Source: an uncultured Bacteroidota bacterium (GTDB lineage Bacteria > Bacteroidota > Bacteroidia > Flavobacteriales_F > PHOS-HE28). From it: 64,000 nt of DNA. The notes beneath the pieces are model-generated. The model saw nothing but the letters and a program-made list of their open reading frames with translations, did no database searches and was not told the DNA's origin. Shown here piece after piece: positions 1 to 64,000 of the stretch. The stretch is taken from the NCBI GenBank assembly GCA_902826215.1, contig CADEDY010000001.1:186001-250000 (forward strand). Reading direction: 5' to 3'. The translations under genes and the position numbers were made by a program. Each line of letters starts with the position of its first letter. Within the stretch, counting starts at the first letter, position 1.

Positions 1-1346
1 GGCGTTGCACGTATGTCGTGGACCGAACCCGCATAGCTCTCGCCGTAGCCCGTGCCGAACATATAGGCTTGGAATCCAGCTGATGCCTGAAGCCGATGCC
101 GACCAACAGCGACCGGGATCTTGGCGTATTTTCGATCGGCACAACCGGTGTACGTTTGGAACAACGAAGGATTCACCACCACACCGTCCAAGGTCAATTG
201 ACCGACAGCGGCGGTCGGCACCACAACGCTTACGCTGTGCTGGCTCACCTGGGAAGAGTTCGAGGTATTCCACGTGGCGCTGGTCGAAATACGATCAGCA
301 GGTGATACCAATAGGAGCGAAGGGTCGCCACTTCCAGCACAGCTGTATCCCTCCAGCAATTGGGCAACACTAACGGGTTGGTTCGCTTGAATGCATACCG
401 GCGTGGTTGCGCCGTTCACCTCGTGCTTCTGACCTGCGTTAAGTAGGATCGGAGCGCCACCATTGATGGTGATGGATGTGCCGTTGGTATGTGCGAGTAC
501 ACGGTAGGTGCTGGTGTTCACTCCGTGGATCGGTGCTGTGTAGTAACGGGTTCCCCAAGCGGAGATGGGTATGAGCTGTTCGAAGATGGCATCGCATGCC
601 TGGCAAGCGCCGGGCACGGTTGCGCACATCGATCCGCCCATCACCACGAATGGTCGGCAGGTACCACTGGCCGTGGTGGCTTCGACCAAGGTGCCGGTCA
701 GGTCCAGCTGATCCGTGGCTGCTTGTATCTGGTACGTCTGTCCGGCATTCAGGTTGATCACGAAAGGAACGTTCGCGAATTGGCCGCTCAGCGTATTCAC
801 CGAAGGCGTGATCCGCACCTGGGTGCCATCCTGTGTGGCAACAACAAGCAATTCGCTCTTGTGCAGGTTGTTGAAGTTCGGGAGTCCCTGATAGGCATCC
901 ACACGGTAGGAATTGCCGAGTGATGATTCGGGGATGACCTGTGAAAGGTCGTGGGTGAAGTTCTGGAAACTGCTGATGAAGACGTTGATGCTATCGTTGC
1001 TCTGGATCAGGACGCCGCGTGGCATGATGCTCCCGGACCCCGTATTCTCAGCGGTCGTTGGCACGTCGATCACAGCTACGTTATTGGCGCCGACGGTAAA
1101 ATTCGTGGTCCAGCCGTTCAAAGGCATACTGACCGTGCCGCTCGTGGCATTGCTGCTCAAAATGTGGATCTTCAAGCTTTGCGCACCGAAACCGTTCTGC
1201 ATGTATCCGGTCCAGAAACGCTTACCCCGCGTTGGAAGCACGGTATTCGCTTGCGCGAAAGAGCCGATAGCGACCAACGAACAGGTGGCAAGCAGCAGGA
1301 ACCGCGTGACGAACGTGGAGCGAGAAGTAGAATAGCGGCTATGCAT
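1..1346 (-). CDS. IgGFc-binding-domain surface protein, 3' end outside the window
   Basis: The reading frame is open from an ATG at 1346 to the left edge, giving about 448 residues without a stop, so the C-terminus is missing. A signal peptide is visible (basic start, then FLLLATCSLVAIGSFAQ). The mature part begins with RGKRFWTGYMQN and continues with GNSYRVDAYQG, VVATQDGTQVRITPS and VCIQANQPVSVAQLLEGYSC. These are the hallmarks of the IgGFc-binding N-terminal domain of bacterial secreted proteins. In Bacteroidota such proteins are usually long and end in a T9SS or gliding-motility C-terminal domain, which would lie left of position 1. An extracellular adhesin or matrix role is an inference. 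Confidence 0.85.
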   Translation of the reverse strand, partial: MHSRYSTSRSTFVTRFLLLATCSLVAIGSFAQANTVLPTRGKRFWTGYMQNGFGAQSLKIHILSSNATSGTVSMPLNGWTTNFTVGANNVAVIDVPTTAENTGSGSIMPRGVLIQSNDSINVFISSFQNFTHDLSQVIPESSLGNSYRVDAYQGLPNFNNLHKSELLVVATQDGTQVRITPSVNTLSGQFANVPFVINLNAGQTYQIQAATDQLDLTGTLVEATTASGTCRPFVVMGGSMCATVPGACQACDAIFEQLIPISAWGTRYYTAPIHGVNTSTYRVLAHTNGTSITINGGAPILLNAGQKHEVNGATTPVCIQANQPVSVAQLLEGYSCAGSGDPSLLLVSPADRISTSATWNTSNSSQVSQHSVSVVVPTAAVGQLTLDGVVVNPSLFQTYTGCADRKYAKIPVAVGRHRLQASAGFQAYMFGTGYGESYAGSVHDIRAT

Positions 1347-1442
1347 CAATAGACCCACCGGGCAGGTGGTTGCGCCCGTTCTACGCCAGGTCGACGGACA
1401 AGGTTCCCGAGGGGGACGAACGCGACCAATGGACGACGAAGC

Positions 1443-3038
1443 TCAATTCAGCTTCCAATCCACCACGATGTCCCATGCCGCGCGCACGTTGACCGGTTCG
1501 GAGTGGTACCAAGTGCGCTCGGGTTGGAGTCCTTGGTCGAGGTCCCCGGTATCCCAGCGGCCATTCCCGTTGCGATCGGCGATCAGGCGTAAGGTGCGGG
1601 AGCCGGGCGGGAGCCGCTTCCATTTCACCGAGTGAAGGTCGTCGCTGACCACCGCCTCCTGAACGACCCGCTGCTGGGGGTCGAGCAAATGCAAAAGGTA
1701 ATGCCCGGTCGGGTCCAGACCTTTCAATTCCACGCGCAGCGTCCCCAGCGACTTTTCCGCCGCTCGTCCCAGGGCAATGCGCACGGTGTCATTGGTCCCA
1801 CCATAGATATCGCGGATCGTTCTTGGCAACAGGGTCAGTGCCGCTGAGGTGCCGGGCCCCATTTCTGTATTCAAGAGCAGTGTTCTTGGGTCCTCTGTCC
1901 GCACTAGTTCGAAGGGTAGTTCCACGCTATCGGCGATCAACTTCACCCGCGACATGTCATAGTCGGCGATGGGTCGTTTTGCACGCAACAACGAACGTGT
2001 GCCTGATGTGCCATCCACTTGTGAGGCCGTGATGCCCGTGTTGAACGGCATGCGTTGTAAGGGACGATACCGCATAGTATCCAGTGCAGTAATGCCATCT
2101 CCAAGCTCGAAGGAACCAGCATCCAGCAATGTTGTATCCGATGGCCAGAAAAACACGGTATCACGCGTTGGGTTCCATTCCTGTTGCCATCGAAGCGAGC
2201 CTCCTGTTCGTGCTATATCGCGAATGACCAAGGTGTCCGCAGCACGCGCCAGGATCACTTGCAAGGCGCCATCCGGGATCACCTTCGCGCTGCGCACACT
2301 TTGTATCGGGCTGTTCGGGAGGAAGGTCCTGAAACGGAGCATGGGAGCAGCAGTATCCGTCAGTGCCGGCATAACGACGCTATCGAGGAAAGCGATCTCC
2401 TCGTTCGGCAGATCGTAGCGGTAGTTGCCATTCTTATCGCGCAAGGCGAACGCATGGAACGTTTTCGCCGGAAGGTTGGTGATGGTGAATGCACCTTCTC
2501 CGTTGCAGCGGGTCATGTAGGCCGGTCGACTTGTTCGGAATGTAGCCGTGTCTCCGGCGTTGTATAACAGTACGAGCATGTCCTTTTCGGCAGCTCCGCT
2601 GAAGGCATTCGCAACAGAGCCACGAATGACCAAACTGTCCAGTGCATCCCCGGTGGAGAACACGTAGTTGATCCCGGCCGCTGCGTTGCCTTCGGTGAGG
2701 TCCTTCACCGCCCCACCTAAGTTGAACGTATAGGTGGTATTCGGCTGCAGTTCCTCTTCCCAAGAGATATCGACACCCCGAGGACCATTGATCTTCACTA
2801 CCGGAAGTGACGCGAGCGGCGGTGAGATCAGCAGCTTGTCCCGAACACGGTCGAGTTGGATGCGTTCATCGAACTCCAAATGGATCACGTCGGAATTGAA
2901 CCGGGTGGTTCCGTTCGGTGGAGTTGAAGAAACCAAGCTCGGCGGAGTGCTATCCTTCTCACCGCCGGTGATCGGACGCACCTGGGCACATCCCAAGGCG
3001 AACAATACAGCGACGAAGAACAGACCCTTCAAGGGCAT
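1443..3038 (-). CDS. SbsA-type Ig-like domain lipoprotein
   Basis: 531 residues. The chosen ATG at 3038 overlaps the stop of the upstream msrC gene (TGATG) and leads into a lipoprotein signal, LFFVAVLFALGC with Cys17. After it comes KDSTPPSLVSSTPPNGTTRF followed by a segment like VIHLEFDERIQL, the pattern of a bacterial Ig-like domain of the SbsA (Big_5) type. The rest is beta-rich and ends in DRNGNGRWDTGDLDQG, a calcium-binding-like loop common in Bacteroidota cell-surface lipoproteins. Probably exposed on or anchored in the outer membrane; no enzymatic motif is visible. An in-frame upstream ATG at 3065 would lengthen the signal peptide and is less likely. Confidence 0.8.
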   Translation of the reverse strand: MPLKGLFFVAVLFALGCAQVRPITGGEKDSTPPSLVSSTPPNGTTRFNSDVIHLEFDERIQLDRVRDKLLISPPLASLPVVKINGPRGVDISWEEELQPNTTYTFNLGGAVKDLTEGNAAAGINYVFSTGDALDSLVIRGSVANAFSGAAEKDMLVLLYNAGDTATFRTSRPAYMTRCNGEGAFTITNLPAKTFHAFALRDKNGNYRYDLPNEEIAFLDSVVMPALTDTAAPMLRFRTFLPNSPIQSVRSAKVIPDGALQVILARAADTLVIRDIARTGGSLRWQQEWNPTRDTVFFWPSDTTLLDAGSFELGDGITALDTMRYRPLQRMPFNTGITASQVDGTSGTRSLLRAKRPIADYDMSRVKLIADSVELPFELVRTEDPRTLLLNTEMGPGTSAALTLLPRTIRDIYGGTNDTVRIALGRAAEKSLGTLRVELKGLDPTGHYLLHLLDPQQRVVQEAVVSDDLHSVKWKRLPPGSRTLRLIADRNGNGRWDTGDLDQGLQPERTWYHSEPVNVRAAWDIVVDWKLN

Positions 3039-3523
3039 CAGCAAAGGGGCTGCAAGAGTGCACAAAACTGTTCGAGGGCTTGTTCGTCCACCGTATCGAA
3101 TTCGGCCAAGGCTGTACTGTCGATGTCCAACACCGCCGCTACTCGTCCGTCCTGATCCTTCACAGGAACAACGATCTCCGATCGCGAAAGTGCGCTACAT
3201 GCGATATGGCCCGGGAAGGCATCCACGTCCTCGACCACCAATGTTCTTCCTTGTTCCCAAGCCGTTCCGCAAACGCCTTTGCCATATCCAATGCGTGTGC
3301 ATGCAACAGGGCCTTGGAACGGACCAAGCACCAACTCAGTGCCCAGGACACGGTAGAAGCCCACCCAATGCCACCCGAACGTTCGCTGCAACGATGAGGT
3401 CATGTTCGCCATGGCGGCGATGAGGTCGGTTTCGCCTTCGATCAAGCCGCGCATTTGCGGCAGCAATGCAGCATAGCGCGTTGCGCGATCCGCGGTCTTG
3501 GGAATTGTGCTCGTTCCATGCAT
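3038..3523 (-). CDS. msrC: Free methionine-(R)-sulfoxide reductase, GAF family
   Basis: 161 residues, the normal length for fRMsr. The enzyme reduces free methionine-R-sulfoxide in the cytoplasm and protects against oxidative damage. A single GAF domain carries GPFQGPVACTRIGYGKGVCG, then HIACSALSRSEIVVP. The three cysteines C75, C85 and C109 have spacings of 10 and 24 residues, the same as Cys84/94/118 of the E. coli enzyme, so the redox centre looks intact. It overlaps the downstream Ig-like lipoprotein by one base and is 28 nt from comF upstream, so the three may be co-transcribed. Confidence 0.93.
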   Translation of the reverse strand: MHGTSTIPKTADRATRYAALLPQMRGLIEGETDLIAAMANMTSSLQRTFGWHWVGFYRVLGTELVLGPFQGPVACTRIGYGKGVCGTAWEQGRTLVVEDVDAFPGHIACSALSRSEIVVPVKDQDGRVAAVLDIDSTALAEFDTVDEQALEQFCALLQPLC

Positions 3524-3551
3524 GGTGGGCGGTCAAAGGTACCGGCAATGG

Positions 3552-4289
3552 TCAAGCACACGCCACGGTATACACGCTGATACGGATCTCCGGGACAATC
3601 GACAAAGCCAGGATGCATCCTTCCAAGGTGGCACCGGTGGTCACCACGTCATCCACGATGAGGACATGCTTGCCACGGAGCTTTTCCGGTTCTGGTAGAT
3701 GAAAGGCCTCCTTCACGTTGCGCCAACGATCCAAACGGCTGCGGCGCGTTTGGGAAGGTGTCCGGACCACTCGCACCAATCCTTTTCCGATGCTTGGCAA
3801 AGGCCAACGCTGGCGCATACCGTCCACCAACACTTGACTTTGGTTGTAGCCACGCATGAACTCCTTGCGCGGGTGCAGCGGTACCGGCAGGAAGCAGTCC
3901 ACGCTCTGGAAGCGAGGGCTATCGCGAAGGTCTTCCGCCATCAGCCGCCCGAGGAACATGCCGACATGCCGTTCGTTCTGGTATTTCAATCGGTGGAGCA
4001 TGTGCTGCACTTTGCCGGTTCGGATGAAGAAGAGGAAGGAACTGGCTGCGGTGATCTCCACTTTCCCCCGGAAGAGCTGTTCCACTTGGTTGTTGGGGTC
4101 TTCATGGAAACGGGTGCGCGGTAGGTCTTCCAAGCACGCAAGGCAGATACAATCCTCAAAGTGCATCAACCCCTGATCGCACCCAGCGCAACGACGGGGT
4201 AGGAACAGACCTGCGAAGCCCCGCCCGTAGTTGAGTATATGCTTCGCGAAAGGGTTCAATACTTTGTTGATAAGCGGCGCGTTCCTCAA
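3552..4289 (-). CDS. comF: ComF family phosphoribosyltransferase-like protein
   Basis: 245 residues. A four-cysteine zinc-finger-like segment near residues 35-55 (CAGCDQ...CICLACLEDL) is followed by a type I phosphoribosyltransferase fold ending in the PRPP-loop motif VLIVDDVVTTGATLEGC near residue 215. This is the standard ComF/GntX layout. Family members are linked to DNA uptake and recombination; the exact reaction is unclear. No ATG fits the N-terminus: the frame opens with TTG at 4289, and the only early in-frame ATG lies after the zinc-finger cysteines, so a TTG or GTG start is inferred. It diverges from the coiled-coil gene at 4344. Confidence 0.9.
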   Translation of the reverse strand: MRNAPLINKVLNPFAKHILNYGRGFAGLFLPRRCAGCDQGLMHFEDCICLACLEDLPRTRFHEDPNNQVEQLFRGKVEITAASSFLFFIRTGKVQHMLHRLKYQNERHVGMFLGRLMAEDLRDSPRFQSVDCFLPVPLHPRKEFMRGYNQSQVLVDGMRQRWPLPSIGKGLVRVVRTPSQTRRSRLDRWRNVKEAFHLPEPEKLRGKHVLIVDDVVTTGATLEGCILALSIVPEIRISVYTVACA

Positions 4290-4343
4290 AAGAGGCCGCT
4301 GAGCGCAGGCGTAATTTAGCGGACCGATCCGGCAACCCCAACT

Positions 4344-5258
4344 ATGGACCAGAATACCAACAAACCCGTCGAGAAGAAGAACCGCTCAAGCACTGGATTA
4401 CTCCTGCTCGTGGTGCTGTTGCTCGTTAGCAACGTTGTCATGCTCTGGATGCTCATGCAGCGTAACAACGAGGTGGAGCAGACCCAGCAGCAGGTGGCCA
4501 GCATCACTAGTGAGAAGGATAACGTGACGGTCATGTTGGAGAACATGCTCTCGTCCTATGACACTTTGAAAACGGACAACGAGCAGCTCACCGTGGAGAT
4601 GGAGGCGCAGCGGGAGCGCATCGAAGGCTTATTGGATCAAGTGAAGCGTGGCAACTACGACCTTTCAAAGGCGAAAAAGGAGGCCGAAACGTTGCGCAAG
4701 ATCATGAAGGGCTACGTCGCCACGATCGATTCGCTGAACATCGCCAACCAAGCGCTTACGGCCGAGAATGTCGGACTTACGCAGGAGCTTGGTGAGGTGA
4801 AAGGGCAGAAGGATGCCTTGAGCACGGAGAAAGCGGCCCTCGAAGGGAAGATCGCCAAGGGTGCGATCCTGCACACCACGGCGATCAATGCCGGAGCACT
4901 CTTCATGCGGAACAATGGCAAGCAGGTGGAAACGGACCGCGCCAAGAAGGCCGAAATGGTGAAGTGCTGCTTCACGCTCGGCCAGAACTCAGTGACCGAT
5001 TCCGGTGACAAGACCCTGTATATGCGCGTGATCAGCCCGGATGGATCGGTACTTCCCGCAAGCGATCCGAACAACCGGTTCAAATTCAATGGTGTCGAAG
5101 GGGAGTTCAGCGCAAAGCGTGAAGTGAACTACCAGAACCAACCGGTCGATGTGTGCGTGTTCTGGAACGGAACCAGCGAAATGCGGACCGGCCAGTACAT
5201 CGTGGAGCTGTACGAATCCGGCGCATTGGTGTCCAAGTCGTCCTTCGATCTGAAGTGA
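4344..5258 (+). CDS. Membrane-anchored coiled-coil protein, conserved hypothetical
   Basis: 304 residues. A short charged N-terminus is followed by one membrane helix (about residues 17-39, LLLLVVLLLVSNVVMLWML), then a long heptad-rich coiled coil to about residue 170. A C-terminal globular domain of about 120 residues contains CCFTLGQNSVTDSGDKTLYM and VCVFWNGTSEMRTGQYIVEL. The topology suggests a single-pass protein with the coiled coil and globular domain outside the cytoplasm. I recall similar uncharacterised proteins in Bacteroidota but cannot assign a function. A strong hairpin terminator follows at 5281. Confidence 0.8.
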   Translation: MDQNTNKPVEKKNRSSTGLLLLVVLLLVSNVVMLWMLMQRNNEVEQTQQQVASITSEKDNVTVMLENMLSSYDTLKTDNEQLTVEMEAQRERIEGLLDQVKRGNYDLSKAKKEAETLRKIMKGYVATIDSLNIANQALTAENVGLTQELGEVKGQKDALSTEKAALEGKIAKGAILHTTAINAGALFMRNNGKQVETDRAKKAEMVKCCFTLGQNSVTDSGDKTLYMRVISPDGSVLPASDPNNRFKFNGVEGEFSAKREVNYQNQPVDVCVFWNGTSEMRTGQYIVELYESGALVSKSSFDLK

Positions 5259-5280
5259 TCATCGATCCTTGCAGATCGGA

Positions 5281-5308
5281 AGCCCTGGATCGAGCATCCG
5301 GGGCTTTT
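5281..5308. terminator. Intrinsic terminator between converging genes
   Basis: AGCCCTGGAT pairs with ATCCGGGGCT across a 5-nt loop (one G.T pair) and is followed by TTT. It is 22 nt past the stop of the coiled-coil gene and could also serve the converging minus-strand gene ending at 5335. Confidence 0.8.
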
Positions 5309-5334
5309 CATTTTCGCCAGCAGCCGTCGAAGGT

Positions 5335-8300
5335 TCAGAAGAAAGCCCTCACCTGTGCGCCACCCACATGCACCACGGGCACTCCTTCTGACCGTCGCCC
5401 GTTGTAGGTGAGATCCACCTGTAGGTTGTTGCTGAGGTTACGCTGGATACTTACGCTCCAGGTCAGGTTGGTCCCGACCTTCAAGCCCGAAAGCAATTCG
5501 TTGCCCAAGGGCGAATTCGTCTCGCCGTCATAGGTGATCGCCACCCGGTTCATGGTCACCAGGATGCTGCCTTTGCCAGCGGTGTTGTAGCGCAGCTCCG
5601 CACCGAAGTCCTCGATGGTCGCAAGCTCACCGCCATATTCCTCCTTGTTCTTCTTGTCGGTGTATTTGAATGAGGCAATGGCCCGGAACGAGGTGTTGGG
5701 CTGCCAGGTCAAACGCGGTTTCACGCCTTGTTGATCCACGGCGTAGGTTCTGCCGGTGAGGAGGTCGGAGTTGTTCGTGACCTTGCCGCGTTCGGCTTCC
5801 ACATCGGCGGTCCATTGGCGCGTCGTATTCCAACGCATCCGCACCGTGTTGAAGCGTCGTGACCGCGATTCGAAACCGTTCAGGAGCAGACTTTGGCTCC
5901 GGTCGTTCTGTAAGGTGTGATCCACGCTCCAAGTACGGCTGGTGCGGTTGTAGAAGAAGGTGTTACGGGCGGAGGAGGAATACGAGTTCAAGTTGGTATC
6001 CAGTGAATTGAATTTAAGGGGGTTCGCAGCGTCCAGTACGTCCGAGCCACCGGTCTTTCGATCCACGCGCAACGAAGCAAGGTCAGAGAAGCGACCGAGG
6101 AAGCGCTTGGTGCCTTTCGCGTCGGCCCAGAGCACGGCAGGCCGCAGATCCAGCGAGGTGCTGAATTGGTTGCTGAACGTGCGCACATAGGTATTGCTCG
6201 GTACGAAGACGCGGAGGTAATCCGCTTCGTAACTGAAGTTCGCGAGTTCGAATTCATTCAGGTCCTTCACACCATCGTTGTTGTAATCGATCCACACGTA
6301 CAGGCCTTGACCAGCCGGAACGTTGATGTAGATGTACTCTCGGCGTTGTTCCAGTCCGGAACCGAATTCGTAGAACAGGTCGAATACGGCTGCCCCCTTC
6401 AGCATGCTCAGGTCATGATCGATACGCGCTAGATAGGTGTTCTCTGGTCGCTGTGTTGTCAACGTGGTATCGTTGATGTCGAGCCTGCGGTAGGTGAAAG
6501 AGGTGGTCAGTCGCTTGCGCGGATCACGAGCCAGTTCAAGCCCGAGGCTATACGAGGTGGCCAGTGAGCTTTGCACCAAGGAGCCTGCCTTCAGCGCGCG
6601 ATCCCAACGTTGCCCACCACCCAAGCGCCATTTGTTCTTGAAGGTATCCGGACTCTGAATGAAGGTTTCCCATTCGTGGAATTGGTAGCTACCAGCGATC
6701 AGGGCCTTGGAACTATCCGTGCGGAAGAGATTGCGCTCGTGTTCGTCGATGAGCCCGAGCGTGAAGTAGCGGAACCGTTGCAAGGCCTTTGCGTTGTGCC
6801 TTAGGAAATCGGTGTTGCGCGTATTGGCCGTGGTCAGCCAGCTCCCGGTGCCCACGACCTCTGTCCGTTCCGTTTTCACGTTGCTGATGAGTTCCTGTTT
6901 CAACCCACGATAAGTATCCGTCACTTGAAAGGTCCCCAGTCCATAGCCCACTCGCCCGAATTTCTTTCCGCGCACGCCAACGTTGGCGCCTGCGAGGAGT
7001 TGATCTCCTTTCAGTGTCAAACCAAGGATGTTCCAGTTGCGATCGAATTCCACGGCACGGTAGCGCTCCACGAATTGGAAGTTGCTGGAGATGGCTTCGG
7101 TTTCTGCACCGACCACCAATTGCACGGTGCTATCACGTTTGCTGATCGGAATGGCATGTTCGCCACGCGCCATGATACCATAGCCTTGATCGTCCGCATT
7201 GTCGATGGAACTGAAGGTGTTGCGATCGGCGTTGCTGTAGGCGAGCTCGACGGTTGCGGCCGTGCGCGTATCGGGGTGGTGATCCCAGCCCACGGTGATC
7301 AATTGCTGGCTTCGAGGCGTCACCAGTACCCGCACAGGGGCATGGTCTCCGCGGTGCACGACCAGTCCATTGATCGTGTCCGGGGCCACCCACCGGAACA
7401 CGCGACCATTGGGGGTGAATTCCTGCTGCACGTAATCGCCGAGGCCAGCCCCGAGCTGCGTGAAGGTCACACGCCACAAGGCCGAGTCGGGATCCGTATT
7501 GTAGACGTAGACCGGCGAATACCCCAAGGAGTCGGCTCGCCAATAGAGCACCTGATCGTTCGAGTAACCTGTGCTGTCCACGCCAGGAACCGTTGCTGCG
7601 AGCGGATCATCGCCCGCATCACGAAGCACCGCACGCTCGGTGTCGCTCAATTGTTGTTGAAGGGGCTGGTTCCTGTGGTCTTGTTCGCTGAACAGGTTGA
7701 AGCGAAAGGTGTTATGGGGCAGCTCAACGGTGTGGTCCAAGCGCACCAAGGAGCGTGCATAGTTCTTGTCCGAATACTGGAACTCCACAGTGATACGGCG
7801 ATCCTTCGTGATAAGGCGCCGTGCGGTGAAGGTGATCTCGGCGGTATTGTAGTCGATCACGTAGTCGTTCTCCTGACCGCGTAGGAGCACCTCGCCGTTG
7901 ATGTACACGCGCTCGGTGCCGGAGAGTATGATGATGATGGAACCACCATCATTCCCCCGCAGGCGATACGGACCTTGCACACCTTCGATGCCTTGGATCA
8001 CATTGCGAGCGAACTTGCCTTTGCTGATCGCGACGCTGGCTCCAACGCGCGCTTTCACCTCACTGCCGTATGGAACCGGTGTTTCGAAACTGAGTCCCTT
8101 GGTCTTCTTCAAGTAGGTGAGAAAGTGGCTCTTCGGGCGTTGAAGGACGAAGTCACCGGCGATCAGCGACCATCCTTTGCCTTCTTCGCCTTCGAAGAGC
8201 TTGATGAAGACCTGGTCGAAGTCCTGCAGTTCCAATGTGTTTCCTCCTGCTTGGATGGGAATGTTGTTGTCCGTGATACTGGCCAGCACTTGGATCCGAT

Positions 8301-8874
8301 CCGTAAGCCGTCCGCTGAGTTCAAGGTTCAGCGTGGAGTTCACAGCGAGGTCCTGGTTATTACCGAAGAGCACACCTCGAGAAATGCTGCCGGTCTTGTT
8401 CAACCCCTGCATTCCGAAGGGGTCGTCCACCTTCCGGGCGGGCTCATACCGAAAGGGGTCCCTGCGATCCTCACCTGTGGTGGTAAGTCGCTCTGGGTCC
8501 TTGTTGCGCCGCACCTCTCCAAAGGCCAGTGGCATCGCGCGGTATCTCGCCAGCACCGAATCCACCTGCGGCCTGCTGGTCCAGATCAATAAGGCATTGA
8601 AAGGGTCCAGTTCGTATTGCACAGTTCCGATGGGAAGTCCTTCCCCGAACAGGTTCAAACTGCCTGGCACCAGGCTCAACGTGTCCAGTACCAGCGTGTC
8701 CGAGCGGACGGGAAGCCATTTCACCCGAAGGTTCGACGAGCCCGAGTACTGGCCCCGGAGCACACCAGCGCCGAAGAGGCATAGCCCGGCAACTACCAAA
8801 CCCCGTATTGCGGTACGGAGATGACAGAAAGTGTTCAAAGCGACGGTGCAGCGACCTGTGATCACGTAAGACAT
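5335..8874 (-). CDS. Large outer-membrane-type protein, uncharacterised Bacteroidota family
   Basis: 1179 residues from the ATG at 8874 (an ATG at 8931 adds 19 residues). A hydrophobic export signal (VVAGLCLFGAGVLRG) is followed by a very beta-rich chain. Conserved-looking stretches include NKTGSISRGVLFGNNQDLAV, RIQVLASITDNNIPIQAGGN, LQDFDQVFIKLFEG and a calcium-loop-like WIDYNNDGVKDLNEFEL in the second half. The C-terminal half alternates short strands like an outer-membrane beta barrel and ends in VGGAQVRAFF, with a terminal Phe as in barrel proteins. The size and motifs resemble SprA-related giant surface proteins, but I do not claim orthology. Confidence 0.75.
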   Translation of the reverse strand: MSYVITGRCTVALNTFCHLRTAIRGLVVAGLCLFGAGVLRGQYSGSSNLRVKWLPVRSDTLVLDTLSLVPGSLNLFGEGLPIGTVQYELDPFNALLIWTSRPQVDSVLARYRAMPLAFGEVRRNKDPERLTTTGEDRRDPFRYEPARKVDDPFGMQGLNKTGSISRGVLFGNNQDLAVNSTLNLELSGRLTDRIQVLASITDNNIPIQAGGNTLELQDFDQVFIKLFEGEEGKGWSLIAGDFVLQRPKSHFLTYLKKTKGLSFETPVPYGSEVKARVGASVAISKGKFARNVIQGIEGVQGPYRLRGNDGGSIIIILSGTERVYINGEVLLRGQENDYVIDYNTAEITFTARRLITKDRRITVEFQYSDKNYARSLVRLDHTVELPHNTFRFNLFSEQDHRNQPLQQQLSDTERAVLRDAGDDPLAATVPGVDSTGYSNDQVLYWRADSLGYSPVYVYNTDPDSALWRVTFTQLGAGLGDYVQQEFTPNGRVFRWVAPDTINGLVVHRGDHAPVRVLVTPRSQQLITVGWDHHPDTRTAATVELAYSNADRNTFSSIDNADDQGYGIMARGEHAIPISKRDSTVQLVVGAETEAISSNFQFVERYRAVEFDRNWNILGLTLKGDQLLAGANVGVRGKKFGRVGYGLGTFQVTDTYRGLKQELISNVKTERTEVVGTGSWLTTANTRNTDFLRHNAKALQRFRYFTLGLIDEHERNLFRTDSSKALIAGSYQFHEWETFIQSPDTFKNKWRLGGGQRWDRALKAGSLVQSSLATSYSLGLELARDPRKRLTTSFTYRRLDINDTTLTTQRPENTYLARIDHDLSMLKGAAVFDLFYEFGSGLEQRREYIYINVPAGQGLYVWIDYNNDGVKDLNEFELANFSYEADYLRVFVPSNTYVRTFSNQFSTSLDLRPAVLWADAKGTKRFLGRFSDLASLRVDRKTGGSDVLDAANPLKFNSLDTNLNSYSSSARNTFFYNRTSRTWSVDHTLQNDRSQSLLLNGFESRSRRFNTVRMRWNTTRQWTADVEAERGKVTNNSDLLTGRTYAVDQQGVKPRLTWQPNTSFRAIASFKYTDKKNKEEYGGELATIEDFGAELRYNTAGKGSILVTMNRVAITYDGETNSPLGNELLSGLKVGTNLTWSVSIQRNLSNNLQVDLTYNGRRSEGVPVVHVGGAQVRAFF

Positions 8875-8876
8875 AC

Positions 8877-8900
8877 GGATACTTCGTCCGAAAAGTATCC
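8877..8900. promoter_or_regulatory. Perfect 8-bp inverted repeat at the start of the giant membrane protein gene
   Basis: GGATACTT and AAGTATCC are separated by an 8-nt spacer and end 2 nt before the ATG at 8874. If transcription starts upstream, the RNA hairpin would cover the ribosome landing site; it could instead be an operator. If translation starts at 8931, the repeat is merely inside the coding region. Confidence 0.4.
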
Positions 8901-9023
8901 TATCCGTCGGCTGTGCACGGCCTTTCACCAATGGGTTGTTGATCCAAGCCTCTTGGAACTTCTTTCTGCAGGGAGGTCGCCGGGTACATTTGACCGGCTT
9001 GTGAACCCGAGCTTAACACGTGC

Positions 9024-10724
9024 ATGCGCCTTTGCTACCAGCTTATCCTTGTTGCCGTTCTGGCGTCGTGTTCTGCTCCGGAAGAGGCGCGTGACCGGGA
9101 AGGAGCGGGTGGCAAGCACTACGGCGGCATGTTCAATGCCAATGAAGTGGAAGAGATCCGAAGTCTGTTCCCATTGAGCCTCACCCAAGCGGCTTCACAC
9201 CGTGTAGCAGCACAGGTCTATGAGGGGCTTGTGCGATTCGATCAAACGGATCTTTCGGTGAAGCCCGCTTTGGCCGATTCGTGGAGCGTGGATGAGACCG
9301 GATATGTGTACACCTTCAAACTGCACCCTGGTGTGCGTTTCCACGATGACACGTGCTTTGTGGATGGAAAAGGACGGGAGTTCACGGCAACCGATGTTGT
9401 ACAGTGCTACACGGCGCTGTGCACCTTCAGTCCGATGAATCAGATGTTCTGGCTCTTTCAGGACAAGGTCCTTGGGGCCAACGCCCAGTACGCGGCAACC
9501 GCTCGCAGTGCAGAAGGGCCCGGGGTCAAGGGCATCGAAGCACTTGACCCGCTGACGGTTCGTATCACCCTGACCAACCCGTGGCCCAGTTTTCTGCAAG
9601 TGCTGGCGCATCAAGGGTGCTGGATCTATCCCCAGGAGTTGGTCGCACACTATGGCGAGGAGGCGCTATGGCATCCGGTAGGAACGGGACCCTTTTGTAT
9701 GAAGACCTTCATTCTCGATGAAGTGATCGTGATGGAAAGGAATCCTGGTTACTGGGGAAGCGATGAGCACGGGAACCGATATCCCTTCCTCGACGGGGTG
9801 CGGTGCACCTTCGAGAAGGACAAACTGAAGGAATTGGAGGCTTTTCAGGAGGGCCACTTGAGCGTGATGTATGAGCTACCCGTAGAGCGGACCGACGTGC
9901 TCAAGTCCACTGGGGATGTGCAGGTGCAAACGATCCCGGGACTGACCGTGCAGTTCTATGGCTTCAACATGCGGCAGGCACCATTCACGGATGTGCGGAT
10001 CCGCCGCGCCTTTTCCATGGCGATCGATCGGCAGATGATCGTGGACAGTGTGCTGCAAGGCCTTGCTGTTCCCGCCGAACACGGGGTGGTAGCGCCGGGT
10101 TTCGAGGCCTATCCCTATGATGTGATCCCTTCATTGACGTACGATCCGGTCGGCGGAAAAGCACTACTTGCAGACGCCGGGTATGCCAATGGCAAGGACC
10201 TGCCCGCGGTCTACCTACAGGTGAATAGTGATGGATTCGGTTACGTAGGTGTGGCAAGCATGGTCCAATCCATGTTGGAGAATAACCTAGGCGTTCGGGT
10301 GATCACCTCGGTGCTGCCAGCGGATCAGCACTACAGGCGCAAGGAAATGGGAGAGGCGCAGTTCTGGCGTGAAGGATGGATCGTGGACCATCCTGATCCG
10401 GAGAACTTCTTGGCGTTGTTCTACGGAAAGAGCGTGCCGATGGACCCCAAAGAACCGTCGTACCTGAACAGCACCCGGTATCAGAACGCGCGCTATGATT
10501 CACTTTTCGCACTGGCCTTGCGCACGGATGACCGGAACCAGCGGATGCACCTATTGGCCAACGCCGAGGCACAATTGATGAGCGATGCCATGATCGCCCC
10601 GCTCTACCACGAACGGTCCGTCCGACTTCTTCAACCTTGGGTGCGCGACCTTCCCATCAACGGCATGGAGTACCGCGATCTGCGTGGCGTGTGGTTCGCG
10701 CCGCAGGAAAGCAAGGATCACTGA
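9024..10724 (+). CDS. Peptide/nickel-type ABC transporter solute-binding lipoprotein
   Basis: 566 residues, normal for family 5 extracellular solute-binding proteins. Lipobox LASC with Cys16. The fold is marked by VYEGLVRFDQTDLSVKPALA, WSVDETGYVYTFKLHPGVRF, HPVGTGPF and RRAFSMAIDR. These proteins capture peptides or similar ligands and pass them to an ABC permease. No permease or ATPase gene lies beside it, so it is a solitary binding protein here. Its last 7 bases overlap the 3' end of the convergent gene at 10718. Confidence 0.9.
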   Translation: MRLCYQLILVAVLASCSAPEEARDREGAGGKHYGGMFNANEVEEIRSLFPLSLTQAASHRVAAQVYEGLVRFDQTDLSVKPALADSWSVDETGYVYTFKLHPGVRFHDDTCFVDGKGREFTATDVVQCYTALCTFSPMNQMFWLFQDKVLGANAQYAATARSAEGPGVKGIEALDPLTVRITLTNPWPSFLQVLAHQGCWIYPQELVAHYGEEALWHPVGTGPFCMKTFILDEVIVMERNPGYWGSDEHGNRYPFLDGVRCTFEKDKLKELEAFQEGHLSVMYELPVERTDVLKSTGDVQVQTIPGLTVQFYGFNMRQAPFTDVRIRRAFSMAIDRQMIVDSVLQGLAVPAEHGVVAPGFEAYPYDVIPSLTYDPVGGKALLADAGYANGKDLPAVYLQVNSDGFGYVGVASMVQSMLENNLGVRVITSVLPADQHYRRKEMGEAQFWREGWIVDHPDPENFLALFYGKSVPMDPKEPSYLNSTRYQNARYDSLFALALRTDDRNQRMHLLANAEAQLMSDAMIAPLYHERSVRLLQPWVRDLPINGMEYRDLRGVWFAPQESKDH

Positions 10725-11449
10725 GCGCTCCCGGTCAGGTGAGCGAAGGCGACCCATTTCGCCAAGGGCACATACGTCTCGATGCAGGGCAACGTCAGGT
10801 CGGTTTCGACCGCGAAGGTGGCTGGATTCGGAAAGCCGGGGTGTTGTTGGATCAGGTCTGCTTTGATCCGGTCGTAGGTGCTGGAGATGCCCAAGGTCAC
10901 CGTAGTTACATACCGGGTGATGAGGTTGTGGTGCCTACGTTCCTCATTCTGCTCGCGGAGAAAAGGGATCGAATAGCCATAGACCCGTGCTTGCTTGCCC
11001 GTCCGCAATAGGAGCCAGCCTTCCGAAACATGCAAAGGCTGCACACCAACGGGGAATAGACTGATCCGGCGAACCAGCTCTTCGCGAAGTTCAACCCCCT
11101 CGTACTGCATGCGCATCAGGCCGGGGATCGCGAAGTCGATCACCTCGTCGATAACGCGAAGAGGTTCGTTGTCCTGTGGACGTTCGTGAATGGCGCTACC
11201 GGTCGTAGGGTCGAAACCGAGGAGTTCACCGTTCAGGCCATTGGCCCACACCTGCTTCGTGCGCCGCAGCTGCTGAAGGTCGTTCACCTGCGCCTGCACC
11301 TGTTCCAGATGCGGGTATAGTTTCTGTTCGTTGAAACGTGCCTTTACACGCTGCAGGTAGCCCAACAGGGTGTATTGCTTCATCTCGAAGTCGATGGAGG
11401 GGGAAAACACCCAATCCGGGGGCAAACCGGTATCCGTTCTCAAACTCAT
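10718..11449 (-). CDS. Conserved hypothetical cytoplasmic protein
   Basis: 243 residues, no signal peptide or membrane helix. Contains KARFNEQKLYPHLEQVQAQV near the N-terminus, then a mixed alpha/beta body (RVIDEVIDFAIPGL, ITRYVTTVTLGISSTYDRIK). I do not recognise a named domain and see no catalytic motif. It overlaps the solute-binding gene by 7 nt tail to tail. The start at 11449 leaves about 100 nt to the divergent ompA-type gene, enough for two promoters. Confidence 0.7.
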   Translation of the reverse strand: MSLRTDTGLPPDWVFSPSIDFEMKQYTLLGYLQRVKARFNEQKLYPHLEQVQAQVNDLQQLRRTKQVWANGLNGELLGFDPTTGSAIHERPQDNEPLRVIDEVIDFAIPGLMRMQYEGVELREELVRRISLFPVGVQPLHVSEGWLLLRTGKQARVYGYSIPFLREQNEERRHHNLITRYVTTVTLGISSTYDRIKADLIQQHPGFPNPATFAVETDLTLPCIETYVPLAKWVAFAHLTGSAQ

Positions 11450-11552
11450 CGGTTATGGAATGAAACGACTTGTTCAAAAGTAATGTTGCCTTTTCCTGTT
11501 CCGGCGCGTGACGCATTGGACCTTTGGGGGTCAACAAGCAAACGCCAAGCCG

Positions 11553-12527
11553 ATGTCATTTTCATTCCGCAGTACGAACGTGGTCCTTTTCATCTCCCTT
11601 CTATTCGTGGCTTGTGTGCCAGCCCGCAAGTATGAAGAGGCGGACGCACGTGCCAAGGCGTTGCAGACCGAAACCAACGCGGCGAACGAAAAGGCGCTTG
11701 CGGCAGAGACCAGAGCCGCGGAATCGGATGCCATGCTCAGCGAATTCAAGAAGCGCAATACCGAACTGGAGCGCGACACCACGGTCCTGGGAACCTCGCT
11801 TCGGCAGATGACCAAGCAGTACGACAAGATCAACACGCTCAACAACGAATTGCTGGACAAGTACAACGCGTTGCTCTCGGGGAATCAGAGCGAGAACCGG
11901 AAGCTCCTCACCAACTTGGAAGCGCTTCGTTTGGATCTCATGGGCAAGGAGGATTCGTTGAACACATTGGCAAAGGGCATGGCCGAGAAGCAAGCCGCCT
12001 TGGCGGATCGCGAAGCAAAGCTTGCCGAACTCCAAACCGAGATCGCTGCGAAGGATGCGGCCATGAAGAACTTGAAAGAGCGCGTGAGCCAAGCATTGGT
12101 CGGCTTCGAGGGCAAGGGGCTTACTGTGGAGCAACGCAACGGCCGCATCTACGTGAGCATGGATAACAAATTGTTGTTCCCGAGCGGCAGCGCGGCGGTG
12201 GATGCCAAAGGCAAGGAAGCGGTCTCGAAGTTGGCCAAGGCGATCGAGAACGAGAAGGACCTCAGCATACTCGTGGAAGGTCACACGGATACGGACAAGA
12301 TCTCCGCCGGCAGTGCATACAAGGACAATTGGGACCTCAGCGTGGCGCGCGCGACCAGCGTAGTGCGCATCATGCAGGAGAGCAGTGCCATCGATCCAGT
12401 GCGTATCACCGCCGCGGGTCGTGGGGAGTACGTGCCTGTGGACCCGAACGACAAGGCGAAGAACCGTCGTATCGAAGTGGTGTTGATCCCCGACCTGAAG
12501 GAACTCTACAAGTTGGTCAACGACTGA
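11553..12527 (+). CDS. OmpA-family peptidoglycan-binding lipoprotein with coiled coil
   Basis: 324 residues. The start at 11553 (MSFSFRSTNVV) places the lipobox LLFVAC directly after the hydrophobic segment; an upstream ATG at 11508 would add 15 residues. Residues about 25-190 form a long Ala/Glu/Lys-rich coiled coil. The C-terminal OmpA domain has LLFPSGSAAVDAKG, ILVEGHTDTDKI and AKNRRIEVVLIPDL, covering the usual peptidoglycan-contact residues. Likely an outer-membrane lipoprotein tethering the envelope to the wall, with the coiled coil as a spacer. The serine hydrolase follows 24 nt downstream. Confidence 0.9.
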   Translation: MSFSFRSTNVVLFISLLFVACVPARKYEEADARAKALQTETNAANEKALAAETRAAESDAMLSEFKKRNTELERDTTVLGTSLRQMTKQYDKINTLNNELLDKYNALLSGNQSENRKLLTNLEALRLDLMGKEDSLNTLAKGMAEKQAALADREAKLAELQTEIAAKDAAMKNLKERVSQALVGFEGKGLTVEQRNGRIYVSMDNKLLFPSGSAAVDAKGKEAVSKLAKAIENEKDLSILVEGHTDTDKISAGSAYKDNWDLSVARATSVVRIMQESSAIDPVRITAAGRGEYVPVDPNDKAKNRRIEVVLIPDLKELYKLVND

Positions 12528-12551
12528 TCATCCGACCAAGGGGAGCAAGGC

Positions 12552-13664
12552 ATGAAAGCACGGCACCTCCTCTTGCTGTTGGTGAGCGTGTTGCTTTCCG
12601 GTTGCACGGTCGGTAGATTCTTCGTGTACAACTTCGCCGATACCCGCGATCATAGGAAGTTCCCTTCGCGGCCGCTAGCGGCTTCTGTAGAGCCATACCA
12701 CTATGTTGTCGCAGCAGAAGAGAAGGGCCCGCGCACGATCAAGTACGACGGTAAGGAACAAGCCTTCGATGACTTCCTGGAGCGCCACCGCACCGTGGCT
12801 TTCCTGATCATCCACCGCGACACCCTGAAGTACGAGCGCTACTTCAAAGGGTATGATCCGGCACAGGTGCACACGTCCTTCTCCATGGCGAAGTCGGTCA
12901 TGAGCATGCTGGTCGGCTGCGCGATCGCCGATGGTTACATCAAAGACGTGCAACAGCCGGTGACGGACTTCGTGCCGGAGCTGAAGGAGAACGGTTTCGA
13001 CGCCGTTACCGTGGAGCATGTGCTGCAGATGACCAGTGGTCTCAATTTCAATGAGAGCTACGTGAACCCCTTTGGCTCGGCGGCGAAGTACTACTACGGC
13101 AGAAGGTTGTACAATAACATGGCGCACCTGAAGTTGAAGCGAGTGCCCGGAACGGAGTTCGAGTATGTCAGTGGTAACAGCCAATTGCTCGGCTTGATCC
13201 TCGAACGCTCGCTTCGTGCGAAAGGCGATCAACGCACCATCACGGATTACTGCAACGACAAGCTATGGTCGCCATTGGGCATGGAGTATCCATCATCGTG
13301 GAGCATCGATCGCAAAGAAGGGGGCATCGAGAAGACCTTCTGTTGCATCAATGCGCCAGCCCGCGATTTCGCTAAGCTGGGCTCGTTGTACTTGCACGAT
13401 GGAAAGTGGAAGGAAGCACAACTGGTCCCCGCGGATTGGGTGGGTCGCAGCACGTGCGTGGACACCACCAGCGGCAGTGTAGCGCGGTACCAGTATCAAT
13501 GGTGGCTGCCTTCTCAGGAAGGTGATTTCATGGCACAGGGCATCCTCGGCCAATTCGTGTACGTGGATCCCGCTCGTGAACTGGTGATCGTTCGGTTAGG
13601 GACGAAGTACGGTGGAGTGGGGTGGTCCCGGATCTTTCGCAGCATCGCGTCCCTGTATGAGTAG
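12552..13664 (+). CDS. Serine hydrolase lipoprotein, class C beta-lactamase fold
   Basis: 370 residues. Lipobox LLSGC with Cys18, then a beta-lactamase/D-alanyl-D-alanine-peptidase-like domain. The SxxK motif is S111-M-A-K114 (TSFSMAKSVMSML). The second motif is FEYVSGNSQLLG, the Tyr-x-Ser-x-Asn form common in this family. EHVLQMTSGLNFNE is also typical. The likely role is an envelope esterase or peptidase; the substrate cannot be told from sequence. It is 24 nt after the OmpA gene and overlaps the next gene by 8 nt, so the three look like one operon. Confidence 0.88.
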   Translation: MKARHLLLLLVSVLLSGCTVGRFFVYNFADTRDHRKFPSRPLAASVEPYHYVVAAEEKGPRTIKYDGKEQAFDDFLERHRTVAFLIIHRDTLKYERYFKGYDPAQVHTSFSMAKSVMSMLVGCAIADGYIKDVQQPVTDFVPELKENGFDAVTVEHVLQMTSGLNFNESYVNPFGSAAKYYYGRRLYNNMAHLKLKRVPGTEFEYVSGNSQLLGLILERSLRAKGDQRTITDYCNDKLWSPLGMEYPSSWSIDRKEGGIEKTFCCINAPARDFAKLGSLYLHDGKWKEAQLVPADWVGRSTCVDTTSGSVARYQYQWWLPSQEGDFMAQGILGQFVYVDPARELVIVRLGTKYGGVGWSRIFRSIASLYE

Positions 13665-14829
13665 TGTGGCGATCATCGGAGGTGGTCCCGCGGGCTTGAT
13701 CGCCGCAGAGCAGTTGGCCACTACGCACGAAGTACACGTGTACGAGCAAGGTCGCACGCTCGGGCGGAAGTTCCTTGTTGCCGGTGAGGGCGGGCTGAAC
13801 ATCACCAACAGTGCGGAGGGCGAGGAATTCTTGCAGGAGTATGGACCTACTCCTTGGATGCGCCGCGCACTGGAAGCATTCGGACCAACGGAATTGCGCG
13901 CTTGGTTAGCGGGTCTGGGTGTGCCCACCTACGTCGGAAGCAGCAGGCGCGTATTCCCGGAGCGCGGCATCAAACCCGCCGAGGTCTTGAAAGGGATCAC
14001 GGAACGCTTGAAGCAGAAAGGGGTGGTCGTCCACACGGACCATTGCTTCGTTGGCTTCGACGATGAGGTGCGCCCGATCATGGAGCATGCAGGCAAGCGC
14101 TCGGTGATCGATGCCAAGAGCGTGCTGTTCGCCTTGGGTGGTGCATCGTGGCCGAAGACGGGATCCACCGGTGCTTGGACAGAGCACTTCGAGAGCATCG
14201 GTGTGAACACGGTCCCATTTCGCGCCAGTAACTGTGGGGTGGAAGTGGACCTGTCCGATGCGATCCGCGTACACGCTGGGAAGCCGCTGAAGAACATCGG
14301 GGTGAGTTGTGGTGAACGATCCGTTCGTGGAGAAGTGACCATCACCGATCATGGTTTGGAAGGCAACGCGATCTATCCGGTCGTTCCTTCCGTTCGAGAA
14401 GCGTTGGATGCAGGCGCAGCAGAGATCATCATTGACCTGAAGCCGGACCTTACTGCAGAACAGATCGACGATAAGTTGAAGGATGCCGCGTGGAAGGAGC
14501 GCATGGCGGCCTTGCGATTGGATCGTCCATCCGTGGCCCTGTTGAAGACCTTCACGCCCTTTGAGCGTTACGTGGATGGGCGCACCATGGCACAGGATGT
14601 CAAGCAGGTCCGTATTCCAGTGACCGGTTTACGACCCATCGAGGAGGCCATCAGCACCGTGGGTGGCATCGCCTTGGATCAGATCGCACCGGACGGTTCA
14701 TTGGTCATGCACCCGCATCTTTTCGTGGCTGGAGAAATGCTGGACTGGGACGCACCGACCGGCGGATTCTTGTTGCAGGGAGTGTTCAGCACTGGTCGTA
14801 TGGCAGCGGACGCGATCGCCAAGCGTTGA
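13657..14829 (+). CDS. FAD-dependent oxidoreductase, BaiN/HI0933-type flavoprotein
   Basis: 390 residues from the ATG at 13657, which overlaps the serine hydrolase stop by 8 nt. The N-terminal dinucleotide-binding motif is VAIIGGGPAGLIAAEQ. GRKFLVAGEGGLNITNS is the family signature. LFALGGASWPKTGSTGAW and, near the C-terminus, LFVAGEMLDWDAPTGGFLLQ complete the FAD site. This matches the TIGR03862-like subgroup. The substrate is unknown. It converges on radA with only 4 nt between stops. Confidence 0.9.
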   Translation: MSSVAIIGGGPAGLIAAEQLATTHEVHVYEQGRTLGRKFLVAGEGGLNITNSAEGEEFLQEYGPTPWMRRALEAFGPTELRAWLAGLGVPTYVGSSRRVFPERGIKPAEVLKGITERLKQKGVVVHTDHCFVGFDDEVRPIMEHAGKRSVIDAKSVLFALGGASWPKTGSTGAWTEHFESIGVNTVPFRASNCGVEVDLSDAIRVHAGKPLKNIGVSCGERSVRGEVTITDHGLEGNAIYPVVPSVREALDAGAAEIIIDLKPDLTAEQIDDKLKDAAWKERMAALRLDRPSVALLKTFTPFERYVDGRTMAQDVKQVRIPVTGLRPIEEAISTVGGIALDQIAPDGSLVMHPHLFVAGEMLDWDAPTGGFLLQGVFSTGRMAADAIAKR

Positions 14830-14833
14830 ACGG

Positions 14834-16216
14834 TTATCCGAACAGTTGTCCGAGCACCTCGTCGACGCGCCCGACCTGCACCACCTCGATCCCTTTCGAA
14901 GGGGCTATGCCTTTGGTTCCCTTGGGAACGAAGATCCGTGCGAAGCCGAGCTTGGCTGCTTCGGCAACGCGTTGTTCGGTGCGGGTCACAGGTCTGATCT
15001 CGCCGGTCAATCCCACTTCACCTGCGAAGCACACATCCATCGGCACGGCGATATCGGCGTTACTACTGAGTATGGCGCACACCACGGCCAGATCGATGGC
15101 GGGCTCTTCCACGCGGAAGCCACCGGCCAGATTCAAGAAGACATCCTTTTGCCCGAGCCGGAAGCCGCAACGTTTCTCCATTACGGCCAGCAACATGTTC
15201 AAGCGACGCAGGTCGAAACCGGTCGAACTGCGTTGGGGTGTGCCGTACACCGCGGTGCTCACCAAGGCTTGCACCTCGATCAACAAGGGTCGCATGCCTT
15301 CCATCGTGGCGGCAACGACCACGCCGCTGGGCCTCTCTTCGCGACGTCCGAGCAACACCTGGCTGGGGTCCTCCACCTCGGCGAGGCCGCTGCCCTGCAT
15401 CTCGTAGATGCCCAACTCGTTCGTACTCCCGAACCGGTTCTTCAATGGGCGCAGCAAACGGTATGCGTGATCGCGATCTCCTTCGAATTGCAGCACGCAA
15501 TCCACCATGTGCTCCAACACTTTTGGTCCAGCGATGAAGCCATCCTTGGTGATGTGACCGATCAGCACCATCGGCACACTGGTGGTCTTCGCGAAGCGCA
15601 TCAATTCGGCCGTGCATTCGCGCACTTGGCCAACGCTGCCGGGGCTGGCGTCGAGCACGGCGGTATGAAGTGTCTGCACACTGTCGATCACCACCAAGCC
15701 GGGTTGCAGCGCTTCGATGTGCTTGAAGATGTTCTGGGTATTCGTCTCCGTGAGTACGAAGCAATTCGCATCGTTTTCTTTCCCCTTGAAGTCGGCTTGA
15801 AGCCGTTCAGCCCGCATCTTCACTTGATGCTCGCTTTCCTCTCCGGATACATACAAGGTCTTCAGGTGCGGGTTCCGCAGCGCGGTCTGCAGCAGGAGCG
15901 TGCTCTTGCCGATACCGGGTTCGCCACCCAGCAGCGTGATGCTCCCTGGCACCAACCCACCTCCTAGAACGCGCGAAAATTCACGGTCGCTGAGTGGGAT
16001 ACGCGGACCGTCCTGTGCGGGAATTTCATTGATCGCAACCGGCTTCGGGTTCCGGCTCTTGACGCTCTGGGGTGTGCCACGTTTCTCTTCGCCGCGATCC
16101 ACCACTTCCTCCACCAGGGTGTTCCACTCCTTGCATTGCGTGCATTGCCCGAGCCATTGCGGATAGCTCGTACCGCAGTTCTGGCAAACGAATTTGGAAC
16201 GCAGCTTAGCCGCCAT
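14834..16216 (-). CDS. radA: DNA repair protein RadA (branch-migration helicase)
   Basis: 460 residues, full length. Domains in order: a C4 zinc finger (CQNCGTSYPQWLGQCTQCKEW), a RecA-like ATPase with Walker A GGEPGIGKSTLL, the RadA-specific KNRFGST motif, and a C-terminal Lon-protease-like domain (DVCFAGEVGLTGEIRPV). It promotes branch migration in recombination. It is the last gene of the panC-panD-flippase-rfaE2-radA run and overlaps rfaE2 by 11 nt. Confidence 0.96.
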   Translation of the reverse strand: MAAKLRSKFVCQNCGTSYPQWLGQCTQCKEWNTLVEEVVDRGEEKRGTPQSVKSRNPKPVAINEIPAQDGPRIPLSDREFSRVLGGGLVPGSITLLGGEPGIGKSTLLLQTALRNPHLKTLYVSGEESEHQVKMRAERLQADFKGKENDANCFVLTETNTQNIFKHIEALQPGLVVIDSVQTLHTAVLDASPGSVGQVRECTAELMRFAKTTSVPMVLIGHITKDGFIAGPKVLEHMVDCVLQFEGDRDHAYRLLRPLKNRFGSTNELGIYEMQGSGLAEVEDPSQVLLGRREERPSGVVVAATMEGMRPLLIEVQALVSTAVYGTPQRSSTGFDLRRLNMLLAVMEKRCGFRLGQKDVFLNLAGGFRVEEPAIDLAVVCAILSSNADIAVPMDVCFAGEVGLTGEIRPVTRTEQRVAEAAKLGFARIFVPKGTKGIAPSKGIEVVQVGRVDEVLGQLFG

Positions 16217-16712
16217 GGCGGATCTTCTCGACCAGATTGGTCGTACTGGATCCGTCCACCAGCTTCAGCGAACGCACATCACCACCGCGGGCTTTCACGA
16301 TGTCTGCACCGACGATCTGCTCGGGCTTCCAGTCCCCGCCTTTCACGAGCACATCCGGGCCAATGGTCTTGATCAACTCCAAAGGCGTGTCCTGATCGAA
16401 GATCATCACGGCATCCACGAAACGAAGGGCCGTAAGCACTTTGGCCCGGTCAAGTTGGTCATTGAACGGTCGATCCGCGGCCTTGCCCAAGCGACGTACA
16501 CTATCGTCACTGTTCAGCCCGATGATCAACCGATCGCCAAGCAGGGCAGCTTCTTGCAGGTATTCCACATGTCCGCGATGCAGGATATCGAAACAACCGT
16601 TGGTAAAGACGATGCGATCGCCCTTCATCCGCCAGATGTTGACCGCACGCTGCACCTGCACCAGATCCAGGATGCGTTTGTCCGTAGCGGTTTGTGCGAC
16701 TTCCGTGGTCAT
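16206..16712 (-). CDS. rfaE2: D-glycero-beta-D-manno-heptose 1-phosphate adenylyltransferase
   Basis: 168 residues, corresponding to the C-terminal half of E. coli HldE as a separate protein. The start MTTEVAQ at 16712 overlaps the flippase stop as ATGA; longer in-frame starts would run into the flippase gene and read as nonsense. Nucleotidyltransferase motifs are FTNGCFDILHRGH, containing HxGH, and LVKGGDWKPEQIVGA. It makes ADP-heptose for lipopolysaccharide core. No hldE-type kinase is in the window. Confidence 0.94.
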   Translation of the reverse strand: MTTEVAQTATDKRILDLVQVQRAVNIWRMKGDRIVFTNGCFDILHRGHVEYLQEAALLGDRLIIGLNSDDSVRRLGKAADRPFNDQLDRAKVLTALRFVDAVMIFDQDTPLELIKTIGPDVLVKGGDWKPEQIVGADIVKARGGDVRSLKLVDGSSTTNLVEKIRHGG

Positions 16713-17731
16713 GGTTCCAAGGGTTTCCGGTTTCGGGAGATCAAAAGTAGCGACAGGCCACCAAGCACGATCGTCATCAAGGTCTGGGCTACCCAGATCA
16801 GCCAGCCCATGGCGAGAGCCTCGGGGCGCAGCAGGCCGCCGCCTTCCGGTGCGGGCATGTATACACTTACGATGAGGGCCACGAATGCTGGATAGACTCC
16901 GATACCTCCTTGCACCAGAACGATCCCGATGGCACCAGCGACGAAACCGGCCATGATCCCCGCGGCAGGAACGGTGCTCGTTTCGGGCAGGCAATAGAAG
17001 CCGACCGCGAACATCAGCACATAAAGTAGCCAGATCAGGAAGGTGTGGAACACGAAAGCCCAAGGGTGTTTCGTGCGGGTGACGGAACGCAGTCCTTCAC
17101 CAAGTCCGCGCAGGATCTCCATCACGCGTGCGTGGATCTCAGGTCGTGTCATCATCAGGTACACCCCAACGATGGATCCAACGATCACGGCACCGAGTGC
17201 GAGCCAGCCCCACGGAAAGCCACCGACTTGGTCCACTCCTTGTCCGTGCCTGAAGGACTCTATCCGTTCCTTGAACAGGTCCAACTTCTCGATCTGTAAA
17301 AGCAATGTGAGCCCGAGCAGGGCCATCAACAGCAACATATCGACTGCCCGTTCTGCTACGATGGAGCCGAAACCCTTGGCGAAAGGGACTTTCTCCCGTC
17401 GATAGAGCAAAGCAGCCCGGCTGGCTTCACCGGCACGCTGAATGAGCAGGTTCATGAAATAGCCGCTCATGGTGGCATGGTAGCAATTCCAGAAGCCCGG
17501 CTTGTAACCCATGCCATCGAGCAAATAGCGCCATCGCCAAGCGCGGCTCATGTGGCTGCTCCAGCCCAAGAAAATGCTCAGGAGCAACCACCACCAATTG
17601 GCCCGTCCGAAGGCATCGAAGAGTTCGGCCCGCTGGGTCTCATCCAATTGGCGATAGAAGTACAGCACGAGCCACACGCCCAAGGCGATCGGCACGGCCA
17701 TCTTCAGCAGATTGATGATCACCTTCTTCAT
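16709..17731 (-). CDS. Flippase-like integral membrane protein, LPG-synthase TM family
   Basis: 340 residues with about eight predicted membrane helices. Family cues are FGRANWWWLLLSIFLGWSSH, RAWRWRYLLDGMG, the conserved RAGEASRAALLYRREKVPF loop and GIVLVQGGIGVYPAF. These belong to the lysylphosphatidylglycerol-synthase transmembrane (AglD/MprF N-terminal) family, which lacks the synthase domain here. Such proteins are thought to flip lipids or lipid-linked sugars. It overlaps panD and rfaE2 by 4 nt each; the rfaE2 link fits an envelope-glycolipid role. Confidence 0.88.
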   Translation of the reverse strand: MKKVIINLLKMAVPIALGVWLVLYFYRQLDETQRAELFDAFGRANWWWLLLSIFLGWSSHMSRAWRWRYLLDGMGYKPGFWNCYHATMSGYFMNLLIQRAGEASRAALLYRREKVPFAKGFGSIVAERAVDMLLLMALLGLTLLLQIEKLDLFKERIESFRHGQGVDQVGGFPWGWLALGAVIVGSIVGVYLMMTRPEIHARVMEILRGLGEGLRSVTRTKHPWAFVFHTFLIWLLYVLMFAVGFYCLPETSTVPAAGIMAGFVAGAIGIVLVQGGIGVYPAFVALIVSVYMPAPEGGGLLRPEALAMGWLIWVAQTLMTIVLGGLSLLLISRNRKPLEP

Positions 17732-18081
17732 GGGCGCAACCGGTTCGTGGTCTCGTCAGGGAAGATGATCGAAGGACGGAACTCCCGTGCCTTGTCGATG
17801 GACATACGGGCATAGGAGACGATGATGACGACATGGCCCACATGCACCTTGTGTGCGGCCGGGCCGTTCATACAAATGGTGCCCGTGCCACGCTCGCCCT
17901 TGATCACGTACGTCTCCAAGCGCTCGCCGTTGTTCACGTTCAACACCTGCACCTTTTCGCCCTCCACCAAGCCGACCGCATCGATCAGGTCCTCGTCGAT
18001 GGTGATGCTCCCGATGTAGTCCAGGTTGGCCTCCGTAACACGAACGCGGTGGATCTTGGTGCGCAGGACTTCGATGGTCAT
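17728..18081 (-). CDS. panD: Aspartate 1-decarboxylase proenzyme
   Basis: 117 residues from MTIEVLRTKIHRV; upstream in-frame extension is not needed. Makes beta-alanine for pantothenate. The self-cleavage site that gives the pyruvoyl group is Y22-I-G24-S25, and Lys9 and GPAAHKVHVGHVVIIVSYA are conserved. Length and motifs are canonical. It lies 47 nt downstream of panC and overlaps the flippase start as ATGA. Confidence 0.96.
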   Translation of the reverse strand: MTIEVLRTKIHRVRVTEANLDYIGSITIDEDLIDAVGLVEGEKVQVLNVNNGERLETYVIKGERGTGTICMNGPAAHKVHVGHVVIIVSYARMSIDKAREFRPSIIFPDETTNRLRP

Positions 18082-18128
18082 GAGGCAAGTGTGGTCTGCG
18101 AAAGTAGCTGCCTCTGCAAAAGCAGGGA

Positions 18129-18974
18129 TCAGCGGCGAAGCGTGATGTTGTCGATCAGCCGAACGGGGCCCACGAACGCCGCGACCAAGGCGACGGCCTC
18201 CGTCCGCTTTCCCCAAGCGGTCAATGGTTCCAGAGTGTCGACATCGGCGATGCCGAAATGGTCGAGGCGTACTTCGGGAACGGTTGACAGGGTCTCCAAA
18301 GCCGCCTTACTGGTTTCTTCCACGGAATTCCGGAAGGCGCTTGTAGCTGCATGCAGGAGTGCGCGGTGGAGCACGGTTGCTTGCTTACGCTCCTCTAGGC
18401 TAAGGCGGGCGTTCCTGGAACTCAGTGCCAAGCCATCCGCAGCCCGCACTGTGGGGCAGGGCACGATCCGTTCCGGCCAAAGCTGGTCACGACCCACATG
18501 GCGGATGATCGTCAGTTGTTGCCGATCCTTCTCGCCGAAGAAGGCATGATCCGGCCGAACGAAGTGGAACAGCCGCTCCACCACGTTCACAACCCCTTGA
18601 AAATGACCGGGGCGCGAGGGACCTTCCCAGAAGCCGTCCAGACCGCCGAGGTCGTACGTGGTCGGGGTGAATTGGGCGAAAATGGCCTCCTTTTCCGGAG
18701 CAAAGAGCGCATCGCAGCCCGCTTCAGCCAAAAGCGCCCGGTCCTGCTCCATTTGGCGGGGATAGTGCCGCAGGTCCTCCGCATTGTTGAATTGCAGGGG
18801 ATTCACGAAAATGCTGCACACCACGTGGTCACAGAGCGCTTTGGCCCGATGAACGAGGTCCAAATGGCCTTCGTGCAGCGCCCCCATGGTGGGCACGAAA
18901 CCCACGGTGCGTCCACCGATACGGGCTTTGGCGGACCATTCAGTGATGGTCGGGGGAGATGGGATGAAATCCAC
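18129..18974 (-). CDS. panC: Pantothenate synthetase
   Basis: 281 residues. Joins pantoate and beta-alanine with ATP. The HIGH-like motif is MGALHEGHLDLVHRAK, followed by VCSIFVNPLQFN and HAFFGEKDRQQLTIIRH; the KMSKS-like loop is SSRNARLS. The start at 18974 leaves about 108 nt to the divergent glycogen-synthase-like gene, whose promoter is at 19027-19057. It is the first gene of the five-gene minus-strand operon. Confidence 0.96.
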   Translation of the reverse strand: MDFIPSPPTITEWSAKARIGGRTVGFVPTMGALHEGHLDLVHRAKALCDHVVCSIFVNPLQFNNAEDLRHYPRQMEQDRALLAEAGCDALFAPEKEAIFAQFTPTTYDLGGLDGFWEGPSRPGHFQGVVNVVERLFHFVRPDHAFFGEKDRQQLTIIRHVGRDQLWPERIVPCPTVRAADGLALSSRNARLSLEERKQATVLHRALLHAATSAFRNSVEETSKAALETLSTVPEVRLDHFGIADVDTLEPLTAWGKRTEAVALVAAFVGPVRLIDNITLRR

Positions 18975-19026
18975 GAATAGCGCGGGTTCCGTAACGGTTG
19001 ACGAGGGGCGAAACTAGGGTTCCGTG

Positions 19027-19057
19027 TTGAAGTTCCGGTAAAAAGTCTATATTTTTG
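19027..19057 (+). promoter_or_regulatory. Bacteroidota-type promoter of the glycogen-synthase-like gene
   Basis: TTG at 19027-19029, then 20 nt, then TATTTTTG at 19050-19057, matching the -33/-7 consensus TTG and TAnnTTTG. The start codon is 26 nt further on. The AT-rich patch stands out against GC-rich surroundings. Confidence 0.75.
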
Positions 19058-19082
19058 TACCCGCAATTCCCTCCCCTACATC

Positions 19083-19907
19083 ATGAGCTTGAAGAACGCG
19101 AAGGTCCTCACCATTTCCCAATCCATCCAACCCTTTCTGGACGGTCCGGAAGAAATGGCGAAGATCACCCGTCAGTTGCCGCAAGGCATTCTGGAGTGCG
19201 GGAATGAGATACGGGTATTCATGCCCAAGTTCGGCTGCATCAATGAGCGCCGTCACCAATTGCACGAGGTGATCCGGCTCAGCGGGATGAACCTCATCAT
19301 CAACGACACGGACCACGCCCTACTGATCAAGGTGGCCAGCGTACCGAGCGCCCGTATGCAGGTGTACTTCATCGACAACGAGGAGTACTTCAAGCGGAAA
19401 GCAGATACCCACGATGCGGAAGGGAACTTCTTCCCCGACAACGACGAACGCGCCCTGTTCTTCGGCCGCGGTGTGTTGGAGACAGTTCGTAAGCTGGGCT
19501 GGGTGCCCGATATCATCCACTGCCACGGTTGGATGACGGCCTTCGTGCCTCTGTACGTTCGCCACCATTTCGCCGACGATCCGCATTTCGAGAATACCAA
19601 GATCGTGTTCAGCGTTCACGACCAGAAGGCTGAGCCACTGGACAAGGACATGGCCAAGAAATTGGCGATGGAAGGCTTTGACAAGGAACTGCTGAAAGGA
19701 TTGACCAAACCCACCACCGATGATCTGGTGAAGTTCGGCATGGGCTTGTCCGATGCCGTGGTGCGCTCGACCGCGAAGTTGAGCAAGAACATGGAAGCAG
19801 CGGTGAAGGCACTGGACAAGCCGGTGATGGCGTTCGCTTCAGATGCCGACCAAGTGCAAGCCCACGCGGAGTTCTACAGCAGCGTCCTGGAGGAAGCCCT
19901 CGTTTGA
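19083..19907 (+). CDS. Glycogen/starch synthase N-terminal-domain protein
   Basis: 274 residues. Only the GT5 catalytic N-terminal half is present: VLTISQSIQPFLDGPEEMAKITRQLP near the start, PKFGCINERRHQLHEV, and LGWVPDIIHCHGWMTAFVPL. The C-terminal GT-B half of true glycogen synthases (about 480 residues) is missing. This short form beside panC and DUF4270 is a recurrent Bacteroidota arrangement, so it is a standing family and not a fresh truncation. Whether it still transfers glucose is unclear; a sensor or regulatory role is possible. Confidence 0.85.
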   Translation: MSLKNAKVLTISQSIQPFLDGPEEMAKITRQLPQGILECGNEIRVFMPKFGCINERRHQLHEVIRLSGMNLIINDTDHALLIKVASVPSARMQVYFIDNEEYFKRKADTHDAEGNFFPDNDERALFFGRGVLETVRKLGWVPDIIHCHGWMTAFVPLYVRHHFADDPHFENTKIVFSVHDQKAEPLDKDMAKKLAMEGFDKELLKGLTKPTTDDLVKFGMGLSDAVVRSTAKLSKNMEAAVKALDKPVMAFASDADQVQAHAEFYSSVLEEALV

Positions 19908-19920
19908 GCCGGTGACACCG

Positions 19921-21270
19921 ATGGTGCGAACCGTTCGATCGAACCGGCCTGCATGTGCCGTCTTCTTCCTTTTGACAATGGCCCTGATCTCGAGCTGTAA
20001 GAAGCCCGACGAAGACCTTGGGTTGACTTTGCTTCCCGGCGATCCCTTGGGCGCCGTGGTGGACTCTGCGGATCTGCACGCCTACGTTTTCGTTGATTCG
20101 CCTGTACGAACGAGCGGTCTCTCTCGGAATCTGTTGGGCTCCTATGTCGATCCCGACTTCGGTCTGGTGCGTTTGGGCATGGTCACTCAATTGCGGTTGA
20201 CCACCAACAACGTGGGACAAGGCCAGGACAACTCCGGGTTGCAAGCGGACAGCATCGTGCTCGCGCTCGCGTTCGATGTCCCGAACACGCACTATGGAGA
20301 TCTGAATGCCCAGTTGTTCCAGGTCTTTGAGATCACCGAGGACCTGTCCATTGACTCTGTGTACAAGACGGACGACGTGCCCCAGGTCATCGTGGATGAT
20401 CTGGTGGCATCGCACGCTGGATATCTAACGCCGAACCCCTACGAGCAGCCGACGGTCGGGAATGACACGTTGGTGCCGCAGTTGCGGATCCGTTTGAAGA
20501 ACGCTTTGGCCGAGCGTTTCTTGAATGCCTTCGGAACAGCGGATCTTGTGGACAACGCAGCCTTCCTTCAGTTCTTCAAGGGCATCCACGTCACGGTGGA
20601 CAATCCGGGTCAAGGTGCTTATCAAGGTGGTGTGTTGTACTTGAACACACTGACCTCGGCTTCCAAGGTCACGGTGTACTATAAGGACTCGCAGAGCTCG
20701 GATCCGGATCAGCAACGCACCTTCGACCTGGCGATCAACAGCAATGGCGTGCGGTATTCCATTGCGGAACATGACCGGACCAGGGCCTTGACCCCGGCCG
20801 TTGCGAATGCCTTGGCCGATCCAATGGCGCCAGCCCCCACAGTATATCTGCAGACCTTGGGTGGGCTTCGGACGGCGATCGACTTTCCCGATATCCTGGA
20901 ATTGGCCGCAGGAGATCGCCTGTTGGCGAAGGCCGAATTGGTGATCCCGGTTCAAGGGGCGTACTACCCGTATTATGTGCCACCGACCACGATGTTCATC
21001 TTCCGCCGAGGCTCGGATGGGGAGGATGTTTTCCTGCCGGATCAACTTTCCAGCATTGCGGGTATCGATGGTCAGTTCCGGGTGAGCGCGCAGGAGTATC
21101 GGTTCAATATCACGCGGTACATCCAAGGCGTGGTGAACGGCACCATCCCCAACGATGGTGTGGTGCTTGTGGCAGGTAGCACGGGTGTGACCGCGAATCG
21201 GGTCATCCTGCGTGGTCCGGACAGCGACACGGATCCGATGTACCTGGAACTTACATTTACCACTTACTGA
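19921..21270 (+). CDS. DUF4270 family lipoprotein
   Basis: 449 residues. ATG at 19921, 13 nt after the preceding stop; lipoprotein signal ALISSC. The body matches the DUF4270 pattern: EDLGLTLLPGDP, then SRNLLGSYVDPDFGLVRLGM, and a C-terminal half with FDLAINSNGVRYSIAEHDRT and FNITRYIQGVVNG. The family is restricted to Bacteroidota, surface-exposed and of unknown function. It sits 6 nt before glmS. Confidence 0.88.
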   Translation: MVRTVRSNRPACAVFFLLTMALISSCKKPDEDLGLTLLPGDPLGAVVDSADLHAYVFVDSPVRTSGLSRNLLGSYVDPDFGLVRLGMVTQLRLTTNNVGQGQDNSGLQADSIVLALAFDVPNTHYGDLNAQLFQVFEITEDLSIDSVYKTDDVPQVIVDDLVASHAGYLTPNPYEQPTVGNDTLVPQLRIRLKNALAERFLNAFGTADLVDNAAFLQFFKGIHVTVDNPGQGAYQGGVLYLNTLTSASKVTVYYKDSQSSDPDQQRTFDLAINSNGVRYSIAEHDRTRALTPAVANALADPMAPAPTVYLQTLGGLRTAIDFPDILELAAGDRLLAKAELVIPVQGAYYPYYVPPTTMFIFRRGSDGEDVFLPDQLSSIAGIDGQFRVSAQEYRFNITRYIQGVVNGTIPNDGVVLVAGSTGVTANRVILRGPDSDTDPMYLELTFTTY

Positions 21271-21276
21271 TCCCTC

Positions 21277-23118
21277 ATGTGTGGCATTGTAGCGTACCTG
21301 GGCGATAGGGAAGCCTATCCCATTCTCATCAACGGACTGCGTCGTTTGGAGTATCGTGGCTACGACAGTGCAGGTGTGGCTCTGTTGAACGGGGACGTCC
21401 TTACCATTCATAAGTGTCAGGGCAAGGTCAGCGATCTGGAGGCGCATATCAACGGAGCCAGTACCACCGGCACCGTTGGCATCGGACATACGCGTTGGGC
21501 CACCCACGGGCCGCCCAATGATGTGAATGCCCACCCGCACCAAGGCACCAGTGGCGACATCGCGTTGATCCACAACGGGATCATCGAGAACTATGCGCCG
21601 ATCAAGGAAGAACTGATCCACCGGGGCCATGTGTTCAAGAGCGATACGGACACGGAGGTCCTGGTGCATTTGATCGACGACATTCAGCGTACCGAGAAGG
21701 TTGACATCGCCGAAGCCGTTCGTTTGGCCTTGGCCAGCGTGGTCGGTGCTTATGCGATCGTGGTGCTCGACCGGAAGGAACCTGACGTGATGGTGGCAGC
21801 GCGCAAGAGCTCGCCCTTGGTGATCGGCATCGGGGAGGATGAATTCTTCTGTGCCAGCGACGCCACGCCGATCGTGGAACATACCAAGAACGTGGTCTAT
21901 CTGGAAGATGGTGAGATCGCGGTGATCGATCGTCACAAGGGCTTGAAGATCCGTAACGTCAAGAACCAGGACAAGACCCCCTTCATCCAAGAGCTGGAGA
22001 TGCACTTGGAGACCCTGGAGAAAGGGGGATATGATCACTTCATGTTGAAGGAGATCAACGAGCAGCCGCGTAGCATCCGCGATAGCATGCGCGGACGTTT
22101 GAACCTCGCCAAAGGGGAAGTGGTGTTGGGCGGCATCAAGGATTATGAGCAGAAGTTCATCAACGCCAAGCGCATCCTCATCGTCGGTTGTGGAACCAGT
22201 TGGCATGCGGGCATGGTGGGCGAATACCTGTTCGAGGAATTCGCGCGCATTCCGGTGGAAGTGGAGTACGCCAGTGAATTCCGCTACCGCAACCCGATCA
22301 TCAACGAGGATGACCTGGTGATCGCCATCAGCCAAAGCGGGGAAACGGCGGATACGTTGGCCGCGATCGAACTCGCGAAGAACCGCGGCGCTACCATCAT
22401 CGGCATCTGCAACGTTGTAGGCAGCAGCATCGCACGCGTCACCCATGCAGGGTCCTACACGCACGCCGGTCCGGAGATCGGTGTGGCGAGCACGAAGGCC
22501 TTCACAGCGCAGGTCACGGTGCTCACGTTGATGGCCTTGATGATCGGCCAGAAGAAGGGCATGCTCAGTGGCAGCAACTTCTACCGACTGTTGAACGAGC
22601 TGGATGCGATCCCTGAAAAGGTGCAGAAGGTATTGGCGACGGAAGCACAGATCAAGTACATCGCCGACATCTACAAGGACGCTCCGAATGCCTTGTACCT
22701 GGGCCGCGGGTACACGTTCCCCGTCGCGCTGGAAGGCGCACTCAAGCTGAAGGAGATCAGCTACATCCACGCGGAAGGCTATCCTGCTGCCGAGATGAAG
22801 CACGGCCCGATCGCGTTGATCGACGAAGCCATGCCGGTGTTCGTGATCGCCACCAAAGGAGCGAGCTACGAGAAGGTGGTGAGCAACATCCAAGAGGTGA
22901 AGGCGCGGAAAGGCAAGATCATCGCGATCGTAACGCAAGGCGATTCCGTGGTGAAGGAACTGGCCGATCACGTGATCGAGATCCCCGAGACCGCCGATGC
23001 CTTGGTACCCTTGTTGAGCGTGATCCCACTGCAGCTGATCAGCTACCACATCGCCGTGATGCTGGGCCGTAACGTGGACCAACCGCGGAACCTCGCCAAG
23101 AGCGTTACTGTGGAGTGA
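21277..23118 (+). CDS. glmS: Glutamine-fructose-6-phosphate aminotransferase (isomerizing)
   Basis: 613 residues, full length. Makes glucosamine-6-phosphate for peptidoglycan and lipopolysaccharide. The N-terminal class II glutaminase begins MCGIVAYLGD with nucleophile Cys2; RLEYRGYDSAG and GHTRWATHGPP follow. Two SIS domains contain GCGTSWHAGMVGEYLFE and SQSGETADTLAA. The C-terminus QPRNLAKSVTVE is canonical. Its last 14 nt overlap the convergent TM2 gene. Confidence 0.97.
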   Translation: MCGIVAYLGDREAYPILINGLRRLEYRGYDSAGVALLNGDVLTIHKCQGKVSDLEAHINGASTTGTVGIGHTRWATHGPPNDVNAHPHQGTSGDIALIHNGIIENYAPIKEELIHRGHVFKSDTDTEVLVHLIDDIQRTEKVDIAEAVRLALASVVGAYAIVVLDRKEPDVMVAARKSSPLVIGIGEDEFFCASDATPIVEHTKNVVYLEDGEIAVIDRHKGLKIRNVKNQDKTPFIQELEMHLETLEKGGYDHFMLKEINEQPRSIRDSMRGRLNLAKGEVVLGGIKDYEQKFINAKRILIVGCGTSWHAGMVGEYLFEEFARIPVEVEYASEFRYRNPIINEDDLVIAISQSGETADTLAAIELAKNRGATIIGICNVVGSSIARVTHAGSYTHAGPEIGVASTKAFTAQVTVLTLMALMIGQKKGMLSGSNFYRLLNELDAIPEKVQKVLATEAQIKYIADIYKDAPNALYLGRGYTFPVALEGALKLKEISYIHAEGYPAAEMKHGPIALIDEAMPVFVIATKGASYEKVVSNIQEVKARKGKIIAIVTQGDSVVKELADHVIEIPETADALVPLLSVIPLQLISYHIAVMLGRNVDQPRNLAKSVTVE

Positions 23119-23464
23119 GCTGCTCTTTGGGCTGCCCCCACATGAACACCCGGTCGTTGTTGCGATAGGGCGCAAGGTCCTTCGTGAAAAGGATGTGCCC
23201 GAGGTCCAGCAATACCAACACCCCGAATCCGCCGAAGGTGACCCCGTAGATGATGGCCACTTCCGGCGTCGTCCCCAAGTAGATACGGTGGGCACCGAAA
23301 GGTCCCAAAAGCACCGCCAATCCACTCGCGACGAGCCTTTCGTTCTCCACCATCACCGCGATGCTATCGTCCACCGGGATGTAAGGCTTGGCTTGAAAAG
23401 GACCACCCGCCTTCACGAGCGTAGTGAGGCATAGAAAGAGGACGACGGAAATGGTTCGGAGCAT
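23105..23464 (-). CDS. TM2-domain membrane protein
   Basis: 119 residues. A signal-like N-terminus (ISVVLFLCLTTLVKAGG) is followed by LLGPFGAHRIYLGTTPEVAIIYG and a second hydrophobic segment ending LLDLGHILFTK, the two-helix TM2 pattern with its GxFGxHRxYLG turn. Function unknown. The 3' end overlaps glmS by 14 nt in the opposite direction. Confidence 0.8.
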   Translation of the reverse strand: MLRTISVVLFLCLTTLVKAGGPFQAKPYIPVDDSIAVMVENERLVASGLAVLLGPFGAHRIYLGTTPEVAIIYGVTFGGFGVLVLLDLGHILFTKDLAPYRNNDRVFMWGQPKEQLTPQ

Positions 23465-23485
23465 GCGGGGCGCTCCGTAAAAGTA

Positions 23486-23521
23486 GAACGGGCATCAACG
23501 GTATTCCCGCGATGCCCGTTC
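23486..23521 (-). terminator. Terminator of the superoxide dismutase gene
   Basis: An 11-bp perfect stem, GAACGGGCATC with GATGCCCGTTC, around a 14-nt loop, 15 nt past the sod stop on the minus strand. No long T run follows, as is common in this group. Confidence 0.7.
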
Positions 23522-23536
23522 CGAAGATGAACGATC

Positions 23537-24145
23537 CTACTTGCTAGCCGCGTATCGGCGAGCCACCTCATCCCAGTTCACCACGTTCCAGAACGCAGCG
23601 ATGTAATCCGGACGACGGTTCTGGTAGTGCAGGTAGTAGGCGTGCTCCCACACGTCCATGCCCAGGATCGGCGTGCCACCGCAGCCGGTGTTCGGCATCA
23701 ACGGGTTGTCCTGGTTCGGGGTGCTGCAGACCTCTACTTTGCCACCCTTGTGCACACAGAGCCACGCCCAGCCGCTGCCGAAGCGTGTTGCTCCAGCCGT
23801 TGCGAATTTCTCCTTGAAAGCATCGAACGAACCGAAGTCCTTGTCGATGGCCTGGGCGAGTTCTCCGCTCGGGGCACCACCGGCATTCGGTCCCATCACG
23901 GTCCAGAACAGGCTGTGGTTGTAGTGCCCACCACCGTTGTTGCGAACGGCCATGTTGTTCATGTCCATGCCGACCATCAGTTCCTCCAAGGACTTGTTGG
24001 CATCCGGCGAGCCTTCGAGGGCCTTGTTGAGGTTGGTGACGTAGGCATTGTGGTGCTTGCCATGGTGGATCTCCATGGTGCGGGCATCGATATGGGGTTC
24101 CAACGCGTCGAACGCGTAGGGTAGCTGGGGAAGGGTGTAGGCCAT
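23537..24145 (-). CDS. Superoxide dismutase, Mn/Fe family
   Basis: 202 residues. Converts superoxide to peroxide and oxygen. The metal ligands are visible: His27 in [12 protein letters not shown], His in [13 protein letters not shown], and Asp and His in [11 protein letters not shown]. No signal peptide, so cytoplasmic. Metal preference (Mn, Fe or either) cannot be settled by eye, so I do not choose between sodA and sodB. Its own terminator is at 23486-23521. Confidence 0.95.
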
Positions 24146-24214
24146 TTTGGTCGGTTTCTTACTGGTTTCCGTCGAATGAAGCGGTGAAGTTAAGCACGAC
24201 GTGATACACCCCTC

Positions 24215-24244
24215 TTGTAGGGATGGAACATCCTTCTACCTTTG
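24215..24244 (+). promoter_or_regulatory. Bacteroidota-type promoter of the Ala-rich lipoprotein gene
   Basis: TTG at 24215-24217, 19-nt spacer, TACCTTTG at 24237-24244. A close fit to the TTG/TAnnTTTG consensus, 32 nt before the ATG at 24277. Confidence 0.78.
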
Positions 24245-24276
24245 CGCCCACTTTCACCAAAAAAAGTACACGTAGG

Positions 24277-24540
24277 ATGATCAAGAAGTTCGCACTGCTC
24301 GCCACCATGGCGGCGTTTTTCGTTGCCTGCAGCAGCAGCACGACCGAGAATATGGAGAACAAGGCCGACGAGGCTGCGAACTCCGCTCAAGAAATGATGG
24401 ATAAGGCTGCCGCTGAGGCTGAGGCCGCTGCCGCTGAGGCTGCTGCCGCTGCTGCTGCTGCTGCTGACACCGCCGCTGCTGCCGTTGAAGGCGCAGTTGA
24501 GGGTGCTACCGATGCTGCCCACGAGGCTGTCGGTCACTAA
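24277..24540 (+). CDS. Small Ala/Glu-rich lipoprotein
   Basis: 87 residues from ATG 24277. Signal FALLATMAAFFVAC with the lipid Cys18, then Ser-rich SSSTTENMENKADEAANSAQ and an almost pure Ala/Glu segment to the C-terminus, likely one continuous helix. The codons are mostly GCT/GCC repeats, so the tract is prone to slippage. It has a strong promoter and a strong terminator of its own, suggesting an abundant protein such as a Braun-type or stress-linked envelope lipoprotein. Function is otherwise unknown. Confidence 0.82.
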   Translation: MIKKFALLATMAAFFVACSSSTTENMENKADEAANSAQEMMDKAAAEAEAAAAEAAAAAAAAADTAAAAVEGAVEGATDAAHEAVGH

Positions 24541-24560
24541 GCCATTGACCAAGAAGAATG

Positions 24561-24590
24561 AAGAAGGGGCCTCGCGGCCCCTTCTTTCGT
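24561..24590. terminator. Strong intrinsic terminator, probably bidirectional
   Basis: An 11-bp perfect stem, AAGAAGGGGCC with GGCCCCTTCTT, 4-nt loop TCGC, then T-rich on the plus strand and A-rich before it. It lies 20 nt past the Ala-rich lipoprotein stop and 19 nt past the 3' end of the convergent protease gene. Confidence 0.9.
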
Positions 24591-24608
24591 TACAGGGTTT
24601 CTCTCGCC

Positions 24609-26231
24609 TCAGGGCTGCGCCACTTTCAGCACCTCAGTGGCCCTTTGGAAGGCAGGGTCCTTCTCCAGCAGGATGCGGTAGTAGCCTTCGTTGCCCCACA
24701 CGTTCCGGGCAATGCCCGCCTTGATCCGGGTGGCGATGAGGTCACGCGAGCGGTCCAGTTCGCCTGGTCGGGCGATGATGCCTTCTCCTTTCGCGTAGCG
24801 CTCCAATTCGTTGAACAGATCCTGGCCGACCTTGAATTGCTCGGCGAAGCGCTCGGCCGTTCCGTATCGGGTCTTCAGCACCGTCCGGTCCCGATCGGCG
24901 ATGTCGAAAGCGAATTGGTTCAGCGTGCCGGTGAAGAACAGTTCGCTCAGGTAGTTCGAACCTTCCGTGGTATCCGTCGGTACGAAGATGTCCGGCACCA
25001 CACCACCACCGCCGTACACTGTTCGTCCTTTCAAGGTCTTGTAGGCCTGTGTGGTGTCGGTCGGGATGCTGTCCGCGCTCAAGAGTTCACCATGGCTGGC
25101 GCGTGCTTCGAAGTCGTCCATGTAATCGATCCCCTCACCGTATGGCCGTTGAATGGATCGACCGCTCGGGGTGTAATACCGCGCCGTGGTGATGCGAACG
25201 GCACTGCTATCGGGCAGTGGAACATGTTCTTGCACGAGTCCTTTCCCGAAGGTCCGGCGCCCGACCAAGGTGCCACGGTCGTTGTCCTGGATGGCACCGG
25301 CGATGATCTCACTTGCGCTGGCCGAACCCTCATCGATCAGCAAGGCGAGCGGGATCTCCTCGAAATCTCCGGCCTTGGTCGCAGTGGCATCCTGTCGAGG
25401 TGAATGACGCCCTTGGGTGTACACGATGTCGCGTCCAGCGGGTAGGAATTCATCAGCGAGATCGATGGCTGAATTCAGGAAGCCACCGCCATTTCCGCGC
25501 AGGTCGAGCACGAGGCGCTTCATCCCTTTGGCACGCAGCTCCTCCGCCGCTTGATGGAATTCGGCGTGCGTGTTCTTCGCGAAGCGCACCAATTTGATGT
25601 AGCCCGTTCCGTCGCTCTCCAGGATCGAAGTAGCCACACTATTGATCGGGATCTTGCCACGTTCGATGGTCACGTCGAAAGGCTCGTTCTTGCCGTGCCG
25701 AAGGATGCCCACCACCACTTCGCTGCCCTTGGGACCGCGGAGGTGCTTCATCACCTGATCATTGGAGATGTTGATACCGGCCAATGGAGTGCCATCCGCC
25801 GAAACGATGCGGTCGCCCGCGCGTATTCCAACAGCTTCGCTGGGTCCTCCTTCCACCGGGGTGATCACCACCACGGTATCGTGTTGGATAGCGAACTCCA
25901 CACCGATGCCATCAAAGCTGCCTTCGAGAGGTTCCTGCGCCGCACGCAACTCGGCTGCGCTGATGTAGTAGCTGTGCGGGTCCAAGCGCTGGAGCATGTC
26001 CTGGAGCACATCATCCACCAACGCGTTCTTGGCAACCGTATCCACATACTGCCGGTCGATCAGGTCGATCACCTGCCCGATCTTGTCGGCTGCCGACGGC
26101 TGGCGGAGCTGGAACACGGCCAACGGTCCGCGTGAACCACCCATGTCCTGCCCGATGAAAAGGCCCACCACCAAGCTCAAGGCGAGCAAGAGCGGATAGA
26201 AGGGCGAAATGCCCCGACGCGGTTCGGCCAT
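24609..26231 (-). CDS. S41-family C-terminal processing peptidase (CtpA type)
   Basis: 540 residues. One N-terminal membrane anchor (YPLLLALSLVVGLFIGQDMGG), then a PDZ domain (about residues 90-170; AVGIRAGDRIVSADGTPL) and the S41 catalytic domain. KRLVLDLRGNGGGFLNSAID is the oxyanion region; DEGSASASEIIAGAIQD holds the catalytic Ser and GRRTFGKGLVQ the Lys of the Ser-Lys dyad. Acts in the periplasm on C-termini of proteins. It is 1 nt downstream of the dCMP deaminase gene, so the two are co-transcribed. Confidence 0.93.
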   Translation of the reverse strand: MAEPRRGISPFYPLLLALSLVVGLFIGQDMGGSRGPLAVFQLRQPSAADKIGQVIDLIDRQYVDTVAKNALVDDVLQDMLQRLDPHSYYISAAELRAAQEPLEGSFDGIGVEFAIQHDTVVVITPVEGGPSEAVGIRAGDRIVSADGTPLAGINISNDQVMKHLRGPKGSEVVVGILRHGKNEPFDVTIERGKIPINSVATSILESDGTGYIKLVRFAKNTHAEFHQAAEELRAKGMKRLVLDLRGNGGGFLNSAIDLADEFLPAGRDIVYTQGRHSPRQDATATKAGDFEEIPLALLIDEGSASASEIIAGAIQDNDRGTLVGRRTFGKGLVQEHVPLPDSSAVRITTARYYTPSGRSIQRPYGEGIDYMDDFEARASHGELLSADSIPTDTTQAYKTLKGRTVYGGGGVVPDIFVPTDTTEGSNYLSELFFTGTLNQFAFDIADRDRTVLKTRYGTAERFAEQFKVGQDLFNELERYAKGEGIIARPGELDRSRDLIATRIKAGIARNVWGNEGYYRILLEKDPAFQRATEVLKVAQP

Positions 26232-26232
26232 G

Positions 26233-26688
26233 CTAAGGGCGTTCCAGTTTCGTTATCGACAATCCTCCACGGCCCAGAAGATCGAGCCCTGCGGCATCCT
26301 TGTACGCATCCAGGTATACCAAGCGCTTGATCCCCGATTGAAGGATGAGCTTGCTGCATTCCTTGCACGGAGAGTGCGTGAGATACAACGTGGCGCCGCG
26401 CGCATTGTTCGTGCTCTTGGCCACCTTCAGGATGGCGTTGGCCTCGGCGTGCAGCACGTACCAGTGGGTGGCGCCGTCGCCATCCTCGCAATCGTTGGGG
26501 AAGCCGGTGGGTGTGCCGTTGTAGCCGTCGCTGATGATCATCCCGTCCTTAACGATCAGGGAGCCCACCTTCTTGCGGGTGCAGTGGCTGAGCTTGGCCC
26601 ATTCCAGTGCCATGCGCATGTAGGCATGGTCGTAGCGGGCCTGCTTGGCCTCTTCCACCTGTTCGGAAACGTCCTGTGTGCGGGGCAT
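26233..26688 (-). CDS. dCMP deaminase / ComEB-type cytidine deaminase
   Basis: 151 residues from MPRTQDVSEQ at 26688; longer in-frame extensions run into the tRNA gene and are rejected. Zinc-dependent deaminase with HAEANAILK and the pair HSPCKECSK. DGYNGTPTGFPNDCED is the dCMP-deaminase substrate loop. It feeds dUMP to thymidylate synthesis. The tRNA-Leu gene and a hairpin lie just upstream. Confidence 0.93.
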   Translation of the reverse strand: MPRTQDVSEQVEEAKQARYDHAYMRMALEWAKLSHCTRKKVGSLIVKDGMIISDGYNGTPTGFPNDCEDGDGATHWYVLHAEANAILKVAKSTNNARGATLYLTHSPCKECSKLILQSGIKRLVYLDAYKDAAGLDLLGRGGLSITKLERP

Positions 26689-26702
26689 GGCTGTAATAGC
26701 AG

Positions 26703-26725
26703 CGCGGCCGCACAAAGCGGCCGCG
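26703..26725 (-). terminator. Terminator after tRNA-Leu
   Basis: A 9-bp GC-only stem, CGCGGCCGC with GCGGCCGCG, around a 5-nt loop, 12 nt past the 3' end of the tRNA and 15 nt before the deaminase start. Confidence 0.7.
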
Positions 26726-26736
26726 ACTGTGATCAG

Positions 26737-26818
26737 TACCCAGGGCGGGACTCGAACCCGCACGACTTGCATCACTGGTGTTTGAGACCAGCGCGTCTAC
26801 CGATTCCGCCACCTGGGT
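26737..26818 (-). tRNA. tRNA-Leu (anticodon CAA)
   Basis: An 82-nt cloverleaf read on the minus strand. Acceptor stem ACCCAGG pairs with CCTGGGT. The D-arm region contains GCGGAATCGGTAGACGC. The anticodon arm is GCTGGT, loop CTCAAAC, then ACCAG, giving anticodon CAA. There is a short class II variable arm, then the T arm GCGGGTTCGAGTCCCGC. The discriminator is A and CCA is not encoded. Confidence 0.96.
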
Positions 26819-26895
26819 AGGTGTTGGGGCTGCGAAGATAGCTTCTTGCGCCCTAACCCTTTCAAGTGGCGGCCCACCTTTCTTGCAGCGCCCGC

Positions 26896-28692
26896 CTACT
26901 CTTTGATGAAGCGGCCAGCCGAGCGCGCCTCACCTCCCAAGACATGCACCGTGTAAAGTCCGGCTCCCAGGTCGGACACATCGAAACGGGTGAGGTCTCC
27001 CGTGGAAGTGAATTGCCCCACGAGCTGTCCCTGTGCGTCATGTATGAGCATGAGCGCGCCTGGAGCGAAGGCTTCGGTGCGCACCACGAGCACCTCGTTC
27101 ACCGGATTCGGGAAGAGCGACATGGCCTCGGAAGTCCCACGGCGCTCACGGACCCCTGAGATGATGTTCGTGCAGGGCAAGGGGGCGTTGTCGCCGGTGG
27201 TGAACATGCCAGGGATCTCTTCTGCGAAGGCCCGGATACTGTCCACCCGTTGTTGGAGGGCGGACACACTGGCCAAGGGGTCGGCTTCATTGGAGCGAGC
27301 GAAGACATAGGCTACCAGCAGCGTGTTGTAGGCACCGGGGTCGAGCGTCTTGGGCCCCATGTTGGCCAACGCCCGCGGATCCGTCATGCCACTGGTCAAT
27401 TCGGCGAACCAAGGGACTTGCACTATACCGTTCGTGCCCAACCCAGTGGGGTCGGTATCGCCTGGGAATGCAAAGAGTGCTGGTGTAGCACCCGGTGCGA
27501 AGGTGTGCCCGGTACCGCCATGGCTCAGCCCGATGCCGTCCTTCCATAGACCACGCTGGTATCCCCGGAAATGAACGTTCTGGACAGGGTCGGTCTGCGC
27601 ACTGATGCCATCCCGCAAATAATACATGGATGCGCTCAACCCGAAGCGTTCATTGTCCACGATGTCGTCGGCGTAGCCCGTGCCGTTCAGATACAGTTCC
27701 TCACTGGTCTGTGCATTGTCCAAGCCGTCCGGATCGAGCAACGGTCCTTTCAGTACCACCATGCCGAACGCCGGTGGCTGTGCACCATAGCCGGTATTGC
27801 CCAAGCAGTTCTCGTCCACGGCATCACCATTGGCGACATACACCATGTTGCGGCCGACATCCGTGCCGATGATATCATCTTCACCACAGCCCAGATCGAA
27901 GTCCGCGAAATTAGAGATGCGGAAGTCCGTCAAGGTCTGTGTGCCGCGGTTGATGATGGTGTAGTGGACGAACACGGTCTGGTCCAGGGCCGGTGTACCG
28001 GTGTAGGCGAAGGGCATCATGTGGACTTCGATGCCGATGGGTGTTCCGCCGGTGACTTGGTGCGGACCGGCCTTGTCGTTGAAGATGGTGTACAAGGCCA
28101 TGTCACCCAGGATGCAGGGATGGTCACCTTCGGCAGGGTCGTACTGGCCATCGCTATTGTAGTCCACGAAGGGCGCTAGATAGAGCGCTTGTCCTTCGTC
28201 CACATTGCCTTGCGCGGGCCATTGGAGGAATGCGTTTGGAATGGTGTATCCGTTGGGGAATTCCGCCGCCAAATTGCATTCGGGGTCGGTGAGGCAGGCG
28301 AAATAGGCTTGGTGGAGTTGCACGTCGGCGGCGCGAATAGGGACCACTTGATCGTAGGCCAGGGATTGCTCCAACGTGATCGAGGCCGAGCCATCCGTTG
28401 TCAGTGGACCGGGGTAGAAGTCCTTTTCCGCGTTGTACAAATGCACGGCTTGTCGGAGCTGGTTGTCCGGTGTCGTTCCACTGAACCACAGTCCGGCGGC
28501 AGACATGGGGCTGGGTCCATCAGCGGGCACCACGAACCCGGGCGTGGAAAGGTTGCCGGTGCCGATGTGCCCGTTGGAGAAGACTCGTATGCGCACATCG
28601 TTGATGTCCAGCGTGGCGAAGCCTTGGGCGCTGGCGCACTGGTTTGCGCCCAGGAAGAAGGTGATAGGAAGGAGGAGTACGCTTGTTCTCAT
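26896..28692 (-). CDS. T9SS type A sorted secreted protein
   Basis: 598 residues from MRTSVLLLPITFFLG, a clear signal peptide. The body contains ITLEQSLAYDQVVPI, LAPFVDYNSDGQYDPAEGDH and ISNFADFDLGCGEDDIIGTD, a pattern found in several uncharacterised Bacteroidota surface proteins. The last 80 residues form a T9SS C-terminal domain: LFPNPVNEVLVV, LIHDAQGQLVGQF, DLGAGLYTVHVL and a basic end, RFIKE. Exported to the cell surface or medium. No enzyme motif found. Confidence 0.88.
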   Translation of the reverse strand: MRTSVLLLPITFFLGANQCASAQGFATLDINDVRIRVFSNGHIGTGNLSTPGFVVPADGPSPMSAAGLWFSGTTPDNQLRQAVHLYNAEKDFYPGPLTTDGSASITLEQSLAYDQVVPIRAADVQLHQAYFACLTDPECNLAAEFPNGYTIPNAFLQWPAQGNVDEGQALYLAPFVDYNSDGQYDPAEGDHPCILGDMALYTIFNDKAGPHQVTGGTPIGIEVHMMPFAYTGTPALDQTVFVHYTIINRGTQTLTDFRISNFADFDLGCGEDDIIGTDVGRNMVYVANGDAVDENCLGNTGYGAQPPAFGMVVLKGPLLDPDGLDNAQTSEELYLNGTGYADDIVDNERFGLSASMYYLRDGISAQTDPVQNVHFRGYQRGLWKDGIGLSHGGTGHTFAPGATPALFAFPGDTDPTGLGTNGIVQVPWFAELTSGMTDPRALANMGPKTLDPGAYNTLLVAYVFARSNEADPLASVSALQQRVDSIRAFAEEIPGMFTTGDNAPLPCTNIISGVRERRGTSEAMSLFPNPVNEVLVVRTEAFAPGALMLIHDAQGQLVGQFTSTGDLTRFDVSDLGAGLYTVHVLGGEARSAGRFIKE

Positions 28693-28911
28693 GATCGAGG
28701 AGGTTGGAGTGGGTCGAGCGATACGCATGACCAACGTAGCCTGCCTCGGGCTAGGAGCGTTAGGAGGTTACGGGAAGCGGCGCAAAGGACCCGTCCAACG
28801 GTCGGTCCCACTACGGCTTCGTATCTGCGGGAGGATCGTTCCGGGTCACATCAATTCCATGGACTGCTTTGGTGGAAGCGCTGCAGGAGCTTTCCATTGG
28901 AAGGCATGGCG

Positions 28912-30453
28912 CTACAACTTCCGCAGCAGCCCCCGCAGATCCACTTTCTCACTCACGATGCCATCCAGGTCTGCGATGGCCACGCGCTCTTGCAGCATCG
29001 TATCGCGGTCGCGGATGGTCACCTTGTCGTCGGTAAGGGTGTCGTGGTCCACGGTGATGCAATAAGGCGTACCGATCGCATCCTGCCGGCGGTAGCGCTT
29101 GCCGATGCTGTCCTTGTCGTCATATTGGCAGTTGTGGTCCAGCTTCAGGCGATCGATGATGGCGCGGGCTTTCTCCGGTAGGCCATCCTTCTTGATCAAT
29201 GGCAACACGGCCACTTTCACGGGGGCCAACGGAGCGGGGATCCGCAACACCACGCGCTCTTCGCCATTCTCCAGCTTCTCTTCTTCGAACGCCGCGCTCA
29301 GGATCGCGAGGAACATACGGTCGAGGCCGATCGACGTTTCCAGCACGTAGGGCACGTAGCTCTCATTGGTCTCGGTATCGAAGTAGCGCAGCTTCTTGCC
29401 GCTGAACTCCTCGTGCTTGCCGAGGTCGAAATCGGTGCGGCTGTGGATGCCCTCGAGCTCCTTGAAACCCATGGGAAACTTGAACTCGATGTCGCAGGCG
29501 GCGTTGGCGTAGTGCGCCAGTTTGATATGGTCGTGGAAGCGGTAGTTCTCCACGGGCATGCCCAATGCGCGGTGCCAGGCCATGCGCTTCTCCTTCCAGG
29601 TCTCGTACCATTCCAGCTCGGTGCCGGGCTTGATGAAGAACTGCATCTCCATCTGCTCGAACTCCCGCATGCGGAAGATGAACTGACGCGCGACGATCTC
29701 ATTGCGGAAGGCCTTCCCGGTCTGTGCGATGCCGAAGGGCAGCTTCATGCGCGCGCTCTTCTGCACGTTCAGGAAGTTCACGAAGATCCCTTGTGCCGTT
29801 TCCGGGCGCAGATAGATCGTTGCGCTCTCGCCGCTCACGCTGCCGAGCTCGGTAGCGAACATCAGGTTGAACTGGCGCACCTCGGTCCAGTTGGCGGTGC
29901 CGCTCACCGGGCACTTGATCTCCTCATCGATGATCAGTTGGCGCACAGCCTCTAGATCGTTCGCTTCCAACGCGGCCTTCATCTTGCCTTCCACCGCATC
30001 GATCCGGTCCTGGCTGCGTTTCACATTGGGGTTGGTCGCCCGGAACTGCCCCTCGTCGAAGGCATCGCCGAACTTCTTCTTCGCCTTCTCGATCTCCTTG
30101 TTGATCTTGTCGGCGTACTTGGCCATGTGGTCCTCCAGCAGCACGTCGGCGCGGTAGCGCTTCTTGCTGTCCTTGTTGTCGATCAAGGGGTCGTTGAAGG
30201 CATCCACGTGACCGCTGGCCTTCCACACGGTGGGGTGCATGAAGATCGCCGAGTCGATGCCCACGATGTTCTCGTTGAGCTTCGTCATGGCCTCCCACCA
30301 GTAGCGGCGGATGTTGTTCTTTAGTTCCACCCCATACGGACCATAGTCGTAGGTGGCGCTGAGACCGTCGTAGATCTCGCTGCTTTGGAAAACGAAGCCA
30401 TACTCCTTGGCATGGCCGATAAGGGTCTTGAGGCGGTCTTCTTGGTTGCTCAT
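28912..30453 (-). CDS. glyQS: Glycyl-tRNA synthetase, single-chain class II type
   Basis: 513 residues from MSNQEDRLKTLIGHAK at 30453. The homodimeric (eukaryote-like) enzyme, not the alpha2beta2 form. Class II motifs: GLSATYDYGPYGVELKNNIR, PETAQGIFVNFLNV and GIAQTGKAFRNEI (motif 2 region), and SIGLDRMFLAILSAA (motif 3). The C-terminal anticodon-binding domain follows, with LKLDHNCQYDDKDSIGKRYR. A cytoplasmic essential enzyme. Confidence 0.96.
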   Translation of the reverse strand: MSNQEDRLKTLIGHAKEYGFVFQSSEIYDGLSATYDYGPYGVELKNNIRRYWWEAMTKLNENIVGIDSAIFMHPTVWKASGHVDAFNDPLIDNKDSKKRYRADVLLEDHMAKYADKINKEIEKAKKKFGDAFDEGQFRATNPNVKRSQDRIDAVEGKMKAALEANDLEAVRQLIIDEEIKCPVSGTANWTEVRQFNLMFATELGSVSGESATIYLRPETAQGIFVNFLNVQKSARMKLPFGIAQTGKAFRNEIVARQFIFRMREFEQMEMQFFIKPGTELEWYETWKEKRMAWHRALGMPVENYRFHDHIKLAHYANAACDIEFKFPMGFKELEGIHSRTDFDLGKHEEFSGKKLRYFDTETNESYVPYVLETSIGLDRMFLAILSAAFEEEKLENGEERVVLRIPAPLAPVKVAVLPLIKKDGLPEKARAIIDRLKLDHNCQYDDKDSIGKRYRRQDAIGTPYCITVDHDTLTDDKVTIRDRDTMLQERVAIADLDGIVSEKVDLRGLLRKL

Positions 30454-30529
30454 GGTCGTGTGCGAACGCCTTGGAAAGCTTTGGCGACGCGGGCGCAAAT
30501 GTAGCTGGGAGCCTTTAGCACTGGAATGT

Positions 30530-30557
30530 GAGCTGCGAGCCATGAGCCACGAGCTCT
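30530..30557. repeat. GAGCC/CGAGC-rich repeat on the right flank of glyQS
   Basis: GAGCTGCGAGCC followed by ATGAGCCACGAGCTC, about 15 nt before the 3' end of the four-helix-bundle gene. The same word set recurs at 30962-31023 on the other side of that gene. Confidence 0.6.
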
Positions 30558-30570
30558 GGGACCGGCGACT

Positions 30571-30924
30571 TCAAGCGCTCAGCTTGGCCATGAAGGCCAT
30601 GAGCATTTTCTGCTCTTCATCGATGGCACTAAGTAGTTCGGTCACTTCCGTCATTGGGGCCCATTTGCGCCTTTGCAGCGTGAGCGTTTGCGTTTCGAGT
30701 TCGAACGCTGAACCAAGTGCGATCTCCATGTATCTGCGCTTGTCCTTCTCGCTCCGCCGTGAATTGCCTTCGGCGATGTTCGAAGCGATCGAAATGGCAG
30801 CTCGAGTGGACTGCCCCTTGAGTTCGGCAACCTTCTGCCAGGGTTGTTCTTCGTAAAGGTCGAATACCCTATCCGTGATGTCCATGGCCTTCTGCCAGAT
30901 CAAGAGTTTCTTGAAGTCTTTCAT
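30571..30924 (-). CDS. Four-helix-bundle protein (23S rRNA intervening-sequence type)
   Basis: 117 residues, the usual size. Family markers are FKKLLIWQKAMDITDRVFDL near the start, LKGQSTRAAISIASNIAEG in the middle and YMEIALGSAFELETQTL. The family is named after proteins encoded in 23S rRNA intervening sequences; free-standing copies are very common in Bacteroidota and form small helical oligomers of unknown role. Both flanks carry related GAGCC-type repeats, which suggests that gene and repeats travel together. Confidence 0.92.
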   Translation of the reverse strand: MKDFKKLLIWQKAMDITDRVFDLYEEQPWQKVAELKGQSTRAAISIASNIAEGNSRRSEKDKRRYMEIALGSAFELETQTLTLQRRKWAPMTEVTELLSAIDEEQKMLMAFMAKLSA

Positions 30925-30961
30925 CTCATACGGGTTTCTTGTGAAGATAGCTGCGAGCGGT

Positions 30962-31023
30962 GAGCCGTGAACTGCGAGCCACGAGCCGAGCGGCTAGAGC
31001 TCAAGGCTCGCAGCTCGCGGCTC
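30962..31023. repeat. Imperfect inverted repeat next to the four-helix-bundle gene
   Basis: A 19-nt left arm at 30962-30980 (beginning GAGCCGTGAACTGCG) and right arm at 31005-31023 (ending CGCGGCTC) are complementary at all but two positions. An inner AGCC/GGCT stem lies between. It shares the GAGCC-CGAGC words with 30530-30557. Confidence 0.7.
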
Positions 31024-31040
31024 GTAGCTTTGCTCGCCGA

Positions 31041-31634
31041 ATGATCGAACACCGCAACACCCTCATCAGCGAAGACATCTTCGAGAAACGCTTCGTGTGC
31101 GACCTGAACGCCTGCAAGGGTGCCTGTTGCGTGGCGGGGGAGAGCGGAGCACCGCTGGAGCCGGACGAGGCCGAACAGTTGAAGACGTTGTGGCCGAAGA
31201 TCAAGCCCTACATCCCGGAGAAGGGGCAGCGGGCCATTGATGCGCACGGCGTGAGCGAGGTGGACGACGATGGCGACCTGGTGACCACCTTGGTGGAAGG
31301 GCGCGGCGAGTGTGCCTTCACCGTGTTCGACGAGAAGGGCATTGCCTTGTGCGGCGTGGAGAAAGCGTGGAAGGACGGCGCGATCCCCTTCCGCAAGCCG
31401 ATCAGTTGCCACCTGTACCCGATACGCGTGGTGAAGCTGAACGAGCACGATGGCCTCAACTACCACAAGTGGCCGATCTGCAAACCGGCCTGCGCCTGCG
31501 GTGCGAAGTTGGATGTGCCCGTGTACCGTTTCCTGAAGGACGCTTTGACCCGTGCGTACGGTGAAACGTGGTACGCCGAGCTGGAGGAGATCCACACCGC
31601 TTGGGTGGAGGATCGCGCGACCAAGGAGAAGTAG
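31041..31634 (+). CDS. DUF3109 family protein with cysteine cluster
   Basis: 197 residues from ATG 31041; the in-frame extension upstream would translate the inverted repeat and is rejected. The N-terminal CDLNACKGACCVAGESGAP is a YkgJ-like Cys cluster. Further cysteines occur in GECAFTVFDEKGIALCGVEKAW, KPISCHLYPIRV and WPICKPACACG, enough to bind zinc or an Fe-S cluster. Function unknown. A TAGCTTTG box at 31025-31032 fits the -7 promoter element but leaves a leader of only a few bases, so the mRNA may be nearly leaderless. Confidence 0.88.
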   Translation: MIEHRNTLISEDIFEKRFVCDLNACKGACCVAGESGAPLEPDEAEQLKTLWPKIKPYIPEKGQRAIDAHGVSEVDDDGDLVTTLVEGRGECAFTVFDEKGIALCGVEKAWKDGAIPFRKPISCHLYPIRVVKLNEHDGLNYHKWPICKPACACGAKLDVPVYRFLKDALTRAYGETWYAELEEIHTAWVEDRATKEK

Positions 31635-32103
31635 TTCGCCTTGTTCGACGTCGATCGCGTCGTGATCCGTTCCTTCCTCGTTCGACACATTCCGGAGGCA
31701 CACACGAATGCATGGCGCGTGATCGTTATGGATGCGAAGCGCGGGGCGTCGCGAAGGTGCGTCGATAGGTCGTTCTTGGTGCTCAGCGGTGCGTGATCGC
31801 CCTACAGCCGTGCGGTTCCGGCGTTGTTAACGGATCGTGAAAAGAATTGTCTTGCAGCGTATCGGTTTCGATCCTTCGCCCGTCCAGTAAGCGATGCAGA
31901 CCCGTGTTGAAAACTCCGGGAACATACCCGGCTCGAACCCTTGTCAGAGGTCGCTGCTCGATCCACTTTTGTAACCCGACGCCGCCGCCTTCTGGAGTCT
32001 CTCCCGAACACGTCGCCGACGGAACCAAGAACAAGATCGAGCAGTCAATGAACGGGAGCCTCCTCCCGTAGCGAAGTCGTCTCCCAAAGGATCAGCAAAG
32101 CAC
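31635..32103 (+). promoter_or_regulatory. 469-nt noncoding leader of nrdB with candidate promoter and hairpin
   Basis: No convincing gene is seen. A candidate promoter is TTG at 31941-31943, 20 nt, then CACTTTTG at 31964-31971 (one mismatch to TAnnTTTG), which gives a leader of about 125 nt. A 7-bp stem, ACGGGAG with CTCCCGT and a 4-nt loop, lies at 32052-32069, 34 nt before the nrdB ATG. A smaller CCGGG/CCCGG stem is at 31917-31931. I see no NrdR-box pair and no known riboswitch fold. Confidence 0.45.
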
Positions 32104-33141
32104 ATGAGCAACAAGAACACCGACCCCCAACTGAGCATGGACTCCATTCTTCCTTCCGATGAAGCAGCGAACGAACCGTTGCTGAAGGAGAACAAGGACC
32201 GCTTCGTGGTGTTCCCGATCCAGCACAACGACATCTGGCGTTTCTACAAACAGCACGAGGCCAGCTTCTGGACCGCCGAGGAGATCGACCTGCACGCCGA
32301 CCTCGTGGATTGGGACAGCAAGCTGAACGACGACGAGCGTTACTTCATCAAGCACGTGCTCGCTTTCTTCGCCGCCAGTGATGGCATCGTGAACGAGAAC
32401 CTCGCAGAGAACTTCCTGCACGAGGTGCAATACACCGAGGCGCGTTTCTTCTACGGCTTCCAGATCGCCATGGAGAACATCCACAGCGAGACCTACAGTC
32501 TCCTCATCGACACCTTGATCAAGGATCCGATGGAGAAGGACAAGCTCTTTCACGCGGTGGACACCATGGAGTGTGTGAAGCAGAAGGCCGACTGGGCGCT
32601 GCGCTGGATCGACAAGGGCAGCTTCGCCGAGCGCCTCATCGCCTTCGCGGCGGTGGAGGGCATCTTCTTCAGCGGTAGCTTCTGCAGCATCTTCTGGCTG
32701 AAGAAGCGCGGCCTGATGCCGGGCCTCACCTTCAGCAACGAACTGATCAGCCGCGACGAGGGCCTGCATTGCGACTTCGCCTGCCTGCTCTACACCAAGC
32801 ACATGATCAACAAGCTGCCGAAGAAGACGGTGGAGACCATCATCCGCGATGCGGTGGAGATCGAGAAGCACTTCGTGACCGATGCGTTGCCGGTGAACCT
32901 GATCGGTATGAACGCCAAGTTGATGCAGCAGTACATCGAGTTCGTGGCCGACCGCCTCTTGGTGGAACTGGGCAACGAGAAGATCTACAACGCTACCAAC
33001 CCGTTCGACTTCATGGAGATGATCAGCCTGCAAGGCAAGACCAACTTCTTCGAGAAGCGTGTGGGCGAGTACCAAAAGGCCGGCGTGTTGAACAAGGGCG
33101 ATAAGAACGAAGCCAAGTTCACGTTGGACGCTGACTTCTAA
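32104..33141 (+). CDS. nrdB: Ribonucleotide reductase class Ia small subunit (R2)
   Basis: 345 residues. Carries the diiron-tyrosyl centre that supplies the radical for deoxyribonucleotide synthesis. Motifs: [17 protein letters not shown], then [20 protein letters not shown] holding diiron-site ligands and the candidate radical Tyr, [20 protein letters not shown] and [15 protein letters not shown]. The pattern is of the eukaryote-like R2 branch usual in Bacteroidota. The C-terminus FTLDADF is the usual R1-docking tail. nrdB comes before nrdA, separated by 301 nt. Confidence 0.96.
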
Positions 33142-33442
33142 GGAAAGGCGCAGTTGGCAGGGGCAGGAGGCAACCAAGCGACGCTCCAATTGCCAGCTGT
33201 GAACCGTCCGCTGCCTGCTGCACGAACAACTCACATTGATCGGTTGAAGAACAAGCCGACCCCGACTTCGGGAGAGCAAAAGAGAACAGGAATTTTAGAA
33301 CCGCGAGAACGAGACAAGGACAAGAACCGGATCCCTTACCAGAACGGAACCCATCCCCTCGAGCCGCAGGAACCCATCCCAACAACCACCCATACACTAG
33401 AGCGGGAGCTACTAGCGAAAGGGAAAAACAGGAAGAAGAAGC
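33142..33442. other. 301-nt nrdB-nrdA intergenic region with short inverted words
   Basis: No gene seen. GCAGTTGGCAG near 33150 faces AATTGCCAGCTG near 33190, and GGCAGGGGCAGGAGG faces CTGCCTGCTGC, giving a loose stem. The remainder is A-rich and low in structure on the approach to the nrdA ATG. Such a spacer is long for two subunits of one enzyme and may hold a second promoter. Confidence 0.4.
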
Positions 33443-35944
33443 ATGTATGTGATAAAGCGCGACGGTCGCCGGGAGGCAGTGAAATTCGATAAGATCACTG
33501 CTCGAGTGAAGAAGCTGTGTTACGAACTGGATCCCTTGGTGGATGCCACCCAGGTCACCCTGAAGGTGATCGACGGCATCTTCGATGGGGTGACCACCAC
33601 ACAGCTGGACAACCTCACTGCCGAGGTGGCCGCCACCATGACGGTGAAGCACCCGGACTACGCGCAGCTCGCCAGCCGCATCGCGGTGAGCAACCTCCAC
33701 AAGAGCACCAAGAAGTCCTTCAGCGAGACCATGAAGGACCTCTATGAGTATGTCGATCCGAAGACCGGAGCGCCCGCATCGCTCATCGCCGAGGATGTGC
33801 ACAAGATCATCCAAGAGAACGCCGACGTGCTCGATAGCGCCATCATCTACGACCGCGACTTCAACTACGATTTCTTCGGTTTCAAGACCCTGGAGCGCAG
33901 CTACCTGTTGCGCCTGCACGGCGAAGTGGTGGAGCGTCCGCAGCACATGCTCATGCGTGTGGCCGTGGGCATCCACAAGAACGACATGGATGCCGCCCTC
34001 CGCACCTACAACGACCTGAGCGAAGGCTGGTACACGCACGCCACGCCCACCCTGTTCAACGCCGGCACGCCGAAGCCGCAGATGAGCAGCTGCTTCCTGC
34101 TGCAACTGAAGGACGACAGCATCAACGGCATCTACGACACGCTGAAGCAGTGTGCGCAGATCAGCCAGAGCGCCGGTGGCATCGGCCTGAGCATCCACAA
34201 CCTGCGCGCCAAGGGCAGCTACATCAAAGGCACCAACGGCACCAGCAACGGCATCGTACCCATGCTGCGCGTGTTCAACGACACCGCCCGTTACGTGGAC
34301 CAAGGCGGTGGAAAGCGCAAAGGCAGCTTCGCCATGTACCTGGAGCCGTGGCACGCCGACGTGTTCGACTTCCTGGAGCTGAAGAAGAACCACGGCAAGG
34401 AAGAGATGCGCGCCCGCGACCTGTTCTACGCCATGTGGATCCCCGACCTCTTCATGAAGCGCGTGGAGCAAGGCGGCGACTGGACCCTGATGTGCCCCAA
34501 CGAGTGCCCCGGCCTGGCCGACACGCACGGCGCCAAGTTCGAAGCGCTCTACGAGAAGTACGAGACCGAAGGCAAGGGCCGCACCACCATCAAGGCGCAG
34601 GACCTCTGGTTCAAGATCCTGGAAAGCCAGATCGAGACCGGCACCCCGTACATCCTCTTCAAGGATGCCGCCAACGGCAAGAGCAACCAGCAGAACCTGG
34701 GCACCATCAAGAGCAGCAACCTGTGCACCGAGATCATCGAGTACACCAGCCCCGAAGAGGTGGCCGTGTGCAACCTCGGTTCTATCGCGCTGCCCAAATT
34801 CGTGGAGAAGGGCCGCTTCGATCACGACAAGCTCTTTGAAGTGACCTACCAGCTGGCGCGCAACCTCAACCGCGTCATCGATCAGAACTACTACCCGATC
34901 CCCGAGGCCAAGCGCAGCAACATGCGCCACCGCCCCATCGGCATCGGTGTGCAAGGCCTGGCGGATGCGTTCATCCTCATGCGCCATCCGTTCGATAGCG
35001 TAGAGGCGAAAGTGCTGAACCGCGAGATCTTCGAGACCATCTACTACGCCGCCCTCACCGCCAGCAAGGACCTGGCGAAGGAAGAAGGCCCGTACGAGAC
35101 CTACGAAGGCAGCCCGATGAGCCAAGGCAAGCTCCAGTTCGACATGTGGGGCGTGAAGCCGAGCGACCGCTGGGAGTGGGACGTGCTGCGCGAAGAAGTG
35201 AAGAAGCACGGTGTGCGCAACAGCTTGCTCCTGGCTCCGATGCCAACGGCCAGCACCGCGCAGATCCTCGGCAACAACGAATGCTTCGAGCCGTACACCA
35301 GCAACATCTACACCCGTCGGGTATTGAGCGGTGAATTCATCGTGGTGAACAAGTACCTGCTGCGCGACCTCGTGAAGTTGGGCCTGTGGGGCGAAGAGGT
35401 GAAGAACAAGATCATCGGCGCCAACGGCAGCGTGGCCAACATCCCCGAGATCCCGCAGAACCTGAAGGAGCTGTACAAGACCGCGTGGGAGATCAGTCAG
35501 AAGGTGATCATCGACATGGCCGCCGACCGCGGCGCGTACATCTGCCAGAGCCAGAGCCTCAACATCTTCATGGAGAACGCCAACTTCGGCAAGCTCACCA
35601 GCATGCACTTCTACAGCTGGAAGGCGGGCCTGAAGACCGGCATGTACTACCTGCGCACCAAGGCCGCTACCGACGCCATCAAGTTCACCGTGGACAAAGC
35701 GAAGCTCGCCGAGCCGAGCGTGGCCAAGGCTAGCGAAGAGCTGCGCGAAGCCAAGCCCGTGCGCGAAGCCGTGCAGAGCGCACCCACCACCACCCGCGTG
35801 GTAGCCGACAACGAACTACCCGTAAGCGCCGTGGAGCAGCAGAACGCCGAGCGCATGAACGCCCTGAGCAAGCAGGCCCAAGCCCAAGCGGAGATCTCCT
35901 GCTCGCTGGATGATCCAGAGGGGTGTGAGATGTGCTCGGGGTAG
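33443..35944 (+). CDS. nrdA: Ribonucleotide reductase class Ia large subunit (R1)
   Basis: 833 residues. Reduces ribonucleoside diphosphates. An N-terminal ATP-cone ([18 protein letters not shown]) gives dATP control. Catalytic barrel motifs: MSSCFLLQL with the first redox Cys, [12 protein letters not shown] with the thiyl-radical Cys and catalytic Asn/Glu, and [21 protein letters not shown]. The C-terminal tail ends in [14 protein letters not shown], the pair that is re-reduced by thioredoxin. Codon use is strongly biased, as in highly expressed genes. A clean terminator follows. Confidence 0.97.
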
Positions 35945-35969
35945 GATGAGCAACTAAACCACTGACAAG

Positions 35970-35996
35970 GAAGAGCGGCATGAAAGGCCGCTCTTC
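35970..35996 (+). terminator. Terminator of nrdA
   Basis: A 10-bp perfect stem, GAAGAGCGGC with GCCGCTCTTC, 7-nt loop, 25 nt after the nrdA stop and just before the accessory gene at 36008. It marks the edge of the core region. Confidence 0.88.
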
Positions 35997-36007
35997 TAGT
36001 TCTCGCG

Positions 36008-36712
36008 ATGGAAGTATTCGGTCAATGTAGACTTTGCTTAACAGAGCACATAAAGCTCTGTGAGTTACACATCTTTCCGGAGTTCTTATACACCAACGTA
36101 TACGACACGGATGATCATTTCTACAATGTATACTCGAGTAAAGTCCGCCCATCTCGAAGGAGAAATGGTATCTATGAGAGGTTGCTATGTCTTGCGTGTG
36201 AGCGGAGGTTGGGCGACTTAGAAACGTACGCCCGCAAAGTGCTCTATGTCGATATAAGAACACCTGGCGTGATGACGAGTGATTGTTTCATAATCGAGAA
36301 CATCGACTATAATCGGTTTAAGTTGTTTCTACTTTCTCTTCTTTGGAGGGCGGGTGTGTCAAGTAGACCGGAGTTCGAGGCGGTGAATCTTGGAGAGCAC
36401 GAACGATTCATTCGTGAACTCCTCCACACTCAATCGTCAGGGGGGCCTTTAGACTATCCCGTCGTGTTGTTTATCATGAGAATGGGGAGCAAATCGGTAA
36501 TGGCAATGCCCTCAAAGTTCCGGCCCGTACATGGCTTTAATGGATTTAGGGCAACCATGCTCGGCCTTTCATGGATGTTCATTATAGGTCGTCACCAATC
36601 GTTCCCTGCACCACACGTCATTTTCAATAGACAGGGACATTTGCCCTTAGTAAAGGATAATGGAAAGGGCATGGACTTTCTCCATCACTGGGTTTCGCAG
36701 ATTCTGGACTGA
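36008..36712 (+). CDS. HNH/zinc-finger-like accessory protein
   Basis: 234 residues. Cys7 and Cys10 (CRLC), His21 (CELHIFPEFLY) and Cys61 and Cys64 (LLCLACERRLGDLETYA) match a common accessory-island family with the layout CxxC...HxxP(K/E)F...LLCxxCE...E. That resembles a degenerate HNH or treble-clef zinc site. The rest is alpha/beta without known motifs. The gene is visibly richer in A+T and rare codons than its neighbours, which points to recent transfer. A nuclease or DNA-binding role is possible but unproven. Confidence 0.7.
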   Translation: MEVFGQCRLCLTEHIKLCELHIFPEFLYTNVYDTDDHFYNVYSSKVRPSRRRNGIYERLLCLACERRLGDLETYARKVLYVDIRTPGVMTSDCFIIENIDYNRFKLFLLSLLWRAGVSSRPEFEAVNLGEHERFIRELLHTQSSGGPLDYPVVLFIMRMGSKSVMAMPSKFRPVHGFNGFRATMLGLSWMFIIGRHQSFPAPHVIFNRQGHLPLVKDNGKGMDFLHHWVSQILD

Positions 36713-36730
36713 CCGCACGCCGACCCAAGC

Positions 36731-36765
36731 TCCCGCGAGTCTATGACTCGTGGTTTCCCCTAGTT
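36731..36765. repeat. CGAGTC-TAT-GACTCG palindrome repeat, copy 1
   Basis: A perfect 6-bp stem (CGAGTC, loop TAT, GACTCG) followed by TGGTTTCCCCTA. It lies between the HNH-like gene and the convergent lipoprotein gene. Diverged copies are at 38513-38545 and 38610-38650. Confidence 0.65.
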
Positions 36766-36773
36766 GGGCTGTC

Positions 36774-37496
36774 TCATTGGTTTACTGCCGATGTCGCTGG
36801 CCGCCTCAGAATGTCAAAGGTGAGATAGTACTTGGCGGTCGCTAGGAAGAACCCCTGATAGACTGTTACATTACCCTTCAACTCTGAATGGATCCGTTCG
36901 GCAAGGGCATTCACCATGTGTTGGCTGACGGAGGTGTCTGGATAGATGACCACCGATCGTGGCCCCTCATCCGGCCATTCGGTTCTGGCGAACACAAACC
37001 ATTCTTCAAGGTCTGTACTGTCGGCGTACTGGTCTTGAATACCTAGCCCAAGGCCATTTAAGAATGTTCCTGGACACGTACGATGCGGTTGGCATGGGCC
37101 GAGGTAGAATGGCGTGAAGTAAGATGAAGGCCCATCGGAATACCGAGTCGACACTTCCTGCAAATAGATCTGATGAGTGCCCGTATGGATATCCGCTTGT
37201 TGGATCCGTTCGGGTTCGTACATGATGATGTTTCGGTCCAGGAGTACGGTGTCGTCTACGAAGGTGAATGCCAACCGGTCATATGGGCCATCCAAGGAAT
37301 CGCATGTCAGATGCATCGGATGCGAGGACATATCAAGTTGGGTCGGGTTCAGGAGGGACATCGTGTCACCTTGGATCTTCAACAGACCGCGCCACTCGGG
37401 AACGGTAGAAGTGGCGATCCAGGTTCCATCAAGGTCAGGCGGTCGGCAACAGGAGGCCAGGAGTGTAGCTGTCAGTAGTGTGAAGGTCCACTGCAT
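36774..37496 (-). CDS. Orphan lipoprotein
   Basis: 240 residues from MQWTFTLLTATLLASC, a lipoprotein signal with Cys16. The first part, DLDGTWIATSTVPEWRGLLKIQGDTM, looks like a lipocalin-type or META-like beta domain; no catalytic motif is visible. Ends with RRPATSAVNQ. No recognised family. It lies in the accessory segment between two repeat clusters, facing away from the HEPN-like gene. Confidence 0.65.
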   Translation of the reverse strand: MQWTFTLLTATLLASCCRPPDLDGTWIATSTVPEWRGLLKIQGDTMSLLNPTQLDMSSHPMHLTCDSLDGPYDRLAFTFVDDTVLLDRNIIMYEPERIQQADIHTGTHQIYLQEVSTRYSDGPSSYFTPFYLGPCQPHRTCPGTFLNGLGLGIQDQYADSTDLEEWFVFARTEWPDEGPRSVVIYPDTSVSQHMVNALAERIHSELKGNVTVYQGFFLATAKYYLTFDILRRPATSAVNQ

Positions 37497-37605
37497 TGCG
37501 CGTAGTTGGTACTGAAGGGATGTAAAGAACTCGGAATCTTTCAGGGTGCGATGCGTTGCCCTCGGAGCAAATCCAGCAGGCATCAGACTGGGAATGAACG
37601 GGGTT

Positions 37606-38442
37606 TCACTTCTTCTTCGTATCCGATGCCGGAGAGGTTGTCGGTTTTAGGGAAACGGTTGAACGGTGATCCGAAGGATATTTCAGCTGCTGAAGGTTGA
37701 ACTCGTCTTTGATCTTTTCTAGTTCATCACTGGTAATCTTATGAAGATCGGCGCGAAGGCCGTCATGTATCTTTAGGATTACCTCGATGACTTCCTTCCT
37801 CGTGTATTGGTTCTTGCCGGACTCTCCTACTTCAATGTAGACCCTTTGAAATGCCGCGTTCGCTTCGATGTTCGTCCTTTGGAAGATACGGTATGCCGCA
37901 TCATTGCCCAACTTGGTTTTGACATTGTCCTCATGTGCGAGGAACACCTTGCGGCATTCTTTGAGGACGTCGATGATCAACAATTGAACGCTCAATGCGT
38001 ACTTCTCCTCGTCCGTACCCGTCACACGCAACTCGTTCTGTTCCTCAAACCGTTTGATCCGCGCCAAAGCAGCCTGACCTTGGGTGCTGAATCTCCTGTA
38101 ATACTCCGTGTAGCCACTGAACTCGGTTCCGTGTGTGAACTCATTGCGGATGGCTTTGAAGTCTTTGAATGCAGAGACGTCGACATCCTTCTTCTGCATA
38201 TCCTCCAATAGCTTGATGTGGTTGTCAAAGGATAGTTCCCGGATGAAGTTGTTCTTCACCTCATGTGGGATGCCGAGGAGCTTCAATAAACCATCCTCGA
38301 TAAGTTCCTCTATGAAGGCAGATGCCCCTACGATGGTCCCACGAATTTGCTGCAGCCTCTGGTCGATCTGTGTGTTGAACTCCCTGTCAAGGGTCGCCAT
38401 AACGGCGACCGCTGGTTCCTTTTTCCAATCCTTCCTTGGCAT
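37606..38442 (-). CDS. Helical protein with HEPN/MltR-like RxxxxH motif
   Basis: 278 residues, mostly helical, no signal peptide. LIEDGLLKLLGI, LSFDNHIKLLEDM and then AIRNEFTHG (R99 to H104, the R-x4-H arrangement) follow the order seen in MltR-like and HEPN domains. HEPN proteins are often RNases in toxin or defence systems, whereas MltR-like ones are regulators; sequence alone does not decide. The C-terminal half carries a charged helix pair and a Ser/Thr/Lys-rich tail. No partner nucleotidyltransferase gene is adjacent. Confidence 0.62.
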   Translation of the reverse strand: MPRKDWKKEPAVAVMATLDREFNTQIDQRLQQIRGTIVGASAFIEELIEDGLLKLLGIPHEVKNNFIRELSFDNHIKLLEDMQKKDVDVSAFKDFKAIRNEFTHGTEFSGYTEYYRRFSTQGQAALARIKRFEEQNELRVTGTDEEKYALSVQLLIIDVLKECRKVFLAHEDNVKTKLGNDAAYRIFQRTNIEANAAFQRVYIEVGESGKNQYTRKEVIEVILKIHDGLRADLHKITSDELEKIKDEFNLQQLKYPSDHRSTVSLKPTTSPASDTKKK

Positions 38443-38512
38443 GTTCGATGTATTAACCCCAAATCTCGCAACAGAATGTTTCCAAACCTTCCCCGAATCT
38501 CGGAGAGGACCC

Positions 38513-38545
38513 CGCTACTGCGAGTCTATGGCTCGTGGCCCCCTG
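38513..38545. repeat. CGAGTC-TAT-GGCTCG palindrome repeat, copy 2
   Basis: CTGCGAGTCTATGGCTCGTGG, split by its loop TAT, with one G.T pair in the stem. It is immediately left of the regulator-tail remnant at 38563. Confidence 0.6.
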
Positions 38546-38562
38546 CTCTCGCAACACCCCCC

Positions 38563-38592
38563 TCACGCCAACCCATTGGCAAAGGCCCAACT
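38563..38592 (-). pseudogene. LuxR-type regulator 3'-end remnant (last 9 codons)
   Basis: On the minus strand this reads SWAFANGLA then TGA, identical at protein level to the end of the remnant at 41661. An in-frame TAG lies two codons upstream, so nothing of the gene survives beyond this tail. Confidence 0.6.
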
Positions 38593-38609
38593 CTAACCCC
38601 CGGCAGGGT

Positions 38610-38650
38610 ATTCCCCAGCTACCGCGATTCTGTGACTCGTGTTTTCCCTA
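38610..38650. repeat. Palindrome repeat, copy 3 (diverged)
   Basis: CTACCGCGATTCTGTGACTC followed by GTGTTTTCCCTA matches copy 1 in order and spacing, with three stem or loop changes. It leads directly into hairpin copy A. Confidence 0.5.
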
Positions 38651-38666
38651 AGTTCAAGCCATGCAG

Positions 38667-38687
38667 GGTCTTCCGTCTTCGGAGACC
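38667..38687. repeat. 21-nt hairpin repeat, copy A
   Basis: Arms GGTCTTCCG and CGGAGACC with loop TCTT and one bulged T. It is followed by TTGCACCTCGAAGCCG, shared in similar form with copies B and D. It lies 73 nt before the gene at 38760, with no plus-strand gene directly upstream. Confidence 0.75.
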
Positions 38688-38759
38688 TTGCACCTCGAAG
38701 CCGTAGTTCACGAGCTTGTATCAAGCTCTACTTTCGTTTTCAGAATCAGGAACAGCCAA

Positions 38760-39239
38760 ATGAAGACGCTCATATCTATCATAACCCTTCTACTACTATT
38801 CGTAGCATGCACTGAGACAGACACAAATGGCCAAACCCAATTCCTCGACCCTAACACGATCGAACAAGGAGGCTATCGTCGTGATGCGCTCACAAGCGAA
38901 CAGCTCGCGACGATCGATACGTTGCACAGGATCTTCGGCGAGGCCGATGCCTTCACCAAGGAGGCATGGGTAGACAACATGCGACGCGATCTTGATCCGG
39001 ATCGTGAACTTGGCATCTTCATGGACATGGCTCGGGCCTATGAGCAATTCACGACTGGGAGATCGCTAAGCGCCGAAGCAAAGAAGGAGGCATACAAGGT
39101 GGTGCTTATGAGGTCTATGTCGAGTCCAGAAGAGGTCAAGGCACGTCTTGACTTATCGCACCTAACGCTAGCCGACGCGGACACGCTGATGAGTTACATG
39201 GAGATCGAGCCACAGCCCGTGCGAGTAGTAGCCGAATAA
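38760..39239 (+). CDS. Small orphan lipoprotein
   Basis: 159 residues from ATG 38760. Signal ITLLLLFVAC with Cys17. The mature part is helical (RDALTSEQLATIDTLHRIFG, DPDRELGIFMDMARAYEQF) with no recognised domain; LTLADADTLMSYM is near the end. Hairpin B follows 45 nt after the stop. The gene sits alone between two copies of the repeat. Confidence 0.65.
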   Translation: MKTLISIITLLLLFVACTETDTNGQTQFLDPNTIEQGGYRRDALTSEQLATIDTLHRIFGEADAFTKEAWVDNMRRDLDPDRELGIFMDMARAYEQFTTGRSLSAEAKKEAYKVVLMRSMSSPEEVKARLDLSHLTLADADTLMSYMEIEPQPVRVVAE

Positions 39240-39283
39240 GGTCACCCAGATACAGTTAACTCGTGAAGGGGTTAGACCTTTGC

Positions 39284-39307
39284 GGGGTCTTCCGTCTTCG
39301 GAGCCCC
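39284..39307. repeat. 21-nt hairpin repeat, copy B (lengthened stem)
   Basis: GGGG and CCCC extend the core, which keeps CTTCCG, loop TCTT and CGGAG. It is followed by TGCGCCTCGAAGCCGC. It lies 45 nt after one gene and 78 nt before the next. Confidence 0.75.
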
Positions 39308-39384
39308 TGCGCCTCGAAGCCGCTACGAACAAACCACACCAGTGCAGTGATTCGGATCTGTGATCCAGATCTACCTTCATCGTC

Positions 39385-39978
39385 ATGAGGCTGGTAAGGC
39401 TGGTATCACTGACCGGTTGGGTTTTCGTTATCGCGCTCTTGGTGGTAATGGGTTGTCGTAGTGCGGCTCAACCACATGCCTATGGGGTCACTTCCAGCAT
39501 GCGGTGTGCTGCTCCGTTGCATCACGTTGCGATCCTGAATACGGCCGCTGAACGGAAGTATGGGCCGATCATCCATGGAGAGCCTGTGCCGCTTTCCAAC
39601 AAGGAGGTTGAACGCGCGGAATGCGTGCTGCGGGATTTCATCAGTTGGCACAATGGCATTGGTCGCGCAGCACGCGACTCTGTTCACTTGGCTAGTGGTG
39701 GCCTCATCCGGCCTGAGTGCCTCACTCGAAATGGGATGAACGATTACAAGCAATACGCCGGTGAGCGATCACCCACAGGCGAACTCATCATTCACATGCA
39801 ATCGTTCTGCAAGGACCCTTTGGAGCCGTCCTTCCCTGGTCGCTTTCTAACCACATCATGGTTTTCGGTGGACGATGGTGGAGACTGTTATTTCGAAGCA
39901 GAAGTGAACCTGAGCGCTGGAACGGTTATCCGGTATTCCATCAACGGTCCTTATCCTACGGATGGGTGGTGCCCTTGA
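39385..39978 (+). CDS. Orphan lipoprotein
   Basis: 197 residues. Signal WVFVIALLVVMGC with lipid Cys24. Contains VPLSNKEVERAECVLRDFIS and, near the end, WFSVDDGGDCYFEAEVNLSAG, which reads like a small beta sandwich. Several cysteines may form disulfides. No family recognised. Repeat copy C begins 31 nt after the stop. Confidence 0.65.
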   Translation: MRLVRLVSLTGWVFVIALLVVMGCRSAAQPHAYGVTSSMRCAAPLHHVAILNTAAERKYGPIIHGEPVPLSNKEVERAECVLRDFISWHNGIGRAARDSVHLASGGLIRPECLTRNGMNDYKQYAGERSPTGELIIHMQSFCKDPLEPSFPGRFLTTSWFSVDDGGDCYFEAEVNLSAGTVIRYSINGPYPTDGWCP

Positions 39979-40009
39979 ACGTGGTGCACATTGGTCTGAA
40001 CCACCGTAA

Positions 40010-40030
40010 GGTCTTCCGTCTTCGGCGACC
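40010..40030. repeat. 21-nt hairpin repeat, copy C
   Basis: GGTCTTCCG, TCTT, CGGCGACC, preceded by ACCACCGTAA as in copy D. It is directly followed by the 3' tail of a regulator remnant on the other strand (40056). Confidence 0.75.
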
Positions 40031-40055
40031 CTGCGCTAATATCTATCTCGAACCC

Positions 40056-40152
40056 TCACGCCAACCCATTGGCAAAAGCCCAACTGACAAAGCCGATCGG
40101 ACTTTGGGTCTGTGGCGCTTGGCAATGCGCTCGCGGTAGGTGCGCTTCGCCA
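40056..40152 (-). pseudogene. LuxR-type regulator 3'-end remnant (about 32 codons, frameshifted)
   Basis: On the minus strand one frame gives RTYRERIAKRH, the recognition-helix end of the HTH; another frame, one base off, gives GFVSWAFANGLA and TGA. The DNA of the first part matches the remnant at 41661 at about 22 of 24 positions. A one-base indel separates the two halves, so this copy is dead. Confidence 0.65.
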
Positions 40153-40243
40153 ACTGTAACATTGAGGATCAGCACCTTCGCGTGCCGGCCTACGTTGCCG
40201 GATCAGAGTAGCCCGTGTGCCGCCGAATGCTTAAATTCAAGAC

Positions 40244-40624
40244 ATGGCTGAGACCCGCTATTTCGAACTGCTCTTGTCCGTGTCACATCGGCCTGCGATG
40301 TACGGCGTCCAAGATGTGGTGGACCTAGCAGCGTTCTTGACCGGCTTCGGGCTTGGGTCAAATGAACCTGAACTGCAACAGTTGCTAGGGCGGTTCACAG
40401 ACTTTCTGAAGAAAGAGAATCCCGAGTATCACGGATCCACATGCGGCTGGAGCCAAATTATCAAAGCGCAGAGTTATGAGCGGGGTGGTTCGATCGAATT
40501 GTTCCGTCGGTCCCTTGGCAGGATGTTGGTTGAAGAGGGTCACTGGACAGATGAGCACTTCGACCTCTTCACGACCAAAGGTTCGGTGACGAGCGAGGAG
40601 CTGCGATCGCTTCCTGTGCCGTGA
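40244..40624 (+). CDS. Small cytoplasmic protein, possibly immunity-like
   Basis: 126 residues, acidic and helical. LLSVSHRPAMYGVQDVVDLA near the N-terminus recalls the RPxMY...L..FL.G pattern of small immunity-type proteins in polymorphic-toxin loci, but I cannot confirm the family. FRRSLGRMLVEEGHWTDEHFD follows. No toxin gene is adjacent. Stands alone between hairpin copies C and H. Confidence 0.6.
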   Translation: MAETRYFELLLSVSHRPAMYGVQDVVDLAAFLTGFGLGSNEPELQQLLGRFTDFLKKENPEYHGSTCGWSQIIKAQSYERGGSIELFRRSLGRMLVEEGHWTDEHFDLFTTKGSVTSEELRSLPVP

Positions 40625-40641
40625 TGACTAGGATGGCGTAA

Positions 40642-40660
40642 GGTCTTCTCACTTAGATCC
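40642..40660. repeat. Degenerate hairpin repeat, copy H
   Basis: GGTCTTCT at the left and AGATCC at the right still pair, but the loop differs and the usual CTGCGCC flank is absent. It is 18 nt past a stop codon, the same place as better copies. Confidence 0.4.
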
Positions 40661-40701
40661 GGAAAACAACCTTGTTGACCACAGACCAATAGCTTCGTGC
40701 G

Positions 40702-41013
40702 ATGCGTAAACTACTTCTCGGCCTAGGAGTGATAGTGCTTGTCGGAGTGGTCTTGAACCCAGGCATGCGGGACTTCAAGGAAGCTGCGCCAACGTCACGT
40801 GAACTGCTTCAAGAGTATCCCGTGAAATCTTTAACGAGCGTTAACGACAAACAGATCAGCTTCCGCAGTGAAAGGAATTTTCTGGTCTGCTCGATCTATC
40901 GTCTGGACTACGTGATAATCGTTGGTTCACACTTTGAAAAGGGGCATACAGCGAAACCAGTGACCCGGCTCTATCTGGGCATCGCGAAGAACTTCTTCTT
41001 GATGGCTGAATAG
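40702..41013 (+). CDS. Small single-helix membrane protein, DUF4359-like
   Basis: 103 residues. One N-terminal helix (LLLGLGVIVLVGVVLNPGM), then RDFKEAAPTSRELL. The ending, RNFLVCSIYRLDYVI...LYLGIAKNFF, follows the order seen in DUF4359 proteins (NP after the helix, FSIY, G-x-NF at the end). The assignment is tentative. Hairpin copy D starts 17 nt past the stop. Confidence 0.6.
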   Translation: MRKLLLGLGVIVLVGVVLNPGMRDFKEAAPTSRELLQEYPVKSLTSVNDKQISFRSERNFLVCSIYRLDYVIIVGSHFEKGHTAKPVTRLYLGIAKNFFLMAE

Positions 41014-41029
41014 TTCTAGACCACCGCAT

Positions 41030-41050
41030 GGTCTTCCGTCTTCCAAGACC
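41030..41050. repeat. 21-nt hairpin repeat, copy D
   Basis: GGTCTT at the left and AAGACC at the right form the stem; the inner CCGTCTTCC has changed. Followed by CTGCGCCTGGAAGCCGC. It is the terminator position of the gene before and 38 nt upstream of the antitoxin. Confidence 0.75.
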
Positions 41051-41075
41051 CTGCGCCTGGAAGCCGCAACGCCAT

Positions 41076-41083
41076 TACCTTTG
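41076..41083 (+). promoter_or_regulatory. -7 box just before the antitoxin start
   Basis: TACCTTTG fits TAnnTTTG exactly and ends 5 nt before the ATG at 41088. Transcription would begin at or next to the start codon, giving a leaderless mRNA. No clear TTG lies 19-20 nt upstream. Confidence 0.5.
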
Positions 41084-41087
41084 AACT

Positions 41088-41288
41088 ATGCGTACCACGG
41101 AGGAGAAATTGCACAAGAAGGTCGTGTTGGAGCGGATCAAGGCCATGCCGGAACGTTTTACGGTGGATGAATTATTGGAGCACATGGTGGTGGTGCGCAA
41201 AGTGGAGCGTGGTATGAAGGAGTTGGAGGCGGACAAAGGCCTAACGCCCGCACAAGCCCGGAAGAAGTTGGCCAAATGGCTGAAGTGA
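41088..41288 (+). CDS. Antitoxin of a ParE-type toxin-antitoxin pair
   Basis: 66 residues. The pattern KVVLERIKAMPERFTVDELLEHM, split by family variation, then VVVRKVERGMKELEADKGLT and a basic C-terminal KKLAKWLK, is the small antitoxin type seen beside RelE/ParE toxins in Bacteroidota. It should bind the toxin and repress its own promoter. It overlaps the toxin gene by 13 nt, which supports co-translation. Confidence 0.82.
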   Translation: MRTTEEKLHKKVVLERIKAMPERFTVDELLEHMVVVRKVERGMKELEADKGLTPAQARKKLAKWLK

Positions 41289-41599
41289 TCTGGACGCCCG
41301 GGGCGCTGGAGGACATTGATGCCATAGCATCATATATCGCCTTGGATTCCTCTGCGCGTGCCAAGCAGCAAGTGATGCGGATCCTTTCAGCGGAGGAACT
41401 GTTGGTGCACTATCCGGGGAGTGGCCGCATGGTCCCGGAGATGCAGAGCAAGGTCTATCGGGAAGTGATCCTACCACCGTATCGGATCATCTATCACTTC
41501 GCGCCGAAGGGAAGTGTTGCTGCGATCCTGGCGGTGATCCACTCCAAACGGCAACTACCGACAAGTGGAGTGCGGAAGCGACGTGGATCGGAAAGGTGA
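41276..41599 (+). CDS. RelE/ParE-family toxin
   Basis: 107 residues. WTPGALEDIDAIASYIALDS is the N-terminal ParE helix pair, then YPGSGRMVPEMQSKVYREVI and PYRIIYHFAPKGSVAAILAVIHSKRQL, the core sheet with the family Arg and His residues. ParE toxins poison gyrase and RelE toxins cut mRNA; ParE-like is favoured by the YRIIYHF strand. The pair sits alone between hairpin copies D and E. Confidence 0.88.
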   Translation: MAEVIWTPGALEDIDAIASYIALDSSARAKQQVMRILSAEELLVHYPGSGRMVPEMQSKVYREVILPPYRIIYHFAPKGSVAAILAVIHSKRQLPTSGVRKRRGSER

Positions 41600-41619
41600 C
41601 AGAACCTGGACCGTCGTGG

Positions 41620-41640
41620 GGTCTTCCATCTTTGGAGCCG
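41620..41640. repeat. 21-nt hairpin repeat, copy E
   Basis: GGTCTTCCATCTTTGGAGCC (then G) keeps the register with compensatory A/T changes in the stem. It is 21 nt past the toxin stop and immediately 3' of the regulator remnant on the minus strand. Confidence 0.7.
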
Positions 41641-41660
41641 CTGCGACTCTACGTACCCCC

Positions 41661-41849
41661 TCACGCCAGCCCATTTGCAAAAGCCCAACTGATAGGTGCG
41701 GTCTTCCCCGAAATGCCATGACACTCCGCAATGCGTTCGCGGTAGGTGCGTAAGGTGCTGAGGTGGCAACCCATGATGTCGGCGATCTCCTTGTAGGGTC
41801 GCCCACAACGATCGAGGAGCGTCGGATATCGGTCTGCGAGTCGTGGGTT
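41661..41849 (-). pseudogene. LuxR-type HTH regulator remnant (62 codons, no start)
   Basis: On the minus strand, after an in-frame TGA, 62 codons read through to a stop. They include LADRYPTLLDRCG, RPYKEIADIMGCHLSTLRTY, RERIAECHGISGKTA and SWAFANGLA. This is the four-helix GerE/LuxR DNA-binding domain of a response regulator, with the KEIADIM scaffold helix and the STLRTYRERI recognition helix. The receiver domain and start codon are missing. It overlaps the promoter region of the gene at 41881. It is the best copy of the tail also found at 38563, 40056 and 49316. Confidence 0.72.
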
Positions 41850-41880
41850 TCATTTCGCTACTCTTGTAGGACAAACGACC

Positions 41881-42915
41881 ATGATGAAAACCATATTGAC
41901 CACACTGACCCTTGCCGCCACCACCTTTGCCGCGTTGGGCCAGATCCCGAATCGGATAGGCGCCACACCCCAGGAACTGGCAGCCATGGCCGGTCGCACC
42001 TTGGTCGTTCAGTTGGACCCGGTGGACCCGGAGATCTCCGCAGCGATCCTGACAGAGATGAAGAAGAAGAAGAACGAAGCCGAGGGCTTCAAGGCCAACT
42101 ACGAAGCCTCCCAGCAGTCGTACCTGGACAATATCGAGGCGGCCATGGCGCAGGGATGGCAATTCAACGAGAAGGTGGAATTCCGCACGGCAGAGGAATG
42201 CAAACAGCTCTTCTTGAGCAAGAGCCCGGACCATGTGGTGATGAAGAAGGAGATGTACGGGGCGACGCCGTTCAATTCGCTATCCACCTCCAGTGGATGG
42301 CGCCACTATGCCATGCCTTTTGGGGTCACAGCCCTGAGGTTCTACCGTACCGATGTGGTAGGCGCGAACAAGAAAGGCGATCTGGGTTTCGGGGATCCTG
42401 ATTTCCAGATGTACATGATCGGCGACTATGGCCCATTGGGCAAAGCACTCTACTCGGAGGATGATCTGGTTGCCACGTTGAAGCAGGCACAGAAGGTCAT
42501 AGCGTGGTGCATCGGACGCGAGAAGCCGGAGGACTACTTCGCCTATGCGAAGGAACAGGCCGAACTGCACTGCCACCTGCTTCAGAACAAGACCGTGATG
42601 GCCGAAAGCAATTTCAACTACAAGGACATCCAGGAGTCGGAACTGCGGGAAGCGTATACGCGCGCCTTGGAATTCGTGGATCATGAACAACTGGGTAAGA
42701 TCTACCGAAGCGGTGCGGATGATCGTGTGGTGTTCTTCGCTGTACCCATCGGCCACGTCGTCGGGATGGGAGGAGAGTCGCACATCGCCTACATGAAGAT
42801 CGCCGTGGATCCATCCAACGACATGATCGTGCATGGATCTTTTCCGATGGCGGGAGGTGGTGTGGTCCGTCCCTATTCGAAGGTCGACTTCAAGGCCTTG
42901 GCGAAGTGTAAGTAG
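41881..42915 (+). CDS. Secreted protein of unknown function
   Basis: 344 residues. Signal peptide ILTTLTLAATTFAALG ending before QIPNRIG. No C-terminal T9SS domain, so probably periplasmic. Contains a Lys-rich helix (EMKKKKNEAEGFKANYE), then FNSLSTSSGWRHYAMPFGVT and, near the end, DDRVVFFAVPIGHVVGMGGE. No recognised family or active site. Start codons ATG at 41881 and 41884 are both possible. Confidence 0.72.
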   Translation: MMKTILTTLTLAATTFAALGQIPNRIGATPQELAAMAGRTLVVQLDPVDPEISAAILTEMKKKKNEAEGFKANYEASQQSYLDNIEAAMAQGWQFNEKVEFRTAEECKQLFLSKSPDHVVMKKEMYGATPFNSLSTSSGWRHYAMPFGVTALRFYRTDVVGANKKGDLGFGDPDFQMYMIGDYGPLGKALYSEDDLVATLKQAQKVIAWCIGREKPEDYFAYAKEQAELHCHLLQNKTVMAESNFNYKDIQESELREAYTRALEFVDHEQLGKIYRSGADDRVVFFAVPIGHVVGMGGESHIAYMKIAVDPSNDMIVHGSFPMAGGGVVRPYSKVDFKALAKCK

Positions 42916-42943
42916 CTTGGAGGAAGTTCTTGCCGACGATGCC

Positions 42944-42975
42944 GTGCGCTTCGCACTAGGTGCGCCTTGCCAAAG
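42944..42975 (-). pseudogene. Short LuxR-regulator DNA remnant
   Basis: The plus strand reads GCGCTTCGCACTAGGTGCGC and then CTTGCCAA, which matches the piece around 40121-40151 (GCGCTCGCGGTAGGTGCGC, then TTCGCCAA). It has no coding value here. It follows the secreted-protein gene by 29 nt. Confidence 0.45.
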
Positions 42976-43026
42976 CCGTATGGATGATCGGCCTGTTCCG
43001 TAGCTCGCTGGTATTACCCTATACGC

Positions 43027-44676
43027 TCAGTGCACCACCATGAACCGCTGCACACGCTGCATGCGGCCATTGTTCCATTCGAGGAGGTATGCGCCTTCGG
43101 GCAGGTCCACGGTGATGGGCCGATCACCGGTGATCACGCCAAGGTCGGAACATACACGACCAGCGCTGTCGCTAAGGCGCACGTGACCTGTGCCGAAACC
43201 GGTGGTAAGTGCCTGGCCTGCACGCACCGGATTCGGATAGAAGGCGGAGAACGTAGCCTGTTCCTGCACCGCATTGGGGCCTGCTTCGGCAAGTCGCACG
43301 TAGAACGAAGCTGTTGACGACGATGTATCGGCCAACACCCCAGGCCCGGGGTCGAGGTCGATCTCGCCGAAGGAAGAGCCGGCGGCATGGATAACGTCCG
43401 CATCGTCAACGTAAAGACCACGGCCCGTTTGGCCATTTTCGCCGCCCACAACGAGGACGCTTGCGAAGTCGCCGCCCGATGTGTACCGCGCTAGGAACAT
43501 GTCGGTGCTGCCCGCGTTGGCCACCTCCGCAATGCCGGGCCCGGGGTCGAAGTCTGCGGTTTCCAGCACGTAGCCATTGTACAGGGCGTCTCCATTGGCC
43601 ATGATGCGCACCGAATGCGAACGACCGTTACCCGGTATCCCGTGGACCCAAGCCACTGCACCATCGGCATCTATCTTGGCGATGAGCGCATCACTCGCGG
43701 TGACCGCAGTGATGTTCGTGAGGTCCGTTCCATTTCCCATGGTGGCTGCTCCTCTGAAATGCCCGGCGAGGAACATTTCCCCTGCCGCATTCACATCCAT
43801 ATCGTAGCACCAGTCTTCCAGCGGCCCGCCGAACCGGCCGCCCCAGAGAAAGTCGCCAGCTGCATCCAGCTTGAAGTAGAAGCCATCATCAACTCCGGCA
43901 GAAACCACTTGGAAGGAGTTGGGTCCGGGATCCAGGTCCATGGTTCCGGAGAAGATGCCGACACCGTGTATACCACCGTCGGGACCCACGCTCACATCGG
44001 TCACATTGCGGCCGTTGTTGCCCGGAAGCACGCGCGCCCAATTCAAGGTTCCATCGGGTTGGAACGAAGCGACCAGTCCACCTCGCTGGGTACTGATCAG
44101 GGGAATGCCGTCCACGGCAGCTTGAGTGTCCGCATATCCGGAGACGACAATGTCGCCCGCATCGGAGAGCGTGACGCCGAAGAGGCCATCGGTCCCCGAA
44201 CCGCCTACTTCCTTCACCCAGATCAACTCACCCGACGGACTTAGTTTGACCAAGTAACCATCCTGTTGTCCGCCGCTCAGTTGCGTCACTCCATCTCCGG
44301 GGTCGAAATCGGCCAGCCCGCCGAAGCAACCGACCACATACACGTTCCCCGCCGCGTCCGTGACCACATCCTGCACCCATTCGACCTGTGACTCATCACC
44401 ACCGAACCGTGCCACCCACTGGAATTGGCCGGAAGGTCCCAGCTTGCACACGTACCCATCCGCTGAGCCGATAACCTCAACGATCGCTTCACCGGTGTCT
44501 GGGTCGAAGTCGGTGTTGTCTGACACCTGACCACCTACGAAGATGTTGCCCTCGGTATCGGCCGCGATCCCGTAGGTGTTGCTCGTGCCTTCTCGATGCA
44601 GATACCTGCCTTCTGCAAGGTATTGCCCGTGGGCGTGAAAGGTGATGAAGGCGAGAAGAAGAGTAGTTGGTCGCAT
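43027..44676 (-). CDS. T9SS cargo protein with propeller-like repeats
   Basis: 549 residues from MRPTTLLLAFITFHAHG. About eight repeats of the form GDEGNIFVGG...DFDPG, with DFDPGDG, DLDPGPN and DFDPGPG recurring, typical of SBBP-like beta-propeller surface proteins. The DFDPGPG loops may bind calcium. The C-terminus is a T9SS type A domain (FYPNPVRAGQALT, LLEWNNGRMQRVQRFMVVH). A start at 44703 is also open but precedes the signal peptide. Confidence 0.85.
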   Translation of the reverse strand: MRPTTLLLAFITFHAHGQYLAEGRYLHREGTSNTYGIAADTEGNIFVGGQVSDNTDFDPDTGEAIVEVIGSADGYVCKLGPSGQFQWVARFGGDESQVEWVQDVVTDAAGNVYVVGCFGGLADFDPGDGVTQLSGGQQDGYLVKLSPSGELIWVKEVGGSGTDGLFGVTLSDAGDIVVSGYADTQAAVDGIPLISTQRGGLVASFQPDGTLNWARVLPGNNGRNVTDVSVGPDGGIHGVGIFSGTMDLDPGPNSFQVVSAGVDDGFYFKLDAAGDFLWGGRFGGPLEDWCYDMDVNAAGEMFLAGHFRGAATMGNGTDLTNITAVTASDALIAKIDADGAVAWVHGIPGNGRSHSVRIMANGDALYNGYVLETADFDPGPGIAEVANAGSTDMFLARYTSGGDFASVLVVGGENGQTGRGLYVDDADVIHAAGSSFGEIDLDPGPGVLADTSSSTASFYVRLAEAGPNAVQEQATFSAFYPNPVRAGQALTTGFGTGHVRLSDSAGRVCSDLGVITGDRPITVDLPEGAYLLEWNNGRMQRVQRFMVVH

Positions 44677-44839
44677 GCGCGTGGTGTAGTTGCTGGCGTA
44701 CATCGAGGGGGGCTTTCAAAGGTGAACATATGGACCCGGTTCCGGCAAGGGAGAGCTTGTTGGGGAGCGATACTCATTGGCACTCTTGTGCCGTGGCCGC
44801 ACGTTGCCGCACAACCGTACGCCGTTACGCCATCGCGGT

Positions 44840-44860
44840 GGTCTTCCGTCTTCAGGGACC
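44840..44860. repeat. 21-nt hairpin repeat, copy F
   Basis: GGTCTTCCG, TCTT, then CAGGGACC, with a slightly weakened stem. It sits in the 349-nt gap between divergent genes (44676 and 45026), so it cannot terminate a plus-strand gene here. Nothing else coding is seen in the gap. Confidence 0.7.
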
Positions 44861-45025
44861 GTGCACTTTCTGTCGAGAGCCCGTGACCGGTGATCAGCCC
44901 CCTTGCTTCTGATCCGCGGGCGGCCACACATTCCGATCAGGTACGTGAAGTTGAACGCAGATCCAGATATCGGCAATTGCACAGGTGAGCGCTGCACCTA
45001 CTTTGCGCTCCGCGAGAACCAGCCG

Positions 45026-46255
45026 ATGAAGAACTTCACCCAAGTTGTACTGTTGAGCCTATTGGCGGGGTTGCTCCATGGCTGCCATTTGATCAAGGTG
45101 CCCAAGTTGGCGAAACAAGGGAACGTGACGAAGAGCGACTACCTGCACGAAGCGCCGTTCGACTATTCGAAGGGGCTGATCCTAGTGGATGTGGTGATCA
45201 ACGGCAACACCTACAACTTCGTTTTCGATACCGGCGCGGAACTGAGCGTGATCGGCGCGCACATCGCCGATGCGGTGGATCATCAGGTGGTCGCCTCTGC
45301 CAAGGTGAAAGCCACGCAGAACAAGTCGGAGAGCAAGGTCGAATTCATCCGCATACCCAGCATAACACTTGCCGCAGTGGACTTCGAGAACACCGGGGCC
45401 ATCATTGCCGACCTCGCTCATATGAACGAGAGCTTCGGTTGTAGGCCGATCGACGGGATCATCGGGAACAACCTGATGCGCAAGGCCGCATGGCAGATCG
45501 ACTATGCCGCTGAGAAGCTCAGGGTTTCGGACAGTGCCGCGAAATTCAGCGTATCGGATCAGGCATCGGCCTTGGCGATGGATGCGGGTAGGATCAGGAA
45601 CGTCTTCTTCGATGTAACGATCGATAGCGTGAGCGCTCGCTTTGCCTTCGATACCGGCTCTACGGGCAACATCCTTGCGGACAGTAGCTTCTTCGCTAAG
45701 TTGAAGGCGAAGAACCCAGCGTTGGAGTACATCAGCACAACAGGCCATACGTCCACCGATCTGAATGGTAAGCAGAAAGGCCGCACCATCAACGCACGGG
45801 TAAAGCGCATTGATGTGGAAGGTCTGGTGATCCCCGATCAGGTCATCTTGCTCTCTGGCCGAAGTACGTACCTGATGGGCAACGAGATCTATGAACACTT
45901 CACCCTGACGATCGATTGGGAGAACGACACCTTGTTCATGGACCCGGTCCGGACATTCGAAGCCGATACGATGAGGGGCTTCGAGGTCAACATCGTACCC
46001 AATTTCGCAACCCGGCTGTTCGAGATCTCACGATCCCAAGACCAGCATCCACTGGCCGACCCGATCGGCATGGAGGCGAAGATCCTGAAGATCAACGCGA
46101 CGGATGTTGCGCATTTCACGCTGGAGGAGCTCTGCACCTATTGGGAGCAGGAAGGCGAGAACATCCGGAACGCCAGCACCCTTGATGTAGAGGTACTGGA
46201 TGAAGGAGTAACGAAGCAGGTGCGGCTGACGAACAAGGTCCTGCTGCCGAAGTGA
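45026..46255 (+). CDS. Lipoprotein with two retropepsin-like aspartyl protease domains
   Basis: 409 residues from MKNFTQVVLLSLLAG; lipobox LLHGC with Cys20. Two aspartyl-protease half-sites are visible: FVFDTGAELSVIG (Asp68) and FAFDTGSTGNIL (Asp209), each followed by a hydrophobic-Gly region (IDGIIGNNLM, YLMGNEIYEHF). A PDZ-like stretch lies near the C-terminus (AKILKINATDVAHFTLEEL). Probably a periplasm- or surface-anchored protease. A candidate promoter is TTG 44977-44979 with TACTTTG 44998-45004. Confidence 0.85.
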   Translation: MKNFTQVVLLSLLAGLLHGCHLIKVPKLAKQGNVTKSDYLHEAPFDYSKGLILVDVVINGNTYNFVFDTGAELSVIGAHIADAVDHQVVASAKVKATQNKSESKVEFIRIPSITLAAVDFENTGAIIADLAHMNESFGCRPIDGIIGNNLMRKAAWQIDYAAEKLRVSDSAAKFSVSDQASALAMDAGRIRNVFFDVTIDSVSARFAFDTGSTGNILADSSFFAKLKAKNPALEYISTTGHTSTDLNGKQKGRTINARVKRIDVEGLVIPDQVILLSGRSTYLMGNEIYEHFTLTIDWENDTLFMDPVRTFEADTMRGFEVNIVPNFATRLFEISRSQDQHPLADPIGMEAKILKINATDVAHFTLEELCTYWEQEGENIRNASTLDVEVLDEGVTKQVRLTNKVLLPK

Positions 46256-46374
46256 GGTGTGGTGGAGATCGGGCTGGGACATTCGTTTTCGCATACCTGT
46301 GCCACGAACCTCTAACCTCGTATTATCGCAGGATCCCTGACGTTGATAGCACGATCGCAATCAGGCCGACCGGG

Positions 46375-47907
46375 TCATTCTTTGATGAAAGGAACCGTTG
46401 TTGAAGAACCGTCTTGCATTACGCAGCTTAGCAAATACGTTCCAGCGGCACATGATCGCAGGTCGATCTTGCCGTCTTGAAAGGCGTTCCCGGGGATCCG
46501 TTGCAGTCTTCGGCCTTGCATATCGATGATATCGATCCATTGCCAGCGCACGTTGCTTTTGAGGAAAAGCTCATCCGTAGCGGGATCTGGAAATACCGTG
46601 ATCGCGGTCCGATCCTCGGAACTGCCGACCCCTTGCAGTAAGCAGGGATGGTACACCGCAAAGCCCGCCCCAGCGCTGAGTTCGATCTCAGTCATGGATC
46701 CAAAGGAGGTTGATGTTCCGGTGGGAGAAGAGACGGCATAGGACACTTCCCACACTTGAATGGGCGGCGAGCTATCGTGGCATGGAAGAACGCCATCGGG
46801 CCCAGTTCGGAGCAGTTGCATGGCACTGTATCCGTTCAGATCACTGATCCGGCTCGAGACCGCGAAACCATCCTCATTCAATGTTGCGAATTGGGTTTGA
46901 TCCTTCAAGAAATCGGATACGCCATACCGGTGCTGCCACACAAGCGCACCTTGGTCATTCGTCCGCACCAACCAGGTGTTCAGGTAACTATAGCCCGAAA
47001 AGACGAAGTCACCGTTGAGCAGTTGTTCTACACAGTACCCTTTATCGATATATGCAGCGTCGCCGTATGCCGTCATCCATTGCATATTCCACAACGAGTC
47101 CATGCGCAGGAGGAATGCATCCGCTCCAACGGAGCCAGTAACGATGTATCCATGGTCGACCCCAGGTGCGATCGCATTTGCCCAAGAAATTCCCGGATCA
47201 ACGACCTTGTTGGACATCGTATTCCCACTATCGTCGATCTCCATCATCCCAATTGCTACTGCGATCGAACCCAACGCAGTGCCCACTAAGGCGAATCCAC
47301 CTCCACGTGTGGCACAAGCACCAGCAATGCCCTGAAGCATCTCTGGGCCAAATGCACGGGTCCAGATGACACTTCCATCTTCTCGAATGCGGATAGCGAA
47401 GCCTCTTTGACCGGAAGTCGTGGCCGCTCCACCGACCAGTAGCGCGCCTTCGTTAGGCACTAGGACCAAGGCAGTGCCCTGATCATCGCCGATCCCGCCG
47501 TACGCACGTGCCCAAACCAGATCGCCATTCACATTGGTCCTGATCACGAACACATCCAAGCCACCTGGACCGAGGTCATTACAGGTTCCTAAGCCCATGA
47601 AACCACCATCAGCGGTTTGGGTCACATCTCGCAGGAAGTCACTTCCCGGGCCACCGAATGTTCGCGTCCACAAGGTGTCGCCAGCAACGTCGGTACGAAC
47701 AAGAAGGGCATCTGTACTACCTGCTCCCGCTTCATCCTCCACATACGAAGAACCTCCCAGAATGAAACCGCCGTCCGTTGTTGTACCTATTGCGGTGCCG
47801 CTTTGTCCGCTCCCACCATAGTTCACTTCGAAGGGCTGGCCACTTGATCGTTGAGTAACGAGGCACATCAACAAGGTCAAAGCGGTGAGGTGTGGTCCGT
47901 AACGCAT
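46375..47907 (-). CDS. T9SS cargo protein with delta-60-like repeats
   Basis: 510 residues. Signal ALTLLMCLVTQRSSGQ. Repeats of about 50 residues run TTDGGFILGGSS...ALLVRTDVAGDTLWTRTFGG, TADGGFMGLGTC...FVIRTNVNGDLVWARAYGG and so on, the pattern of delta-60 or kelch-like propellers common in Bacteroidota. The C-terminal domain has VFPDPATDELFLK, IDIIDMQGRRLQR, CAAGTYLLSCVM and VPFIKE. Surface or secreted; no enzyme motif. Confidence 0.85.
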   Translation of the reverse strand: MRYGPHLTALTLLMCLVTQRSSGQPFEVNYGGSGQSGTAIGTTTDGGFILGGSSYVEDEAGAGSTDALLVRTDVAGDTLWTRTFGGPGSDFLRDVTQTADGGFMGLGTCNDLGPGGLDVFVIRTNVNGDLVWARAYGGIGDDQGTALVLVPNEGALLVGGAATTSGQRGFAIRIREDGSVIWTRAFGPEMLQGIAGACATRGGGFALVGTALGSIAVAIGMMEIDDSGNTMSNKVVDPGISWANAIAPGVDHGYIVTGSVGADAFLLRMDSLWNMQWMTAYGDAAYIDKGYCVEQLLNGDFVFSGYSYLNTWLVRTNDQGALVWQHRYGVSDFLKDQTQFATLNEDGFAVSSRISDLNGYSAMQLLRTGPDGVLPCHDSSPPIQVWEVSYAVSSPTGTSTSFGSMTEIELSAGAGFAVYHPCLLQGVGSSEDRTAITVFPDPATDELFLKSNVRWQWIDIIDMQGRRLQRIPGNAFQDGKIDLRSCAAGTYLLSCVMQDGSSTTVPFIKE

Positions 47908-48043
47908 GGAACGATGGTATCAATGGAGTTGCAGGTCATAGACGTTCATCAGAACGCTGGGATGCTTTTGACCCGGCTTGGAACAGGGGTGAAATTTGGG
48001 GTTGATGTCCGAAGATAGGTTCAGTAGAGTTTAGACCATTGAA

Positions 48044-48064
48044 GGGACTTTCGCCTTCGGTGCC
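48044..48064. repeat. 21-nt hairpin repeat, copy I, at the break of a gene remnant
   Basis: GGGACTTTCGCCTTCGGTGCC minus its last base aligns in register, and the left flank TTTAGACCATTG matches TTCTAGACCACCG at copy D. The T9SS-gene remnant starts directly at its right end. Confidence 0.55.
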
Positions 48065-48570
48065 TTCGTGATCCGCGAGGACGGGGATTTCCTATTCAGC
48101 CAGGTCCCCGGGAACTTCACCAATGGCCCGCTGTTCGTGGATGCGTTCGGCCCTGTCTTCAGCACGCCGGATGGCACCTTCATGACCGTTCATACGGTCG
48201 GCGTGAATGGCGCCCCCGTGAATATCTACCGGTTGCCCGGCACGCTGCCGTGCATGGATTGTTATGGATCACCACAACCGGAGCCTACCGTTGTGGGCGG
48301 CATCATCCAAGGTGCCCCCCCCCATCGGGTATGATCCTGCTGCCCAGTCCTGCACAGCACGAAGTGCAGGTTCGCCTCGATGGTGCGGTCGGGCAAGCGG
48401 ATCAACTGATCATCTTCGATGCGTCAGGTCGTGTGGTCTTGCGCAGCGCCGTTGCGACCAAGGACTTGACCGTGCTCTCGATCAGCCAACTGGCCAACGG
48501 ACGCTATACCGTAACGGCTGTGCGGGGTGATCGACCGATCGGTTCATCGCTCTTGTTGATCGCTCGCTAG
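48065..48570 (+). pseudogene. 3' remnant of a T9SS cargo gene, frameshifted at a C9 run
   Basis: The frame starting at the repeat reads VIREDGDFLFSQVPGNF and continues to VVGGIIQGAP. At 48314-48322 a run of nine C shifts the frame by one. Dropping one C restores a continuous product through GMILLPSPAQHEVQVRL to LSISQLANGRYTVTAV and SLLLIAR, a T9SS C-terminal domain. No start codon or signal peptide survives. Either a decayed gene end or, for the shift alone, a homopolymer error. Confidence 0.75.
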
Positions 48571-48661
48571 TGCGGGCTATTCCTATTTCAAAAGCCGCAC
48601 GCTAGACCCGATCGAACGGTATTAGCTTCGACCGGAGCGGTCAAAGCCGCACACCCTACCC

Positions 48662-49270
48662 ATGCACAGTAAGCTAAGTCTATTGGTCATTGGTCTGCTA
48701 TCCTGCGGCACGGTGGTCCAAGAGGATAACGACACCCCGACCGCCTTGCAGGAACATGGGGTGGTGGACCAGTTGGCCACGGAGGTCAAGTCGGTTTCCA
48801 GCCGAAGTGGATATGGCCGTGATCTGGTGGAGGATCTGTTCCTGGATGCCCTGAAGAAGGACACGGCACTCGCACGGGTATTGTCGGAAGTGGAGCAACG
48901 ACAGGAAGAGCACCCGGATATCGTGGCTCCATTTGATCGGGCGATGGGGTTGAGCGCCGCGTATTATGGGGATGCCAAGAGCCATGCGATGCAAGTGAAT
49001 GATAGCGTCGTGATGGACCGTGAGATGGCGATCCTGGCGCGCAGCGAGGCGAGCTTCAAGACCTACACGTCCAGCGCAGATCGGATACGTTCGGAGTATG
49101 AACGAACAGAAACGCGCATGGGCGATCTGGTGGAGGTCCTGAAGCTCCAACGCACCTTGGCCTTGATGGAGAGCCACCAGATGAAGGAGGGAAACTTCGA
49201 GGCGCTGTGGAAAGAGGAGCTGGCGCGCTTGCAGGCCTTGGAAAAGGCGTTGGAAGCGCAACGCAAATAA
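48662..49270 (+). CDS. Helical lipoprotein of unknown function
   Basis: 202 residues. Signal LSLLVIGLLSC with Cys15. The mature chain is almost wholly helical, including DLVEDLFLDALKKDTALARV and VEVLKLQRTLALMESHQMKE, with a charged coiled-coil end (LARLQALEKALEAQRK). No recognised domain. Hairpin copy G starts 20 nt after its stop. Confidence 0.68.
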   Translation: MHSKLSLLVIGLLSCGTVVQEDNDTPTALQEHGVVDQLATEVKSVSSRSGYGRDLVEDLFLDALKKDTALARVLSEVEQRQEEHPDIVAPFDRAMGLSAAYYGDAKSHAMQVNDSVVMDREMAILARSEASFKTYTSSADRIRSEYERTETRMGDLVEVLKLQRTLALMESHQMKEGNFEALWKEELARLQALEKALEAQRK

Positions 49271-49289
49271 GGAGTTCGTGCGCCGTAGG

Positions 49290-49346
49290 TGTGATCCGTC
49301 TTCGGAGTCGCCGTCTCACGCTAGCTCGTTGGCAAAGGCCAACTGA
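49290..49346. repeat. Hairpin repeat copy G joined to a LuxR-regulator tail remnant
   Basis: The hairpin at 49290-49310 keeps ATCCG, TCTT and CGGAGT. On the minus strand 49316-49346 reads the same regulator end with one base deleted (QLAFANELA then TGA). The order tail then hairpin is the same as at 40010-40085 and 41620-41690. Confidence 0.6.
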
Positions 49347-49615
49347 TCAAGGTTTCCTTCCGTGACCTTGCACCGACCCTGCCGCGCGATAGGGCGCACG
49401 GCTTGGCCCATGGGTTCGCAGGTCGGCTTCCGGAAATGCTGGATCCGGTCGCTTGGAATTGGCGGGTTTCCAGCGGGCTCGTACTTCGAGGAGAAAGCTC
49501 GGAGGGAAGGAACGAGCAAGGGTCTGTCGGATACCAAAGGGCGGAGGAGGTATCGAGTTGCCGGATCCCTGCTATCTTCGATGAACACGACCGTCCAACA
49601 GTTCTAACACCCGAC

Positions 49616-50803
49616 ATGATGCTGAAGATCTACGCTTGCTTGCTGTTCTGTTTCCAGTTCATGTCCGTGCACGGGCAATGGACGGCGCTCACCTCGCCAT
49701 ACGCGGGGAACATGTGGACGATGGAATTCTTCAACGACGACCTGGGTTTCATGAACACGAACAGTAACCTGCTGAAGACGACGGATGGAGGTTCAACATG
49801 GTCCGTTACCACCTTTCAAGGAAATGTGGACGGCGATTTCTCGTTCCCGACCAGCACGGTCGGCTACCTGGCGGGCTATTACGATGTGATCAAGAAGACG
49901 ACCGATCAAGGGGCCACCTGGACCACGTTGACCATCAACAACCAAGCATTGCCGATCTATTCCGTGAGCTTCGTGGATGCCAATATCGGTTGGGTGGTCA
50001 GTCTCAATGGGTTCATCAGGAAGACGATCAATGGCGGCGCCACGTGGACCGCGCAGTCAACCAGTGGATCGCCCACGTTGCGACATGTGCATTTCGTGAA
50101 CGAGAACCTCGGTACGGCGATCGGCGAGAATGGTGCTATCCGGCGTACAACGAATGGAGGAAATACTTGGTCGGCTGTTTTCGGCGCCCCGTCCACCTAT
50201 CTGAACGATATCTTCTTCGTGGATAGCAACGTGGGCTTCATCGTGGGTGGTCAAGGAACGATCATGAAGACCACGGATGGCGGGGTGAGTTGGACCCTGA
50301 TGAGCAGCGGCACTACCGAGTGGTTGTCTGCGGTGTGCTTCCGCAATGCGCTGGAGGGATATGTAGGGGGATCCAGCGGCTTCATGATGAAGACCATCGA
50401 CGGTGGTTCGACCTGGACGGTGGAGGATAACCCCTACTTCTTTTCGACGCAGAAGATCAATGACATCGTGTACAAGAACGGGGAGTACCTCGCCATCGGT
50501 GATGGGGGACATATTACCCGGACCGGTGCGGTGAATGGCATTGGATCGACCGAGGAGGTCGGACCAGCATTCGAGGTCGGCCCTAACCCGGTAGCGAGTA
50601 CCCTGTTCATTCGCGCACGCGAACAGATGAATCTCCCATTCAAGGTCCGTGTGTTCGATGTCGGTGGAGCATTGATCCGAACGGTCAGCCTGCCAGTGGA
50701 CAGGGGTCGTTTGGATGTGGCGGACCTCAGCAACGGCTTGTACGTGGTCGAGGTGGAGTCGGGGTCTTCGTTGACGCGCATGAAACTCGTGGTGCAGCAC
50801 TAG
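49616..50803 (+). CDS. T9SS cargo protein with Ycf48-like repeats
   Basis: 395 residues from MMLKIYACLLFCFQFM; signal cleaved before QWTALTS. Seven or so repeats of the form FVDSNVGFIVGGQGTIMKTT followed by DGGVSWTLM, the Ycf48/BNR-type propeller blade. The C-terminal T9SS domain has FEVGPNPVASTLFIR, VRVFDVGGALIRTV, DLSNGLYVVEVE and ends RMKLVVQH. Longer in-frame starts upstream lack a signal peptide. The 345 nt before it hold repeat copy G and otherwise nothing I recognise. Confidence 0.87.
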   Translation: MMLKIYACLLFCFQFMSVHGQWTALTSPYAGNMWTMEFFNDDLGFMNTNSNLLKTTDGGSTWSVTTFQGNVDGDFSFPTSTVGYLAGYYDVIKKTTDQGATWTTLTINNQALPIYSVSFVDANIGWVVSLNGFIRKTINGGATWTAQSTSGSPTLRHVHFVNENLGTAIGENGAIRRTTNGGNTWSAVFGAPSTYLNDIFFVDSNVGFIVGGQGTIMKTTDGGVSWTLMSSGTTEWLSAVCFRNALEGYVGGSSGFMMKTIDGGSTWTVEDNPYFFSTQKINDIVYKNGEYLAIGDGGHITRTGAVNGIGSTEEVGPAFEVGPNPVASTLFIRAREQMNLPFKVRVFDVGGALIRTVSLPVDRGRLDVADLSNGLYVVEVESGSSLTRMKLVVQH

Positions 50804-50949
50804 CACAAGGATCTGGCGGTCATTCCCTGTGCTGCGCGAACACAGCGCGGACCGACCACCGCACGCGAGCGGGCGATCTTCTTTGCGTTCATGTCGTGGA
50901 AGGGTCGATGCGTTTCAGCGCCACTTCACGAAGCGTCCGTTCAAGTTGG

Positions 50950-52110
50950 TCAATCGCTCACCACGAAGCACTGCGACATCGGCTGCGCACGTTCGACCTG
51001 GATGGTGATGATGTAGATACCAGCGGGGAATGATGAAACGTCCAACCGACTGGTCTCACTGCTGATCGCGGCGATGTTGGTCTGCAACATCTCCTTACCC
51101 GTGCCGTCATGGATATGCACTTGGGCCGCGCGGCCGATGTGCTCCTTCAGGTCCAAGCGCAGTTCGTTCGATGTCGGATTCGGGTACAGGACGAAGCAAC
51201 CCGGGCTCACGGCATCGATCGCAGTTCGATCCTTCTCATGTTCTTCGTCCACGGCGAGCAACGATGGATAGGTGAGCGAGTCGACGACGAGTACTTCGGC
51301 CGTTATCCGGAGCATTGTTTGCGCAGGCTCGGTATTGGCGGTGATGGTCACCGTTTTGCTCTGGTTCCCCTCTTGCTTTCCGGGTTTGTACACCACATGG
51401 ATCTCGCTTTCCTCCCCAGGCATGATGGGGTCCTTGGCATAGAACGGGACGGTGCAGCCGCAACTACCTGTTGCATTCGTGATGATCAGTGGAACGTCGC
51501 CCGAATTCTTGAACGTGAACACCTGGGGGTTCTCGGAGCCTTGGAGGATCTGCCCGAAGTCATGTGCATACGTTTCGAACAGGACCGCGGTGGTCGGGCC
51601 TTCCTGTGCAGCCTCGAATGCAAGTGGGTCCTCCGTTGAGAAGGGGGCAACAGCTTGTTCTGCCAGAGGAGGTAAAGGTTCGAAGGTGTATGGCTCCGAC
51701 GCGCTCCTGGGATCATGGGTGAATACCTCTGCGTGGATCCGTAGCAAGGTCTGTGCAGGCTTGGTATTGGCGCTGATGGTCACCGTTTTCACTTGATGTC
51801 CCTCCTGCTTTCCGGGTTTGTACACGACGCTGATCTCGCCTTCCTCACCCGGCAGGATCGGGTCCTTGGGAAAGGAAGGCACCGTGCATCCGCAGCTACC
51901 TATTGCATCCGTGATGATCAATGCAACATCGCCCGTGTTCTTGAACGTGAACACATGGGGGTTTTCGGAGTCTTGCAGGACCTGCCCGAAGTCATGTTCC
52001 ATCACGTCGAATCGGGCCTCGGTGATCGGTCCGATGCCCGGGTTGTTCTGTGCGGGGAGGAAAGAAACAAGCACGCAGCTCGCAATGAAAAGGGGAAGGC
52101 GTAGTGTCAT
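50950..52110 (-). CDS. T9SS cargo protein with two DUF1573 domains
   Basis: 386 residues. Signal LFIASCVLVSFLPAQ. Two DUF1573 (ASH-like) domains of about 110 residues each: EHDFGQVLQDSENPHVFTFK at about residues 38-57 and AHDFGQILQGSENPQVFTFK at about 180-199, both followed by IGSCGCTVP or TGSCGCTVP and YKPGKQEG. The two halves are close at DNA level, so the duplication is recent. The C-terminal domain (LYPNPTSNELRL, SFPAGIYIITIQ) sends it through T9SS. Confidence 0.9.
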   Translation of the reverse strand: MTLRLPLFIASCVLVSFLPAQNNPGIGPITEARFDVMEHDFGQVLQDSENPHVFTFKNTGDVALIITDAIGSCGCTVPSFPKDPILPGEEGEISVVYKPGKQEGHQVKTVTISANTKPAQTLLRIHAEVFTHDPRSASEPYTFEPLPPLAEQAVAPFSTEDPLAFEAAQEGPTTAVLFETYAHDFGQILQGSENPQVFTFKNSGDVPLIITNATGSCGCTVPFYAKDPIMPGEESEIHVVYKPGKQEGNQSKTVTITANTEPAQTMLRITAEVLVVDSLTYPSLLAVDEEHEKDRTAIDAVSPGCFVLYPNPTSNELRLDLKEHIGRAAQVHIHDGTGKEMLQTNIAAISSETSRLDVSSFPAGIYIITIQVERAQPMSQCFVVSD

Positions 52111-52264
52111 GTTCGGCCGATGTATGTGGTGGATACTTCAACCAATGTACGGCAGGAGATATTGTGTTTCGCTGCCTATTCGGGTGGAACGGCCTCTATG
52201 CGGAACCACCCCACTTCGGCATGTAAGCGATCCGGAGCGGCGCATCGCTCGTCGTCGGAACGAG

Positions 52265-52295
52265 AAGGGCCGTCCTCATCCAGAGGGCGGCCCTT
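52265..52295 (-). terminator. Terminator of the T9SS gene ending at 52324
   Basis: AAGGGCCG and CGGCCCTT, continued by CCTC and GAGG after one T-G mismatch, around a 5-nt loop. It lies about 30 nt past the stop on the minus strand. The rest of the 213-nt gap shows nothing. Confidence 0.75.
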
Positions 52296-52323
52296 GTTCG
52301 TTGAATTGCGCGGCAGGTGCGGC

Positions 52324-53265
52324 TCACTGATCCACGAAGAAGCGCAGCGTATGGCGCTGGTCATCACTGGTGAGTTCGATCAGGTGGATGCCAGTGCCCA
52401 GCATGGAAATATCCAGGATCTCCGTCCGGGCTTGAGCCGAAGCCTGCGTTCTTCCCGTAGTGAGCATCCGCCCTGCGCTGTCCATGATGCGGTACGTCAT
52501 GGGAGCAGCGGCCGAGTAGGTCAATGGCAGCAGCCCATTGCCTGGCGCATGCAGCCGCAGGTCGAGGTCGTCGCTGATGTCTTCGATGCCAACGTCGAGG
52601 GAGGTGATCATTTGGGCACTCGCAGGCCCAAAGAGCGAGGCCTGGTTATAGAGCAGCAGGTAAGCTCCGTTGGTAGCACTGATCCATGCATACTGATAGA
52701 AGGCGATGAGGTTCTCCGATCGGACGCGGAGAAGCAGCACATCGTTCCAGGTACCGCTCGGGAGCACCAACGTACCGGTGCCGATCACCGTGTATTCATA
52801 TGTACCCGGGAAGCTCACCGTGTTGTTCGCCCAGGTGTCGGAGTTGGTAGCGCCGTAGGTCACGGGATAGACCAATTCGGTCTGTGGGTCGCTGTAGGTA
52901 CCCAGTACATTCCTCCAGAAACCGATACGGGAGTATCCTTCCGGGGTGTTCGTGAAATACGAGTAGCGCGGTATCACGGATTCGTAGACGCAGTAGTTCG
53001 CTGTGGGAAACGAACCGCCGTACGGGGAAGAGGCGGGTGCGAGTATGCTCACATCCAACTGGGGACCGGTAGCCACCAGGTCGTTGTGTTGCCATGTCAC
53101 GTTCTGCCCCAAAGTGGTATCGATGGCCGTGAGGTTCTGGACCTCGCGCAATTGATACTCGGAGCCAGCGGGCAACTGCTCGTTGTGCGTAAGTGTGTAA
53201 GGTTGAGCGACGAGACAGGGAATGGCCGCCAAGGGCCAAAGGAGTGCGGTGTAGCGTTGGAACAT
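52324..53265 (-). CDS. T9SS cargo protein, uncharacterised
   Basis: 313 residues. Signal YTALLWPLAAIPCLVA. The middle (LPAGSEYQLREVQNLTAIDT, VSFPGTYEYTVIGTGTLVLP, SGTWNDVLLLRVRSE) resembles secreted proteins found repeatedly in T9SS-bearing genomes; no enzyme motif is visible. The C-terminal domain has YRIMDSAGRMLTTG, SMLGTGIHLIELTS and ends LRFFVDQ. Confidence 0.82.
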   Translation of the reverse strand: MFQRYTALLWPLAAIPCLVAQPYTLTHNEQLPAGSEYQLREVQNLTAIDTTLGQNVTWQHNDLVATGPQLDVSILAPASSPYGGSFPTANYCVYESVIPRYSYFTNTPEGYSRIGFWRNVLGTYSDPQTELVYPVTYGATNSDTWANNTVSFPGTYEYTVIGTGTLVLPSGTWNDVLLLRVRSENLIAFYQYAWISATNGAYLLLYNQASLFGPASAQMITSLDVGIEDISDDLDLRLHAPGNGLLPLTYSAAAPMTYRIMDSAGRMLTTGRTQASAQARTEILDISMLGTGIHLIELTSDDQRHTLRFFVDQ

Positions 53266-53310
53266 GGGATGAGGGTCGGGGTTGGTCCGTGAATGTGATC
53301 ACAGAAAAGC

Positions 53311-54219
53311 TCACTCGAGGATGATGGTACGGGTCGCCGCACCCGTGCTTGTCCGGATGATCATGTGGTACAGGCCGTTCGGTATCCCCGATACATCGAG
53401 GTGTATCAAGCCGGAGGTGCCGTTCTCGGCGAATGCACGCACGAGGCCGCCGCGGCTGTCGAAGAGCTCTGCGTTCTGCAGGGCATCACCATCGGCGAGG
53501 CGCACCGTGAGGTGGTCCGTGGCGGGTTGTGGGAATACATCGAATGCGCCTATCGTATGCTCGTTCATGCCGACCGCACAAGCGGTCACCGATACATCGT
53601 CGATCCGATAGAACGCCACCGTTGACGTATTGCTTTCGTTGGCCACCACCACCGTGGTGTTCGCTGGACCGGAGAAGCTGCCGATGGTGATGTATTGTTC
53701 TCCACCTTGGGCGGTGAAGCCGCCGCTGATCTCTTCCCAGTCGGTGTTGTCCAGGATATTGCCCGGTGTGTTCTCCACCTGTGGTGTGAAGTTCAGCACG
53801 TTGGTATTGGCCAGGCTGATCGCCGTATTCGAGAGCAGTACACCGAACCGGTCAGTTGCATACCTGAAGTTGCTACGTCGCACCCATACGGATACACAAT
53901 AGCCTTGGCCGGCGACGAGCGGAGTGGTGAGTGGTGCCTGCACGTACTCCCGGTAGTTCGCGAACGCGCCTTCGCCATGGACATAGACCCCAGCACTTCC
54001 AGGACCGGTGTGGCCCGGTACGTTCTGCGTAGGGCAACCGGACTGGAACAGGTCAGGTGTGCCGTTGGTCGGTGCGGTCCACGGCAGCGCCAGTTCGATC
54101 TCGGATACATCCGGGCAAGCTGTCTGAATATCGAAACTGGGGTTGGGCACCAAGTTCTGCGCCGACGCAACGTGGCCGAAAGAGAGCAGGAAGGAGGAAA
54201 GGAGTAGGTGTTTTATCAT
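53311..54219 (-). CDS. T9SS cargo protein, carbohydrate-binding-like fold
   Basis: 302 residues from MIKHLLLSSFLLSFG at 54219, cleaved before QNLVPNPSFD. NLVPNPSFDIQTACPD, then GSAGVYVHGEGAFANYREYV, QAPLTTPLVAGQGYCVSVWV and YRIDDVSVTAC form a jelly-roll layout often seen in OmpA-linked or carbohydrate-binding secreted proteins. The C-terminal domain is FDVFPQPATDHLTV, AELFDSRGGLVRAF, IPNGLYHMIIR, ending TRTIILE. Probably surface-attached. Confidence 0.83.
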   Translation of the reverse strand: MIKHLLLSSFLLSFGHVASAQNLVPNPSFDIQTACPDVSEIELALPWTAPTNGTPDLFQSGCPTQNVPGHTGPGSAGVYVHGEGAFANYREYVQAPLTTPLVAGQGYCVSVWVRRSNFRYATDRFGVLLSNTAISLANTNVLNFTPQVENTPGNILDNTDWEEISGGFTAQGGEQYITIGSFSGPANTTVVVANESNTSTVAFYRIDDVSVTACAVGMNEHTIGAFDVFPQPATDHLTVRLADGDALQNAELFDSRGGLVRAFAENGTSGLIHLDVSGIPNGLYHMIIRTSTGAATRTIILE

Positions 54220-54628
54220 GTGGAGTTGGGTGAATGGGGTTTGAATATAGGAGGAAATGTGTCTACGCAACTCCAAGCACGATACGGATCTCTGTCAACC
54301 CAGAGGGTATGCATCGAAGCCCGGATCGACCCTCAGTCCGACCTTCAATGGCAGGAAGCTCGAGTGATCAGGACCCATCTGCCTGTGATGCCGAAGGGCT
54401 CACGGTCAGGTGCGCAGAACCGCTACCTACTAGCGGCACTTCGCGGTCATTGACCATTCGATCATGGAGGGGCGGTGGAGTCGGAGGGAGATGATGTAGT
54501 GGCATTGCAGATGCCGGTCCGGTCCGAGACTGGCATAGCCCGAAGCGGCCTCGCTGGGCAACCATTCCCCGGCCAGGCCGTCAACTCAGCAGGGAACGGT
54601 AGCTTCACCTCCGTTTTCGACCACCACC
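54220..54628. other. 409-nt intergenic gap
   Basis: Lies between the divergent cargo genes. No plausible gene, repeat copy or strong hairpin was seen, and no clear TTG/TAnnTTTG pair near 54600. Possible short frames here have no coding character. Confidence 0.4.
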
Positions 54629-57535
54629 ATGCTTCGGCCCACCTTCGTTCGTACGGTTCTTGTCCTGTTTTTGGCGCTGGGTGTTTCCAGGACAAGCGTG
54701 GGGCAGACGTTCCCCTTCACAAGCGGTCCGATACCCATGTGTGATACCAGCACCTTTACGGCCAACGTCGCAGGCGTGGGCTGGTTGATCGTACCGGACG
54801 GTTGGAATTGGGGCCCTTATTTGGAAAGCGTTCTGATCAACATCACATCGAACCATCCGCAGACCCTTTCGATCTCACTGACCTCTCCCGCTGGTACCAC
54901 CGTGTTGCTGTCCGCCTTCAATGGCGCAGGAGGACAGAACTACACGAATACCGAATTCTTTGATTGGGCGTGGATGGATATCACGACCGGAACGGCACCA
55001 TTCACCGGTGATTTCAGGCCACAGGGTGGCTTCTTGGGCGACTTTGCCGGGGAGAACGCTGACGGGACATGGACGATCACAGTGGTCGATACGGCTTGTG
55101 TGAATGGCGGTACCGGACCGGGCGGCACCTGGATACCGGGCTGGTTCAGCGGGGGAACGGGTAGCGGTGCATTCAGTTTCGGCTTCAGCAGCCCGCCGCC
55201 GCCATGCATCGTTGATATGGGCTATCAAACGACCTATCTGTGTCCGGGGGAGACGGTGGACATGCAGGCCTATTACATGAGCAATTGGGACAATGGCAAT
55301 GGGCTGGTCTTTGATTATTACTTGAACGGCTGGATCGCAGTACCTGACCCATCGGCCGTTAGTGAACCCGGATCGTACACCGTGAACGGCTGGGATTGGG
55401 CCGGTTGCTCATACTATGGCACCTACGATATCGTTGCTGCGTCCGCCTTGGACCTGGGTCCTGATCAAGTGGTGCAGCACTGCACGGGTGCTGGTACATT
55501 GGACCTTCATTCCTTGTTCGACCTGGCCAGTGCATCTACCATCGACTGGAGTTTGGATGGCGTTGCGATCACCGCTGCCGCCGCCGCTGCAGCAACCACT
55601 CCGGGTGTATATGGATTGACGGCCACAAGCCAAGGCTGCACGGACCAGGCGCAGGTCACACTCACGATCGTGACTTCGCCGTCGCTGGGTGCCGATCAGT
55701 TCGTCAGTATTTGTCCGGGAGGCGAGGCCGACCTCGGTGTTCTGTACACCACGACCGGGCTAACGACCGAGTGGTGGTTCGGTGGCGCAGTGATACCGAT
55801 GCCGGTTGCTGCAACGGATGCAGGAGACTACACGCTGGTTGCAACGAATGCAGGTGGATGCGCGGATACGACGGTGGTAACACTGGATGTGCAGGCGCTT
55901 GCATCCTTGGGTGCGGATCAGTCTGCCCAGATGTGCAGCAATGCCCTGTTCGACCTCACCACGCTCTACACGACCACAGGTCTCCCTTCCGCATGGACGC
56001 TATCGGATGTGCCGGTGAGCGACCCCACCACAGTGAGTGCTGCGGGAACCTATCGGTTGGTGGTCTCCAACGGTTCGGGCTGCGCCGACACGGCCTTTGT
56101 GGTCTTGGATGTGATCGCAACACCTGTCCTTGGGTCGAATACTTCGGTTTCGATCTGTTCGGGCGATCCGGTGGACCTCACCTCGTACTACAACACCGTG
56201 GGGCTCACCACAGCATGGACCACTTCGGGCTCGGCTGTGAGCGACCCTTCTGCTGTGACTGCAAGCGGACTTTATGCGCTCACGGCGAGCAACGCCGATG
56301 GATGCAGTGCGAGCGTTACGGTGGATCTGACGGTAGCGCCGAACCCGGTTCTTGGTGCCGATCAAGATGTGGTGGAGTGCTTCGGCGTTCCGGTCGATCT
56401 GACGGCGCTATACGCTACGGGGGCGAATACGACGGCTTGGTCGCTGAACGGAGCACCGGTCGATGATCCGACATCCGTGACGGATGCGGGAACGTACACC
56501 CTCACGGCAACAACGTCAGCAGGTTGCGAGGCATCCGCTGTGGTCACGCTATCGCTGGTTCCTTCACCCGATATGGGTGCCGATCAGCAAGTGCAGATCT
56601 GTTCGGGCTCCACGTTCGATCTTTCGACGGTGTTCTACTCCACCGGTTTCAGTGAGGTTTGGACGTTGAACGGCGCTTCCGTTGCTGATCCGTTGTCCGT
56701 TGCTGTCACGGGCAATTACCGGTTGGTCGTTGCGAATGCCGCCGGTTGTTCCGACACGGCCTTCGTGCAGCTCACGGTAAACGATGGTCCTGCGCTTGGC
56801 GGTGATCTTTCGTTCGCGTTGTGCCCTTGGCAGTCCGTGGATCTGCCCGCGGTCTTCCCGGTCGGTGATGCATCCGCTTCTTATACGTTGAACGGGGAGG
56901 ACGTTGCCGATCCGACCGTGGTGACCGATGCCGGCGTGTATGTGGTCACGGTGATCGATGCGAACGGGTGCAGCGACCAAGCAACAGCGACCGTGATGAA
57001 TGTGGAATGCATGTGCGTTGCGGACTTCGACGTGGAAGGACGGTGCATGCAGGACCCGATGCGCTTCACGCTCGTAGCGGACTCGGTCGTGCTGGCGGCG
57101 CAGTGGCTCTTCGGTGATGCAGCACCTGCTACCACAGTGATCGATCCGACAGTGATGTTCCGATCCGAGGAGGATGTACGCGTTACCCTACGTGCGACTT
57201 TGAGCTGCGGTGTGGTGGATGTGGAACGGATGATCCGGATCGAGGATTGCTCCGATTCGTGCACGGTGTGGATCCCCAATGCCTTCACGCCGAACAACGA
57301 TACGTGGAACGACAGCTGGACCTGGTCCGGCGAATGCGAACCGGAGGATTTCTCGGTGGAGGTCTTCGATCGCTGGGGCGAGCTGGTGTTCGCATCCAAG
57401 GATCCGGAGAAGTCGTGGGATGGAACTTTCGGCGGTACCGCGTTGCCTTCCGGAGTGTTTGCCTACCGAGTGGGTTATCGATTGCCTTATCAGGATAGGA
57501 CGGAAATGACAGGTTCGATCACGTTGGTGCGTTAG
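54629..57535 (+). CDS. Large Ig-repeat adhesin with gliding-motility (T9SS type B) C-terminus
   Basis: 968 residues. Signal TFVRTVLVLFLALGVSRTSVG. Residues about 30-180 look like a proprotein-convertase P domain (ITSNHPQTLSISLTSPAGT, FAGENADGTWTITVVDTACV). Then comes a ladder of about seven Ig-like repeats of 80 residues, each opening with LGADQ or LGSNT and containing CSGxxxDLTxxYxTxG. The C-terminal CHU_C/type B domain is VWIPNAFTPNNDTWND, VEVFDRWGELVFAS, SWDGTFGG and GVFAYRVGY. Probably a long surface fibre for adhesion or motility. Confidence 0.9.
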   Translation: MLRPTFVRTVLVLFLALGVSRTSVGQTFPFTSGPIPMCDTSTFTANVAGVGWLIVPDGWNWGPYLESVLINITSNHPQTLSISLTSPAGTTVLLSAFNGAGGQNYTNTEFFDWAWMDITTGTAPFTGDFRPQGGFLGDFAGENADGTWTITVVDTACVNGGTGPGGTWIPGWFSGGTGSGAFSFGFSSPPPPCIVDMGYQTTYLCPGETVDMQAYYMSNWDNGNGLVFDYYLNGWIAVPDPSAVSEPGSYTVNGWDWAGCSYYGTYDIVAASALDLGPDQVVQHCTGAGTLDLHSLFDLASASTIDWSLDGVAITAAAAAAATTPGVYGLTATSQGCTDQAQVTLTIVTSPSLGADQFVSICPGGEADLGVLYTTTGLTTEWWFGGAVIPMPVAATDAGDYTLVATNAGGCADTTVVTLDVQALASLGADQSAQMCSNALFDLTTLYTTTGLPSAWTLSDVPVSDPTTVSAAGTYRLVVSNGSGCADTAFVVLDVIATPVLGSNTSVSICSGDPVDLTSYYNTVGLTTAWTTSGSAVSDPSAVTASGLYALTASNADGCSASVTVDLTVAPNPVLGADQDVVECFGVPVDLTALYATGANTTAWSLNGAPVDDPTSVTDAGTYTLTATTSAGCEASAVVTLSLVPSPDMGADQQVQICSGSTFDLSTVFYSTGFSEVWTLNGASVADPLSVAVTGNYRLVVANAAGCSDTAFVQLTVNDGPALGGDLSFALCPWQSVDLPAVFPVGDASASYTLNGEDVADPTVVTDAGVYVVTVIDANGCSDQATATVMNVECMCVADFDVEGRCMQDPMRFTLVADSVVLAAQWLFGDAAPATTVIDPTVMFRSEEDVRVTLRATLSCGVVDVERMIRIEDCSDSCTVWIPNAFTPNNDTWNDSWTWSGECEPEDFSVEVFDRWGELVFASKDPEKSWDGTFGGTALPSGVFAYRVGYRLPYQDRTEMTGSITLVR

Positions 57536-57579
57536 ACGTTGGATCGCCGAGGATCCGTTGTCGAACTTCGTGTTCTCGC

Positions 57580-57690
57580 ATGAACGAATTGAAAGCCCTT
57601 TGGCGCCAATACAGCCGCTACTTCGTTGATGTGTGGCAGTACTTGCTCATCATCGTCATCTTCATCATCGCGGCGCTGTTCGTGCTGTGA
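57580..57690 (+). CDS. 36-residue membrane miniprotein
   Basis: The frame runs from ATG 57580 to TGA 57688-57690: MNELKALWRQYSRYF, then a single helix VWQYLLIIVIFIIAALFVL at the C-terminus. It starts 44 nt after the adhesin stop, with basic and aromatic residues before the helix, as in many small membrane proteins. No homology is recalled. It could be chance, but a clean 19-residue hydrophobic helix ending at the stop argues for a gene. Confidence 0.5.
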   Translation: MNELKALWRQYSRYFVDVWQYLLIIVIFIIAALFVL

Positions 57691-57736
57691 TGATGTTCGT
57701 GCGCATGCACTTCGGCTGAAGGCTGCTGGCCGCACG

Positions 57737-60700
57737 CTACCGCAACATCGAAAAGGTTGCCTTCCGCACTGCACTCGGTAGAAAGAGCTGAACAGGACCG
57801 TTGTTGTTCACGAAGAGGATGCCCGGTGCATGGTCGGCGCCGACGCGGATCGGCAGCACGTGGCGTGTGTCATACGGGGCGAAGATGCCGCTCTGCTGCA
57901 CGGACCGTGGAGTGAAGCGGAGTTCGCCATCGCCCAAAAGCAGCATCCCAACGCCTGCATCGTAACGCACCGTCTCCACTTCGGCACCGTACATGTTGCC
58001 TGCTACGACCATGTCCTTCTTGCCATCGCCATTGAAGTCGGCTACAACGAAGTCGCGGATCGGGAAGAGCTGTGCTGCATTGGGCAGGAAGCTCGCGGTG
58101 AAGCTGCCTTTCCCGTCGTTGCTCAGGATCACGCTCTTGAACTCGGTCGCTGCGTACTGCACAGCATTCTTGAGCCTTTCCGGTCCATAGATCCGCTCGA
58201 GGTCGGCTTCCGCGAAGGCTTTATAGGTCGGGAACTTATCGAGGATCACCGGACATTGTTGCGAGGAGCATTCGCGCCCGCGCACGGGCAATTCGCTGTT
58301 GTCCGTTGTCTTGGCAAGTACGATATCGTTCGTACCGGAAGCATCGAGATCACCGGAGTAGACCTTGAGCGGATGCTCTTTCGTGGGGTGGAACTTGTTG
58401 TTCATGCCGAGGTTCCCGGCTAGGATATCGAGGTCGCCATCGCCATCGATGTCCTCGAGCGCAAGCCCTTGCCACCAGCCGATGAGGGTGGAATCGAGCA
58501 CGGTCGCGGAGATCTCTGTGAAGTGCTTTCCGTCGTTCTTGAACACGCGGATCGGCATCCATTCGGCGGTCAACACCAATTCATTCGTGCGGTCGCCATC
58601 GAGGTCGCCGAATTGCGCACCGGTGATCATGCCCAAGCCGTGGGCGTTGGGTAGCCACGCATCCGATGCATCGGTGAAGCGGCCTTTATCATTCAACAGG
58701 ACGTGGCTCTTCGGCGAGAAGGGGTAGAAGCCGGGCACGTTGCGACCACCAACGAAGAGGTCAAGATCACCATCCCCATCAACGTCCTCGGAACGCACAC
58801 ATTCCGTGCTCTCCAGGAATTCAGGCAACGCTCCTTTCGACTCCACGAAGTAGCCTCTTCCTTCATTGATGAAGAGGCGATCCTGGAACGCAGGAGCACC
58901 CGGACCGAATTCGGTACTTCCCGCTGCGAGGTAGAGGTCGGGGTCGTTGTCTCCATCGGCATCGAAGAAATGCGCACCGATGAATTCGGAACCCGAGAAG
59001 GCCGACCACGGCTGTGATGGCGCTTTGCTGAACCGACCGCCAGCATCCTGCACGTAGAGCGCAGCCGATGAGCCCACCGCACCGGTGACGATCAGGTCAT
59101 CGAGGCCATCACCGTTCACATCTGCGACCGCGCAGGCAGGTCCATGTTGGCTTTGGCTTTGCGGCAATAGAGGCTCCTTCTGGAAGTCATCGAAGGGGTT
59201 CTCCACATGCGCAGGGATCGAGCGCAGGATCGATGATCGGTCCGCGAAGAGTGGCGTGATATCAGGTGCTTTGGGTCGCGGTCTAGCGTCCGACATGTTC
59301 ACCGCCAGCCGCTGATCGATGCTCGGGGCCACGATGACAGAGCGTGTTCCATCGTACCAGTCGATCGTGACCGAATCCACGGTTGCATCACCGAGTCCAA
59401 AATGCACCAACGGCTCCATGCTACTTTGAAGCCCCCTGCCAAGCCATAACTCGAACAATTGCTTGCTGCCCGCATGGGAGATCGTAACGCTACTTCCTAT
59501 CGCGTTCGGATTGTTCGCGCCGCCTTTCAGCACAAGTTGGAGATAGCGGGCAGCGTTCATTTGACGCGCGCGGTTCTCGATCACTTTGCAGGGCACGTCG
59601 ACATCGGCGGTCACCAGATCCATGTCGCCGTCGCCATCGAGGTCGGCGTAGGATGCGCCCGTGGCGGTGGAAGCATTGTGATAGTTCCACGGATCGGCGG
59701 CCTTCTCGAAGGTGAGGTCGCCTTTGTTCCGGAACACCATCATCTCCTTGTAGTGTTTCGGCGCCATGTCGAGCACCTGCCTGTAGGTCGGACGAACCTC
59801 TTGTTCATTGAACATCCGATTGACGGCATCGTTGAAATCGACGTTGCCGATGTCGCGTGGGATGCCGTTGGTGATGTGCAGGTCTTTCCACCCATCGTTG
59901 TCGAGATCCACGAAGAGCGGCGCCCAGCTCCAGTCCGTCTTGTCGATCCCTGCAGCCTGTGCGATCTCGGCGAATTGGCCATGGCCGAGTCCCATGTGCA
60001 ACGCATTCACCATGTACTGATGGTTCATGTCGTTCTTGACCATGTTCCAGAACTGCGTCGGCCGCATGCTCGCCATGTTCTCCTTGCTGAGGCGATGATC
60101 GCTCAGCGCCATGTCCACTTCGAAGAGGTCGACGATGCCGTCGTTGTTGAAGTCGGCGCGATCCACGCCCATGGCGAAGTAGGAGATGTGGCGCAGGCGC
60201 TCTTTGGATTCATTCGTGAAATGAGGAACGCTCCCACGGGCCTTGGTTCCATCATTGATCATCATGCGGTCGGGTGAGTAGAAATCGCACGACGTGAAGA
60301 TGTCGGGTCGGCCGTCGCCATTGAGGTCACCGATCGCAGCGCCCCAAGCGAAGTTGCGGCTCATCAGTCCAGCCTCGGCAGTGTGGTCTGTGAAGTGCCC
60401 TGTTCCATCGTTGAGGTAGAGCCGATCGGTCTGTTCCGGAACCGGGAGGAAGCGAGGGTCCGTGATCGCACCGCGCAACGTTTCGAAGTCGATGCGATGG
60501 CCCAAAAGGAAGAGGTCGAGGTCGCCATCGCCATCCAAGTCGCCGAAGCAGGATGTTTCGTTGTGTCCCTCGTCGGCAAGGCCGCGCTCGGTTGCTTCGT
60601 CCACGAATTTCAAACCACCCTTGTTCATGTACAAGCGGTTGCGCCGGTAGCGTGCCGGCCAACGTGCAGGGCCGGAGGCGCACACGTAGATATCGAGCAA

Positions 60701-61159
60701 GCCGTCGGCATCGGCATCCACCAAGCTCACGCCTTGTGCCCAAAGACCGTTCAGGCTGAAGCCCGAAGAAGAGCTGACATCCTCGAACTTCAGATCGCCG
60801 AGGTTCCGGTAGATCGCACCCCCGTTCCGGTTGCTGATGAACACGATGTCCGGCCGTCCGTCATTGTCGAGGTCTCCTGTAGCGACGCCACCACTGCTGT
60901 ATGCATTCCGATAGATGAAATAGTGCGCACTATCATCTTCGATCACCTTGTTCACGAAGTGGATGCCTGTCCGTTCTGGACCGAGGATGACCAGCAACGG
61001 TGAAACCACCTCGGAAGGATCAGCCTGTTCCGCACCATCCGTTGCTGCCGGTTCGCCCGTGCAAGACCAGAGGCTAGCGAGGACCAGGACGAAGAGTGCA
61101 TGCAGCGCATACGCGGACGTCGAGCCCCGTGCACTGGACGGAATGTTCAGGTGTCGCAT
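57737..61159 (-). CDS. VCBS/FG-GAP repeat lipoprotein with ASPIC/UnbV domain
   Basis: 1140 residues from MRHLNIPSSARG; lipobox ASLWSC. Many FG-GAP/VCBS calcium loops, such as GDLDNDGRPDIVFIS, DADADGLLDIYV, DLDGDGDLDLFLLG and DFNNDGIVDLF, arranged as integrin-like propellers in two blocks. An ASPIC/UnbV-type domain near residue 530 reads DSVTIDWYDGTRS. This CRTAC1-like architecture is frequent in Bacteroidota surface lipoproteins, often in polysaccharide-use settings, but no SusCD genes are in view. An in-frame ATG at 61186 is possible. Confidence 0.9.
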   Translation of the reverse strand: MRHLNIPSSARGSTSAYALHALFVLVLASLWSCTGEPAATDGAEQADPSEVVSPLLVILGPERTGIHFVNKVIEDDSAHYFIYRNAYSSGGVATGDLDNDGRPDIVFISNRNGGAIYRNLGDLKFEDVSSSSGFSLNGLWAQGVSLVDADADGLLDIYVCASGPARWPARYRRNRLYMNKGGLKFVDEATERGLADEGHNETSCFGDLDGDGDLDLFLLGHRIDFETLRGAITDPRFLPVPEQTDRLYLNDGTGHFTDHTAEAGLMSRNFAWGAAIGDLNGDGRPDIFTSCDFYSPDRMMINDGTKARGSVPHFTNESKERLRHISYFAMGVDRADFNNDGIVDLFEVDMALSDHRLSKENMASMRPTQFWNMVKNDMNHQYMVNALHMGLGHGQFAEIAQAAGIDKTDWSWAPLFVDLDNDGWKDLHITNGIPRDIGNVDFNDAVNRMFNEQEVRPTYRQVLDMAPKHYKEMMVFRNKGDLTFEKAADPWNYHNASTATGASYADLDGDGDMDLVTADVDVPCKVIENRARQMNAARYLQLVLKGGANNPNAIGSSVTISHAGSKQLFELWLGRGLQSSMEPLVHFGLGDATVDSVTIDWYDGTRSVIVAPSIDQRLAVNMSDARPRPKAPDITPLFADRSSILRSIPAHVENPFDDFQKEPLLPQSQSQHGPACAVADVNGDGLDDLIVTGAVGSSAALYVQDAGGRFSKAPSQPWSAFSGSEFIGAHFFDADGDNDPDLYLAAGSTEFGPGAPAFQDRLFINEGRGYFVESKGALPEFLESTECVRSEDVDGDGDLDLFVGGRNVPGFYPFSPKSHVLLNDKGRFTDASDAWLPNAHGLGMITGAQFGDLDGDRTNELVLTAEWMPIRVFKNDGKHFTEISATVLDSTLIGWWQGLALEDIDGDGDLDILAGNLGMNNKFHPTKEHPLKVYSGDLDASGTNDIVLAKTTDNSELPVRGRECSSQQCPVILDKFPTYKAFAEADLERIYGPERLKNAVQYAATEFKSVILSNDGKGSFTASFLPNAAQLFPIRDFVVADFNGDGKKDMVVAGNMYGAEVETVRYDAGVGMLLLGDGELRFTPRSVQQSGIFAPYDTRHVLPIRVGADHAPGILFVNNNGPVQLFLPSAVRKATFSMLR

Positions 61160-61232
61160 CCCTGCCAAAATACGGGCTTTTGGCAAGGTGACCGGATGCC
61201 CTGCCGCCTCACGATCCCATTGACCGATCCGA

Positions 61233-64000
61233 TCAGGGCAGGAGGACCTTCACGGCTTGTTCAAGTTGTTGATCGCGTCCTTGACTCACAGCACCGGGCT
61301 CCAACGGTTGCTTCACATCGGGTTCCAGCTGTTGGTTCTCCAGGTAATTGCCGTTGTTGTCGATCATGCCCACTTGCGGTATGCCGAACCACATGCCGTT
61401 CTGCAGCCCTTCCCACCAAACGGCGGTGCCGGTACCGGCCACGGGCATGCCCACGAGCTTGCCGATGCCCAACGCACGATAAGTCACCGGGAACATGTGT
61501 GCATCGCTGTAGTTGCCCTCACTCATCACCACCACACTGGGTTTGCTCCACTTGAACTGTGGTTCGGTGCCCAACTTCTGTCCGCGCGGTTCTTCGCGCA
61601 TGTACACCTTACCGCTAAGGAAGGTGGCGAGGTCATCATGCAACCATCCGCCCCCGTTGAAACGTGTATCCACCACCAAGCCTTTCTTGTTGTGGTAACG
61701 ACCCAAAGCCTCTTCGTATACGGTGCGGTAGCTGCGATCATCCATGCCCTCCACGTGCACGTAGCCCAGTTGTCCGCCACTGAGGCTATCCACCAAATGT
61801 CGGCAACGTTCCACCCAGCGGTGGTAGAGCAGGTCGTACTCTTCCCAAGTGCTGATCGGCTTAACCACCTCGTCCCATCGGGTGTTGGTCTTCGGGTCGA
61901 AGAGCGAGAGCAACATCGGCTTGTCGGCCTTACGGTTGAAGTAGCGGGCGGGATCCACATCTGCTGCGATCACCTCGCCATCGATCTTCTCGATCACCTG
62001 TCCGGCCGCGATCTTCGTTCCTTGCTTGATCACCGGGCTCTTCTCCATCACCTCGGTGATGCGTAATCCGGGGCCGGCTTCATTGGCGTAGAACAGACCC
62101 AGTGCTGCTGTGGCATCGCCGTTGGGCATGCGCTCGTTGAATCCACTGCCCGTATGCGAAGCATTGAGCTCGCCCAGCATTTCGCTGCACAGCTCGGCCA
62201 TGTCGTAATTGTTGTTGATGAACGGCAGGTAGCGTTGATACTCTGCTTTGTACTTGTCCCAATCCACGCCTTGCAGGTCCACGCGGTAGAATTTCTTCTT
62301 CACCTGTCGCCAGATGTGCTCGAAGACGTATGCACGCTCGGCACTTTCGTCAAGCAGCATTTCACCGTTGATGCCGATGCCCTTCACTTCGTTCTTCTCC
62401 ACATCGAATACGCTGATACCGCCGTTGGTAAGGAAGAAGAGGTGCTTGAATTCCTTATCGGGTGTCAGTCCTCCGGCCCACCCAGCTCCCAGCTTGTTGA
62501 TGATCTTGGCTTCGCGTGTGCGGATCTCGAACTGCCACAGGTCGTAGCCCTTCTCGAATGCGGAGAGGTAGTAGAGTTTCTCACCGTCGGTGCTGAGCAC
62601 TGCGCTGCTGAGGTTCGATGAGTTCGGCGTGAGGCGCACCTTGCGATCCTCGAGGCCGGTGAGATCGAATACCAAGGGTTTGACAGGTTTCTTCTCTTCT
62701 TCTTTCGCCTTCTTGTCCTTCTTCTCTTTCTCGTCCTTTTTGTCGCCGTCCTCGCCCTCCTTCTTTTTGTCCTCGGCTTCCTTCAGGAGTTCCGCCTCCT
62801 CCTTGCTCAACTTGAATTTGTCGTAGGCTTCTTGCGACAGGAAGATCGCGTAGGCATCGCCTTGTCCACCCCAGCTGGCGTGGTTCTTCATGCCATCACG
62901 GTCACTGAGGAAGACGACGGCCTTGCCTTCCATGGCCCATTCGGGGTGATAACCACCGTACCCGCTCTTGGTCAGATCCGTGATCTCCTTGCCGCCCTCG
63001 GCGCTCACCAAACCGACCTGGTTGATCCACTGTTCATCGTGAAGGAATTCCACGAGGAACCACTTGCTATCGGGGCTCCAGCTGTACCATTGGTCACCAT
63101 CGGAATAGCTGTAGTTCTTGTTGCCGGGAACGATGGTGCGGGTCAGCTTGCTGGCGATGTTCACCACCTTCAACGTGGTGCGTTCTTCCAAGTAGGCCAC
63201 CTCTTTACCATCGGGCGAATACTCAGGTTGGAACTCTTCCGCCGGCGTACTCAACAGTACTTCCTCCTTGAGCAAGGTGGCGTTGAAGAAGTAGGGTTCT
63301 TCCTTGCGCACGATGGTGGTGGTATAGAGGTCCCAGCTGTTGTTACGTTCACTGGCATAGAGCAAGGTTCGGCCATCGGGGCTGAAGCTGACATTGCGCT
63401 CCTGTTCGGGCGTGTTGGTGATGCGTCGCGTAGTACCTTCTTTCACACTGGTCACGAACACTTCGCCGCGATGGATGAAGGCCACTTCCTTCCCATTGGA
63501 TGAAACCGCCACCTCATCGGCGTCGCCATTCACGCTCTTCGTGCTTACGGGGTTGAAGCGGCCGTCGGTGTGGATGCGCACCATCACCTTGTTCGGTGTT
63601 CTGCCATCGGCCATGGTATAGAGTTCACCGCGATAGCTGAAACAGAGCACTCCATCGTTACTCATGCTCAAGTAGCGCACCGGGTGATCCTGAAGAGTGC
63701 TCACTTGTGTGCTAGCCCCTCCTGATGCCGGCATCTTGTGGACGTTGAAGCTGCCGTGTTCTTCGCTGAGGTAGTAGATGGTCTTGCCGTCCTTGCTGAA
63801 GATCGGATCGCGGTCTTCTCCAACGAAAGTGCTGAGCTGCTTGTATTCGTTCGTGATCGGGTTGAAGGTCCAGATGTCGCGGGTGACCGAGCTGGTGTGG
63901 TGCTTGCGGAAACTGTCCTCGTAGCCTTTACGGTCGTGCCCGATGATCAAGGTGCCTGAAGGGTTGTACCGAGCGGATTGAAGTGGCAACGTGCTCAAGC
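61233..64000 (-). CDS. Tricorn-like S41 protease, N-terminus outside the window
   Basis: The frame is open to the right edge (about 922 residues seen), so the start is missing. Order: TolB/PD40 propeller blades (SFSPDGRTLLYASERNNSWD, EYSPDGKEVAYLEERTTLKV), a strongly charged Lys/Glu linker (about 40 residues near 62700-62800), a second propeller part, a core C1 region, a PDZ domain (AGQVIEKIDGEVIAA) and an S41 catalytic domain (VVDTRFNGGGWLHDDLATFL, VVVMSEGNYSDAHMFP with the likely Ser). Tricorn-family proteins degrade peptides; the missing N-terminus should hold a signal peptide and the first blades. Confidence 0.9.
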   Translation of the reverse strand, partial: LSTLPLQSARYNPSGTLIIGHDRKGYEDSFRKHHTSSVTRDIWTFNPITNEYKQLSTFVGEDRDPIFSKDGKTIYYLSEEHGSFNVHKMPASGGASTQVSTLQDHPVRYLSMSNDGVLCFSYRGELYTMADGRTPNKVMVRIHTDGRFNPVSTKSVNGDADEVAVSSNGKEVAFIHRGEVFVTSVKEGTTRRITNTPEQERNVSFSPDGRTLLYASERNNSWDLYTTTIVRKEEPYFFNATLLKEEVLLSTPAEEFQPEYSPDGKEVAYLEERTTLKVVNIASKLTRTIVPGNKNYSYSDGDQWYSWSPDSKWFLVEFLHDEQWINQVGLVSAEGGKEITDLTKSGYGGYHPEWAMEGKAVVFLSDRDGMKNHASWGGQGDAYAIFLSQEAYDKFKLSKEEAELLKEAEDKKKEGEDGDKKDEKEKKDKKAKEEEKKPVKPLVFDLTGLEDRKVRLTPNSSNLSSAVLSTDGEKLYYLSAFEKGYDLWQFEIRTREAKIINKLGAGWAGGLTPDKEFKHLFFLTNGGISVFDVEKNEVKGIGINGEMLLDESAERAYVFEHIWRQVKKKFYRVDLQGVDWDKYKAEYQRYLPFINNNYDMAELCSEMLGELNASHTGSGFNERMPNGDATAALGLFYANEAGPGLRITEVMEKSPVIKQGTKIAAGQVIEKIDGEVIAADVDPARYFNRKADKPMLLSLFDPKTNTRWDEVVKPISTWEEYDLLYHRWVERCRHLVDSLSGGQLGYVHVEGMDDRSYRTVYEEALGRYHNKKGLVVDTRFNGGGWLHDDLATFLSGKVYMREEPRGQKLGTEPQFKWSKPSVVVMSEGNYSDAHMFPVTYRALGIGKLVGMPVAGTGTAVWWEGLQNGMWFGIPQVGMIDNNGNYLENQQLEPDVKQPLEPGAVSQGRDQQLEQAVKVLLP

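Follow-up and report, generated by a model that had tools for sequence, protein, structure and literature searches.

Tandem 7-bp arrays and dispersed hairpins linked to S23 four-helix-bundle genes look like an undescribed family of mobile sequences

Described systems related to S23 genes

To our knowledge, S23 proteins have long been recognized as products of rRNA intervening sequences (IVS) and have no known function. No paper linking free four-helix-bundle genes to 7-bp arrays was found in the open-licence literature, and neither from that search nor from recall do we know of a description of S23 heptamer elements of the kind reported here. The combination of dispersed hairpins with a gene flanked by the same repeats is characteristic of REPIN-RAYT systems; here, the gene encodes a four-helix-bundle protein rather than a Y1 (HUH) transposase, and the hairpin arms are made of tandem heptamers.

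According to the accessible portion of PMC4990558, the Coxiella IVS contains an S23p open reading frame, a 28-bp stem and tandem GACAGAT heptamers upstream of the start codon and is excised by RNase III, whereas the S23p of Xanthomonas is a homopentamer with the shape of a toroid. Our locus shares with the 23S rRNA IVS of Coxiella and Leptospira, as excerpts of that literature present them, an S23 gene between inverted arms and, with Coxiella, tandem heptamers just upstream of the S23 start. It differs from them in lying between the protein genes glyS and DUF3109 and not in a 23S rRNA gene, in the purifying selection on the protein, in widely recurring arrays with protein-specific units, and in solitary hairpins that are dispersed, including in protein-coding genes. 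Rickettsia palindromic elements and MITEs are likewise short palindromes found in frame in metabolic genes (PMC10969869, in excerpt), in contrast to which our elements have arms built from 7-bp units in tandem, are accompanied by the gene of a cognate small protein and show different families at one site in sister species. The PF05635 family, to which S23 belongs, is related to the Avd protein of diversity-generating retroelements (excerpts of PMC10053308). Tandem intergenic heptamers are also known as the TAACTGA repeats of Beggiatoaceae, Cyanobacteria and Bacteroidetes (PMC4679880), in the accessible main text of which neither S23 nor four helix occurs. Finally, a '23S rRNA IVP' domain appears in a figure panel on associations of the CRISPR adaptation module (PMC10910872), and an S23 gene is listed among differentially expressed genes (PMC5787105), both in the portions of these sources that could be consulted.

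Repeat arrays around S23 genes

The window, that is, the whole 64-kb stretch of DNA analysed, carries an intact S23 gene for a protein of 117 aa (30571..30924, minus strand). The first-pass annotation had proposed a four-helix-bundle gene at this position, and the gene is real: its product scores 98.8 bits against TIGR02436 (cut-off 24) and 100.5 bits against PF05635 (cut-off 33.8), and the five-chain structure entry 2GSC is a relative (E = 7.8e-13). Comparison of the window's own genome, labelled G000, with G011 gave a dN/dS of 0.058 for S23; among the 13 pairs printed, synonymous sites were saturated in eight and the other four yielded 0.07-0.19. Judged from these ratios, the S23 protein is under purifying selection. 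Downstream and co-directional lies the glycyl-tRNA synthetase gene glyS (28912..30453, minus strand; start read at MSNQEDRL), and upstream, in divergent orientation, the DUF3109 gene (31041..31634, plus strand), both named as in the first-pass annotation. Two promoter-like -7 boxes, which we take to be of the Bacteroidota TAnnTTTG type, face glyS (30496-30503, minus strand) and DUF3109 (31025-31032, plus strand), respectively; the latter overlaps the last unit of the outer array described below.

On both sides of the S23 gene, a degenerate 7-bp unit, GAGCYNN, is repeated in tandem arrays. The downstream array (30530..30557, plus strand; inverted in gene orientation) consists of four units, GAGCTGC, GAGCCAT, GAGCCAC and GAGCTCT. 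The inner upstream array (30948..30989, plus strand) has approximately six, TAGCTGC, GAGCGGT, GAGCCGT, GAACTGC, GAGCCAC and GAGCCGA, and the outer upstream array (30996..31030, minus strand) five, AAGCTAC, GAGCCGC, GAGCTGC, GAGCCTT and GAGCTCT when read on the minus strand. In gene orientation, the order is GAGC array, GCTC array, gene, GCTC array, with the outer and inner upstream arrays forming the 5′ and 3′ arms of a complete hairpin (30946..31030, minus strand) of the type that also occurs in solitary, dispersed form. This hairpin folds with -50.3 kcal/mol (z = -4.5), and its inverted repeat has 25-nt arms (30962-30986 and 30999-31023) that are 84% complementary; the 19-nt arms with two mismatches initially noted correspond to the first 19 nt of these. 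The word GAGCTGCGAGCC occurs exactly at 30530-30541 (plus strand) and 31005-31016 (minus strand), so that words of this type on one side of the gene and a related inverted repeat on the other are both present where they had been placed. With up to two mismatches, the window contains it 19 times, compared with 9.3 times (sd 3.1) in shuffled sequences, none of 100 shuffles reaching 19. The initial picture of paired repeats holds insofar as repeats flank the gene; their form is that of tandem 7-bp arrays rather than of simple terminal repeats. The complementarity of the arrays flanking the gene, together with the strong upstream hairpin, amounts to an IVS-like stem, and in a 517-nt fold the two ends pair only partly. 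At 20 of 28 lag matches, the entire window contains one period-7 array, and 10 shuffles contained none. A search against Rfam gave no match at the gathering score; the seven weak matches were to six microRNA models and one Pseudomonas sRNA.

Repeats of this architecture recur at S23 genes generally and in this respect belong with the gene, as first suspected. Examination of all seven S23 genes in the window's genome revealed arrays in their flanks, with units that differ from gene to gene. Among the matches listed, at least 44 of 45 genomes of the genus carry S23 genes. For 36 genus loci (seven from the window's genome and 29 others), no more than 300 bp separate the gene from 28 of the 30 strict period-7 arrays, and within this distance an array of period 7 or 8 is present in 21 loci by the strict and 28 by the relaxed threshold. 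Arrays accompany the gene at 100 of 127 unique genus loci, on both sides in 68, only upstream in 14 and only downstream in 18, and none is seen at the relaxed threshold in the remaining 27. It should be noted that L003 and L386 were removed from this set as duplicates, which placed the second S23 gene of contig C23 outside it, and that L233-L237 are not part of it.

To this we added the best 80 S23 loci among the matches listed to one conserved peptide (1.30 Mb with flanks), which, given how they were found, represent one large subfamily. They come mostly from Bacteroidota and also from Acidobacteria, Chloroflexi, Cyanobacteria, Proteobacteria in the wide sense, Clostridia and others. Within 250 bp of these genes there are 85 strict period-7 arrays (2.16 per kb, in 55 loci), compared with 23 (0.039 per kb) at 5-10 kb, a 55-fold higher density, and 11 period-8 arrays (nine loci), compared with 0.010 per kb at 5-10 kb. 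Enrichment within the range of periods 4-13 is confined to 7 and 8, periods 4-6 and 9-13 having 0-2 near arrays each, and a signal at period 14 is a multiple of 7. Altogether, 61 of the 80 loci have period-7 or period-8 arrays by the strict and 68 by the relaxed threshold, at which 12 show none. Inverted matches between the two flanks (local score of at least 16) are found in 60.5% of the 76 loci entering this comparison versus 4.9% of 1500 pairs of flanks from different loci (p = 1e-27), and direct matches in 13.2% versus 1.6%. The unit count per array peaks at five by a lenient criterion (42 of 119 arrays) and at four by a strict one, a broad peak at 4-5; since the peak shifts with the way of counting, we claim only approximately 4-6 units, and a fixed number of five, which would match a pentamer, was dismissed.

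A comparable architecture was observed at GxxExxY genes (PDDEXK_3, PF13366; L183-L212) of the genus. Their units are of approximately 9 bases, of the CACAGAGGC and CTCTGTGTC types; inverted flanks occur in 28 of 30 loci versus 15.4% of pairs from different loci, and relaxed period-9 arrays near the gene in nine of 30, with no period-7 array near any of them.

The arrays could be ordinary heptanucleotide repeats that arise by slippage and gather in the gaps of operons, with S23 genes as harmless passengers. Array lengths do vary, as slippage would predict, and arrays persist at 0.04 per kb 5-10 kb away from S23; indeed, of the 166 strict period-7 arrays counted across the 80 loci, 33 are at least 2 kb from the gene, so that repeats also exist far from such genes, albeit strongly concentrated at them. 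This concentration, the different period at GxxExxY genes, the inversion of the arrays across the gene and the agreement of units with the protein at different sites (see below) all go against slippage, as do 26 control loci with DUF3109 and no S23, where strict period-7/8 arrays near the gene number zero (one if relaxed) and inverted flanks 0 of the 22 loci used for this comparison. We consider this explanation strongly disfavoured.

S23 genes and their arrays are also oriented relative to their surroundings. With neighbours defined as open reading frames of at least 100 aa rather than annotated genes, S23 and its upstream neighbour run in the same direction in 69 of 74 cases, S23 and its downstream neighbour in 71 of 76, and all three in 63 of the 70 loci (out of 80) classed on both sides, compared with 479 of 843 other reading frames of the same loci (p = 1.7e-9); the window locus, with DUF3109 divergent, is an exception on one side. 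Outer upstream arrays contain more G than C in 43 of 54 cases and less in seven, and outer downstream arrays more in nine of 61 and less in 47; the corresponding figures for the genus set are 65 and 13 of 82 upstream and 12 and 72 of 86 downstream. Arrays made of different units share this polarity. We also considered whether a stem in the sense-strand RNA is under selection, which is not supported, since G.U pairs do not exceed A.C pairs either between flanks (85 versus 100; 243 versus 264) or in local hairpins (12 versus 22; 71 versus 57).

Unit words, dispersed hairpins and their replacement

Among the 100 genus loci with arrays, the proportion of pairs of loci at different sites that share arrays rises with the identity of their S23 proteins, from 1-3% below 40% identity to 6% at 40-50% (119 pairs), 17% at 50-60% (72 pairs) and 50% at 60-80% (50 pairs). 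This comparison was made without L233-L237. In the same-site test on outer flanks, masked bases could match each other, which will have placed some different-site pairs in the same-site class. On visual inspection, the clade of the window-type protein keeps the core AGCC/GGCT from 100% down to approximately 50% identity while the other bases drift. One S23 subfamily has 8-bp GATCAGAN arrays; among the matches listed, this octamer is found in at least 39 of 45 genomes and its reversed control in none. At the level of these sequence comparisons, the unit goes with the S23 protein subfamily.

The same units build solitary hairpins. Among the matches listed, the GAGC pattern is present in at least 23 of 45 genomes, with GAGC in the first and GCTC in the second of the paired arms. 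Six or more matches, hand-read among those listed, are found in all five genomes with GAGC/AAGC arrays at a window-type S23 gene versus five of the 40 others, a strong link between solitary GAGC hairpins and genomes that carry this kind of S23. Five genomes (G004, G006, G008, G016 and G040) have 10-32 matches and no S23 protein more than 41% identical to that of the window, G016 being 73% complete. Perfect tandem GAGCGCA at G017:C96:1558-1603 and G034:C1:1300400-1300452 also fits the pattern and looks like an ordinary simple repeat.

We retrieved 20 hairpin sites, chosen non-randomly as sites at which both arms were listed. Their hairpin cores measure 46-79 bp, and 12 of the 20, read by hand, are in frame within long open frames of conserved genes. 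The hosts are methylmalonyl-CoA mutase or its relatives (at several positions), Mfd and DnaE (names given from our reading of the domains) and a DUF2400 protein, and a Pfam family was found for all eight insert-bearing proteins tested. In the window's own genome, two GAGC inserts were located within long open frames. Collectively, arrays are concentrated at S23 loci, and their units recur in solitary hairpins dispersed through the genomes, some of them in-frame inserts.

One loop of the mutase can be followed across species. Of the 36 genomes (out of 45) in which a mutase fragment was found, we compared the 26 that gave a single long match and left out those with split or short ones. In 25 of these 26, the match covers the query completely or almost so, and in one it reaches residue 215. 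The loop contains a hairpin in 24 of the 26 species and is empty in two (G003 and G019), so that in-frame insertion of these solitary hairpins is accompanied by empty orthologous sites. Seven unit families, labelled by eye, occur at this single loop, of the GAGCC, GAGTGGC, TGTCCGATGTCTTA, GGTCTATG, GAATGGC, GTTGTC and GAGTCGT types, and well-supported sister species have hairpins of different unit families at the site. On the tree of the mutase gene with the insert removed, the family label needs 16 changes, where the minimum is 7 and the mean of shuffled labels 16.9 (as low in 67 of 200 shuffles). A count this close to the shuffled mean, together with the differing sisters, means that inheritance with slow drift does not explain the loop hairpins. 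Either hairpins would have been overwritten in place or the loop would have been hit repeatedly. Furthermore, for 13 of the 24 mutase hairpins, a matching array exists among the sampled S23 loci of the same genome, versus 15.0% of comparisons with other genomes (12 of 24 versus 14.7% before L234-L237 were added); the other 11 have no match among the S23 loci sampled, which are a subset of all.

Much of this could also be expected if the S23 protein were a local and global regulator that binds its own units in transcripts or DNA, with the solitary hairpins as its regulon; mobility would be unneeded, and regulon sites would change by selection whenever the specificity of the protein changes. Such a regulator would account for the match between protein and unit, the sense orientation in operon-like places, the purifying selection on the protein and the mutase loop, where a hairpin is retained although its unit varies, as expected of a conserved regulatory site. 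It would also have to change approximately ten units in two arms together between sister species, and it sits poorly with hairpins within the coding frames of unrelated genes and with several genomes that have the hairpin family and no close S23. On balance, we regard it as unlikely.

Movement, partners and significance

The S23 gene is found between glyS and DUF3109 in five genomes (G000, G011, G033, G019 and G035), and its presence at this site varies between species instead of being fixed in all relatives. The nearest relatives by DUF3109 identity (G026, G007, G043 and G014) lack it there, and the carriers for which this identity was measured are more distant than the closest non-carriers, a pattern in which loss and transfer are not told apart. 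Short spacers of 176-225 bp (G043, G044, G002, G013, G017 and G034) have neither S23 nor a detected 7/8-bp array. The first-pass annotation had suggested a non-autonomous mobile unit and a clean excision between the repeats as its sign. The gene-less spacers, compared by eye, differ throughout between the ends of the two genes, so that no insertion edges can be read there and clean excision is dropped; what is supported of that reading is that the repeats belong with the gene, given their recurrence at other S23 loci, and that same-unit hairpins are dispersed and replaced between species. Other spacers without S23 hold what we presume to be toxin-antitoxin-like open reading frames after GTGATTGG/CACCAATC words (L092 and L101, from G018 and G042) or, in other relatives, a presumably AbiEii-like one (L076 and L093). 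A different hairpin-like stretch with ATGGAC-type words was seen by eye in L075, L078, L083, L088 and L100.

On contig C23 of the window's genome (G000:C23:143-761; L001/L003), an S23 element is bordered on both sides by 53 bp that exactly match the start of a neighbouring gene, which may reflect a recent insertion. The element adjoins a second S23 gene. An edge duplication of at least 24 bp of non-array sequence was found at this one of 207 S23 loci, many of which have only approximately 400 bp of flank.

The hairpins might alternatively be non-autonomous transposons moved in trans by a RAYT/Y1 transposase or a retroelement, in the way that Avd serves diversity-generating retroelements. Dispersed hairpins do resemble REPINs, and Y1 transposases are present in 33 of 45 genomes, not including, as far as matches in these partly incomplete assemblies go, the hairpin-bearing G004, G008, G039 and G040. 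The resemblance of PF05635 to Avd (excerpts of PMC10053308) points in the same direction; reverse transcriptases (PF00078), however, were found in only six of 45 genomes and not in that of the window, which sets the element apart from a diversity-generating retroelement. The search for mobility partners covered these two families, and their distribution rules out either as a general driver; we accordingly hold such a transposon to be very improbable.

The explanation that we prefer, to which we assign a probability of roughly two in three, is a mobile family of palindromic elements that has its own cognate S23 protein and includes the 23S rRNA IVS as its rRNA case. The window would then contain one S23 heptamer element, composed of an S23 gene and arrays of approximately 4-6 degenerate 7-bp units (8-bp in some subfamilies), inverted so that a hairpin can form. 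We infer that the S23 ring, a homopentamer in the solved relative, recognizes its own tandem units, with roughly one subunit per unit. The gene-bearing copy and the solitary hairpins would be one mobile family, the latter relying on S23 protein in trans, and copies may lie mostly in co-directional gene pairs because such places tolerate them or let them be processed in the transcript, in the way that RNase III processes the 23S rRNA IVS.

We hold the class to be new because location in an rRNA gene (IVS), a transposase (REPIN-RAYT) and a reverse transcriptase (diversity-generating retroelements) were each tested and do not apply; on a stricter view, S23 heptamer elements could be a broad variant of IVS. 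A ring that reads tandem units has an analogue in TRAP, which reads its triplets. More tentatively, and with rather less confidence than in the element family as such, the elements might be transposase-free mobile palindromes whose ring protein reads units subunit by subunit, with a private 7- or 8-base word for each subfamily, and whose hairpins colonize operon gaps and protein loops, where another family can overwrite them; GxxExxY genes with their 9-base arrays would be a second, independent case.

For S23 proteins, a private repeat word per subfamily represents a concrete and testable substrate. S23 elements offer a source of in-frame protein loops, and many heptamer repeats and hairpins of bacteria that have so far lacked an explanation could originate in this way. 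They would also represent a mobile-element design whose associated gene is something other than a recombinase.

Follow-up and report, generated by a model that had tools for sequence, protein, structure and literature searches.

Hairpins between accessory genes downstream of nrdA in an uncultured Flavobacteriales genome are probably relics of a genus-specific REP/RAYT family

The window analysed here, a 64,000-nucleotide stretch of DNA from an uncultured Flavobacteriales genus, contains a conserved nrdA-like gene and, beginning 2.7 kb downstream of it, an array of small unrelated genes with short palindromes lying between them. The features that concern us are listed below; palindrome scores are those of covariance model R1, pair counts refer to the 13 pairs of the stem, and folding was compared with that of shuffled sequences.

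33443–35944, plus strand: nrdA-like gene for the large subunit of ribonucleotide reductase, the conserved anchor upstream of the array (function assigned from the sequence of the open reading frame rather than by family search)
36731–36753, plus strand: palindrome of a second family (CGAGTCTATGACTCGTGG type), with further copies at 38516 and 38620 (three copies, 0 expected by chance)
38650–38699, plus strand: REP-like palindrome, copy A (core 38667–38687; 53.3 bits, E 1.5e-9; 13/13 pairs; folding z –3.9)
38760–39239, plus strand: small putative lipoprotein gene without a Pfam match
39269–39318, plus strand: REP-like palindrome, copy B (core 39286–39306; 59.2 bits; 12/13 pairs)
39385–39978, plus strand: orphan gene of atypical codon usage, missed by the codon model
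39993–40042, plus strand: REP-like palindrome, copy C (core 40010–40030; 52.6 bits; 11/13 pairs)
40244–40624, plus strand: 126-aa gene with a 52% identical homologue 3' of nrdA in genome G004, where no good hairpin lies nearby
40702–41013, plus strand: 103-aa orphan gene
41013–41062, plus strand: REP-like palindrome, copy D (core 41030–41050; 54.8 bits; 10/13 pairs)
41088–41599, plus strand: type II toxin–antitoxin pair (66-aa antitoxin, 41088–41288; ParE toxin, 41276–41599; PF05016, E 1.4e-15)
41603–41652, plus strand: REP-like palindrome, copy E, decayed (core 41620–41640; 45.8 bits; 11/13 pairs, one two-sided change)
41664–41801, minus strand: remnant of a LuxR-type HTH gene (repeats D4/D9), with shorter fragments at 38560–38594, 40053–40087 and 49313–49347, the last one weak
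44822–44872, plus strand: REP-like palindrome, copy F, decayed (core 44840–44860; 43.4 bits; 9/13 pairs, a lower bound as one extra base shifts the outer pairs; folding no better than shuffles)
48043–48062, plus strand: formerly copy G, unsupported (within the window background under a PSSM made from copies A–F; folding no better than shuffles)
49288–49307, plus strand: formerly copy I, a relic at most (16.6 under the same PSSM against a background of at most 14.2; folding no better than shuffles)

A preliminary description of this DNA had counted eight good copies of a 21-nt hairpin (A–G and I) and one weak copy, H. The 21-mer GGTCTTCCGTCTTCGGAGACC, allowing up to three mismatches, occurs at five places in the window, all on the plus strand, where shuffles give an expectation of 0.00, and a covariance model trained on 30 copies from the genus (none of them from the transposase loci described below) matches copies A–F at E ≤ 3e-7, again all on the plus strand. 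Copies G, H and I have no match in the window at E ≤ 0.05 and drop out of the series; copy I has just TCCGTCTTCGGAG in common with the core, and a fragment of the LuxR remnant adjoins it. The six accepted copies are singlets of one shared orientation, spaced 0.6–3.2 kb apart. Copies B to E do follow closely (~16–46 nt) on the stop codon of a plus-strand gene, as had been said of most of the hairpins, but the gene upstream of G (46375–47907) lies on the minus strand. A flank common to several copies was likewise correctly recognized: CCTCGAAGCCG or a close variant of it follows A, B and D. A longer element, with CGCAGGGTGWCCGC upstream and GGCTCGGAGCCGTGATCA downstream, was considered for G002, G015 and some of the genome's own copies, and could not be aligned as a single unit across copies. 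An Rfam search of the window returned one tRNA and nothing else.

Compensatory changes had been reported in the stems of some copies, a claim that clearly holds in the window for A and E alone; most changes among copies A–F break pairs rather than restore them. It does hold at the level of the genus, where two-sided changes occur in 23 cells as against 6.0 in shuffles. As single-stranded DNA, A and D alone among the window copies fold clearly better than shuffles. Elsewhere in the same genome the 21-mer has one exact occurrence, right where contig C19 ends, and a weak one on C10, so that the even spread after core genes by which the preliminary description would have known a common terminator is not seen. 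The C19 copy is an intact hairpin by the folding comparison, unlike most of those in the window, and the genome total under the covariance model is 11 copies at E ≤ 0.01.

Across the genus the hairpin proved to be a dispersed repeat, as had been supposed: the covariance model finds copies in 37 of the 45 genomes of these uncultured Flavobacteriales at E ≤ 0.01, with copy numbers from 0 to ~47 per genome. The GGTCTTCCGTCTTCGGAGACC 21-mer by itself, at up to three mismatches, occurs in 14 of the 45 (39 places, vs 3 for a reversed control pattern). Outside the genus, the covariance model finds the palindrome in none of the 145 genomes sampled from the class, and an exact-pattern scan of 84,980 species (one genome each) matched only MAGs named Flavobacteriales or Bacteroidota. 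Alignment of the genus copies shows the element to be longer than the 21-mer, with a conserved 5' foot, AAACC, and a stem base, (T)(C/G)CGCAGGGTC/GACCCTGCG, that includes an invariant unpaired T. The apex varies among copies and genomes (TTCCGTCTTCGGA, CTCCGTCTTCGGG, CTCCTGAGGCACGAAGGG, CTCCCGCAGGG, TGCCGCTTCGGC) with its pairing kept, giving as consensus the bulged palindrome AAACC-(T)(C/G)CGCAGGGTCT-[variable apex]-GACCCTGCG.

The genus copies are mostly intergenic (65 of 77, with 7 inside genes, in loci whose coding fraction is 0.79), and they are not oriented with respect to genes: the gene upstream shares the strand of the palindrome in 31 cases and lies on the opposite one in 34, and the four possible arrangements of neighbouring genes are equally common (14–18 each). 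In two genomes, G002 and G024, inverted pairs occur ~45–50 nt apart. We also asked whether the replication strand sets the common orientation; GC skew, sampled in G002 and G038, was weak, and independent singlets were few.

A 188-aa Y1 (HuH) transposase gene associated with these palindromes is present in sister species. Genome G014 contains two near-identical genes of this kind, of 190 aa, each lying between palindromes, and a search of the genus with the G014 protein yielded a clade of homologues whose loci were then fetched and scanned with the covariance model. Fourteen of the 18 clade genes have a palindrome within 200 nt, whereas the 10 distant Y1 genes have none (Fisher p = 1.5e-4), a test that is independent of the model because the loci of this clade contributed no copies to it. 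Placement is regular: in 25 of 27 placements an upstream palindrome lies on the strand of the gene or a downstream one is inverted, and most start codons follow the upstream palindrome by 24–38 nt. Those flanking the G014 genes are intact hairpins when their folding is compared with shuffles. The four clade members without a palindrome match are the most diverged (41–44% identity), and the diverged genes that we examined have beside them a related palindrome with a changed stem (TCAAGGTC...GACCTTGC, TCAGGGTC...GACCCTGA), altered in the way that co-evolution of enzyme and palindrome would be expected to give.

All 17 aligned members of the clade match NF047646, the NCBIfam model for REP-associated tyrosine transposases (RAYTs), at E ≤ 0.001 (best E 9.6e-19), with the first member, at 52 bits, falling below the equivalog cut-off of 80; 12 of the 17 match Pfam Y1_Tnp. 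An AlphaFold model (pLDDT 89.7) has as its top PDB match 4er8, a RAYT bound to its REP hairpin (E 4.5e-7). The PNHxH and YxHxNP motifs are kept in nearly all members, in this clade as NH[VAL]H and Y[IM]H[AHGRT]NP or NA, and most members are 186–203 aa long. As published, RAYT group 5, or TnpA_REP subclass 2.6, consists of Bacteroidetes proteins of ~179 aa with NH[LIV]H and YIH[QN]NP, whose genes are flanked by atypical secondary structures that are copied elsewhere in the genome (PMC6006769). The present family agrees with that portrayal in being a Y1/HuH protein of ~180–190 aa with NHxH, YxHxNP and the conserved SS, and in having atypical hairpins that flank the gene and recur elsewhere in the genome; it is thus probably a member of this group, a placement made by description. 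The difference lies in the palindrome, which the text of that account presents without sequence (PMC6006769) and which is here specified by its AAACC foot and CGCAGGGTCT/GACCCTGCG stem base. Bacteroidota RAYTs, the hairpins of which have been called atypical, thereby gain a defined palindrome, with a co-varying apex and cognate transposases, and DNA recognition by RAYTs that lack a GTAG foot becomes directly testable.

We consider it very probable that the hairpins of the window are REP elements of a REP/RAYT family specific to this genus, and that they are relics which have piled up in a variable locus by nrdA. REP/RAYT systems as such are already known; what is new is the family in this uncultured Flavobacteriales genus. 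TnpA_REP binds a single-stranded bulged hairpin together with its 5' foot, and cuts and joins DNA beside the hairpin. The RAYT of the present family would likewise bind the bulged hairpin and AAACC foot in single-stranded DNA, cleave and join alongside, and so mobilize the palindromes. In the sister species the palindromes bracket the RAYT gene (REP > RAYT < REP) and are also present between genes, singly or as inverted pairs. The genome of the window has no member of the RAYT clade at E ≤ 1e-5, so that a transposase locus carrying the hairpin, which had been proposed as a thing to look for, was found in the relatives and not here; because this genome is RAYT-free, the window copies would be stranded and decaying singlets, gathered 3' of nrdA where gene turnover occurs. 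A break between contigs could have cost the assembly its RAYT, given the intact hairpin at the end of C19. The single Y1 gene that this genome does have (C1:328199) was considered as the mobilizer and rejected, as it falls outside the RAYT clade and has no palindrome near it.

Fragments of the LuxR remnant lie by four hairpins, at 38560, 40053, 41658 and, weakly, 49313, which suggests that the array may have grown in part by local duplication or recombination; the uniform orientation of the window copies would follow from such growth. Genes related to the remnant occupy the equivalent position in G013 and G044, and its next best match in its own genome is just 51% identical, so there is no close copy elsewhere. 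A comparable same-orientation series in G002 (C1:2031633–2035332) has a near-identical 3' flank at each copy, pointing to local duplication.

Several features speak against the REP reading, among them the conserved foot, AAACC instead of the GT[AG]G 5' of the stem, a copy number that is low for REPs, the score of the first transposase below the equivalog cut-off and the strong nrdA hotspot taken up below. Only canonical REPs are defined by GT[AG]G, and the palindromes are in other respects what is understood by a REP: short (20–50 nt), imperfect, chiefly intergenic and repeated in the genome. With the E. coli REPs and their TnpA_REP (group 2; 4er8) they have in common the bulged palindrome, the conserved 5' foot and the fold of the enzyme, whereas the E. 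coli elements have a GTAG foot and hundreds of copies (PMC8266576), as against at most ~47 here. CGTC-type REPs, some of them in Bacteroidetes, are also short palindromes with a non-GTAG foot, but they have no dedicated transposase (PMC3733652), while the present palindromes flank one. The inverted pairs of G002 and G024 are close pairs of the REPIN kind (PMC3116915), in contrast to the same-orientation singlets of the window; in Pseudomonas, REP singlets have been read as the remnants of REPINs (PMC3116915).

Among the alternatives, the one that gave the array its initial appeal is an undescribed process of gene capture, in which recombination at the hairpins would carry gene-plus-hairpin units into the nrdA locus as cassettes. 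The nrdA-like gene is 81–90% identical in most genus genomes, and the 9.5 kb beyond it are hypervariable, with genes that have a homologue in on average 0–12% of the other loci; gene content in relatives does differ, as had been anticipated, rather than retaining one gene order. Several species have differing small genes, often toxin–antitoxin pairs, by co-oriented hairpins 3' of nrdA, and in nine of 19 genomes a palindrome scoring 30 bits or more lies on the strand of nrdA, no further than 4 kb beyond its 3' end. The toxin–antitoxin pair recurs in G015 (94% and 80% amino acid identity), with hairpins on both sides of it there too, and in G000 and G015 homology around this ParDE-like pair starts right after the upstream palindrome. 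Against capture, this is the single shared unit found, its upstream palindrome in G015 is weak (18 bits) and the distance to its 3' hairpin differs (4 vs ~205 nt in G000 and G015, respectively); the case may be due to chance, or to genes and REPs favouring the same gaps. Furthermore, the window copies are decayed, there is neither IntI nor attC boxes, and the 77 genus copies have no bias in orientation to genes. Variability 3' of nrdA is alike in genomes with and without palindromes, which are thus not needed for it. The palindrome being that of a cognate RAYT, we regard its role as the recombination site of a capture process as improbable. We see an equally slim chance that the nrdA 3' region is a fixed accessory-gene locus in which co-oriented REPs serve as breakpoints, small genes such as toxin–antitoxin pairs being exchanged between palindromes through single-strand recombination by the RAYT or by host functions.

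The hairpin had also been read as possibly a shared terminator, and one might take it for a common transcription terminator, or a 3' hairpin that stabilizes mRNA, homogenized by gene conversion. The position of copies B–E behind plus-strand genes accords with such a role, yet no copy is followed by a T tract and a terminator scan gave no match at the copies; the genome has some 11 copies, and these do not follow core genes, placements upstream and downstream of genes are equal in number across the genus, and the palindrome lies 5' of RAYT genes on the same strand, which together make this explanation very unlikely. A sedentary chromosomal integron with degenerate attC sites, which the single genes, toxin–antitoxin unit, uniform orientation and intervening palindromes superficially recall, can be dismissed almost entirely, since the attC boxes (R'' RYYYAAC, R' GTTRRRY) are absent from both strands around all six copies, as the preliminary description had correctly held in denying that the hairpin is an attC, gene orientation is not fixed across the genus, and none of 44 genomes reaches the IntI cut-off (TIGR02249), the best matches lacking model positions ~182–238. 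The integron-like array is accounted for, instead, as relics of the REP/RAYT family.

The nrdA hotspot of co-oriented palindromes is a small puzzle. Copy number predicts a palindrome so placed in about 1% of genomes (nominal P 6e-14, the genomes being related), and random insertion does not account for the excess. One old insertion inherited by descent could do so, though apex types differ among the genomes. The second palindrome family, present in 12 of the 45 genomes, is also found near nrdA and on the same strand (CGAGTCTRTGACTCGTGG) in G000, G002, G013, G038 and G044.

The region 3′ of nrdA, the ribonucleotide reductase large subunit gene, is a hypervariable accessory-gene locus adjoining a conserved core gene (36000–50900 in the window; stretches L143–L162 in the genus), and in several species of the genus it carries toxin–antitoxin pairs. 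This locus is variable with or without the REP-like palindromes. Two further kinds of repeated sequence occur in the window, a second palindrome family of the CGAGTCTATGACTCGTGG type (chance expectation 0) and four 3′-terminal fragments of one LuxR-type HTH gene:

36731–36753, plus strand, second-family palindrome
38516–38538, plus strand, second-family palindrome
38560, minus strand, LuxR-type fragment
38620–38642, plus strand, second-family palindrome
40053, minus strand, LuxR-type fragment
41658, minus strand, LuxR-type fragment
49313, minus strand, LuxR-type fragment

The second palindrome was present in 12 of the 45 genus genomes, and lies 3′ of nrdA and on its strand in the window genome (G000), G002, G013, G038 and G044. 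Relatives of the same LuxR-type gene were found at the corresponding locus in G013 (L154:9712–9840) and G044 (L148:7720–7848).

The REP-associated tyrosine transposase (RAYT) genes at L093:2376–2948 and L093:5595–6167 are near-identical, separated by 3.2 kb, and each has its own set of flanking palindromes; the pair is a recent duplication of the whole REP–RAYT unit. In the window genome, a tyrosine recombinase-like gene at C29:21164–21979 contains a single in-frame TGA and scored below the integron integrase cut-off.

Other REP-like palindromes were also observed. An intact copy at the extreme end of contig C19 (L002:29–49, minus strand) hints at a repeat, or a second array, which the assembly failed to span. 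G009 contig C170 (L094:2260–8566) holds a further same-orientation series adjoining a cyanophycin synthetase-like gene; its six palindromes, five of them good and the other weak, are interspersed with small genes. In G015 (L163:1109–2430) an intact palindrome lies between two consecutive toxin–antitoxin pairs.
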